Source: Bacteroidota bacterium
GTDB lineage: Bacteria > Bacteroidota > Ignavibacteria > Ignavibacteriales > Ignavibacteriaceae
Direction of reading: 5' to 3'
Length of the DNA: 38,197 nt
NCBI GenBank assembly: GCA_021815365.1
Contig: JAKAGZ010000027.1
Location: forward strand, 1 to 38,197
The translations under genes and the position numbers were made by a program. Below the pieces are notes generated by a model that was not told where the DNA came from, searched no databases, and saw only the letters and a list, made by a program, of their open reading frames with translations. Numbering within the stretch: the first letter of the stretch is position 1; each line of letters opens with the position of its first letter. Shown piece after piece: positions 1 to 38,197 of this stretch.

Positions 1-962
1 TATCCATATTGATCAAGTGTAACAAATGGATATAATAATTTTATCCAGGACGTTTCAGGGTTTGCAGGATCTTTGAGAATATATAGTACTCTGAGGAAAC
101 CAGCAAATGAAATAGTATATTCATTGCCGGTTTTGTTTGCTAAAGGTTCCCATAAATGACGAAGTCGTCTTTCGGGGATCAGAGATTCAGGCCCTGTATC
201 CAGGAAAATCTGGAACCCGTTCTGAGTAAGAGAATTATCTTTCACTGATTGTAAAAAGTTATCTAAAGAACCTTTGTAAGCAATCTCTCTGTTTTGCTGC
301 CATTTTGATTTTAAAGCACCTGTAGTATCTGTTAATTCAGTAAAAGAAGGTCTTACAGTTGCCTGAACCCGCAACGATTCAGAATCCCAATCGAAGCTGA
401 CGAGAATACAATTTATTTTATATCCAAGGGCGTTATTAAAAATAATAATCGGTTCATCAGCTTGAGCAGTTAAATGATGGGGGTTTATCCATTTTAAATT
501 TATTACTTCCGGGTTCTTTATTACACAATCTGAAGCAAATGAAGACTGACCGAAAAATCTCTTCTTAAATATTTCAAGATCGTATTTCCATTTAGCAGGT
601 GCTTTGCCGGAAATGGTTATTGACTGTAACTCGTAATGAGCTTCTTTTAATTTAAAAGTAAGCTTAATGCTGGTGCTGTCTTTTAAGTAAACAGAGATTG
701 TTTTAGATTCATAACCTATTATAGAAGCAACAACTTCGTGGTTCCCTGAGGGCAGATTCGGTATACTGAAGTTTCCATATTCATCGGTAGTAGTGCCCCA
801 TATTGTTCCTGAGACATAAACATTTACATTTTCAATTGGTTTTCCTGTTGCATCTTCCAGAACTCTCCCGCTTATTTTGCACGAATATGTCTGAGCATTA
901 GTTTCACAGATCAGAACGCCCAGGGAAAGCGCAATGAAAAATATCTGCAGGGGAAATTTCAT
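1..962 (-). CDS. Exported CarboxypepD_reg-like domain protein (partial)
   Basis: The frame is open from an ATG at 962 to the left edge of the window, giving about 320 N-terminal residues; the C-terminus lies outside. It begins with a signal peptide (hydrophobic residues about 5-20, likely cleavage after Asn-Ala-Gln). Residues about 28-110 form a carboxypeptidase regulatory-like (Ig-like) domain, with the typical GRVLEDATGKPIENVNV start and TTTDEYGNFSIPNLPSG loop. The remaining part resembles the region following this domain in many uncharacterised Bacteroidota envelope proteins. It lies 11 bp downstream of the STAS gene and is probably cotranscribed with it. The function is not known. A periplasmic or outer-membrane role is inferred from the signal peptide and domain. 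No TonB plug or barrel can be seen in the part present. Confidence 0.75.
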   Translation of the reverse strand, partial: MKFPLQIFFIALSLGVLICETNAQTYSCKISGRVLEDATGKPIENVNVYVSGTIWGTTTDEYGNFSIPNLPSGNHEVVASIIGYESKTISVYLKDSTSIKLTFKLKEAHYELQSITISGKAPAKWKYDLEIFKKRFFGQSSFASDCVIKNPEVINLKWINPHHLTAQADEPIIIFNNALGYKINCILVSFDWDSESLRVQATVRPSFTELTDTTGALKSKWQQNREIAYKGSLDNFLQSVKDNSLTQNGFQIFLDTGPESLIPERRLRHLWEPLANKTGNEYTISFAGFLRVLYILKDPANPETSWIKLLYPFVTLDQYG

Positions 963-973
963 ACAAATTACCC

Positions 974-1315
974 TTAGTCTTTAAAACTTGCGATAGCGTC
1001 TTCCTTTGTTTTAAACAATGTAAATACCCTGTGCATACCGGTAATATCCAGCAGCACGGCAACTTCCGGCTGAACGCCGGCAAGTCTTATTTTTCCGCCG
1101 TCTTTTGAAAAATTTTTTAACGCCTGAACCAATACACCTAAAAAAGATGAGTCCATATATTTACACTGTGAAAGATCTATTACAATTTTTCTCATTCCGT
1201 CATTAAAATCTTTGTTAAGATTATTTTTTAAGTTTTTTGCTTCGCTGTAAGTGGCTCTCTTGAGATTCACTTTCTGAACTACTACATCGCCTGCCACTTC
1301 TTGCAATATGTTCAT
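974..1315 (-). CDS. STAS-domain anti-sigma factor antagonist
   Basis: A single-domain cytoplasmic STAS protein of 113 residues, the usual length for SpoIIAA/RsbV-like antagonists. The segment KYMDSSFLGVL contains the conserved Asp-Ser pair (D55, S56); in this family the Ser is phosphorylated by a partner HPK-like anti-sigma kinase and releases the sigma factor when dephosphorylated. Phe replaces the commoner Gly in DSSGLG. The ATG at 1315 follows a purine-rich AGAGGG. No anti-sigma kinase, PP2C phosphatase or sigma factor is in the window, so its partner is unknown. It sits 47 bp downstream of the acetoacetyl-CoA ligase gene and 11 bp upstream of the exported protein gene. A function in partner switching is inferred from the family. 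Confidence 0.85.
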   Translation of the reverse strand: MNILQEVAGDVVVQKVNLKRATYSEAKNLKNNLNKDFNDGMRKIVIDLSQCKYMDSSFLGVLVQALKNFSKDGGKIRLAGVQPEVAVLLDITGMHRVFTLFKTKEDAIASFKD

Positions 1316-1362
1316 TATGCCCTCTTATTTGTAAAAGTTGTATTGTTAAAATAACTCAAGAA

Positions 1363-3333
1363 TTATTTAGATAAAACAGGTAATAATTTTAAGAACTGAT
1401 CGAGTGAAGTCGGGTTTGCAAGAGCATCTTTGTTGTCAACAGTTTGTCCGTGAATTACTCTTGTAACAGCAAGCTCAACCTTTTTGCCGCTGATTGTTCT
1501 TGGCACTTCTTTAATTTCTATTATTTTTGATGGAACATGTCTGGGGGTCGCTGAATTTCTTATCGTCTTTTTAATTTTATCAATCAATTCAGAATTAAAT
1601 TCTATTCCTGTTTTTACAACAACGAAAAGAATAATCCTTACATCATTTTCCCAATTTTGCCCTATCACGAGGCTGTCAATAATTTCATCCATAGCTTCAA
1701 CAATCCTGTAGATTTCCGCAGTACCAATTCTAACCCCACCTGGATTTAAGGTCGCATCTGACCTTCCATAGACGATCAAACCGCCGTGCTCAGTTATTTT
1801 AATAAAATCTCCGTGCTGCCAGACGCCAGGAAATTTTTCAAAGTATGCTGATCTGTATTTTTCTCCCTGAGCATCATTCCAGAAAAATACCGGCATTGAT
1901 GGAAAAGGCTTAGTACAAACAAGCTCACCTTTTTCTCCCACAACAGATTTCCCATCTTCGTTAAATGCTTCGACCTTCATCCCAAGACCACGGCACTGAA
2001 TCTCGTCAGTGTAAACTGGCAAAACAGGATTGCCTAACATAAAACAGGAAATAATATCTGTCCCGCCTGAAATTGAAGACAACTGTAAATCTTTTTTAAC
2101 ATTTTTATAAACCCAATTAAAATTATCTGCTGACAATGGAGAGCCGGTTGACAGAATAGTTTTTAGTGAAGAAAGATCAAATTCTTTTTTGGGTATCAGG
2201 TTATTTTTCTGGCTTAGTGTTAAAAATTTTGGACTTGTACCAAAGACAGTAAGTTTTTCTCTTTCAATTTTTTCCCAGAGAATATTAATGTCGGGGTATG
2301 AAGGACTTCCATCGTATAAAAGAATTGTCGCACCGATTTGTAAAGTGCTGACAAGCCAGTTCCACATCATCCAACCGCAGGTAGTAAAGTAGGTGATCCT
2401 GTCATTCCGTTTGAGATCAGTGTGAAGAGCGTGTTCCTTGTAATGCTGAAGCAGAGTTCCTCCGGCTCCATGCACAATACATTTAGGCATGCCGGTAGTG
2501 CCTGAGGAATACATAATGTAAACCGGGTGATCGAAAGGTAAATGTTCAAATTCAATTTGAACGCAGTCATTGGAAAGCAATTCACGGAAATATATTTCTT
2601 TATCTTCACCCTTGAGTTTTATTCCCCTGTTTTCATCCGGCTTGAAATCAAAAAACCTTTCTATAAGAATAATATTTTTTATATCTGTAATATTATCAGC
2701 TATCTGCCGGATTTTCCCGCTGCAGTTTATCTTTTTCCCATTGTACTGATATTCCTCAACAGCAAATAAGATTTTAGGTTTAATCTGCCCGAACCTGTCG
2801 AGCACTCCTTTCAATCCAAAGTCGGGTGAACAGGAAGACCACAGTGCGCCAATACTTGCTGCCGCTAGCACAGCAATAATCGTTTCAGGATAATTAGGCA
2901 CAAAGCCGGCAACCCTATCTCCTTTTTTCACTCCAAGTTTTTTTAAACTATAAGCACAAGCTGCAGTTTTTTTATATAATTCTTTATAAGTTAAAGTAAC
3001 ATTTGGACAATCCTCCCTGGAACTTATAATAGCGATATGATCATCTTTGTACCTTAAAAGATTTTCTGCAAAATTTAATTCAGCACCCATAAACCACTTT
3101 GCACCGGGCATCTCGTGAGAAGAAAGAACCTCTTTATATTTTTTAGAATAGATGAGACCGGAAAACTCCCAGATTGATTCCCAGAATTCTTCTATATTAT
3201 CTACAGACCAGCTATAAAGTTTATTGTATGAATTTATCTTTTCCCCGGTCAGCTTTGCTGCGTAGTTCATATACGCAGACATATTTGAATTTTTAATGCG
3301 GTCTTCTGAAGGAGTCCAAAGAGGTTTTTCCAA
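1363..3333 (-). CDS. Acetoacetate-CoA ligase (acetoacetyl-CoA synthetase)
   Basis: A full-length (656 aa) member of the ANL adenylate-forming superfamily. It would activate acetoacetate with ATP and CoA to acetoacetyl-CoA. The N-terminal ACAS-type segment contains WSVDNIEEFWESIWEF. The P-loop-like motif YIMYSSGTTGMPKCIVHG is at about residues 270-290, and the later motifs WQHGDF, YGRSDATLNPGGVRIG and VPRTISGKKVE (with the C-terminal catalytic Lys) are present. Overall shape and length fit acetoacetyl-CoA synthetase rather than acetyl-CoA synthetase. The start is TTG, supported by AGAGGAA five bases upstream. It is the last enzyme of the tyrosine-degradation cluster, 10 bp after the flavin-reductase-like gene, where it would take up the acetoacetate released by fumarylacetoacetate cleavage. 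Confidence 0.92.
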   Translation of the reverse strand: MEKPLWTPSEDRIKNSNMSAYMNYAAKLTGEKINSYNKLYSWSVDNIEEFWESIWEFSGLIYSKKYKEVLSSHEMPGAKWFMGAELNFAENLLRYKDDHIAIISSREDCPNVTLTYKELYKKTAACAYSLKKLGVKKGDRVAGFVPNYPETIIAVLAAASIGALWSSCSPDFGLKGVLDRFGQIKPKILFAVEEYQYNGKKINCSGKIRQIADNITDIKNIILIERFFDFKPDENRGIKLKGEDKEIYFRELLSNDCVQIEFEHLPFDHPVYIMYSSGTTGMPKCIVHGAGGTLLQHYKEHALHTDLKRNDRITYFTTCGWMMWNWLVSTLQIGATILLYDGSPSYPDINILWEKIEREKLTVFGTSPKFLTLSQKNNLIPKKEFDLSSLKTILSTGSPLSADNFNWVYKNVKKDLQLSSISGGTDIISCFMLGNPVLPVYTDEIQCRGLGMKVEAFNEDGKSVVGEKGELVCTKPFPSMPVFFWNDAQGEKYRSAYFEKFPGVWQHGDFIKITEHGGLIVYGRSDATLNPGGVRIGTAEIYRIVEAMDEIIDSLVIGQNWENDVRIILFVVVKTGIEFNSELIDKIKKTIRNSATPRHVPSKIIEIKEVPRTISGKKVELAVTRVIHGQTVDNKDALANPTSLDQFLKLLPVLSK

Positions 3334-3343
3334 ACGGTTCCTC

Positions 3344-4324
3344 TCAGCTTTTTATTTTACCTGAGTAAATAGCTGTCTTCCATGCAAAATCGGGATCTTT
3401 ATTTTCAATCGCACATTTTGCAGTCAGCTCGAAAAAAGTTTTGCTTTTCGGATGTCCTTTCTTTGCCAAATCCAAAGCAGCTTTCAGCATCTTCTTAAAA
3501 TCATTGTGTCTTTGGTATCTGTAAAAAGCTTCTTCCGAAGTTTCGAGATTTTCAAACTGAAGGTTTTCAAACTCTTCGATAAAATTTTCAACTTCACTAT
3601 TTGAAGGGATTGACTGTGAAGTACCAAAAGCGCCAAGGTTATTTGCAGAATAAATGTGAGATTCTTTAATAAAACCAGGCAGTTGATCATACCCGATTCC
3701 GATTTCAAACTTGGGTTGAACGAGTTCAAAAATGGAGCCACCGCTTGCACGTGAATAAAAATTAGCAGACATTCTTCCAACAAGATCAATGTCATCAGGA
3801 TGGATAATTCCGTTTTTCACAATATCTTCAGCAATATGAAGTTTAATCACTTCACAAATTGCAATATTCGCAGAAGCTCCCCCTTCACCAAAGCTTCGCA
3901 TTTCTCTCATTATACATTCCATCTGAAAAGGAGATTCCTTAACTCTCTTTGGTTTAACAAGATCTGAATCAACAGGCGTCAAACCGCTTTTAACAAACTC
4001 ATCAACTTCAGGCGGGTACTCTGTCGATGCAAGGTTAACCTGGTTTACAATTGAATAAGTGACTGACTGCACAACGCATTCTTTATTGTTCATCAAATTC
4101 AAGTATGTATTTTTGAACGATCCATCCCTCCCTCTACGTGAAGGTGAGAATGCAATCATAGGTGGATTTGAACCGAAACAATTAAAAAATGAAAATGGGG
4201 TAAGATTTAAAATTCCATCTTCAGAAATTGTAGAAACAAGTGCGATCGGCCGAGGGCCAATCCCTCCTAATAATAACTGATGCAGTTTCGGAACAGGCAA
4301 ATCTTTAGGAGTGTAGTGAAGCAT
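3344..4324 (-). CDS. Flavin reductase-like split-barrel protein with C-terminal extension
   Basis: Residues about 1-210 form a flavin reductase-like FMN-binding split barrel, recognisable from LGGIGPRPIALVSTISEDG, NLTPFSFFNCFGSNPPMIAFSPS and the EYPPEVDEF segment. About 110 further residues follow that are not part of the standard domain; they are charged and likely helical. Total length is 326 residues, compared with about 200 for simple family members. It is embedded between the fumarylacetoacetate hydrolase gene (14 bp) and the acetoacetyl-CoA ligase gene (10 bp), so it is very likely cotranscribed with the tyrosine pathway. Its reaction there is not known. Supplying reduced flavin, or an uncharacterised FMN-dependent step, are both only guesses. 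No flavin-dependent monooxygenase partner is visible nearby. Confidence 0.85.
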   Translation of the reverse strand: MLHYTPKDLPVPKLHQLLLGGIGPRPIALVSTISEDGILNLTPFSFFNCFGSNPPMIAFSPSRRGRDGSFKNTYLNLMNNKECVVQSVTYSIVNQVNLASTEYPPEVDEFVKSGLTPVDSDLVKPKRVKESPFQMECIMREMRSFGEGGASANIAICEVIKLHIAEDIVKNGIIHPDDIDLVGRMSANFYSRASGGSIFELVQPKFEIGIGYDQLPGFIKESHIYSANNLGAFGTSQSIPSNSEVENFIEEFENLQFENLETSEEAFYRYQRHNDFKKMLKAALDLAKKGHPKSKTFFELTAKCAIENKDPDFAWKTAIYSGKIKS

Positions 4325-4338
4325 TTTAAATTAAAGCT

Positions 4339-5367
4339 CTAATTTTTTGTTGACAATTTTTTCTTTGCTAATATCGAATACTCCCGTTCTGCTTTCCTGA
4401 TTTTATTTGATAATCTGCCGAGCCCGGTTATCTCCAGTTCAATTGTGTCTCCTTCCTTCAGCCAGACCGGCTTGAATTCTTTTCCCTCAGCCTTTGCTTC
4501 AAGTGCGCGTGTTCCGTTCAGTTCAAGATAACATCCCGTCCCAACTGTTCCTGAGCCGATCACATCGCCGGGATAAAGCTCAACGCCGTATGAAGCACGT
4601 TCGATCAGTTCTGCGAAAGTCCAGTCCATATCTTTCATATTTCCATCAGAGACCAGCTTGCCGTTATGATAAGCTGTCATACGCAGATCATATTTATTCC
4701 CGTACTGAGTTGCAATTTTATATTTTTCAAGTTCATCAACAGTTACAAGCCATGGACCGATCACAGTAGCAAAGTCCTTTCCTTTTGCAGGACCAAGATT
4801 TAATTTCATTTCTTCCATCTGCAGAACTCTTGCAGAGAGGTCATTCATTATCATATAACCGGCTATGAATGAATCTGCATCCCGTGCCTCGATATTTTTT
4901 CCTTTTCTGCCAATTACGACAGCGGCTTCGAGTTCGAAGTCAAGCTTTTCAAGATGATCTTTTTCCACGACTATTTCACCCTCGCCAAATATTGTTAGGT
5001 GGTTCGTCATATAAAAAACAGGATACTGATCGAACTCAGGGATCATTTCTACACCGCGGTTTCTTCTTGCAGTTGCAACATGCTGCCGGAAGGCATAGCC
5101 GTCACGGCAGGAAGTTGGATGAGGCACTGGAGCTAACATTTTTATTTTTTCTTTTTCAACTCCTGATTTTACTTTTTCATTCTTAATTGCTTCGTCAACT
5201 TTTTTAGCCCGAAGAACCAAGTTATCAAAATCATTTAAAAAATCATTCATCGTTGACGGCAGATTAATGTTCAACTCTTTACCGGTATTTTGCAGATCGT
5301 AAATTTTGCCGTTGTAAAAAAGCCCTGCCCGTTCTGTATTATTATTTAAGAATGATATTAACTTCAT
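4339..5367 (-). CDS. Fumarylacetoacetate hydrolase family protein
   Basis: This FAH-family enzyme (342 aa) probably hydrolyses fumarylacetoacetate to fumarate and acetoacetate, the last ring-derived step of tyrosine degradation. An N-terminal FAA_hydrolase_N-like segment (MKLISFLNNNTERAGLFYNG) precedes the catalytic domain. The metal-binding pattern is visible as DFELEAAVVIG (Glu-x-Glu) and MNDLSAR (Asp), with the family's GKDFATVIGPWLVT and GSGTVGTGC segments. The length matches the shorter bacterial enzymes next to hmgA, not the longer eukaryotic type. I prefer the ATG at 5367 to a GTG one codon upstream. The assignment within this broad hydrolase family rests on the neighbouring homogentisate dioxygenase gene; alone the sequence could belong to another diketo-acid hydrolase. 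Confidence 0.9.
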   Translation of the reverse strand: MKLISFLNNNTERAGLFYNGKIYDLQNTGKELNINLPSTMNDFLNDFDNLVLRAKKVDEAIKNEKVKSGVEKEKIKMLAPVPHPTSCRDGYAFRQHVATARRNRGVEMIPEFDQYPVFYMTNHLTIFGEGEIVVEKDHLEKLDFELEAAVVIGRKGKNIEARDADSFIAGYMIMNDLSARVLQMEEMKLNLGPAKGKDFATVIGPWLVTVDELEKYKIATQYGNKYDLRMTAYHNGKLVSDGNMKDMDWTFAELIERASYGVELYPGDVIGSGTVGTGCYLELNGTRALEAKAEGKEFKPVWLKEGDTIELEITGLGRLSNKIRKAEREYSILAKKKLSTKN

Positions 5368-5392
5368 CACTTCACCGTTTGTTCAGGAAATT

Positions 5393-6517
5393 TTATTGTG
5401 CAGAATATACTTTATGTTTCTCAACAAGCCTGGGATAAACTTCGCTGATTATGTTCAATGCAAAATCAGTTTCTTCATCTGTGCCGGAATTTATCCTTAT
5501 CGCATTTGGAATTCCGAAAGATTTTACGTGCCTGAGTATCAATCCCCTGTTTAAGCACTCTTCATTAAAATCCACAGTAAATTCTTCAGTGGGAAAAACC
5601 AGCAGATAAAAATTTGCAGCAGTCGGGACACAGCTAATATAAAGTTCATCAAATTTTTTCTTCATTTTCTGAAGTGAGGATTTATTCATTTTTTTTGTTC
5701 TATCAAGAAATTCATCGTCCTCCAATGCAGCAATGGCAGCCTCCTGCGCAAGAGCGTTTGGTTCAAAGGGGAGCTTAACTTTATAAATTTCCTTAATCAG
5801 ATATTCAGGTCCAAAAGCTATGCCGAGCCTTAAGCCAGCAAGCCCGTAAGCTTTTGAAAGCGTTCGCAGCACAATGAGGTTTTCATTGTTATATTCAAGC
5901 CCGTTCGGATAACCAGGATTGTCCTCAGCATAGACTGTATATGCTTCGTCTAGAACTATTAAAATATCTTCGGGAATTTTCTTCAGGAAAAGATCAAACT
6001 CAGTCTTTGTGAACATCGTACCGGTCGGGTTGTTCGGGTTCGCAAGATAAATGATTTTTGTTTTTTGATTTACATTATCAGCAATTGCATCAAGATCATA
6101 ATGAAAATTTTTTAAAGGAACGTGAGTAGATTTTCTGCTGTATTTATCAGCATTGACGTACCATCCAATGAAAGTTCCTTGTGAAGTCAGCATCTCATCA
6201 TCTTCATCACTGAAAGCAGTGATTATATATTGAAGCAGTGCATCTGAGCCGCTTGCTGTGACGATCTGTCCTGGCTGCTTTTTATATTTTCTTGCAATTG
6301 CTTGAACAAGTTTATATGCTGATGGATTTGTATAACGGTGCAGATCTGCAAGATGTTCTTTTATAACTTCTATGGCTTTGGGAGATGGTCCGAGCGGATT
6401 TTCATTCGAAGCAAGCTTCACAATTTTCTTAATGCCTTTTTCACGGGCAAGTTCTTCGATCGGTTTTCCGGCTTTGTATGGTTTCAACTCCCGTATGTGT
6501 TTCGGAATTGTAATCAT
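5393..6517 (-). CDS. HisC-like PLP aminotransferase, probable aromatic aminotransferase
   Basis: A fold-type I class II aminotransferase of 374 residues, most similar to histidinol-phosphate aminotransferase. Visible motifs are KLASNENPLGPSPKA, the PLP-phosphate ASGSDALLQ, NPNNPTG (about 160-166), VLDEAY with D190, and the Schiff-base Lys in RTLSKAYGLAGLR (K222). The ATG at 6517 begins one base after the hmgA stop codon, a tightly coupled arrangement; an in-frame TTG four codons upstream would overlap hmgA and is less likely. The gene lies inside the tyrosine-degradation cluster and no other his gene is present. I therefore infer that it transaminates tyrosine and/or phenylalanine to the arylpyruvate used by Hpd, rather than acting mainly in histidine synthesis. 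Aromatic activity of HisC-type enzymes is well established. Confidence 0.88.
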   Translation of the reverse strand: MITIPKHIRELKPYKAGKPIEELAREKGIKKIVKLASNENPLGPSPKAIEVIKEHLADLHRYTNPSAYKLVQAIARKYKKQPGQIVTASGSDALLQYIITAFSDEDDEMLTSQGTFIGWYVNADKYSRKSTHVPLKNFHYDLDAIADNVNQKTKIIYLANPNNPTGTMFTKTEFDLFLKKIPEDILIVLDEAYTVYAEDNPGYPNGLEYNNENLIVLRTLSKAYGLAGLRLGIAFGPEYLIKEIYKVKLPFEPNALAQEAAIAALEDDEFLDRTKKMNKSSLQKMKKKFDELYISCVPTAANFYLLVFPTEEFTVDFNEECLNRGLILRHVKSFGIPNAIRINSGTDEETDFALNIISEVYPRLVEKHKVYSAQ

Positions 6518-6518
6518 A

Positions 6519-7682
6519 CTATTTCTCAAGCCAGGAATGATGATAATCTTCGACCATAGTTTCTTTTACATTTTTTGTTACATTCAAATGAGAAAAAGTG
6601 TCGATCATTATTGCATACTCGTCTGTTTCTTTTTTCCCGATAGAAGCTTCTGTTTTACCGGGCTGCGGCCCGTGCGGAATACCCATCGGGTGAAGAGTTA
6701 TCGAGCCTTCCTGCACTCCTGTCCTCGACATAAAGTCTCCATAAACGTAATAGAGAACTTCATCGCTGTCAACATTTGAATGGTAGTACGGAGCCGGAAT
6801 TGCATCAGGATGAAAATCGAAAAGACGCGGGACAAAATTACAAACTACAAAATGCTCTGTTGTGAACATCAAATGTATTGGCGGAGGCAGATGTATCTTC
6901 CCGACCTTCGGGGCATATTCTTTTAAATTAAAGGTGTAGGGATATAAATAGCCGTCCCACCCGACAACGTCAAAAGGATGATGAGGAAGTTCATACTTAA
7001 AGGTTCTGTTCGACACTTTAAGAATGAGTTCGAACTTACCTGATTTATCTGTCGGTTCCATAAACTGCGGCACTTTGAAATCCCTCTCATAATACGGCGC
7101 ATCTTCTTTAAGCTGCCCGTATTCATTTCTGAAATGAGCCGGAATCTCAAAAGGTGTATCGGATTCTATGATGAATAATTTTACCTTGTCAAAATTTTTG
7201 AACTTCATCTGGTAAGTCGTTCCCTTTGGTACCACGATATAATCCCACTGTTCGAAAGGAAGCCTTCCGTACTCTGATAAAAAATCGCCCTGCCCGTAAT
7301 GAACAAAAACTATCTCGTGCTTGTAGCTGTTCCTGTAAAAAATATCAGCGTCTTCAGTAACATGCGCAGTAGAAATTATGCAGTGATCGTTTTTCAAAAA
7401 TTCTTTCCTTGCAGAAAGAAAATTGCCATTTGATTTTTTCTTATCAGTCATAAAATGATAATACTGAAGCGGCGCATCAGCCCATTCATTAGAATCACCA
7501 GCATTCACTTCCTCGATACTTTCAACCTGCGGCGGCATGTACAAGTGATATTTATTAGAATAAATTCCCGAAAAACCCTTTGTACTGAACAGCTCCTCTC
7601 TGTAAAGGGATTTTCCATCGGGTTTATAAAAAGTCGTATGTCTTTTAGGAGGAAGTTTTCCTACCTTAACATAAAATGGCAT
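6519..7682 (-). CDS. hmgA: Homogentisate 1,2-dioxygenase
   Basis: A ring-cleaving, non-haem Fe(II) cupin-fold enzyme converting homogentisate to maleylacetoacetate. It is 387 residues long, a compact version of the family. The C-terminal iron site is visible: H301 and E308 in YYHSNVDSDEVLYYV, and H337 in HPMGIPHGPQPG. Other family segments include HHPFDVVGWDGYLYPY and FVPRLFDFHPDAIPAPYYH. The ATG at 7682 follows a good GGAGG with about seven bases of spacing. It sits 80 bp after hpd and is followed with a one-base gap by the aminotransferase, so these genes form one transcription unit. Bacterial versions of this type share only moderate similarity with the longer human and Pseudomonas enzymes, but the iron ligands and neighbours leave little doubt. 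Confidence 0.95.
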   Translation of the reverse strand: MPFYVKVGKLPPKRHTTFYKPDGKSLYREELFSTKGFSGIYSNKYHLYMPPQVESIEEVNAGDSNEWADAPLQYYHFMTDKKKSNGNFLSARKEFLKNDHCIISTAHVTEDADIFYRNSYKHEIVFVHYGQGDFLSEYGRLPFEQWDYIVVPKGTTYQMKFKNFDKVKLFIIESDTPFEIPAHFRNEYGQLKEDAPYYERDFKVPQFMEPTDKSGKFELILKVSNRTFKYELPHHPFDVVGWDGYLYPYTFNLKEYAPKVGKIHLPPPIHLMFTTEHFVVCNFVPRLFDFHPDAIPAPYYHSNVDSDEVLYYVYGDFMSRTGVQEGSITLHPMGIPHGPQPGKTEASIGKKETDEYAIMIDTFSHLNVTKNVKETMVEDYHHSWLEK

Positions 7683-7762
7683 TTGAAACCTCCGTTATTT
7701 TGTTCTAAAAAATTTTCTATCAAAATTAAAACCTGTTATTTTACGGGCTTTTTAAGTTCAAT

Positions 7763-8890
7763 TTATTCTTCAGGGTCCTTGTCAAAATTTCCTCTCAGCA
7801 TCTGGTCCTTTTCAATTGATTCAAAGAGCGACTGGAAATTTCCCTGCCCGAATCCCTGCGCACCTTTGTTCCTCTGAATTATTTCATAAAAGAAAGTAGG
7901 TCTGTCTCCTATCGGCTTAGTGAACAATTGAAGAAGATAACCTGTGCCTTCCGAATCATCGCAAAGAATACCATGTTTTTTCAATTCATTAATATCTTCA
8001 GCTATGTCGAGCTTCTTTTCTTTTAACATTTCATAATAAGTATCGGGTGGCTGTAAAAACTCAACTCCGTTTGCTTTCATCGCAGCGATAGTTTCGATCA
8101 CATTGGGAGTTGTAATAGCAATATGCTGAACGCCTGAGCCAAAATACTCTTCGATATATTCTTCAATCTGTGATTTCTTTAATCCTTCATAAGGTTCATT
8201 CAAAGGATTTTTTATAGGTGCTCCTTCTTTCGAGCGGACTACTTTCGAAAGCAAAGCGGAATACTGTGTAGAAATATCACCGGCGCCAAATTCGATGAAT
8301 GTCTCAAAATTTAAACTCTTATTAAAGTAGTCCGCCCAGCGGTTCATTTCATTTATTCTCACATTGCCGACGATGTGGTCAATGGATTGCAAGCCGGTTG
8401 GTTTGGCGTCTATTTTAATTTTTTGTCTTGGTTCACCGAATCCTGGTTTGAAAATTCCTTTATAGTTATCTCTGTTTATAAAAACGATTTCTGTATCGTC
8501 ATAAAGTTTTATTGCAGCTTCCTCAACGTAACCTTTGTCATCGCTCAACTTTTTATAATTTCTGACAGGGATCGCACCATTTTTAATTGAGTTATTGAAT
8601 GCTGTCTTTACATCTTTAACATTCAGCGACCAGCGTTTAACTCCATCACCGTGCTGCTGAACAAATAAATTTATATCTGCCGTTCCGGGTTTTATGGCAG
8701 ACGTCACAACGATTTTAACATTGTTAAGTTCCATTAAATATGAAACTCTGTCCTTCACTCCATATTCCGGACCTGAATAGGCTTTGATATTCATGCCCAT
8801 ACCTTTCGCATGCCAGTAAGCCCACATTTTTGCCGAGCCGACATAAAATTCTACGTAATCATAACCGGTTATTCCAATCGGGTGTGCCAT
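7763..8890 (-). CDS. hpd: 4-Hydroxyphenylpyruvate dioxygenase
   Basis: An Fe(II)-dependent vicinal-oxygen-chelate dioxygenase that converts 4-hydroxyphenylpyruvate to homogentisate. Its 375 residues make two VOC modules, and the catalytic C-terminal one shows all three ligands: H172 in SIDHIVGNV, H256 in GSGVQHIAITT and E336 in FFYEIIQR. The GTGYLLQLFTKPIGDRPTFF segment is typical. I prefer the ATG at 8890, seven bases after AGGAGA, to a TTG one codon upstream. It is preceded by the Lrp-type regulator gene (72 bp) and followed by hmgA. The following features fix the substrate: the catalytic triad, the family length and the neighbouring hmgA. A hydroxymandelate synthase, the closest alternative, would not be expected in this context. 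Confidence 0.95.
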   Translation of the reverse strand: MAHPIGITGYDYVEFYVGSAKMWAYWHAKGMGMNIKAYSGPEYGVKDRVSYLMELNNVKIVVTSAIKPGTADINLFVQQHGDGVKRWSLNVKDVKTAFNNSIKNGAIPVRNYKKLSDDKGYVEEAAIKLYDDTEIVFINRDNYKGIFKPGFGEPRQKIKIDAKPTGLQSIDHIVGNVRINEMNRWADYFNKSLNFETFIEFGAGDISTQYSALLSKVVRSKEGAPIKNPLNEPYEGLKKSQIEEYIEEYFGSGVQHIAITTPNVIETIAAMKANGVEFLQPPDTYYEMLKEKKLDIAEDINELKKHGILCDDSEGTGYLLQLFTKPIGDRPTFFYEIIQRNKGAQGFGQGNFQSLFESIEKDQMLRGNFDKDPEE

Positions 8891-8962
8891 CAAGATTTCT
8901 CCTGTTTATTTATAAAATATATTTTGAAAGTTCAGGCTACCGAACACTATAAAACAATTCTA

Positions 8963-9412
8963 TCAGAAAACAAGTTCTGAAGTTTCTTTAACAGTTTCAA
9001 GAACTATCGTAGTACTTGTCGAACTTATAGAACCGATAGAAGCGATTTCACCTCTCAGGAGTTCAGTAAGTGCTGCAGTATTTTCAACACGCACCTTCAC
9101 AAGGAAACAATCTTCTCCAGCAACTATATGAACTTCCTGTACCTCAGGAACATTAGCCAATTTTTTTGCTGTACTTTTATCCACTATCGGACCGTTCGCT
9201 TTAACCAGAATAAAAGCAAGTAATTCTTTTTCAACTTCCGAGGCATCTATCTGTGCAGTATATTTTTTAATGATCTTATTATTTTCCAGCTTTTTTATTC
9301 GCTCAAGAACTGCCGATGGCGCCATATTGATCTGCCTTGCAATTTCAGCATTCGAAATTCTTGAGTTTGACTGTAATATATTCAGAATTTTTGCATCAAT
9401 TTTGTTGATCAT
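8963..9412 (-). CDS. Lrp/AsnC-family transcriptional regulator
   Basis: An amino-acid-responsive DNA-binding protein of 149 residues. The N-terminal winged helix-turn-helix is seen in DAKILNILQSNSRISNAEIARQ and MAPSAVLERIKKLE. A RAM ligand-binding domain follows (about 65-145), with VQEVHIVAGEDCFLVKV. It is the first gene of the tyrosine-degradation cluster in transcription order and lies 72 bp upstream of hpd. It is therefore the obvious local regulator, with aromatic amino acids as the likely effectors (inference from family and position). The upstream 120 bp contain AT-rich sequence but no operator that I can define. The ATG at 9412 lacks a strong ribosome binding site. Confidence 0.92.
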   Translation of the reverse strand: MINKIDAKILNILQSNSRISNAEIARQINMAPSAVLERIKKLENNKIIKKYTAQIDASEVEKELLAFILVKANGPIVDKSTAKKLANVPEVQEVHIVAGEDCFLVKVRVENTAALTELLRGEIASIGSISSTSTTIVLETVKETSELVF

Positions 9413-9535
9413 TTGGTAATATATGATTTATTCAGAAGATTGTTCGTAATATTATAAATTATAAATGCTTAAATCAAGAGCGAAAATATGGATAAGCTTA
9501 ACATCAGAGCCAGGGAGAGCTTCTCTCTCTCTAAC

Positions 9536-10249
9536 TTATTTTATACTGTCTAAAAGAAGAAAATCATTCACTTTATAATTGTTATTCCCCAACAGATTTT
9601 TATGCGGATAATTACAGACCTTAAGAAGCGGACAAATATTGCAGGCAGGTTTTGCGGGTCTGCAAATTTCTCTTCCGAGCCTGATCAGGTTTGTGTGGAA
9701 TTGATGTGCAATTCCTTCTGGTAAATCTTTATTCAGTATTTCAAAAGTTTTATTTGGCGAAGAAGTTTTCACAATTCCGATCCTGTTCGTTGTACGGTGT
9801 ACGTGTGTATCAACTGGGCAGAAATTTTTTCTGAGTGAAAAAAGCAAGACGCAGCTTGCAGTTTTTAAGCCGACTCCGGGGAAAGAAGTAAGTTCGTAGA
9901 GAATTTCTTCATCTTTCAATTTATCCAGGTATTTAAAGGAAATTCTTCCATTCTCTTTCAGCAATGTAGAGAGCAAATTTTTAATTGCTTTTGATTTCTG
10001 TTTCCCCAGCCCGGCAATTTTTATCTGCTTTTCAATTTGAGATGGTGTCAGCTTTGCAACTTCACCCCAGCTTTTGAATCTTTCTTTCAAATTCTGAAAA
10101 GCTTTATAAGAGTTTTTATCATTTGTGTTTTGAGATAAAATTGTTGCAATTATCATATCAACAGGATCTGGGGGAGTTTTGCTTCGGGGAGGTATGCCGT
10201 ATTTTTTTATGAGAAGATTATTTATCTGCTTAATTTTTCTTTTGAACAT
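9536..10249 (-). CDS. nth: Endonuclease III-like DNA glycosylase/AP lyase
   Basis: A base-excision repair enzyme removing oxidised pyrimidines and cleaving the abasic site. The helix-hairpin-helix LTSFPGVGLKTASCVLL contains the catalytic K129, and D147 lies in CPVDTHVHRTTNRIG. The C-terminal [4Fe-4S] loop is intact, with C196-x6-C203-x2-C206-x5-C212. The protein has 237 residues, slightly longer than E. coli Nth because of a short tail after the cluster. It is separated from the Lrp-type gene by about 120 bp and is probably transcribed alone. The conserved Lys favours a bifunctional Nth over MutY, which would lack it. A weak GAGAG/CTCTC stem lies downstream near 9515-9529 with no following T-run. 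Confidence 0.93.
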   Translation of the reverse strand: MFKRKIKQINNLLIKKYGIPPRSKTPPDPVDMIIATILSQNTNDKNSYKAFQNLKERFKSWGEVAKLTPSQIEKQIKIAGLGKQKSKAIKNLLSTLLKENGRISFKYLDKLKDEEILYELTSFPGVGLKTASCVLLFSLRKNFCPVDTHVHRTTNRIGIVKTSSPNKTFEILNKDLPEGIAHQFHTNLIRLGREICRPAKPACNICPLLKVCNYPHKNLLGNNNYKVNDFLLLDSIK

Positions 10250-10425
10250 TTAACCTCAGCTTTTCAATTTTACAAATATGAAAGCGATTTTTGAAATTAT
10301 CTGAAGTTAAATAATTTCACATTAACTTCTTGCTAGATTGATCGCTATGTGAAAGGTTTGCTTAATTTACAATATTACAATTCTGATGAAAATCCTCAAG
10401 GTATTACTATTTTGTAAAACCCTGA

Positions 10426-10785
10426 TTAGTTATAGCTAAGGTTTAGCTGTGAGGCGACCTCTAACAATTTTTTATCATAAGTTAATAAAGGATAGCCCGA
10501 CATCTTTGACGATGCTAATAAATTAATATCGACAAAGCCAATCTCTTTATTGTAAAGATTAAATTTATCAACAAACATCAACTATTCGCCAAAGGTAATT
10601 TGTTTAACTCTATAGAGACTCATAAGTCCATTGATAATATCATTTCTGTTGTTCAGATTTCCGCAGGCAAGCTCACCAATAATAAATTCGTGAACGGCAG
10701 CTTTACCCTCAAGTAAAAGTGCTTCCAAAACTCTATCGTTTTTCCTGAAATGGTTAACCCAAACGGAAGTATCAACAATTATCAT
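10426..10785 (-). pseudogene. vapC: VapC-type PIN-domain toxin interrupted by an amber codon
   Basis: A PIN-domain ribonuclease frame of 119 sense or stop codons before TAA, interrupted by a TAG at 10584-10582 (codon 68). The first 67 codons carry D5 (MIIVDTSVWV) and E38 (IIGELACGN). The continuation in the same frame carries D86 (GFVDINLLASS) and D104 (LLTYDKKL). Together these are the four acidic residues of an ordinary VapC of about 120-130 residues, so one base change accounts for the break. What is translated normally would be a 67-residue fragment lacking half the active site; a TTG/ATG just after the stop could restart the second half. It overlaps the antitoxin gene by one base (TAATG). 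A sequencing error is possible. Amber recoding is unlikely because hmgA and the VOC gene end in TAG. Confidence 0.85.
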
Positions 10786-10976
10786 TATGATATTCTTCTT
10801 CTATCAATATCTTTTAGTTTCTTCTCCGTGCCTCCCAACCTTGCCAGTCTTTTGCTGCTTTCCAAGGCAATAAGTGCCTTTAATCCAATTCTTACAAGAT
10901 ATGTTTTTTCTTTTATCCCGGTAAGTTTTGAAGCTTTATTATAGAGTTCATCATTAATATTGATTGTTGTTCTCAT
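10785..10976 (-). CDS. vapB: VapB-type (DUF2191-like) antitoxin
   Basis: A 63-residue ribbon-helix-helix type protein. The N-terminus RTTININDELYNKASKLTGIKEKTYLVRIGLKALI is characteristic of the VapB family that pairs with PIN toxins. The C-terminal segment is basic (LARLGGTEKKLKDIDRRR) and in this family contacts the toxin. Its stop codon overlaps the vapC start by one base, the standard antitoxin-first order. It would normally bind VapC and repress its own promoter; the AT-rich 195 bp upstream shared with the divergent phosphohexose mutase gene would hold that operator, though no clear palindrome was identified. With VapC broken, the antitoxin may remain as a solitary regulator or a decaying gene. 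Confidence 0.85.
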   Translation of the reverse strand: MRTTININDELYNKASKLTGIKEKTYLVRIGLKALIALESSKRLARLGGTEKKLKDIDRRRIS

Positions 10977-11139
10977 CTTTTATGACTCATCATTTTATGA
11001 TTAATAATATGCATATATTTATGCTGACAATCAATTCAGCTATAATTACAAAAATTCATGTAATGGCTAAGTCATCTGAGAAAAACATATTTTATAATTT
11101 TTTAAGTATAAAAATTATTTTACTATTTTTCTATCATAC

Positions 11140-11147
11140 TATGTTTG
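11140..11147 (+). promoter_or_regulatory. Candidate Bacteroidota-type -7 promoter box
   Basis: TATGTTTG matches the Bacteroidota sigma-A -7 consensus TAnnTTTG and lies 23 bases before the ATG of the phosphohexose mutase gene. A T-rich stretch occurs near the expected -33 position, but no exact TTTG is found there. The call is tentative. Confidence 0.35.
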
Positions 11148-11170
11148 TATTCTATCAATCAGGAGTTTGA

Positions 11171-12526
11171 ATGTCCACTTTAATGGTAAGCGTTTCAGGA
11201 ATAAGGGGTATTATCGGCAGCGGGCTTGATCCGAATGTGCTTGTAAAGTACACTTCTGCCTTTGCAGATTTTATCGGAAAGGGTTCGGTTGTCGTAGGCA
11301 GAGATGCAAGAATTACGGGAGAAATGGTGCAGGAAATTGTTACAGGCACTCTTCTGGCGAAAGGCATAAATGTAATTGAAATCGGAATAGTCCCAACCCC
11401 AACCGTTCAGTACACTGTGAAGAAATTAAAAGCACAAGGGGGAATTGCAATTTCTGCAAGTCATAATCCAAATGAATGGAATGCTCTTAAGCTTTTGAAC
11501 AGCACCGGACAGTTTTTGACTCCCGAAGAAAATGAAACGCTGAAAAAATTATCTGACAACACCTGTGAAAATTATAAAGCCTGGGACAAACTGGGAAAAA
11601 GAAAAAAATATGATGATGCATTAAAAAAACACGTTGAAGATGTACTAAAGTTAAAATATATAGACACTGCAAAAATCAAGAGAAGAAAGTTCATGGTATT
11701 AGTTGATTGTGTGAACGGTGCGGGTGTTTATGTCATTCCTGACCTGCTAAAAAAATTCGGATGCAAAGTTATAGAAATGAATTGCCAAAAGAATGGAATA
11801 TTTCCACGTCTGCCCGAACCAATCCCAGAAAATCTTACTCTGACTATGAACGCAGTTAAAAAAGTAAAGGCTGACATTGGCATTGTGGTTGATCCTGATG
11901 TTGACAGACTCGTTTTAATTACAGAAAAAGGTGAGCCGTTTGGTGAAGAAAACACAATCGCACAGGCTGTGAAATTCATTCTTTCAAAAAAGAAAGGCAA
12001 TGTTGTTGTGAATCTTTCTACAACAAGAGCTGTTGACGATATTGCACGGGATGCCGGTGCAGTCGTTTACCGCTCTCCTGTCGGCGAAGCGAACGTGGTA
12101 AAAAAAATGAAAGAAGTAAAAGCAATAATAGGCGGTGAAGGAAGCGGCGGTGTAATTTATCCTGCTTTACATTTTGGAAGGGATGCGCTTGTCGGAATTG
12201 CAATTACATTACAGCATCTGACTGAATTCAAAAGAAAAATGAGCGAACTGAAAGATTCGCTGCCGCAATATTATATCACGAAAAAGAAAATTGAATTGGG
12301 AAATACAAATCCTGATGAAGTAATTGAAAAGCTGGTGCAAAAATACGGTGATGAAAAATGCAATACAGACGACGGTCTGAGGATCGATTTTCTAAATCAC
12401 TGGGTGCATTTCAGAAAATCAAATACTGAACCGATAATAAGGATAATCCTGGAAGGAAAAAGCCAGAAAGAAACCGAAGTGCTTATGGAAAAATACCTGG
12501 ATGATATACAGAAATTGTTAAAATAA
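11171..12526 (+). CDS. glmM: Phosphohexose mutase (phosphoglucosamine mutase-like)
   Basis: A 451-residue member of the alpha-D-phosphohexomutase family, interconverting hexose 6- and 1-phosphates. The four active-site loops are present: ISASHNPNEWNALK with the phosphorylated S97; the Mg-binding DPDVDR near 240; the sugar-specificity loop GGEGSGGVIYP near 320; and the phosphate loop RKSNTEPIIRI near 415. The glucosamine-type GEGSGG loop and the overall sequence resemble archaeal and Bacteroidota enzymes annotated as GlmM; phosphoglucomutase/phosphomannomutase activity is an alternative. GlmM makes glucosamine 1-phosphate for UDP-GlcNAc. The ATG follows AGGAG with five bases of spacing. Its 3' end overlaps the convergent DUF58 gene by 9 bp. 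Confidence 0.88.
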   Translation: MSTLMVSVSGIRGIIGSGLDPNVLVKYTSAFADFIGKGSVVVGRDARITGEMVQEIVTGTLLAKGINVIEIGIVPTPTVQYTVKKLKAQGGIAISASHNPNEWNALKLLNSTGQFLTPEENETLKKLSDNTCENYKAWDKLGKRKKYDDALKKHVEDVLKLKYIDTAKIKRRKFMVLVDCVNGAGVYVIPDLLKKFGCKVIEMNCQKNGIFPRLPEPIPENLTLTMNAVKKVKADIGIVVDPDVDRLVLITEKGEPFGEENTIAQAVKFILSKKKGNVVVNLSTTRAVDDIARDAGAVVYRSPVGEANVVKKMKEVKAIIGGEGSGGVIYPALHFGRDALVGIAITLQHLTEFKRKMSELKDSLPQYYITKKKIELGNTNPDEVIEKLVQKYGDEKCNTDDGLRIDFLNHWVHFRKSNTEPIIRIILEGKSQKETEVLMEKYLDDIQKLLK

Positions 12527-13426
12527 TTTCGCCCTTTTTTGTATATAGCTGAAAAGCGCTTTATCGAACGGCATTGAAGTTTCAATCAGGTTGTAATCTA
12601 TGTTGGAATTAAGGCATTCGGTTTTAATCCTGCTGACAAATTCAATCATCGCTTCTTTGTATGCCTTCTGTATCTGGTAAGGCTGAGTGGTGATCTCGTC
12701 TTCCGTTTCCATATCTTTAAAGATTGCATCACTGCCGAAAGCAAAATTCCTTTCCCGCGGGTCAAGCACCTGGAAGACTATGACTTCATTCTTTTTATAT
12801 CTGAAATGCTTTAATGCTGAAAGCACAGAATTAATATCATCAAAAAGATCTGAAACAATTATAACCAATCCCCTTCTTTTTATTTTTTCCGCAATTGAAT
12901 GAAGCGAAGATGCGGTGTTAGTTTTATTAGAGGCTTTTGCCTCTGAAAGATTTTTTAAAATTTCACGCAGGTATATTTTCGATGCTTTCGGAGGAAGATA
13001 CCTGTCAATCTTTTCTGAATAAAGAGAAAGTCCCACTGCATCCTGTTGACGCAGCATCAGGTAGCTCAACCCAGCAACGAGAGTTGAGGCATATTCTAGC
13101 TTACTAAGATTCCCTTCAGAGAAATAACTCATAGATCTGCTTGTATCAAGCAGAATGTAGCTTTTAAGGTTTGTCTCTTCTTCGTATTGCTTGATAAAAA
13201 ATTTTTCTGTCTTGCCATAAACTTTCCAATCAATATCTTTTAAATCATCACCCTGCATATACGGGCGATGTTCGCTGAACTCAACAGAAAAGCCATGGTA
13301 CGGACTCCTGTGAAGCCCGACCATAAAACCTTCAACAACAAGACGAGCTCTTAATTCGAGTGAATTTAATTTTGAAATTACGGACGGATTCAGATACTTC
13401 CTGTAATCCTGCGTTTCAACAGCCAT
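12518..13426 (-). CDS. DUF58 / von Willebrand A-like protein
   Basis: A 302-residue DUF58 protein. The signature HRSPYHGFSVEFSEHRPYMQGDDLKDIDWKVYGKTEKFFIKQYEEE lies near 38-83 in several short runs. A vWA-like fold with a MIDAS-like motif, ILLDTSRSMSY (about 91-101), follows. Family members are generally cotranscribed with a MoxR AAA+ ATPase and often precede vWA/TPR membrane proteins of the Bat type. Here the gene follows a TPR lipoprotein gene at 18 bp, but no MoxR gene is next to it. A chaperone-like or metal-insertion scaffold role is suggested by the family but not proven. The last 9 bp overlap the glmM 3' end on the other strand. Confidence 0.85.
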   Translation of the reverse strand: MAVETQDYRKYLNPSVISKLNSLELRARLVVEGFMVGLHRSPYHGFSVEFSEHRPYMQGDDLKDIDWKVYGKTEKFFIKQYEEETNLKSYILLDTSRSMSYFSEGNLSKLEYASTLVAGLSYLMLRQQDAVGLSLYSEKIDRYLPPKASKIYLREILKNLSEAKASNKTNTASSLHSIAEKIKRRGLVIIVSDLFDDINSVLSALKHFRYKKNEVIVFQVLDPRERNFAFGSDAIFKDMETEDEITTQPYQIQKAYKEAMIEFVSRIKTECLNSNIDYNLIETSMPFDKALFSYIQKRAKLF

Positions 13427-13444
13427 TGTTTATAAGCCTCTGGA

Positions 13445-13948
13445 TTAAATACCCTTGGTTTTATTCTTCTTCAAAACTTCTTCTGGAGAAAGCCCCATAT
13501 TATTTAATTCTTCTTGTGCAGACTTCGCAAGCTGGTTGTTCGGATATTTTTCCAGGAATAATTTATAAGTTTTTGTAGCTTCATCAAATCTGCCCAGATT
13601 ATTTGATAGAACGAAACCGGACATAAATAATGCGACGGGCGCTTTATCGCTGTTCGGATATTTATCATATACCTCTCTGAATAATTCCGCAGCTTTTGTA
13701 AATGACTGTTCCTCTGTCAGGCTGCTGTCGACCCTGTTTTGATAAAGAGTCGCTAATTTCACGAGGGCGTCAGGGGCTAATTTACTGTCGGGATATTCTT
13801 TGATTAATGATTCGTAAGACTTAACAGCCGACTGAAAATTTTTCGCCTGCATGCTTTTTTCCCCAGAGTCCATATAATCTTTATCAGATTTTTTACTGCA
13901 GCCGGCAAGTATGAATGTAAATAAAATAAAAAACAATGTTGATTTCAT
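13445..13948 (-). CDS. TPR-repeat lipoprotein (BamD/YbgF-like)
   Basis: A 167-residue envelope protein with a lipoprotein signal (hydrophobic 4-14, lipobox LAGC with C17). Three TPR-like helical pairs follow: YMDSGEKSMQAKNFQSAVKSYESLIKEYPDS, then APDALVKLATLYQNR...FTKAAELFREVYDKYPNS, then ALFMSGFVLSNNLGRFDEATKTYKLFLEKYPNN. The spacing of the KYPNS/KYPNN ends is like that of BamD and the YbgF/CpoB C-terminal domain. Tethering to the outer-membrane inner face or the inner membrane is inferred. It is the first gene of a pair with DUF58. It is shorter than true BamD (about 240 residues), so a general scaffold protein is equally possible. Confidence 0.8.
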   Translation of the reverse strand: MKSTLFFILFTFILAGCSKKSDKDYMDSGEKSMQAKNFQSAVKSYESLIKEYPDSKLAPDALVKLATLYQNRVDSSLTEEQSFTKAAELFREVYDKYPNSDKAPVALFMSGFVLSNNLGRFDEATKTYKLFLEKYPNNQLAKSAQEELNNMGLSPEEVLKKNKTKGI

Positions 13949-14124
13949 TAGCTGAACACTCCATAATTTCTATGTATCAAATTTATCGAAATAGAAAGGA
14001 AGTAGCAACGAACTTAAGGCTATAGGTAATAACACATTCCACAGCAAATGAAATAGTGTTTAAAAATTAATTTTTTTTCTGATATTTAACTTAAATTTAC
14101 ACAGGGTTTTTTAACAGCGGTTTT

Positions 14125-15117
14125 ATGACAGGCTTATCACTAAAAAAGAAGGCAGCTTACATTTCTCTTGCGGTCGGTATCGGAATGTTCCTGTCGAAAA
14201 TGGGTGCTTACCTGATAACAGGCTCGGCTGCAATTTTCTCGGATGCTGCTGAATCTGTTGTTCATGTTCTTGCCACATCAATGGCGCTTTACAGCATAAT
14301 TATTTCATCCCGTCCTGCAGATGATTCTCATCTTTATGGACATGGCAACGTTGAATTCTTTTCTGCAGGAACTGAAGGACTTTTAATTGTTATTGCAGCG
14401 GTCTTTATTATTTATACTTCTGCTGTTGATATAATTTCCGGTTCTCATCTGAAGCAGCTTAATACAGGTGTAATAATAATTTCAGCGGCGGGTGCTATTA
14501 ATCTTTTCCTTGGCTTTTATCTTATAAGGACTGGCAAAAGAACAAACTCAATTACACTCATCGCAGACGGCAAACACGTGCTGACTGATTCATATACAAG
14601 CATCGGCGTTATAATAGGAATTATTTTGGTGATACTGACAGGGATAGAAATTATTGATCCAATATTTGCCATAGCGATAGCAGTAAATATTCTTTTTACA
14701 GGATATAAATTGATTCGCGAATCAATCGGCGGTCTAATGAATGAAACTGATAAAGTATTGCTGAGCAAAATTGTAAAAAAACTTAACTTGATGCGGAAAG
14801 ATTATTGGATAGATGTTCACCAGTTAAGATTTTGGAAATCCGGGGATAGGGTTTTTACTGACTTTCATTTAATACTACCCTACTACTTTACAATAAAAGA
14901 ATCTCATCTCGAGGAAGAATATATAGCCCGTCAGCTTGAATCAGAAGTGCCAAACTCTGAAATAAGAATACATTTAGATTATTGTACAGAACATTTATGC
15001 AAATACTGCAGCTATGAAGATTGTGAGGTGAGAATGTTTAAAAAGATTGAACAAAACATTTGGACAGAAGAAAAATTAATTGGCAAACCTTTAAGTCCAG
15101 CAACTCACATATCTTGA
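14125..15117 (+). CDS. Cation diffusion facilitator family metal transporter
   Basis: A 330-residue inner-membrane divalent-cation/proton antiporter. Six hydrophobic segments are visible between residues 10 and 210, and a cytoplasmic domain follows. The TM5 site H151-x3-D155 (GKHVLTDSY) is canonical. The TM2 site reads [10 protein letters not shown], giving E43-x3-H47 where zinc exporters have His/Asp-x3-Asp; this marks a subfamily whose metal preference I cannot assign. The C-terminus has a Cys/His-rich cluster (C287, H290, C292, C295, C300), probably metal-binding. It is monocistronic, divergent from the TPR lipoprotein gene across 176 bp, and overlaps the convergent purE gene by 13 bp. Confidence 0.9.
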
Positions 15118-15608
15118 CTCAGTTTTATCTTTTTGTTTTTCTTCATTGATTCTATTTCCATTTTCTTTTTATAAGAAATTAATTTCTGCTGAAGTGAATT
15201 ATCGTATGCGGCCAGAATTTCAGCAGCAAGCAGCCCCGCATTTTTAGCCTGGTTGATACCGACGGTTGCAACAGGAACTCCGGCAGGCATCTGCACAATT
15301 GAAAGTAAAGAATCTAATCCGTTCAAAGCTTTTGATTTAACAGGCACACCGATAACCGGCAGCGGCGAGTGAGATGCAGTCATACCCGGAAGGTGAGCAG
15401 CTCCACCGGCTCCTGCTATAATAATTTTCAGTCCTCTCTCGTGCGCTTTGCTTCCGTATTCAGCCATAAACTTTGGGGTTCGGTGTGCAGAGACAATTTT
15501 CACTTCGTATGGGATCTTAAATTCCTTCAGAACTTTAACTGCTTCATTCATTACAGGAAGATCAGAATCACTTCCCATTATTACTCCGACTACGGGTTTG
15601 TTTGTCAT
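15105..15608 (-). CDS. purE: N5-carboxyaminoimidazole ribonucleotide mutase
   Basis: The class I PurE of purine biosynthesis, moving the carboxyl group of N5-CAIR to give CAIR. The 167 residues contain [14 protein letters not shown], the catalytic-His segment [10 protein letters not shown] and [15 protein letters not shown], all typical. A lysine-rich tail extends beyond the usual end ([17 protein letters not shown]). The ATG has AGGAG five bases upstream. It follows purK, whose presence confirms the class I (bacterial two-step) route. A 96-bp spacer with a repetitive sequence separates them. Its 3' end overlaps the CDF transporter gene. Confidence 0.95.
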
Positions 15609-15611
15609 TTC

Positions 15612-15665
15612 TTCTCCTGTTTTTTCTGTGAACTCTGCGTCTTCTCTGGGTTCTCTGTGGTTAAT
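15612..15665 (-). repeat. CACAGAG-type short imperfect repeat in the purK-purE spacer
   Basis: On the minus strand the spacer reads as loosely tandem units based on CACAGAG: TTAACCACAGAGAACCCAG, then AGAAGACGCAGAGTTCACAG. It differs from the surrounding AT-rich DNA. Similar CACAGAG-rich intergenic stretches occur in many environmental bacterial genomes (recollection, not checked). Its function is unknown. Confidence 0.45.
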
Positions 15666-15704
15666 GCTTTTACAAACTTCATCAAATTCGCAATAAAATA
15701 TAAT

Positions 15705-16844
15705 TTAAATTATTGTATTTCTCTCAACGCGTTTCGCAAGATTTAAAATTTTATCCGGATCATCTCCGATAACAGTAATGTGTCCCATCTTTCTTCCTCG
15801 CCGTGATTTCGCCTTACCATAAATATGTAAATGAATATTATCGTACTTCAGTACATCATTGTAATTTCCCACTATCCCCTTCCCTTCTCTCTTTCCTAAA
15901 AGATTTATCATTACTGCATACGGCTTCACCATCTCTGTCGAACCGAGAGGGAGATTCAGCACAGAGCGTATGTGGTTTTCAAACTGTGAGGTAACACAAG
16001 CTTCGATTGTGTAATGACCTGAGTTGTGCGGGCGTGGTGCAATTTCATTCACAAGAATTTCATTCTTATTTACTAAAAACATTTCTATGCCAAATATTCC
16101 GAATCCCTTTATCGCTTTAACAGATTCAACGGCAATTTCTTCTGCCATGCTTACAGCCTTTGAATTTATTTGCGCCGGAGCGATTACTGTATGACAGATA
16201 TGATTTTTCTGAATCGTCTGTACAACCGGGTATATTTTAATTTCTTTTTTCGATCGGGCGATCATTACAGAAAGCTCCATATCAAAATCAATAAACTTTT
16301 CAGCCATAAGTTGAGCGTGACGTGCGCTGAGATGTTTCCGTCCCTCAGTAAAATCTTTTTTATTTGTCACATTCCGGTTGCCGTAACCATCGTACCCCAT
16401 CTTTCTTGATTTCAAAATAAATTTTGTACCAAGCTTTTCTGAAACAGAATTATAATCTGAGTGAGAATCTACTTTCAAAAAATCAGCGACAGGAATTTTG
16501 TTCCTTTTCAGGGTTTTCTTCTGGATATATTTATCCTGTATAAGAGAAATAGTTTTCGGGGAAGGTAAAACTTTTTTCCCAAGGCTCTCAATTAACTCCA
16601 GCTTCTGATGATCTATAAATTCATTTTCGAGGGTTACGATATCGCTGCAATTTACAAATTCAGTCAGCATTTTTTTATTATCCACCCAGCCGACAAACTC
16701 ATTTTTAGTGAGCATTCCTGCCGGCGAGCTTTTTGTCTTTTCAAGTATTGCTATATCGAATCCTAATTTATATGCCTGGTAAGCGGACATCCGTGCAAGC
16801 TGTCCCCCGCCGAGTATCCCGATAATTTTTCTTTTTGATTTCAT
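15705..16844 (-). CDS. purK: N5-carboxyaminoimidazole ribonucleotide synthase
   Basis: An ATP-grasp enzyme of 379 residues making N5-CAIR from AIR, ATP and bicarbonate. The N-terminal IIGILGGGQLARMSAYQAYKLG forms the pre-ATP-grasp Rossmann segment. The ATP-binding part has FILKSRKMGYDGYGNRNV, and the Mg/ATP segment EMFLVNKNEILVNEIAPRPHNSGHYTIEAC is typical of PurK. The ATG at 16844 is preferred to a TTG one codon upstream. It is probably the first gene of the purK-purE operon. No promoter box could be fixed in the AT-rich sequence upstream. The close PurT homologue is excluded by length and by the neighbouring purE. Confidence 0.94.
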   Translation of the reverse strand: MKSKRKIIGILGGGQLARMSAYQAYKLGFDIAILEKTKSSPAGMLTKNEFVGWVDNKKMLTEFVNCSDIVTLENEFIDHQKLELIESLGKKVLPSPKTISLIQDKYIQKKTLKRNKIPVADFLKVDSHSDYNSVSEKLGTKFILKSRKMGYDGYGNRNVTNKKDFTEGRKHLSARHAQLMAEKFIDFDMELSVMIARSKKEIKIYPVVQTIQKNHICHTVIAPAQINSKAVSMAEEIAVESVKAIKGFGIFGIEMFLVNKNEILVNEIAPRPHNSGHYTIEACVTSQFENHIRSVLNLPLGSTEMVKPYAVMINLLGKREGKGIVGNYNDVLKYDNIHLHIYGKAKSRRGRKMGHITVIGDDPDKILNLAKRVERNTII

Positions 16845-17120
16845 CAATGATTATTCAGATTTTCTTTGAAAAGAATTTCGTTAAAGAGTAATTTAATATA
16901 AGCAAGATGTGATAAACACGAAAATTACCTTACTCTATGGTTTGCTTCATAAATTGAAGCAGCGTCCCATTAAAAAAAATACCTCAATTACCTTTTAAAA
17001 TTATTGGTTATCTAAAATATGACCTAACGATCTTTTTACAATTCTATTTCGCTTACTTTATTTATGGTCCAATGCGGAGTATGGCTTGGTAGATTTTCTT
17101 TTGTAAATATAACTCTCATA
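16845..17120. other. Intergenic region between purK and the HEPN/MNT pair
   Basis: About 275 bp of AT-rich DNA between divergent genes. It contains one small inverted repeat, GCTTCA-TAAAT-TGAAGC at 16944-16960, of unknown role. There is no RNA gene, no long frame and no clear promoter. Confidence 0.5.
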
Positions 17121-17216
17121 ATGTATATTTTGGGAGGTAAATTACTAAAAGAAAAGTTGACAAAACAAGAGCATATAAAATATTAGATAAAAACTGCCGA
17201 ACATGACCTTGACGCA

Positions 17217-17549
17217 ATGCAGGGAATCTTTGAGGCAGGAAAATATGATTGGGCTTTGTTTGTGGGACATTTGGTTTTGGAAAAAATACTAAAGGCACGT
17301 TGGGTGATGAATAACGAGGATAATACTCCGCCAAAGATTCATGACCTTATGAGATTAGCTAATGAATCTCAGCTTAAATTAAACGATACAGAAAAAGAAT
17401 TTTTACTTGAGGTTAATGACTTTAATATAGAGGCACGTTATGTCGATTATAAAATGGATTTCCATAAAAAATGCACGAGGGAATTCGCAGAGGAATATTT
17501 AACAAAAATCAAAGAGTACTATAATGTATTCAAAAAAGGACTTGAATAA
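17217..17549 (+). CDS. HEPN-domain protein, 5' end interrupted by an amber codon
   Basis: A HEPN helical-bundle protein; the open part has 110 residues from the ATG at 17217 (MQGIFEAGKYDWALFVGHLVLEKILKARW). The same frame continues upstream as TKQEHIKY-stop-IKTAEHDLDA, with TAG at 17184-17186, exactly where relatives have a conserved Trp (from memory), so TGG to TAG would explain it. The likely original start is TTG at 17157 or ATG at 17121. Without that segment, the first helix is missing. HEPN proteins of this type pair with MNT nucleotidyltransferases. The R-x4-6-H ribonuclease motif is not evident; the comparable place reads NIEARYVDYKMDFHKK. The gene overlaps the MNT gene by 26 bp. It may be a decaying pseudogene. 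Confidence 0.75.
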   Translation: MQGIFEAGKYDWALFVGHLVLEKILKARWVMNNEDNTPPKIHDLMRLANESQLKLNDTEKEFLLEVNDFNIEARYVDYKMDFHKKCTREFAEEYLTKIKEYYNVFKKGLE

Positions 17550-17835
17550 TTTGATAGCGCAGTTGTTGAATTTGATTAAATCTGAAATCAACATCAACAG
17601 GGTCTACCTATTTGGCTCTTATGCAAAAGGTAATGCGAATGAATACAGTGATATTGATTTAGCTTTAGTTTCAGATGACTTTGAGGGCAGCAGATTTTTT
17701 GATAAAAAAAGAATAAATAAATACTTGCTCAAGACCACAACTGATTTTCAGATCCATCCATACAAAACAGAAGAATTTACTGAAGAGAATCCCTTTGTTG
17801 CGGAAATTTTAAGAACCGGAATTAAGATAATTTGA
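17524..17835 (+). CDS. MNT-type minimal nucleotidyltransferase
   Basis: A 103-residue Pol-beta-superfamily nucleotidyltransferase domain protein. The motif YLFGSYAKGNANEYSDIDLALV has G31-S32 and the metal-binding D43-x-D45; a third acidic residue is likely the Asp in TDFQIHPYK. In HEPN/MNT modules the MNT partner neutralises a HEPN RNase by attaching nucleotides, or the pair serves other roles. It overlaps the 3' end of the HEPN gene by 26 bp, implying coupled translation. Unlike the HEPN frame, it is intact. The genes are the only plus-strand pair between purK and comEC, and look like a small accessory insertion. Confidence 0.9.
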   Translation: MYSKKDLNNLIAQLLNLIKSEININRVYLFGSYAKGNANEYSDIDLALVSDDFEGSRFFDKKRINKYLLKTTTDFQIHPYKTEEFTEENPFVAEILRTGIKII

Positions 17836-17845
17836 AACGATGTTA

Positions 17846-20296
17846 TTATTCTCTCCAATCTGCCTTCATAATTGTTTCCCCATCACTCTGAAGGATCACT
17901 GCCCCTGCTCTGTCCGTCCTGAAAATCTTTGAATGATATTTTTTCAGCCTGTCAATAATTACCTGTGAGGGGTGATTAAATTTATTCTGAATACCAACAG
18001 AGATCAGACTGATTTGAGGAGTAACAAATTGCAGAAAATTTTCCGTTGAGCTTGTACTACTCCCATGATGACCAACCTTCAGAACATCTGAATCAAGAAA
18101 TGTTTTATATTTCTCAGCGTAATAATTTTCAGCCAGACTTTCTATATCGCCTGTGAATAAAAATTCAGAATTGCCGTAAACAATCTTCAGAACACCGCTT
18201 CTGTTATTCTGGATGGAGTTTTTAAATTCGTTTACATTAAGAACATAAACTCTGACATTACCAATTTTTAAAATCTCCCTTTTATAATATTTCTTTGGAA
18301 TATGGCTTTTATCAATATAATTTTCGAATCGTACATCCTTCGAAAGAGACGTATCAAGACCTGGTTTGTATAACCTGGAAATCTTACCGCTGCGAATCAG
18401 GGAAACAAAACCCCCATAATGATCCATATCAAGATGTGTCACAAAGCCGTAATCAATTTTATCAATACCAAGATGATCAAGCAGCGGAAGCACAACTCTC
18501 TCGCCGTTATCGAAAGAATAAGTCGCCTCGCCTGCATCTATCAAAGCGGTTCTGCCATCGGGAAATTTCAGAATGAAAGAATCGCCCTGTCCTACGTCTA
18601 TCATCACTACGCTCAATTTATTATCCGGCAATAAGTTTTTATTATCAAATGTAGAGAACAAATAAAAAACAGAAGTGCATAGAGCAAGCAAAGTAATTTT
18701 AGCAGAACTATTAACGAATCTCCTGTGAAAAATAAATATAGCCGCAAGTACCAAGTAAAATAAAATTATATCGTAAAGTGAAAAATTTCTTATCCGCAGA
18801 AAAGAATAATCACCGCTTCCGGTGATGTGTATAATCCAAAAAATAAATTTTATAACAAGTTCATTAACAACACTAAAGTAAGGAGCGATTGAATTAAAAA
18901 AAGCGCCTAATGCCAAAGATAAAATTCCAATCCCGACAATAACTCCTGTTGAGGGAATTACAATTAGATTCGTGAACAAAGCAACCAGAGATAACTTGCC
19001 GAAATAAAAAATTGTAATCGGCATAGTGCCTATCTGTGCAGCAAGAGAAACGCCAACAAACAATAAAATATTTTTTATCAGATTATTTACTTCAATTTTC
19101 TTAATACCATTTTGTATCGGTGGATAGATAAGCGCAATTGAAATTACTGCAGCAAAAGAAAGCTGAAAGCCCGGTGCAAAAAGCTCGTATGGTTTGATAA
19201 AAAGTATTATTAAAGCTGCAATGGCAATCGAGTTCAATAAATTTGTCGAACGGTTGGTTATAAATGCGGTTATCAAAACAACTGACATCACTCCTGCGCG
19301 GAAAGCAGATGAGGGTGCACCGATTAGAATTATATATATAGTCAATCCCAAAACAGTAAGCAGCGAACCTGTATAAATATTAAACCTTCCGAATAAGAAT
19401 GTGAATATCAAAACGATGTAACCAACGTGCAAACCCGAGACAGCCAGTATATGAATTACCCCGGTGTTAATAAATTCTGTTTTTGTGTCGTAGGATATTT
19501 CACTTCTGTCAGCTAATAGTAAACCTCTCAGCAAACCCGCAGACTGTTCATTATATAATTTCCTTATCAGCAAGTCAATCTTTTTTCTGATAGTTAAGAT
19601 TGTATTCGCAAATACATTTTCCCTGTTGTTTATAATTTTAATTCTTGCCTGTCCGGCAGGCAGGTTTGAAGTGTTATATATATTTATTATCCCTGAAACT
19701 CCTTTCGACCTGAGATATTTATTGTAATCAAACTCACCCGGGTTTCTTTCCTCCCTTCCTTTTGAATAGTTTCCTTCAACTGCTACTTTATTGCCGATCG
19801 CTAAGACAGAATAAATAGAATCTAATTTTGATTGAGCATCTTTTCGCGAAGCGATCAGTTCTGAAATTCTGCATATAAAATTTATTTTTTCATTCTGTAC
19901 CGTATCACCACTTTGGATAGAACTTGATTCCATCTCAAAGACTATTTCTTCTTTCCTGGGAAGTTCAATATTAGTTATTTCGCCAATTACTCTTATGTTT
20001 TTTAGCCTGTAGATGTCTTCTGAAAGATAGTTGTACCCAGGTTGATTTAACTGTGCAGTTACATTTCCGAAAACCAGAACTGCAATTAGTAATAAAATGC
20101 TGTTGATATTTCTTAAAATTATAAGCGGATATTTCAAACTCAGACAATAAAGTGCAGCAGATGTTACAATCATGGCAGCAAAATAATAAATGCTGACCTG
20201 GAAAAACCGGTTCAGCAATATTCCTGCTGCAAAAAGAAGTATCAGCTTTATTGCCGGGAAATCTTTTCGCGAATCGGTCAATTCTGTCATTTGCAT
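17846..20296 (-). CDS. comEC: ComEC/Rec2-family DNA internalisation protein
   Basis: A large polytopic inner-membrane protein (816 aa) expected to carry single-stranded DNA into the cytoplasm during natural transformation. It has N-terminal membrane helices, a DUF4131/OB-like periplasmic segment (about 95-230), and a Competence domain from about 240 to 520 starting NEQSAGLLRGLLLADRSEI and containing ILAVSGLHVGYIV. A metallo-beta-lactamase-like C-terminal domain contains VMIDVGQGDSF, THLDMDHYGG, FTGDIE and KVGHHGSSTSS. Its full length and intact motifs suggest activity. ATGs at 20296 and 20290 both fit; the latter gives an ATGA overlap with the metalloenzyme stop. A palindromic insertion encoding NLPAGQAR lies near residue 215. 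No other competence gene is in the window. Confidence 0.93.
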   Translation of the reverse strand: MQMTELTDSRKDFPAIKLILLFAAGILLNRFFQVSIYYFAAMIVTSAALYCLSLKYPLIILRNINSILLLIAVLVFGNVTAQLNQPGYNYLSEDIYRLKNIRVIGEITNIELPRKEEIVFEMESSSIQSGDTVQNEKINFICRISELIASRKDAQSKLDSIYSVLAIGNKVAVEGNYSKGREERNPGEFDYNKYLRSKGVSGIINIYNTSNLPAGQARIKIINNRENVFANTILTIRKKIDLLIRKLYNEQSAGLLRGLLLADRSEISYDTKTEFINTGVIHILAVSGLHVGYIVLIFTFLFGRFNIYTGSLLTVLGLTIYIILIGAPSSAFRAGVMSVVLITAFITNRSTNLLNSIAIAALIILFIKPYELFAPGFQLSFAAVISIALIYPPIQNGIKKIEVNNLIKNILLFVGVSLAAQIGTMPITIFYFGKLSLVALFTNLIVIPSTGVIVGIGILSLALGAFFNSIAPYFSVVNELVIKFIFWIIHITGSGDYSFLRIRNFSLYDIILFYLVLAAIFIFHRRFVNSSAKITLLALCTSVFYLFSTFDNKNLLPDNKLSVVMIDVGQGDSFILKFPDGRTALIDAGEATYSFDNGERVVLPLLDHLGIDKIDYGFVTHLDMDHYGGFVSLIRSGKISRLYKPGLDTSLSKDVRFENYIDKSHIPKKYYKREILKIGNVRVYVLNVNEFKNSIQNNRSGVLKIVYGNSEFLFTGDIESLAENYYAEKYKTFLDSDVLKVGHHGSSTSSTENFLQFVTPQISLISVGIQNKFNHPSQVIIDRLKKYHSKIFRTDRAGAVILQSDGETIMKADWRE
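19646..19662. repeat. GC-rich palindrome inserted in the comEC reading frame
   Basis: TGCCTG-TCCGG-CAGGCA forms a perfect 6-bp stem with GG/CC continuation on one side, and is far more GC-rich than the surrounding gene. It is read in frame as LPAGQA within YNTSNLPAGQARIKIINN of ComEC. Similar CCTGCC...GGCAGG palindromes giving LPAG-type peptides inside proteins are remembered from other environmental bacteria, so this looks like one copy of a dispersed short palindrome. Other copies must be sought genome-wide. Confidence 0.6.
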
Positions 20297-21192
20297 ATAT
20301 TCAATATTGCCGGTTTAATGTCGGTCAAATCTTTTATAGAATCCGATAATTCTTTAGCATACCTGCCTGCAGTAATAGTTAAAGCCGGGTTGAGAGTGTG
20401 AGTCTTTACAGAAAGGTCTTCAAAGTTTCCATGATCTGAACAGATGATCAGAGTCATATTTTTTTTGTCCATTTCTGTAATTATGCAAAAAAGAAAATCA
20501 TCAAGCGTGTGAAGAATATTTTCAAAATCTCCCGCATCACGCCAGTGACCAAGATGATCGGTTAAATAATATTCATACAAAGTAAATTTATTTTTCTCTG
20601 AAATTTTCAAAAGTCTTTTAGCGGCTAATTGTGGTGTGATCCGTGGAAGTTTATAGTTCAATTTTTTTATCCACCGGTCATTTGTAATTTCTGCCGTCAG
20701 CGCTTTTCCTTTCCTGACATCTGTTGTGGTATTCAGTCTCACTCCGCTTGACCTGCAGCAATGTGTGGTTACTGAAAGTCTTCCCCTTCCTGATTTTAAG
20801 TATTCAAAAAATTGTTTTGGGTATGCGTTTGCAAAAAAGACTTTTTGACTTTTTTCAAGATAAGCTTTAAAAATATTTTCTTTTTGAATAACAGGAATTA
20901 GTGTAGAATAAGGGAAAGGACCAAAATGCTTCCCAATGTATTTTGCAGCATTCATTCCACAGAAGATCGAAGTTTGCCCTGTTCCGCTTTGAGGTAATCC
21001 ATCAACGCCAAGGCACGCATCGGTCGGGAAAATAAATGAGCCGTTATTATTAATAGCTTGCCTTTTTAACGAGGGTATTTCATCAAAGATTTCCGTAAAT
21101 GTCTTAAAGCCGTACTTAAAAAACGGGTTGAACTTGTAATCTCCATTACCGATTCCAACTCCATCTATAAATATCATTAAAACTGGATTCAA
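20287..21192 (-). CDS. Alkaline phosphatase-superfamily metalloenzyme
   Basis: A 301-residue protein of the phosphopentomutase/cofactor-independent phosphoglycerate mutase/phosphatase clan. MIFIDGVGIGNGD contains the first metal Asp (D10). PQSGTGQTS (about 68-75) supplies the likely nucleophilic Thr, YYLTDHLGHW a metal Asp and His pair, and LIICSDHGNFEDL the Asp-His pair; a further His lies in KTHTLNP. The metal ligands thus look complete. The substrate is unknown; this family of compact proteins is poorly studied. The given start is TTG and supplies MNPVLMIFIDG; an ATG at 21177 is the alternative. It is in tight order between dtd (8 bp) and comEC (overlap). Confidence 0.8.
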   Translation of the reverse strand: MNPVLMIFIDGVGIGNGDYKFNPFFKYGFKTFTEIFDEIPSLKRQAINNNGSFIFPTDACLGVDGLPQSGTGQTSIFCGMNAAKYIGKHFGPFPYSTLIPVIQKENIFKAYLEKSQKVFFANAYPKQFFEYLKSGRGRLSVTTHCCRSSGVRLNTTTDVRKGKALTAEITNDRWIKKLNYKLPRITPQLAAKRLLKISEKNKFTLYEYYLTDHLGHWRDAGDFENILHTLDDFLFCIITEMDKKNMTLIICSDHGNFEDLSVKTHTLNPALTITAGRYAKELSDSIKDLTDIKPAILNICK

Positions 21193-21200
21193 AACATTTT

Positions 21201-21653
21201 CTATTTTTTTGATTCTATGGTAAGGGTTACGGGACCATCATTGATTATTTTAACAAGCATCATGGCGCCAAATTTGCCCGTCTTAACTTTATCGGTGCCA
21301 ATGTTCTGTTTCATTCTCAAAATAAATTTTTCATAAAGAGGAATTGCTTCTTCGGGTTTTGCAGCATCTGTAAAGCCGGGGCGATTGCCTTTAGATGTTT
21401 CACCATACAAAGTGAACTGTGAAATGATCAGTGCTTCACCTTTCACATCCTTAACTGATAGATTCATTTTTTCATCTGCATCCGGGAATATTCTGAGATT
21501 GCAGCATTTATCTGCTACAAAATTTACATCATTTTCGGTATCACCTGTTTTAATTCCAAGAAGGATCACAATTCCTTTACCTATCTCTGCGTTGTAGTTT
21601 TCTTTCTCAATAAAAACCCCGCCTTCTGAAACCTTTTGGATTAAAGCTCTCAA
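21201..21653 (-). CDS. dtd: D-aminoacyl-tRNA deacylase
   Basis: A 150-residue proofreading enzyme that removes D-amino acids (and Gly) from mischarged tRNA. Both conserved active-site signatures are present: ISQFTLYGETSKGNRPGF near 76-93 and the C-terminal NDGPVTL near 138-144 (the Gly/Pro motif is GP). The typical start MRALIQKVSEGGV requires a TTG codon at 21653, which overlaps the prmC stop as TTGA, a coupled arrangement. The whole length matches bacterial Dtd. It belongs to the prmC-dtd-metalloenzyme-comEC unit. Confidence 0.95.
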   Translation of the reverse strand: MRALIQKVSEGGVFIEKENYNAEIGKGIVILLGIKTGDTENDVNFVADKCCNLRIFPDADEKMNLSVKDVKGEALIISQFTLYGETSKGNRPGFTDAAKPEEAIPLYEKFILRMKQNIGTDKVKTGKFGAMMLVKIINDGPVTLTIESKK

Positions 21654-22504
21654 GACAAAACTCCTTTGACAACTCTATCAATGTTTGAATAATCCTTAAA
21701 TATCCCGATCTCAGAAAAATTATTCTGTAATAAAATATTTTTGACACTCTCCGCCTGACCTTCCCCGACCTCAAAAAATATTTTCCCCTTTGCTTTTAGA
21801 AGAGTTTTTGCATTTGTAGAAATGCTGCGATAGAAATTCAATCCATCGCTGTTATCAGTTAGTGCTATCCTTGGCTCATAAACTTTAAGCTCAGGTCTAA
21901 GCGAAGGAAATTCTTCTGCCGAAACATAAGGCGGATTTGAAACGATCAGGTCAAAACTCTCCCGCTCTATATTATTTTCCTTCATAAAATCATACTTCTT
22001 AAAAACAATTTGCTTATCTGTGTTGTTCAGCAGCGAGTTCTCTGAAGCAGTTTCCAGAGCCTCTTCGCTTATGTCAATTGCGACAACACTACAGCAAGGA
22101 AGATTTTTTGCAAGCGAGACGGCAATATTTCCGCTCCCGGTCCCGACATCTAAAATTTTAATGGGAATATTTCTGTCACAGCATTCAATTATTTTTTCCA
22201 CCAGGATTTCAGTTTCTGGCCTTGGGATAAGCACAGACTTATTAATCATAAACTCTAAACCGAAAAATTCAACGCTGCCTATAATATACTGGAGGGGTTC
22301 GGCTTTGCCTCTTCTTCTGATCAACTCCCGGTACATATCAATTTCTTCTTCTTTCAAAGGCTGGTCGAAGGAAAGATAAAGATCGAGCCTTTTACAATTC
22401 AATACGTGAGCAAGCAAATGTTCTGAATTAATTCTTGGTGATTCAATATTTTTTTTGGCAAGAAAATCAGTGCTTAAATTTATAGCTTCTAAAACTGTTA
22501 GCAT
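21650..22504 (-). CDS. prmC: Peptide chain release factor N5-glutamine methyltransferase
   Basis: A SAM-dependent methyltransferase (284 aa) that methylates the GGQ glutamine of release factors RF1 and RF2. An N-terminal helical release-factor-binding domain (about 1-75) precedes the Rossmann methyltransferase domain. SAM motif I is KILDVGTGSGNIAVSLA (about 116-132) and the catalytic NPPY is at 190-193. VLIPRPETEILVE is also typical of PrmC and distinguishes it from the ribosomal protein methyltransferase PrmB. It is the first gene of a four-gene overlapping unit; the ATG is at 22504. prfA is not adjacent in this window. Confidence 0.95.
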   Translation of the reverse strand: MLTVLEAINLSTDFLAKKNIESPRINSEHLLAHVLNCKRLDLYLSFDQPLKEEEIDMYRELIRRRGKAEPLQYIIGSVEFFGLEFMINKSVLIPRPETEILVEKIIECCDRNIPIKILDVGTGSGNIAVSLAKNLPCCSVVAIDISEEALETASENSLLNNTDKQIVFKKYDFMKENNIERESFDLIVSNPPYVSAEEFPSLRPELKVYEPRIALTDNSDGLNFYRSISTNAKTLLKAKGKIFFEVGEGQAESVKNILLQNNFSEIGIFKDYSNIDRVVKGVLS

Positions 22505-22610
22505 AAGAAATCAATATAAGGATAATGTTGAGAGATAACCGGAAGAAATAATATATCGTAACAATATTCCTTATACAAAAATAGCAAAATAATTTTTACG
22601 AACATTCAGT

Positions 22611-23342
22611 TCATTCAGTTAAAAAATGGTAAATGAGTATCCCCAGGTTTATCTGCAAAGCTCCGAATGCAATCCCGCTTACCAGGTCGTACCTGTGTGT
22701 GCTATCGAGAGAAGTCTGCTTCTGCGTTTTCTGGTAATCGCTGAAAGCATTATCTGCTTTTATCTTAAAATATGCTGTTGCCGCACCGAAAACTAAAATC
22801 CCGCCGATAAGATATTTAAATACCGGTCTTTCATAAAAACTTTTTTCTTCCTGCGAGCCTGTAAAAATTAATTTAACAATTCTGCCATCTGCAAAATCGC
22901 TTTGGCTGATTTTCTTTGCCTGATAACCTGTCTTTCTCAGAACAAGCGGGAAAATTTCTGAAGAAATAAATAAAGGGGTGTAGCCAATCAAAGAATCGCC
23001 GGTAAAAACTTTTACATCCTGCGGATCAGAATTTAAATAAGTTTGTTTTCTGAATGAATACAACAAAGTCGTATCTTTCCTGCAGTTATCTATAGATAAA
23101 CTATCGTTGAACATTTCTGCTTCCCATTCTTTCCCGGAGGCTGTAACAGTAATATCATAAATCCCTTTTTCAAGTTCCGTTGATACGACACCTTTTCCCG
23201 CTAACTTGTTATTAATGTAGATAAGCGAATTGTCAAGATCTGTTTTTATCTCGACTTTTGATTTACAATCTTGTGCAGCCGCAGAACCAGAAATAAGAAC
23301 AAAAATTATAAGGCTGCCGAAAATTTTATTTTTCAAATTCAT
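22611..23342 (-). CDS. PEGA-like domain membrane protein
   Basis: A 243-residue exported or membrane protein with an N-terminal signal (KIFGSLIIFVLISGSAAAQ). Two PEGA-like beta segments follow: VEIKTDLDNSLIYINNKLAGKGVVSTELEKGIYDITVTASG and QDVKVFTGDSLIGYTPLFISSEIFPLVLRKTGYQ. The C-terminus has two hydrophobic stretches (YLIGGILVFGAATAYF and GIAFGALQINLGILIYHFL) flanking a polar segment of about 30 residues. PEGA domains occur in surface-layer and envelope proteins, where they may bind carbohydrate or protein. I take the ATG at 23342 because it starts directly before the signal; an earlier in-frame start would extend further into the preceding gene. It overlaps the propeller lipoprotein gene by 17 bp. 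The role is unknown. Confidence 0.72.
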   Translation of the reverse strand: MNLKNKIFGSLIIFVLISGSAAAQDCKSKVEIKTDLDNSLIYINNKLAGKGVVSTELEKGIYDITVTASGKEWEAEMFNDSLSIDNCRKDTTLLYSFRKQTYLNSDPQDVKVFTGDSLIGYTPLFISSEIFPLVLRKTGYQAKKISQSDFADGRIVKLIFTGSQEEKSFYERPVFKYLIGGILVFGAATAYFKIKADNAFSDYQKTQKQTSLDSTHRYDLVSGIAFGALQINLGILIYHFLTE

Positions 23343-24471
23343 ACGCCTGCAATACTCCACGGTCAAATCCAATAAATAAAATATTTTTATAAAGAACTGG
23401 AGTCAACTTTGCTCTGCCGTCAAGCTGAAGTGTCTTCTCAGTTTTTCCATCTACTTTTGAAATTATGTGCAGCTCACCGTTCAAATCAGGAATGAATAAA
23501 AAATTATTAGTTATCAACGGAGTAACGTTAAATAATCCCTCTGAATGGAACTTCCATTTTACTTTTCCGGATTTTAAGCCAAGAGCAAAAAAATCACCAT
23601 TCAAATTGCCTGCATAAACATTCTCATCATCAAAGGCAGGTGTCATCGCAACTCTTGCGCCTGTATTGAACTGCCAGGATATTTTTCCTGTCTTCAATTC
23701 AACGGCGTAAATAGTACCGTTATCATTGCCCAAAAATGCAGTACCATTTTTTATGGAAACGCCCCCGAGAAAGTGTCCGCCGATCTTATTTTTATAAATT
23801 ATTTTGCCTTCCTTGTTGTCAACACAGATTATTTCGCCATCATCATCACCAAGAATGATCATCCCGTTTTCAAATGCGGGAGAGACGTGTATGTGCGAAT
23901 CAATTTTTATTTTCCATCCGGGTAAACCATAGGAATTATATTTCAATATCTGACCGTCTTCTGTTGCAGCGGCGTAACCGTCATTTGTAGAGACGATCTC
24001 GTTTATAATTCTACCGGGTACTTTGATGTCTCTGAATACTGTCCCCTCGGAAAAATCATAAAAGTAAAGTATGGATTCATTATCATCCGGAATGGCAACA
24101 GCATAAATTATCAGAAACTTTGAGATTATCGGAGCTGTGTAAACCGCGCCTTTATCTTTCAGATACCCTATCTCCTTTCCGTTGTAAAAATTAAAAGCAT
24201 AAACCTTGCCTGAAAGGTCGCCGATGAAAACCAATGAGTCGTTTATCGTAACTGATGTATTCGCAAATCCACCGCTCGTGCTTGTTTCCCATTTCAGTTT
24301 TAATGAATCGCTGACTGATTCCGGTACAAAAAAATTTCTCTGCGGTGTACTGCCGAACATTGAAAATGCCTCCGGGTCAATCTTTGTTTTAACTTTGATG
24401 ATCGTAATAGAGCAGGCTTCAAGAAAAACTATTAATACTATAAGCGGAATGATCTTTTTCAAAAATCCCAT
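23326..24471 (-). CDS. PQQ-like beta-propeller lipoprotein
   Basis: A 381-residue lipoprotein (lipobox FLEAC, C20). It is largely an eight-bladed-type propeller built of PQQ/BamB-like repeats: DSLVFIGDLSGKVYAFNFYNGKEIG, GMIILGDDDGEIICVDNKEGKIIYK, GTAFLGNDNGTIYAVELKTGKISW, NVYAGNLNGDFFALGLKSGKVKW, FLFIPDLNGELHIISKVDGK and ILFIGFDRGVLQAYEFEK. BamB assists beta-barrel assembly, but here the gene neighbours an Omp85-like barrel gene; a scaffold role with that barrel is an inference. It has no quinoprotein dehydrogenase sequence outside the repeats. It overlaps the upstream barrel gene by 13 bp and the downstream PEGA gene by 17 bp, so all three are translationally linked. Confidence 0.83.
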   Translation of the reverse strand: MGFLKKIIPLIVLIVFLEACSITIIKVKTKIDPEAFSMFGSTPQRNFFVPESVSDSLKLKWETSTSGGFANTSVTINDSLVFIGDLSGKVYAFNFYNGKEIGYLKDKGAVYTAPIISKFLIIYAVAIPDDNESILYFYDFSEGTVFRDIKVPGRIINEIVSTNDGYAAATEDGQILKYNSYGLPGWKIKIDSHIHVSPAFENGMIILGDDDGEIICVDNKEGKIIYKNKIGGHFLGGVSIKNGTAFLGNDNGTIYAVELKTGKISWQFNTGARVAMTPAFDDENVYAGNLNGDFFALGLKSGKVKWKFHSEGLFNVTPLITNNFLFIPDLNGELHIISKVDGKTEKTLQLDGRAKLTPVLYKNILFIGFDRGVLQAYEFEK

Positions 24472-27275
24472 CCGAAGAAAAATTGGTAAAATAATCCATT
24501 CTGAAAACGCGCAAAATTATCTTCGATTTTTTTTCCAACATCATATCTTAAAACAATAGCTCCAAGCAGATTAAACCTTACACCGGTGCCGATGCTTCCG
24601 AGTGTTTGCTTGTATTTATTATCCCACGCCCCGCCCATGTCAAAAAACACTGCGCCTCTTAGTCCGAAGAACCCAAGGTTAATGAATGGGAACTTCAGAT
24701 TTATTTCGTCAATAAGAGGGAAACGATATTCAACAGAAGACAGCCAAAGTTTTTCACCCCTGATTGAAAAGCGGGGCCATCCTCTCAAATCCCAGCTTCC
24801 GCCCATAAAATACCTGCGCGCTTCTTTTCCATCGTTATAAAACACAGCAGTACGCAAAGCCAGTGCTGAGCGGAGAGTCAGCCGCATGTAATATCTGAAA
24901 TCACCGATAAACGTGTAATAGTCCACGTTGCTGAATTTCACATCGCCTGTGTACCCGAATAAAAGCCTTGCGCGCATTCCATCAAGAGGTCCTGTAGGTC
25001 CCCAAAGTGAGTTATCAAAAATATAAGAAAGTGTGTTGCTGACAAGGAGGGCTTTTCGCTGCTGTACTCCTATTACAATTTCTTTATCTGAATTTGCAAC
25101 TGTGACAGACGTTTCTATTCTTTCAAATTTTGAAAGCGGAAAGCTAAGTGTAAAAAAACCTCCAAAGCTTCGTTCAAAATAGTATTCATTAACATCCTGC
25201 AGATCGTACCTGTTACCTGTAAAATGAAAAACACCGTAGCCGTAGTTTGTTCGTTTACCTAAATCAACTTTTTCCAGCACAATATTGAAGCTGTTAAAAA
25301 AATCACTCTGGCGCTGGGCGCTGTTATAAATCGTAAAGAAGTAATTGTCATTCCCGAGCATATCACTCAGTAAAATTTCAGCCCCGCCCTGCGTACCAAA
25401 AATAGGATCGGTGGAAACCTGGCTCTGCGCATAATCGAGCGAATATTGTTTTTCATAATTCAGCTTTTGTCTTTCAGAATTTGATGCAAGCATAATAGGT
25501 TCCCATATGCCGCCTGCAAGATTAAAATTCATATCCATAGTAAATGAACTGTCGGCAGCAGCTTTTTTATAATCCATTGTGAAAAGGTTAAACTCGTAAT
25601 TTTCAAAACCGGCAAATGTGATCTCCGTGCTGTCAAGAAAGACAGGATTATAGACGCTTGTTAAAAAATTTGATAACCGTCTGGCGTTATCAGAAAATTT
25701 TCCATCGTTAATATTTATCATATAAATATTTCTTACCCCGTCAATTTCAGAAGTAAACATCAGGCGGGATTTATCCGGAGAAACTACTGGAGAAGAACAA
25801 TTAGAGTTAACATAAGTAACATAGCTGATCTTATGTGTGGTCAGATTCATCGAGAACAAATTATATTTTTTTGAATAGCTGCCTGCAGTTCTGTCTGAAG
25901 AAAAAATAACGTGGTTGTCATCAATTCCGAAGGCAGGGTCCCTGTCATCGTAAATATCGTTCGTTATTCTTTCGAGCTTATCATCAGAAAGGTTCAGAAT
26001 AAAAAGATCGCTGTATCCTTTGCTGTCAACAGCCTGAAAAATAACTTTCTTTCCGTCAGAAGAAAATTTAGGAGAGCTGATACTGATCAGATCATTGTTT
26101 CTGTAAGTGCTGATAACCTGGTTTTCTTTTACAGAATAAAAATGTATCGCATCTCTTCCACCAACCTTTGTAACAAAAGCGATTATTCCATCTTTTGAAA
26201 TATCTATCGCTGACTGGAATAAGTGAAACGCTTCATATTGCTCTCTCGTTTCGCCGCGTAAAACAAGCTCAGGTGTTTTTTGTTTTTCGTTCTCAACATT
26301 TAACCGCACCCGGTATAATGATGAATAACCATCCCTGTTAGCGACAAAGTACAGAAATTTGCTGTCATTAATTTTATACGGCACAGGTGAAAAATTAAAA
26401 CCAAAGTTTGTAACCTGTCGTGCTGAAATTCTTATCGGCGTCTTTGTCTTAAAAAGCGGATAGTATTTTTTCTTTAAATAATAGTTCCATTCCTGATCAA
26501 TCTCTTCAATTGGTTTACCGAGAGTGTAAGCGATGTCTTTTTCAAATTTGCTGTACATCCAGATATTATCAACAAGCTGAAGAACTTTTTCTTTGCCGTA
26601 TTTTTCTTTTACGAATTCGAGGAAGTTCTGCCCTTCTTTATACATCTGGAATGAGCCGTATATCTTGTAGAAATCCTGCAAACCAACGAAATAATCATTA
26701 AAGATCGCATCGCGCATAACCATTTCAGCTTGTGCATCAGGCTTTGTTGACATGAACTCCGCTAATCCTTCTGAGTACCACAGCGGCGGGTATGTTCTTG
26801 AAATGCTTCGGTGATCGGACTGAACACGCGCTACTTTATTCGTCATAAAAACATGAACAAGCTCGTGCCTTATAACGTGTCTGAAATCGTGCAGTGAACC
26901 TGTTGATGGAATCACCACCCTGCCTTTGGCAAACTCAAAAAATCCGCCGACAGCATCCGGAATAAATCCCGGCGTTGTGTTCGTCTGCTGAAACTGAAGA
27001 GAAGTGTTATAAAAAATCAACGGGATACGCCTGCTGATCAGCGTGTTGAATTTTACTTTAAATTCTGTATAAGTGCTTTCGGCAATCGCAGCACCGATTT
27101 CGGCAATGTTAAGAAGATCGTTATAATAATAAATATCGAAATGCTCGGTTCGCAGAATCTTCCAATCGAAATTATCATACTGAACTTTGTTCCTTCCAAA
27201 ATTGGAATAGAACTGAGCGTGAATCAAACTAGCGGAACAAAACAAAAGTATCAGAATATTTCTGACAGATTTCAT
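24459..27275 (-). CDS. Gluzincin-like / PD40 propeller / Omp85-like barrel protein
   Basis: A 938-residue outer-membrane protein with three regions. A signal peptide ends near residue 20. Residues about 40-280 resemble gluzincin peptidases: RHELVHVFMTNK gives H137-E138-x2-H141, and YSEGLAEFM gives the third ligand E173. Residues about 290-610 carry PD40/TolB-like propeller repeats (FSSDGKKVIFQAVDSKGYSDLFILNL, VSPDKSRLMFTSEIDGVRNIYMINI). Residues about 640-938 look like an Omp85/surface-antigen barrel with the loop GGSWDLRGWPRFSIRG and a C-terminal Phe. The domain order suggests a periplasmic or surface enzyme held by a barrel. Substrate, and whether the peptidase is active, are unknown. It is the first gene of a three-gene overlapping unit. 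Confidence 0.82.
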   Translation of the reverse strand: MKSVRNILILLFCSASLIHAQFYSNFGRNKVQYDNFDWKILRTEHFDIYYYNDLLNIAEIGAAIAESTYTEFKVKFNTLISRRIPLIFYNTSLQFQQTNTTPGFIPDAVGGFFEFAKGRVVIPSTGSLHDFRHVIRHELVHVFMTNKVARVQSDHRSISRTYPPLWYSEGLAEFMSTKPDAQAEMVMRDAIFNDYFVGLQDFYKIYGSFQMYKEGQNFLEFVKEKYGKEKVLQLVDNIWMYSKFEKDIAYTLGKPIEEIDQEWNYYLKKKYYPLFKTKTPIRISARQVTNFGFNFSPVPYKINDSKFLYFVANRDGYSSLYRVRLNVENEKQKTPELVLRGETREQYEAFHLFQSAIDISKDGIIAFVTKVGGRDAIHFYSVKENQVISTYRNNDLISISSPKFSSDGKKVIFQAVDSKGYSDLFILNLSDDKLERITNDIYDDRDPAFGIDDNHVIFSSDRTAGSYSKKYNLFSMNLTTHKISYVTYVNSNCSSPVVSPDKSRLMFTSEIDGVRNIYMININDGKFSDNARRLSNFLTSVYNPVFLDSTEITFAGFENYEFNLFTMDYKKAAADSSFTMDMNFNLAGGIWEPIMLASNSERQKLNYEKQYSLDYAQSQVSTDPIFGTQGGAEILLSDMLGNDNYFFTIYNSAQRQSDFFNSFNIVLEKVDLGKRTNYGYGVFHFTGNRYDLQDVNEYYFERSFGGFFTLSFPLSKFERIETSVTVANSDKEIVIGVQQRKALLVSNTLSYIFDNSLWGPTGPLDGMRARLLFGYTGDVKFSNVDYYTFIGDFRYYMRLTLRSALALRTAVFYNDGKEARRYFMGGSWDLRGWPRFSIRGEKLWLSSVEYRFPLIDEINLKFPFINLGFFGLRGAVFFDMGGAWDNKYKQTLGSIGTGVRFNLLGAIVLRYDVGKKIEDNFARFQNGLFYQFFFGWDF

Positions 27276-27363
27276 TAAACTTTGTGTTTTAAAAAAATAA
27301 ATTTTTATTTATCAATGGTCGTCAGAATCTAATTAAGAAAACATTGAATGTAAACAGACAAAA

Positions 27364-28398
27364 TCAGGCTAAGCGTTCTTTAAGAATATTAATGTTTTCT
27401 ATTTCGGATGGGTCTTTGCCTCTTAATATTCCGACATAATACGATATCCAGTCACACAGATAGACCAGGTCCATCAGCCTGACTTTGAAATCTTTTTCTC
27501 CGCTTTCTAAATTAATTATTTCACCCTTGTGCTTTTTAACCAGTTCGGCGGTTATCTCAAATCTTTTTTTAATTTGAGGATGGTAAGTTTTGTCGAGAAC
27601 ATTTATCACCTTAGCCTGAAACTGTTTCTCAAAAAAAGTTTCCCACCCGATTATCTCGTTATGATTTAACTCAGGAATGACATTATGAAATGCATGAAGC
27701 TTGGAGTTCTCATTAAACTGGCATTTCAACCTGTAGCCTGCTGCTGAAGTTACATCAGCACAGGAATAAATAACCGGTATATGCCCGGAAATTTCGACAG
27801 CGATTTTATAGGCTTTATTATCTTCGCTGCTGAATTCTTTCGCTTTGCTTTTCCACAGCGAAATTATTTGTTTGACGATCTCAGTCTGATCCGAAATAAG
27901 ATTTAATTCCTGGAAAATTTTTAACAGAGAAAAAAAACTCAATCCTAAAGCGAACCGCGGCTGCAGACCACTTTTAAGTTTCACAACGGGGATGTTATTT
28001 TCGTTTGCCATTTTGCCTGCAGTTCCGCCTGTTGTGATTACGACAATCCTGCACTTTTTTAAAATGCCCTGCTTAAATACTTCTAATGTTTCTTCTGTAT
28101 TTCCTGAATATGATGAAACTATCAATAAAGTTTTTTCATCTGCAAAAGCGGGAAGAGTATAATTCCTGTTAACGATGTATGGCAGTTTTAATTCATTGCC
28201 GAGAAAGTTTTGCAGAAGGTCTCCGCTGATCGCAGAACCTCCCAAACCTGTTAGAATTATTGAGGTAATTTTGCTGCTGTCTAATTGTGTGAGATCAATT
28301 TTATTGTTCCACGCAAATTCCGCCTGTAGAAATGTATTAACTAACACATTGAACTGATCCTGTGGATCGTATTTTGAAACGTAATCTTTTATCTGCAT
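27364..28398 (-). CDS. Bifunctional phosphoglucose/phosphomannose isomerase
   Basis: A 344-residue SIS-domain sugar isomerase of the archaeal/bacterial bifunctional Pgi/Pmi type. It would interconvert fructose 6-phosphate with glucose 6-phosphate and mannose 6-phosphate. GLGGSAISGDLLQNFL (about 54-69) and VSSYSGNTEETLEVFKQG (about 104-121) bind the sugar phosphate, and NHNEIIGWE (near 235) contains the catalytic residues with a His and Glu. The C-terminal PGI/PMI domain ends with KDPSEIENINILKERL. It is the last gene of the fni-to-isomerase unit, six bases after ptsI. The fusion of both activities is known for this family; here it is inferred from sequence. Confidence 0.88.
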   Translation of the reverse strand: MQIKDYVSKYDPQDQFNVLVNTFLQAEFAWNNKIDLTQLDSSKITSIILTGLGGSAISGDLLQNFLGNELKLPYIVNRNYTLPAFADEKTLLIVSSYSGNTEETLEVFKQGILKKCRIVVITTGGTAGKMANENNIPVVKLKSGLQPRFALGLSFFSLLKIFQELNLISDQTEIVKQIISLWKSKAKEFSSEDNKAYKIAVEISGHIPVIYSCADVTSAAGYRLKCQFNENSKLHAFHNVIPELNHNEIIGWETFFEKQFQAKVINVLDKTYHPQIKKRFEITAELVKKHKGEIINLESGEKDFKVRLMDLVYLCDWISYYVGILRGKDPSEIENINILKERLA

Positions 28399-28404
28399 AT
28401 AATC

Positions 28405-30171
28405 TTAAATGATATTTCTGGTTCTTGTAATTGAATTCTCTTCAAAGAATTTTTCAATTTCCTTCGTAACCTCGTGCTCTGTTGAAAAGGTAAGACATTT
28501 TTCAGCGAGAGCTTTTGCTTTTGAATATGAGAGGCTCCTGATTATTCTTTTAGCATAAGGAATAGTTGATGGAGAAATGCTGAGTGAAGCAAGTCCCAGC
28601 CCAACCAGCAGAGGAATAGCAAGCGTATCTGCCGCCATCTCACCACAAAGGCTTACCTCTTTATGCTGCTTCTTGGCTTCGGTCACAACATGACTGATAG
28701 TGCGTATAACAGAAGGATTGAATTCCTGGTAAAGATCGGATACAAGATCATTGCCTCTGTCAACCGCCATTAAATATTGTATAAGATCGTTTGTGCCGAT
28801 GCTCAGGAAGTCAGTTTCTTTTGCAAAATCCTGCGCCATTACAGCAGCAGAAGGAACTTCAACCATAATTCCTGTTTTTATATCTTTATCAAAAGTCTGG
28901 TTCTCGTGTTTTAGTTCGTGCATGCACGTTTTAATTATTTCTTTCGATTTCCTGATCTCGTAAATAGCTGAGATCATCGGAAGCATAAAAAGAATATTCT
29001 TGTTCTTACTAGCACGCAGCACTGCACGTATCTGCGTCTTAAACAATTTTTCATTTTCAAGCAGAAGTCTTATGCCGCGCAGACCGAGGAATGGGTTGGG
29101 TTCTACGAAATCTAAAAATTTGAATTTATCTCCGCCAATATCAAAAGCACGGATTATAATCGGGTTTGGATAAATCCTCGAAGCTAGGCTGCTGTAAATT
29201 TCAGTCTGTTCGTCTTCGGTCGGAAATTCGCCAAACTCTTCCAGTATCTGTTCAGTTCTAAAAAGCCCGATCCCTTTAGCGCCGCTTGTGATAACCAGGT
29301 CAACTTCACCGGAGACATCAACGTTAGCCATTAAATGAATTTCCCTGCCGTCTTCAGTTTTTGCCGGCTTATCTTTTAGTTCCTCAAGCCCTTTCTGAAG
29401 CTGGACAAGCCTGTCGATCTTTTCAACAAAGAATTTTTTCTGCTCATCATTCGGGTTAATAATTACGTAGCCATGGAAACCGTCAACGGCAAGTATATCG
29501 CCTTCTTTGATAAGCTGTGTTGCTTTATGTGTACCGACAACAGCAGGAATGTTTAACGATCTGGAAATAATAGCTGCATGCGAGGTAAGCCCGCCGTGAT
29601 CGGTTATAAATCCTTTTGCATTATTTCTTGAAAGCAGAATTGTATCTGCAGGCGTCAGCGAATCGCTGACAACAATTACGTCATTTGTAATTTTTGACTG
29701 CCATCTTTTCTTCTGAAGATTCCTGATTATCCTGTTTTTAATATCTTCAATATCGTGGGCGCGTTCATTCATATATGCTTCGTGAGCATTTGTCATAAGA
29801 TGCTGATACTTTGATATCTCATCATTCACAATAAATTCAGGCTGCTTCTTTTCATTCTCAATGCGTGCAGTAATATTTTTGATAAGTATAGGATCATCGA
29901 GTATCATCATCTGGGCTTCAAAAATAGCGGCGCGTCTTCCTTCCATTTTTTCTTTTGCGATGGAGAAGATTTTGTTAAGCTCTTTTTTAGATTTCTGAAG
30001 CGCTTCTTCAAGATTCCTTTTTGCTTCTTCCACATCTGTAATTTCAGCGTCACTTATCTCTAATTTTTCTTTCGTAAAAAGATAAGCCCTGGCGATCACA
30101 AGACCGGGCGCAGCCGCAATACCAGAAATTTTATTTTCGGCTTCCTTAAATATTTGCTTAAAATTTTTCAC
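28405..30171 (-). CDS. ptsI: Phosphoenolpyruvate-protein phosphotransferase (enzyme I)
   Basis: The general PTS enzyme I (588 aa) transfers phosphate from PEP to HPr. The active-site H198 is in DHGGLTSHAAIISRS. The PEP-binding C-terminal TIM barrel contains GLFRTEQIL, LGLRGIRLLLE, and TNDLIQYLMAVDRGND; the catalytic Cys lies in SLCGEMAAD. Its length fits bacterial enzyme I. The start is GTG, overlapping the HPr stop as GTGA, so translation is coupled. No sugar-specific EII or EIIA gene is present in the window, so a regulatory PTS is possible. Confidence 0.95.
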   Translation of the reverse strand: MKNFKQIFKEAENKISGIAAAPGLVIARAYLFTKEKLEISDAEITDVEEAKRNLEEALQKSKKELNKIFSIAKEKMEGRRAAIFEAQMMILDDPILIKNITARIENEKKQPEFIVNDEISKYQHLMTNAHEAYMNERAHDIEDIKNRIIRNLQKKRWQSKITNDVIVVSDSLTPADTILLSRNNAKGFITDHGGLTSHAAIISRSLNIPAVVGTHKATQLIKEGDILAVDGFHGYVIINPNDEQKKFFVEKIDRLVQLQKGLEELKDKPAKTEDGREIHLMANVDVSGEVDLVITSGAKGIGLFRTEQILEEFGEFPTEDEQTEIYSSLASRIYPNPIIIRAFDIGGDKFKFLDFVEPNPFLGLRGIRLLLENEKLFKTQIRAVLRASKNKNILFMLPMISAIYEIRKSKEIIKTCMHELKHENQTFDKDIKTGIMVEVPSAAVMAQDFAKETDFLSIGTNDLIQYLMAVDRGNDLVSDLYQEFNPSVIRTISHVVTEAKKQHKEVSLCGEMAADTLAIPLLVGLGLASLSISPSTIPYAKRIIRSLSYSKAKALAEKCLTFSTEHEVTKEIEKFFEENSITRTRNII

Positions 30172-30434
30172 ATTTCGTCAAATCCTCTTTTAAAATAGTC
30201 TGTTATCTCTGCCGCCGCTTCTTTTTCGTCTACACCGTCAAAAGTAAGCGTGATCTCCGAACCCATTTCTGCAGCCAGCGTCATTACGCCAATAATACTT
30301 TTCCCGTTGATACTCACTCCATCTTTGGAGATCGTAAATTCACATTTATATTTTGATGCCAGCTTAACTATTGTTGCCGCAGGACGGGTATGCAGTCCTG
30401 CTTTATTAATGATCTTTATTGTCTCTACTATCAT
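30168..30434 (-). CDS. ptsH: Phosphocarrier protein HPr
   Basis: An 88-residue HPr that accepts phosphate from enzyme I. H15 is in NKAGLHTRPAAT. The regulatory serine S46 lies in SINGKSIIGVMTLAAE, a context like that phosphorylated by HPr kinase in Gram-positive and some other bacteria. It overlaps ptsI (GTGA) and follows the polyprenyl synthase gene by 3 bp. The complete family sequence is present. Confidence 0.95.
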   Translation of the reverse strand: MIVETIKIINKAGLHTRPAATIVKLASKYKCEFTISKDGVSINGKSIIGVMTLAAEMGSEITLTFDGVDEKEAAAEITDYFKRGFDEM

Positions 30435-30437
30435 TCT

Positions 30438-31448
30438 TTATTTGTTTCTGCTGATAAGTAAATCTGCAAGCCAGGTAAAGAATTCCCTATCTTCTTTTCG
30501 TTTCAACACGCCGAGGGAATTTAAAGCTTTATCCGTATAACTTTTAACTTCTCTTTGCGCATCTTCAATTACACCCAGCTTCCTGTAAATCTGCTGATAT
30601 TCAGAAACCTGACTTCTGCTGATACCTTTGTTAATAATTAATTTATTTAATTTCTTTTTATCATCACCCTTAGCTTTTTCAAATGCCTTAAGAAAGAGAT
30701 ACGTTTTCTTTCCTTCAACAATATCGCTTCCGACAGATTTCCCTAATTTTGATTCATCTCCAATCACATCAAGAAGATCATCCTGCATCTGGAAAGCTAT
30801 TCCCAGATTCCTCCCGAATCTTGTCAAAGAATTAATTTCTTCTTTACTTCCATTACCAATATATGCCCCAATATTGCAGCACATTTCCATCATAGCAGCC
30901 GTTTTCTTTTTTATCATCAGTTTATATTCGGCAATAGGAACATATTTCCTTGTTTCAAATTCTTTATCAAGGCTCTGCCCTTCACAAACTTCAACCAGGC
31001 TTTTCGTAAAACTCGTTACAACAGCCTTACAATTTCCATTGCTCCTTTTATTGTCAGATACATCCTTCAACAAGTTTTCGTAGGCTACAGAAAGAAGACT
31101 GTCTCCTGTAAGTATTGCAGTATTTGTATCGTATTTTTTATGCAGAGTAGCGCGCCCGCGGCGTTTATCTGCATTGTCCATAATATCGTCGTGCACAAGA
31201 GTAAAATTATGAAGCAGTTCAACTGCTGCTGCTGCGTTATAAGCCTGAGATAATTTCCCTCCGACAGATTTTACCGAAAATAATACAAGCAAAGGACGAA
31301 GCCTTTTGCCGGGACTATCCAAAATATATGAGCCGGGTTTATATAAAGATAATGGCTGACGTTTTGCCAATAATCTTTTAAGCCTTCTGTCAATTTTCTT
31401 CCTTTCTTTTTCATAAAGAGAATTAAACTTTTGAAAATTTTTATGCAT
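30438..31448 (-). CDS. Polyprenyl (farnesyl/geranylgeranyl) diphosphate synthase
   Basis: A trans-type prenyltransferase of 336 residues that lengthens isoprenoid diphosphates. The first Asp-rich motif is HDDIMDNADKRRGRATLH (DDxxD type) and the second is FQMQDDLLDVIGD. GKRLRPLLVLFS and the KKKTAAM segment are typical. The chain length (C15, C20 or longer) cannot be set firmly from sequence. The ATG at 31448 shares one base with the fni stop (TGATG); an upstream TTG is less likely. Together with fni it supplies prenyl chains for quinones or carrier lipids. Confidence 0.92.
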   Translation of the reverse strand: MHKNFQKFNSLYEKERKKIDRRLKRLLAKRQPLSLYKPGSYILDSPGKRLRPLLVLFSVKSVGGKLSQAYNAAAAVELLHNFTLVHDDIMDNADKRRGRATLHKKYDTNTAILTGDSLLSVAYENLLKDVSDNKRSNGNCKAVVTSFTKSLVEVCEGQSLDKEFETRKYVPIAEYKLMIKKKTAAMMEMCCNIGAYIGNGSKEEINSLTRFGRNLGIAFQMQDDLLDVIGDESKLGKSVGSDIVEGKKTYLFLKAFEKAKGDDKKKLNKLIINKGISRSQVSEYQQIYRKLGVIEDAQREVKSYTDKALNSLGVLKRKEDREFFTWLADLLISRNK

Positions 31449-32497
31449 CAATAGAGTTCGCTTTTATGAATTAAATTATTTTTGTGTCTGAATTCATACA
31501 GATTGTTTGAACCGGTCAGGAACATTATTTTCTTTATAGTTTTGAACCAGCCAGTGACGAGTGAAATAACACCTTCGACTCCGCCTTTATCCAAAGTCTG
31601 TAAAATTATTCTTGCAGATGCGGCGACATCCGCACCAAGAGCCAGAGCCTTGGCTGCATCAAAAGCAGAATTAATGCCGCCTGAACCAATAAGAACAAAC
31701 TCATGATATTCCTTCAACGGTGCAATTTGCTTTATGCAAAAAGCAGTTGGTAATCCCCAATCCCAAAACTCATCGCCTTTTGAATTTGTACTCCTCAATA
31801 TTTCAACGCCTGCCCAGCTTGTTCCACCCGCACCAGCGACATCAATACCCTGAACGCCGTTATCCAACAATTTTTGAACAGCTCTTTTTGAAATTCCCGA
31901 TCCAACTTCTTTTACTATTACAGGCACTTTCAATTTTTTAGTAAGCATATTTAATTTTTTCAACAAACCTTTAAAGTTCGGTTCGCCTTCAGGCTGAAGA
32001 AGTTCCTGTAACGAATTTACGTGTATTATCATTGCATCAGCATTAATTATATCAACAAGATATGATACCTTGTCCAGTATTTTCAGCTTAACAAGTTCTG
32101 CGGCTCCAAGATTTCCGAGTACAGGAACAGTGGGCGCATTTTTTCTGATAATTTTATACGTGTCAAGGTATTTATCATTTTCAAGAGCCTGTCTCTGGCT
32201 GCCAACCCCGATTGGTATATTAAGTTTTTGTGCCGCAACAGCAAGTTCAGCATTTATACTTCCCGCTTCCGGTGTTCCGCCAGTCATACACGAAATGAGG
32301 AACGGATAGCTTATCTTCTTTTTGAAAAACTGAGTTGTAAAATCTATTTTTCTGATGTCAACTTCTGTAATTGCATTATGTTCAAAATCATAGTACTCAA
32401 ACCCTGTAGTCTTGTTTTTGAAAGCAACCTGATCAGTAAGACATAATTCTATATGTTCTCTTTTTCTGTCAGATGTAGAATCACTTTTCTTCGGCAT
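31448..32497 (-). CDS. fni: Type 2 isopentenyl-diphosphate delta-isomerase
   Basis: An FMN- and NADPH-dependent isomerase (349 aa) that converts isopentenyl diphosphate to dimethylallyl diphosphate. It shows RKREHIELCL, FLISCMTGGTPEAGSINAELA, GVGSQRQALE, HVNSLQELLQPEGEPNF and the FMN-site GAGGTSWAGVE and LIGSGGINSAFDAAKALALGAD. Type 2 is unrelated to the common metal-dependent type 1 enzyme. It begins the unit that also carries the prenyl synthase, HPr, enzyme I and isomerase. The ATG is at 32497, with about 126 bp of AT-rich DNA separating it from pabBC. Confidence 0.94.
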   Translation of the reverse strand: MPKKSDSTSDRKREHIELCLTDQVAFKNKTTGFEYYDFEHNAITEVDIRKIDFTTQFFKKKISYPFLISCMTGGTPEAGSINAELAVAAQKLNIPIGVGSQRQALENDKYLDTYKIIRKNAPTVPVLGNLGAAELVKLKILDKVSYLVDIINADAMIIHVNSLQELLQPEGEPNFKGLLKKLNMLTKKLKVPVIVKEVGSGISKRAVQKLLDNGVQGIDVAGAGGTSWAGVEILRSTNSKGDEFWDWGLPTAFCIKQIAPLKEYHEFVLIGSGGINSAFDAAKALALGADVAASARIILQTLDKGGVEGVISLVTGWFKTIKKIMFLTGSNNLYEFRHKNNLIHKSELY

Positions 32498-32623
32498 ATT
32501 ATTTCTTTTACAAAAAGTGAAAAACTATTGTAATAAGATATTAAATATTATTTTAAATATCCTGTTTAAGTTATTAAGTGGGAAAGGGTTAAAATGAAGC
32601 TTATAACTTTTTATTTTTCATAA

Positions 32624-34447
32624 TTAAAATTCTCTGAATTCAGCTTCATTAAGATATAATCTGTCAACCTTTGTTCTTCCTCTGAGCGAATTAGTGAGGA
32701 TGATCTCGTCGCAGACAAGCAGATCATCCAGGTGCAAAATATTTTCTGTAATATTTTTGTCGCTTTCAAGCCAGAGTTTCCTTTCAATTCCGGGAAGCAG
32801 CCCGCATTTAACCGGGGGTGTGAACCAGTTATTTCCTTTCCTGATAAAAATATTTGAAATAGCTCCCTCAGTTATCTGCCCTGCTTCATTTAAAAATATA
32901 ATATCAAAAAAACCTTTTGCAGTATGTTCAGAATACCCTTTGTCATAAAGCTTCCTGTTATCAGTCTTGAAATACTGAAAAGTATTTTCCGATGAAACTT
33001 TTTTCTGAGAAATTATGACTCTTACCTGATCAGGTTTAGCGGGGAATTCATTAATTAAAAGCCGTACATCACCCCATTTATTAAGTGTAAGTTTTATTCT
33101 TTTCAGCCCGAATTCATTCTCCAGACTTTTATTTATTTCTTCTCTGATTTTATTTTCATCAAAGCGGAACAAAAAATAATCTGCAGAAGCCTTCAATCTT
33201 TTAAGGTGTTCATCCAGGTTATGGACTTTACAATTTTCAAACTTCATTGTTTCAAACAATATAAATTCTTTTACAGGATTGGTTAAAAACCTGCTCTTTA
33301 AAATCGTTTCAGAGAACTCTTTCTCCGGGTCGCTGTCCCACACAATTCCGCTCCCAAGACCAATTTCGCCATTTCCGTTCTTATCAATTCTTATCGTACG
33401 GATCGCAACATTAAAAACAGATTTATCTTTTTGCACCATTCCGATCGCACCTGTGTATATCCCTCTTGCCTCATTTTCAAGTTCGTTTATTATTTCCATT
33501 GTTCTTATTTTCGGAGCACCTGTAACCGAACCACAAGGAAAAATATTTTTAACTATATCAGAAAGCATAATTTTTCCCCTTAGCTGCGACTTTACTGTTG
33601 ATACCATCTGAAAAACTGATTCATATTTTTCAACTTCAAATTTTTCTGTTACTTTAACTTTTCCATATTCACTTATTTTACCGATGTCATTCCGGAGAAG
33701 ATCAACTATCATAATATTCTCAGCGCAGTCCTTTTCACTAGTTGCAAGTTCATAACGATGCAGATTGTCATCAAAGATATTCAGCCCTCTTTCCATTGTT
33801 CCCTTCATTGGTTTGGTGATTATCTTCCTTCCAGTCTGTTCAAAAAATAATTCGGGAGATAATGAAACGATAACGCTGTCACCGAGATTAATAAAAGCAG
33901 AATACTTAGCTGACTGATTAAATACCAGCGTCTTAAAAAAATTTACAAGGTCACCTTCAAACCGGAATTTCCCTTTGACCGTGTAATTGACCTGGTATGT
34001 ATCGCCGCGGGCAATATAACTTTTTATTTTCTTAATATTAGATATATATTCCTTTTTCGTTGTATTAAGTCTGAATGAGAAAACCCGGAAATTACTTCCT
34101 GTCGAAGTGAATTTTATTTTTTCAGAATTATATTTTATAACCTGGTCTGAATTAAATAAAAAGCCTCTGAATAAATTTTCATTTTTCTTCTTCAGATGTT
34201 TTTTCAATTTTGGTTCAAAGCTGTATCCCGCTTCGTAACCAACGATACAGAAGCCTCGTTTTTTCTCAGTTACTGACAAATAAAATTTTTCAATAGTACT
34301 TATTAGTGAACGACCACTGCGTGAGTAAAAAATTTTCGAAGGAGATTTAAAGAAGTAGCTTTTAGCGCTATTGTATATCGGGGGTGTATAAAAAAAAGCA
34401 GACCCTTTTGTTTTCAGGACCTGCTTTAAAATTTCATCTATTGTCAT
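32624..34447 (-). CDS. pabB: Fused aminodeoxychorismate synthase component I / aminodeoxychorismate lyase
   Basis: A 607-residue fusion for making 4-aminobenzoate, the folate precursor. Residues about 110-375 form the chorismate-binding domain, with KSYIARGDTYQVNYT, KPMKGTMERG, ENIMIVDLLRNDIGKI, CGSVTGAPKIRTMEII and YTGAIG. Residues about 385-600 are a class IV PLP lyase (PabC-like): LFETMKFENCKVHNLDEHLKRL, the likely PLP lysine in YFKTDNRKLYDKGY, and AGQITEGAISNIFI. This combination performs amination and pyruvate elimination together with a PabA glutaminase, which is not seen here. The start codon ends a 10-bp palindrome, and its first 15 codons are duplicated 740 bp upstream. Confidence 0.93.
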   Translation of the reverse strand: MTIDEILKQVLKTKGSAFFYTPPIYNSAKSYFFKSPSKIFYSRSGRSLISTIEKFYLSVTEKKRGFCIVGYEAGYSFEPKLKKHLKKKNENLFRGFLFNSDQVIKYNSEKIKFTSTGSNFRVFSFRLNTTKKEYISNIKKIKSYIARGDTYQVNYTVKGKFRFEGDLVNFFKTLVFNQSAKYSAFINLGDSVIVSLSPELFFEQTGRKIITKPMKGTMERGLNIFDDNLHRYELATSEKDCAENIMIVDLLRNDIGKISEYGKVKVTEKFEVEKYESVFQMVSTVKSQLRGKIMLSDIVKNIFPCGSVTGAPKIRTMEIINELENEARGIYTGAIGMVQKDKSVFNVAIRTIRIDKNGNGEIGLGSGIVWDSDPEKEFSETILKSRFLTNPVKEFILFETMKFENCKVHNLDEHLKRLKASADYFLFRFDENKIREEINKSLENEFGLKRIKLTLNKWGDVRLLINEFPAKPDQVRVIISQKKVSSENTFQYFKTDNRKLYDKGYSEHTAKGFFDIIFLNEAGQITEGAISNIFIRKGNNWFTPPVKCGLLPGIERKLWLESDKNITENILHLDDLLVCDEIILTNSLRGRTKVDRLYLNEAEFREF

Positions 34448-34482
34448 AACGAAATTTAAGATTTCGTTATCTGAGAATCTAT
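34403..34482. repeat. 80-bp direct repeat, copy A (pabB start and leader)
   Basis: Identical to 35140-35219 except for one base (G at 34410, A at 35147). It covers the first 15 codons of pabB and 35 bases of its leader. It lies directly downstream of dinB. The pair therefore brackets dinB. Confidence 0.92.
34446..34470 (-). promoter_or_regulatory. Palindrome ending on the pabB start codon
   Basis: A perfect 10-bp inverted repeat, ATAACGAAAT and ATTTCGTTAT, separated by 5 bases. On the minus strand its downstream arm ends with the AT of the pabB ATG. In RNA it would put the start codon at the foot of a hairpin; in DNA it could be a dimeric-protein operator. No Shine-Dalgarno is visible in its place. 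The same palindrome recurs at 35183-35207. Confidence 0.6.
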
Positions 34483-34579
34483 AAGAAATAACAACAATGA
34501 ATGTAAATATTTTGTACCAGCAGATTTCTCGAAACTATCCTGCCGTCAGATGCAAATTATCTTGGTTGAACAATGCAAT

Positions 34580-35062
34580 TTAAAGATTTGTCGAAGAATC
34601 GTCAGCTGAAGGACCATATATTGATGGTACTTTCCCTCCCGCCATACGAATATAAACAGACATCTGCCCACGGTGGTGTATCTGATCAAACAGCATCATA
34701 AGCATAAATTCATCTGCAATAAAATTCTTACCTGCAAACTCAATGGTCTTTTTTAATGTCTCTTCATCAATATTTTTCAGTCCAGTTATTACTTCAGAAC
34801 TTTCCCTTTCAAAATCAACAATGATTGTTCCCAGGTTTTCCGGCGCATAAGTCTTAAATACTGCTCTGTCAATCTCCTTCTCGAAGGCATACATTTTTAA
34901 TAAGAACATCTCAAAAATAAAAGTAGACATTAAACGTTTAGCAGTCTGTGAACGTTCATGAGGAATAAAATCTAATTTGTTATCAGGGAATGCGCGCATT
35001 ACTTTAAGTGTAGTCGCAAATTCTTTTTTGAATAATTTCAACAGGATTTCTTTTGTGATCAT
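34580..35062 (-). CDS. DinB-family protein
   Basis: A 160-residue four-helix-bundle DinB/YfiT-type protein. Metal ligands of the family are visible in HERSQTAKRLMSTFIFE (His near 35) and QIHHRGQMSVYIRM (two His near 128-132). Relatives include thiol-dependent S-transferases and damage-inducible proteins; many have no known substrate. ATG at 35062 follows AAGGAAG. The gene is bracketed by the two 80-bp repeats containing pabB 5' sequence, which suggests that this segment entered by duplication. It may be transcribed from the copied pabB leader or with the VOC gene. Confidence 0.87.
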   Translation of the reverse strand: MITKEILLKLFKKEFATTLKVMRAFPDNKLDFIPHERSQTAKRLMSTFIFEMFLLKMYAFEKEIDRAVFKTYAPENLGTIIVDFERESSEVITGLKNIDEETLKKTIEFAGKNFIADEFMLMMLFDQIHHRGQMSVYIRMAGGKVPSIYGPSADDSSTNL

Positions 35063-35139
35063 AAATTCTTCCTTTATAGTTCGATTTTATATTTGGACTT
35101 TAATATACATTGCAGGAAATAATCAAAAAAAATACAGGT

Positions 35140-35219
35140 CCCTTTTATTTTCAGGACCTGCTTTAAAATTTCATCTATTGTCATAACGAAATTTAAGATT
35201 TCGTTATCTGAGAATCTAT
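35140..35219. repeat. 80-bp direct repeat, copy B (pabB 5' remnant upstream of dinB)
   Basis: A copy of 34403-34482 located between dinB and the VOC gene. On the minus strand it again has the leader, palindrome (35183-35207), ATG at 35184 and codons MTIDEILKQVLK, after which the frame leaves pabB and stops after about 36 codons in the dinB leader. It is thus a truncated pabB fragment with its upstream signals. Confidence 0.92.
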
Positions 35220-35224
35220 CCTCC

Positions 35225-35830
35225 CTATAGATTATCTGGTTCAGACGGAGAAGCTGTATCAGCAGCTTGAGTCTGCATCTCAGCCATTCTTCTTTTCATT
35301 TCCTCAATAGAGACATCCTCTTTATGAGTCGAGAATGTCCATTTATGTCCGAATGGATCAAGCAGGTTGCCGGATCTGTCACCGTAAAATTTATCCTCAA
35401 CGGCTCTTTCTTCCCTTGCGCCTTCAGAAATAGCTTTTGCAAAAAATGAATCAACATCGTTGACGTAAACCATCACACTGACAGGTGTGCCTCCTACAGT
35501 AGAGGGACTAACGGCGCCCATCTCAGGAAATTCATCTGCAAGCATAAAAAGTGAATCTCCTATTTTCATTTCAGCGTGAGCAATCTTACCTCCCGGCATA
35601 TCAAATCTCATTACTTCTGTGGCGCCAAAAGCGCGTTTATAGAAATCAATAGCAGCCACGCCATCATTTACAATGAGATAAGGGATTGCAGCTTTATAAG
35701 CATCTGGAATTGCTTTTAATTTCTGCACTTTTGGTTTACGTGATACAGCTTTTGCGTTCTTCGAAATAAGCTTTGCCTTTTTAGCTGCCCGTTTAATTTT
35801 TTTCGGTTTTGCTTTTACTCTTTTTGCCAT
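35225..35830 (-). CDS. VOC-family (glyoxalase-like) protein with Lys-rich N-terminus
   Basis: A 201-residue protein. The first 42 residues are strongly basic (MAKRVKAKPKKIKRAAKKAK and onward) and probably disordered. A VOC domain of the PhnB/glyoxalase type follows: PYLIVNDGVAAIDFYKRAFGATEVMRFDMPGGKIAHAEMKIGDSLFMLADE, and the second half ends WSTF-like DPFGHKWTFSTHKED. The acidic tail is SIEEMKRRMAEMQ. PhnB-like proteins are often of unknown substrate. The ATG at 35830 has a strong AGGAGG seven bases upstream, so a longer frame was rejected. The basic tail may bind nucleic acid (inference). It precedes repeat B by 5 bp and may be cotranscribed with dinB. Confidence 0.85.
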   Translation of the reverse strand: MAKRVKAKPKKIKRAAKKAKLISKNAKAVSRKPKVQKLKAIPDAYKAAIPYLIVNDGVAAIDFYKRAFGATEVMRFDMPGGKIAHAEMKIGDSLFMLADEFPEMGAVSPSTVGGTPVSVMVYVNDVDSFFAKAISEGAREERAVEDKFYGDRSGNLLDPFGHKWTFSTHKEDVSIEEMKRRMAEMQTQAADTASPSEPDNL

Positions 35831-36381
35831 AATCTTTCCTCCTGAGATTTTTAAAAATATTGTAACTAACAATTGATTTAATTAGAACTTACTGCAGCTT
35901 ACCGGGTGAATAATTCCTCCACAAATTAATATCCCGGAAAATGTAAAATAATTATTCCCCAAAACCTGTAATTGAAGCTGTTAGAAAGTAGATAAATTTT
36001 TTTTAGTAGTCAACGGGCGTAATTAAAGACGAATAATATTCTTTTATATTATCATAATATTGATGAAATTACATATAGAGACCTCTGAAAAATTAAAAAT
36101 AGCACGCGGATGACACAGATTTAACGGATTAGCACAGATATAATCCGTGAAAATCAGCCAAATCCGTGCCTGCACGCCGTAGTGACGTTCCGGCACGCAG
36201 GCGTGTCATCTGTGTGCTATTAAAAATACTGTGGTTCTGTATAATGCTATTTTTCAGAGGTTTTAATATACTTAATAATTGTGATGGCCTGGTAAAATTA
36301 CAGTAGCCGAACAGAAGTCAATCAGATTTTCTTGCAGCTCTCACAGAAGAATATAGGAAAATAAAAACAAGGAGAATAAAA
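35831..36381. other. Intergenic region with a MITE-like element
   Basis: A 550-bp stretch between the divergent VOC and msrAB genes, AT-rich in its first half (35880-36080) with no reading frame or RNA gene that I can recognise. A nested palindromic element occupies 36081-36261. After it, 120 bp lead to msrAB. Confidence 0.7.
36081..36261. repeat. MITE-like nested palindromic element
   Basis: A 181-bp element bounded by a perfect 13-bp inverted repeat, ACCTCTGAAAAAT (36081-36093) and its complement (36249-36261). Inside are inverted arms at 36098-36116 and 36203-36221, matching at 17 of 19 bases. Further in, ACGGATT/AATCCGT (36124-36148) and a GC-rich GCCTGCACGCCG/CGGCACGCAGGC pair (36168-36202; 10 of 12 match) form hairpins. 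No coding capacity exists. Target duplications are not clear. Elements with GATGACACAGATT-like words recur in many environmental genomes (memory, not checked). Confidence 0.7.
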
Positions 36382-37428
36382 ATGGTTAAGATTATTTTAA
36401 CCCTGATATTGAATATATTTATCTTAAATGCCTGCAAAAATGCTAATTCGAAAGGAAAACCTGAAAGGATAAACGAAGATGGTTACGCAACTGCTGTATT
36501 CGCCGGCGGATGCTACTGGTGTATGGATGCATCGTTCGAAAAACTTTCAGGATTAAAAGATGTTATCTCAGGTTATGCCGAAGGTAAAATTGATAATAAA
36601 ACTTCAACAGGAAAAGTTGAAGCAATAAAAGTTATCTATGATCCCGATGCGATCAGTTATTCTGAGCTTTTAGAGTATTACTGGAAACAATTCGATCCCG
36701 CAGATGACGGAGGATCATTCTATGACAGGGGTCCGCAGTATAAATCTTATATTTTTTATCTTGACAAAATGCAGCAGGAGCTTGCCGAAAAATCAAAAGA
36801 TTGGCTCGAAGGTCTTGGTAAATTTAATAAGCCTGTCGCTACCAAGATTGTCAGGTTTACAAATTTCACTCCGGTACATGAATCAGAACAACATTTTTAC
36901 AAAAAGGATCCCGAAAGATATTACAGCTACAGGAAAGCATCCGGCAGGGACGAGTTCATCAGGAAAACCTGGGGAGATATTTACACAAAAAAATATGAAA
37001 AGCCTTCAAATGAAATTTTAAAGAATAAATTGAGCAGCCTTCAATACAGAGTTACGCAGCAGGCAGCAACTGAACCGCCTTTTCAAAATCCGTATTGGAA
37101 TAATCATAAGGACGGGATTTATGTTGATATTGTTTCAGGCGAACCGCTCTTCAGCTCCAAAGATAAATTTGATTCAGGCACAGGCTGGCCAAGCTTTACA
37201 AAACCGATCGATCCTTTTTTTACTGAGAAAAAAATTGACAGTTCTATAGGGATGGAAAGAATTGAGGTGCGCAGCAAATTTGCCGGCTCGCATTTAGGAC
37301 ATGTTTTCAATGATGGTCCTGCACCGACTCATTTAAGGTACTGTATGGATTCAGCCGCAATGCGTTTCATTCCTAAAGACGATATGCAGAAAGAAGGATA
37401 CGGAAAATATTTGTTCCTGTTTAAATAA
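36382..37428 (+). CDS. msrAB: Fused methionine sulfoxide reductase MsrA-MsrB lipoprotein
   Basis: A 348-residue bifunctional repair protein that reduces both S- and R-methionine sulfoxide. A lipoprotein signal ends at C18 (ILNAC), so it acts in the envelope. The MsrA domain (about 35-195) has the catalytic C44 in [15 protein letters not shown] and [15 protein letters not shown]. The MsrB domain (about 215-345) has [43 protein letters not shown] with the catalytic C321. The paired CxxC zinc cysteines of many MsrB proteins are absent; [11 protein letters not shown] occurs where one pair would be. The ATG follows AAGGAG with seven bases spacing. It is likely monocistronic. Confidence 0.94.
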
Positions 37429-37565
37429 ACAGTTGCATAAAAAAATATGCAGTAGCACATAGAAATCATTTATGAAAGTGTTACTGCAAACATCTGACCG
37501 GCATTACCACGCTTGCATTTAGCAGCTAATAAAAATAACTTTTGAACCAAAGATTTGAGCATTAA

Positions 37566-38018
37566 ATGGCAGAAGAAGAGAAAAATATTACGATAAATCG
37601 TAAAGTCCGGCACGAATACACAATACTGCAGTCTTATGAAGCGGGGATTGTTCTTCAGGGTACAGAAGTAAAATCACTGCGTGAGGGAAAAGCAAGCATG
37701 GTTGACAGCTATGCACAGATCAAAAACAGCGAAGTATGGCTCGTTGGTATGCACATAAATCCATACAAGCAGGGAAATATTAATAATCACGAACCCACCC
37801 GAACAAGGAAACTCCTTCTCAACAGTTCTGAAATAAGAAAGCTTATCGGGAAAGTGACTGAAAAAGGTCTGACACTGATCCCTTACCGTTTGTATTTTAA
37901 GAATGGACGGGTGAAAGTGGAACTGGTTCTTGCAAAAGGTAAAAAGGTTTATGATAAACGCGAAGACATTCGCAAAAGAGATTTCCAGAGAGAACAGGAG
38001 AGGAGAGTGAAGTACTGA
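37566..38018 (+). CDS. smpB: SsrA-binding protein SmpB
   Basis: A 150-residue tmRNA-binding protein needed for rescue of stalled ribosomes. The OB-type core [46 protein letters not shown] is clearly SmpB-like, as are [23 protein letters not shown] and the basic C-terminal tail [27 protein letters not shown]. The ATG at 37566 follows an AT-rich leader, without a strong Shine-Dalgarno. The ssrA RNA gene is not evident directly downstream. It is separated from msrAB by 137 bp and probably has its own promoter. Confidence 0.95.
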
Positions 38019-38044
38019 GTGGAAGTAAAAGTTAAAGTGTAAGT

Positions 38045-38197
38045 TTAAGCCGTTGGAATATGATCACATGTAAAATAGTTACCATTATTTTGGGAACAAA
38101 GATTATATTGGCTATTTCCAGTAACCATTGGACTAGCCCACCACATAAAACTTTTTAAAACTGCTGCACTACCTAAAATATTTAAACTAGCATCCGC
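38045..38197 (-). CDS. Possible C-terminal end of an unidentified gene (partial)
   Basis: The minus strand is open from the right edge to a TAA at 38045, giving 50 residues that end CSQNNGNYFTCDHIPTA. There is a hydrophobic or aromatic patch (LKSFMWWASPMV) and two Cys. No family is recognised. It is convergent with smpB at 26 bp, which is plausible for a gene end, but a chance frame cannot be excluded. Confidence 0.3.
   Translation of the reverse strand, partial: ADASLNILGSAAVLKSFMWWASPMVTGNSQYNLCSQNNGNYFTCDHIPTA

Follow-up and report, generated by a model that had tools for sequence, protein, structure and literature searches.

The window (the whole stretch of 38,197 nucleotides that was analysed) carries on its minus strand three overlapping genes, here called A, B and C, whose features are collected in Table 1. 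The coordinates, frames and overlaps given for them in the original prediction were correct, and its descriptions of A as a peptidase-like/propeller/Omp85 fusion, of B as a PQQ-propeller lipoprotein and of C as a PEGA-type protein were all borne out by the profile, alignment and model evidence below. Translation of C probably begins at the ATG at 23342, judging from the alignment, in which this residue (Met11 of the open frame) was Met in 70 of 82 sequences; with this start, C shares 17 nt with B. The spacing of A and B seen here recurred in 34 of the 67 named loci with B. The idea that the 13-nt overlap is a selected coupling device is weakened by its position in the GWDF codons, since constraint on the barrel alone could keep it. 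A chance or artefactual origin of the fusion in A was rejected, as relatives carry it in a single open frame and nearly all listed rows were without internal stops. For plasmid carriage, there was one partial match, from Salinibacter ruber, covering 54% of A.

Table 1. Genes, domains and key residues of the locus, in window coordinates.
Feature	Position	Strand	Remarks
Gene A	24459..27275	-	938 aa; peptidase-MA / TolB-like propeller / Omp85 barrel
A signal peptide, predicted	27216..27275	-	aa 1-20; Gln21 nearly invariant; putative cleavage site
A gluzincin-like peptidase domain	26406..27164	-	aa 38-290; predicted, profile match
A HExxH (H137, E138, H141)	26853..26867	-	conserved in aligned rows
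A E169, predicted third zinc ligand	26769..26771	-	28 residues past H141; spacing as in ColG/ColH
A A172 and E173	26757..26762	-	hydrophobic basement and second shell, roles from ColG/ColH
A TolB-like propeller	25551..26399	-	aa 293-575
A 16-stranded Omp85/BamA-type barrel	24462..25445	-	aa 611-938; ends GWDF
A-B overlap (end of A, start of B)	24459..24471	-	13 nt, within codons of the conserved GWDF end
Gene B	23326..24471	-	381 aa; BamB-like PQQ-propeller lipoprotein
B lipidation Cys20	24412..24414	-	108/108 aligned B sequences
ORF C as open frame	22611..23372	-	extended upstream beyond the likely ATG
Gene C from likely ATG	22611..23342	-	243 aa; PEGA-type domains, then helical hairpin
C PEGA domain by Pfam	23133..23258	-	aa 29-70
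C membrane helical hairpin, predicted	22617..22826	-	aa 173-242; conserved K-x2-AD..Y..D motif; putative insertion

Domains of the three proteins

The N-terminal domain of A is predicted from its sequence to be a zincin-like peptidase. An HExxH with a downstream Glu is the MA-clan gluzincin pattern, and it was present in all 69 relatives in the alignment (HExxH 69/69, E169 69/69, A172 68/69, E173 69/69), while HExxH was intact in 40/40 short-type rows, the type of A itself, and in 20/20 long-type rows having residues at that place. A loss of peptidase residues in most relatives, which would have refuted the original prediction, was seen in none of these sets. The original prediction was right about H137, E138 and H141, and less so about E173: the residue most likely to be the third zinc ligand is E169, with E173 in the second shell, because these positions fit those of collagenases G and H, and on that spacing E173 was rejected as zinc ligand in favor of E169. 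Peptidase_MA_2 matched the whole of A (E 3.8e-6, 27.3 bits) and the domain alone (30.7 bits) below the Pfam cut-off of 32.4, and was matched at E<=0.01 by 38 of the 39 aligned A N-terminal domains, A included. The M9 collagenase profile (PF01752) scored 16.7 bits on A, below its cut-off of 26, and found 7 of the 39 members at E<=0.01; a flagellinolysin profile matched A at E 1e-4, and the peptidase profile gave only weak collagenase matches among PDB sequences, the best at E 0.017.

For the propeller, PD40 lay above the Pfam cut-off, and the structural model of A aligned with TolB at Z 24-26 over about residues 305-575, compared with Z of about 22 for unrelated propellers; the TolB family TIGR02800 reached 77 bits on the propeller part only, below its cut-off of 343. 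The predicted barrel has 16 strands and aligned with BamA at Z 22-24 (BamA rows at Z 22.5-23.7 having 283-304 residues aligned at 3.2-3.7 A), and PF01103 (Omp85) scored 48.3 bits on it against a cut-off of 24, a match unlisted in the plain filtered hmmscan. An RG-aromatic motif of the loop-6 type lies at residues 831-833 (R831 in 69/69 relatives, G832 in 64/69, and W, Y or F at 833 in 66/69); the loop-6 RGF/Y-type motif is a mark of the Omp85 superfamily. No POTRA was found at E<=0.01 on the contig of A (C12), the genome's matches lying only on C44, C56, C13, C3 and C98. PF00149 was not among the families matching A at E<=1, and the Pfam scan found no patatin in A.

By sequence, B is a BamB-like lipoprotein. 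PQQ_2 matched it with 76.3 bits against a cut-off of 27.6, its profile found BamB structures at E of about 1e-48, and the BamB equivalog TIGR03300 scored 135 bits, below the cut-off of 285. Acidic residues after the lipid Cys are described, in the available text of PMC12578637, as a mark of surface lipoproteins; none of the 108 B sequences had more than one acid among the six residues following that Cys, and B therefore looks periplasmic. PF08308 (PEGA) scored 22.2 bits on C, just past its cut-off of 20.8, and was matched at E<=0.01 by 33 of 41 aligned C members. In the model, a second PEGA-type domain is read after the first. The protein is probably of inner-membrane type, with an apparent signal peptide and membrane hairpin; Foldseek with this model returned no match at E<=0.001.

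Linkage, joint absence and the long paralogue

Outside this genome, linkage of the three genes, whose absence would have refuted the original prediction, was found in several phyla. Among 80 named loci (Ignavibacteria, Rhodothermales, Calditrichota, KSB1, Zixibacteria and Neomarinimicrobiota), B lay within 3 kb downstream of A in 67 and C in 45. Eight loci had A without B, six of them in one nested clade, and 17 had A without detectable C. A is thus retained in some lineages that lack B, and in a larger number where no C is detectable, so that neither partner is strictly needed. A tree built from 61 chosen sequences placed the short type in one clade (0.989) spanning several phyla, with linkage to B on its deep branches. 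Next in frequency to B and C as neighbours were PTS enzyme I-like and phosphoglucose isomerase-like genes (35/80 loci each), named by likeness to genes of the window, with flanks that were short at many of the 80 loci.

The three genes were also absent together. Of 59 genomes of the order Ignavibacteriales, 48 were scored as having the short A, with B (E<=1e-14) in 46 of these and C in 42, and the 11 scored as lacking it had no clear B and no C; one genus (g4) had all three genes in one genome and none in the other. POTRA matches occurred in 59/59. In a phylum sample of 395 genomes, the 89 strongest B matches included 82 lying directly behind an A, and in five genomes B did not adjoin the listed A. 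A wider B profile matched (E<=1e-20) in three of the four genomes of that sample without the short A (G016, G037 and G043, not G026), the two listed matches of G043 being partial and in ORFs of 630 and 643 aa.

A 1066-aa paralogue of A closes the run bamA-skp-lpxD-lpxC-lpxA...TamB-like-RNase R, a neighbourhood of outer-membrane biogenesis genes. At 20 loci of this long type, the TamB-like gene was present in 17 and RNase R in 18, and a BamA-sized ORF lay 15.5-23.2 kb away in 25 of 27 same-contig cases. The TamB-like neighbour scored below the cut-offs both of the TamB equivalog NF047952 (73.9 bits; cut-off 825) and of DUF748 (36.6 bits; cut-off 50); PF04357, the canonical TamB family, had no match in this genome at E<=10, and no solved relative of the 1537-aa TamB-like protein was found at E<=0.01. 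The neighbourhood of the long paralogue bears on its own kind and not directly on A.

A proposed role in outer-membrane assembly and its alternatives

Omp85 proteins are the central machines inserting proteins into bacterial outer membranes, and in BamA and TamA the segments ahead of the barrel lie in the periplasm. We give an even chance to the reading that A, B and C form a dedicated, periplasm-facing accessory machine for outer-membrane biogenesis and quality control. Computation shows the domain architecture, the intact active-site residues, the lipoprotein Cys, the conserved linkage and shared absence of the genes, and the outer-membrane-biogenesis setting of a long paralogue; we infer the periplasmic side, the protein-protein contacts, the proteolysis and the client. 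The surface machine of the original prediction was not supported, as both partners look periplasmic, B through its residues after the Cys and C through its predicted signal peptide and membrane hairpin. In the proposed machine, A would sit in the outer membrane through its barrel and insert or release client proteins at a lateral gate, as BamA and TamA do, while its periplasmic platform, in place of POTRAs, would combine the TolB-like propeller with a catalytically active zinc endopeptidase of collagenase-like active-site geometry. The peptidase may trim clients or degrade stalled ones, as BepA does on BAM. B, on the inner leaflet, would dock on A and complete the platform, and C could be anchored in the inner membrane and, through PEGA domains in the periplasm, tether the machine towards that membrane or the wall. 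Against this reading, B is under the BamB equivalog cut-off and A lacks a POTRA3 for binding in the manner of BamB.

Several other readings were weighed against this. That A, B and C move one protein or polymer over the outer membrane, as a client-specific secretion or lipoprotein-export machine with the peptidase maturing the cargo, would suit a self-contained operon, present or absent as a unit, whose products comprise an inner-membrane-type protein, a lipoprotein and an outer-membrane protein, but neighbour clustering of the 80 loci gave no recurrent fourth gene fit as cargo, and a link to type IX secretion was ruled out by the presence of SprA with and without the short A (57 of the 59 order genomes, including all 11 without it; the two lacking SprA are 76% and 81% complete). 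We regard this reading as unlikely. Unlikely, too, is a surface protease exported by its own barrel, with peptidase and propeller carried to the cell surface in the way of type Vd proteins (PlpD/FplA). In its favor, a single chain carries an enzyme ahead of an Omp85 barrel, an arrangement shared with PlpD (the available text of PMC4104836), and the active-site layout is collagenase-like; profile searches, however, found neither patatin nor POTRA in A, the 280-residue propeller beside the barrel would need to cross it, and this reading would not explain why the linked genes encode a lipoprotein lacking surface-export acids and a PEGA protein of inner-membrane type.

The BamB structures found by the B profile, and the paralogue near bamA, could also be taken to mean that B is simply the BamB of the lineage and A a protease-bearing adaptor on BamA. 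We consider this improbable: A has a complete Omp85 barrel of its own, and POTRA matches occur in all 11 order genomes that lack the short A, a clear B and C, with a BamA-sized ORF (833-858 aa) in at least 10 of them. Least probable in our judgement is an envelope maintenance enzyme acting on wall peptides or lipoproteins, with the barrel as a mere anchor. The propeller is TolB-like, TolB cooperates with Pal, a lipoprotein that binds the wall, and PEGA domains are common in surface and wall proteins, all of which count for it, but the Omp85 signature residues are kept across phyla beyond the needs of an anchor.

If the accessory-machine reading is true, insertion and quality control are joined in one protein with two partner genes kept over several phyla, and much of Bacteroidota, together with its sister phyla, uses an extra component to assemble the outer membrane. 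To our knowledge, the usual descriptions of the Escherichia coli machinery include no such component. A broader and more tentative possibility, which we think rather less likely than its opposite, is that the FCB group has a third, ancestral Omp85 machine beside BAM and TAM, with a propeller and an integral protease where the POTRA arm would be, the long form standing in for TAM where PF04357 TamB is missing (an absence checked in this genome) and the short form working with BamB-like and PEGA partners. One polypeptide would then both insert and proteolytically proof-read outer-membrane proteins.

Comparison with known systems

BAM with BepA/YcaL resembles A and B in combining an Omp85 barrel, a BamB-like propeller lipoprotein and a zinc metalloprotease at the site of outer-membrane assembly (the available text of PMC13067283); in A, by contrast, the predicted protease is fused and matches Peptidase_MA_2 rather than M48, and a propeller stands in place of the POTRAs. 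Besides A, an ordinary POTRA-bearing BamA is also encoded. TAM (TamA/TamL with TamB) shares with A-B-C an Omp85 barrel and a partner of inner-membrane type, and the long paralogue adjoins a TamB-like protein, whereas no POTRA was found in A, and the short A is partnered by a PEGA-hairpin protein rather than by one of AsmA/TamB type. In type Vd proteins (PlpD), too, an enzyme precedes the Omp85 barrel to which it is fused, but they have a patatin and a POTRA in place of the metallopeptidase and propeller of A, which has two extra partner genes. Among the nearest known peptidases, the clostridial collagenases and flagellinolysin (the available text of PMC3711286 and PMC5595980), ColG and ColH share with A the HExxH, a Glu 28 residues on, and Ala at +3 and Glu at +4 of that Glu, although the likeness over the whole domain is weak.

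The original prediction had called the domain order unusual and its function unnamed. In the open-licence PMC literature, covered mostly as titles and abstract openings, we found no function named for the peptidase-propeller-Omp85 combination, and only PMC4104836 was found to describe the architecture; the propeller-barrel order, already named there, is therefore not unique: in 2014 Heinz and Lithgow named the WD40-Omp85 subfamily, which, in the available text, has like A an N-terminal TolB-like propeller, an Omp85 barrel and no POTRA, and which they compare to a BamA-BamB fusion acting as a platform (PMC4104836). Their Omp85-'Metallo' subfamily is defined by PF00149 in that text, where A instead carries an HExxH domain. 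The word 'peptidase' is absent from the main text of PMC4104836 and partner genes are absent from its section 10, whereas A has a predicted peptidase and two partner genes. The group of A is likely the WD40-Omp85 group, and the present analysis would supply that 2014 class with partners, with an active site and with predictions open to test.

Architecture and active site of protein A

The structure of protein A was modelled with AlphaFold2 from an alignment of 69 sequences (mean pLDDT 86.5, pTM 0.84). The model shows an alpha/beta domain up to roughly residue 290, then a propeller-like region reaching about 575 and, starting at 611, 16 long strands. In structure comparisons, residues ~305-575 matched TolB at Z 24-26, against ~22 for unrelated propellers, and residues ~612-938 matched BamA at Z 22-24. 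Among Pfam profiles, Peptidase_MA_2 fell below its cut-off, PD40 was matched, and PF01103, unlisted in the filtered hmmscan, scored 48.3 bits (twice its cut-off) on the C-terminal third. A itself gave no POTRA match; those of this genome all lie on other contigs, with one 834-aa BamA holding five, one of them under the cut-off.

The four residues singled out in the original prediction as peptidase residues, H137, E138, H141 and E173, were present in all 69 aligned relatives, as was E169, with A172 in 68/69. HExxH, E169, A172 and E173 were likewise found in every row of the short type, to which A belongs, that covers these positions (40/40; of the 41 rows one is truncated), as well as in 20/20 rows of the longer paralogues. 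For the clostridial collagenases ColG and ColH, the available part of PMC3711286 describes a third zinc ligand, a Glu, 28 residues downstream of the motif, a floor formed by an Ala three residues past this Glu, and a Glu one helical turn on that stabilises a zinc histidine. H141, E169, A172 and E173 reproduce this layout, and by this analogy E169 is likely the zinc ligand and E173 a second-shell residue. Since profile similarity to the collagenase family is weak, sequence comparison points to a common active-site layout, not to family membership.

Gene order, partners and distribution

Taking the ATG at 23342 (minus strand) as the likely start of C, the A/B overlap (24459-24471) spans 13 nt and the B/C overlap 17 nt. 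The overlap has this 13-nt length in 34 of the 67 named B-bearing loci, and this seems to arise because B takes its ATG from the conserved GWDF end of the A barrel.

Genes A and B and other features of the window
Feature	Position	Strand	Description
Aromatic amino-acid degradation cluster (probable)	1363-8893		homogentisate dioxygenase, FAA hydrolase, glyoxalase/HPPD-like, aminotransferase, AMP-binding enzyme
AsnC/Lrp regulator	8963-9412		with the aromatic amino-acid cluster
HEPN and minimal nucleotidyltransferase genes	17217-17835		overlapping; likely HEPN-MNT toxin-antitoxin pair
Small alkaline-phosphatase-superfamily metalloenzyme	20287-21192		between Dtd-like gene (identity from sequence alone) and ComEC
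Gene B	23326-24471	-	order A, B, C, each overlapping the next
Gene A	24459-27275	-	938 aa; overlaps B
Chorismate-binding and class IV aminotransferase fusion	32624-34447		PabB-PabC-like

B is a propeller lipoprotein, with its lipoprotein Cys20 aligned in 108/108 sequences. Two or more acids within the six following residues (SITIIK in the window) were found in 0/108, and in these residues B differs from the surface lipoproteins described in the available part of PMC12578637. A search with the B profile retrieves BamB structures at E ~1e-48, with designed propellers and other PQQ proteins ranking equal or higher, and B lies below the BamB equivalog cut-off. The model of C (mean pLDDT 92.6, pTM 0.67) contains PEGA-type domains, two by our reading, and a long helical hairpin; hydropathy detects the hairpin unevenly among relatives (no segment in 7/82), so membrane anchoring through it is something that we infer.

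Linkage of the three genes extends beyond this genome. From at least 591 matched stretches, at least 543 of them encoding relatives, the best 80 loci were used for counting: in the 3 kb downstream of A, B was present in 67 loci (contig end in 5; no B in 8, including L172, a locus with just 465 bases remaining) and C in 45 (contig end in 18, not found in 17). Of 395 genomes of the phylum, 251 carried an A-type match at E<=1e-20, in some cases a weak and possibly partial one, and 139 carried a B-profile match, which was often to another propeller. The strongest 89 B matches stood directly behind an A in 82 cases; among the other seven, the listed A was on a different contig in five genomes, and two genomes had no A among those listed.

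Within the order sample of 59 genomes, short A was present in 48 by our reading (in one, G014, only in part), accompanied by B in 46/48 (E<=1e-14, a threshold chosen after the values were seen) and by C in 42/48 (E<=0.001). At these thresholds neither was found in the 11 order genomes without short A, which kept POTRA matches and SprA (Fisher p 3e-10 for B and 4e-8 for C, uncorrected for kinship). Four of these 11 genomes are in the phylum sample, where a wider B profile gave some propeller match in three of them (G016, G037 and G043; not G026), those listed for G043 being partial, in 630- and 643-aa ORFs. In a midpoint-rooted tree of 61 chosen sequences, short and long types separated (short clade 0.989); B linkage was present on the deepest short-A branches. 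A single nested clade held six of the seven short-A members shown that lack B.

Longer paralogues and outer-membrane biogenesis

Two longer relatives of A are encoded in the same genome. The 1066-aa paralogue and its surroundings lie on contig 44 (L199:665-10593 and L200:551-3052). It ends a same-strand run of bamA, ompH/skp, lpxD, lpxC-fabZ, lpxA, a lipoate ligase-like gene, panB, a propeller protein, pfkB, a cytidylyltransferase, a 1537-aa AsmA/TamB-like protein (NCBIfam TamB E 7e-21, 74 of 825 bits; DUF748 E 2e-9, 37 of 50 bits) and RNase R. Among 20 long-paralogue loci picked for enough upstream sequence (16 from the order, 4 further off), 17 contained the TamB-like protein and 18 contained RNase R. 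Both the long paralogue and a BamA-sized POTRA ORF were listed in 53 genomes; of the 27 with both on one contig, 25 had them 15.5-23.2 kb apart, the exceptions being 46.9 and 105 kb. This bamA-lpx/TamB-like neighbourhood assigns the long form to outer-membrane biogenesis and, by likeness, the family as well. PF04357 (TamB) had no match in this genome, and the 1066-aa paralogue is a possible TAM substitute. The third, more distant paralogue (1045 aa; L076:3595-6732, contig 91), also of peptidase-propeller-barrel type, formed one tree branch with similar proteins in loci L087, L089 and L093.

Comparison with known systems

The original prediction proposed a surface machine. With an Omp85 barrel, a BamB-like lipoprotein, a protease and an inner-membrane-type partner, which are absent jointly while POTRA-bearing Omp85 proteins stay, A-B-C fits best as an accessory machine that faces the periplasm and serves assembly and quality control; we infer its membrane side, contacts, activity and client. 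A functional analogy is BepA, which the available part of PMC13067283 describes as a protease cutting stalled clients on BAM. WD40-Omp85 proteins were named in 2014 and compared to a BamA-BamB fusion, according to the available part of PMC4104836, in whose main text the word "peptidase" is absent, and open-licence PMC, judged mostly from listings, yielded no other paper on the peptidase-propeller-barrel combination. The propeller-barrel class is already known as WD40-Omp85, and A is probably a variant of it.
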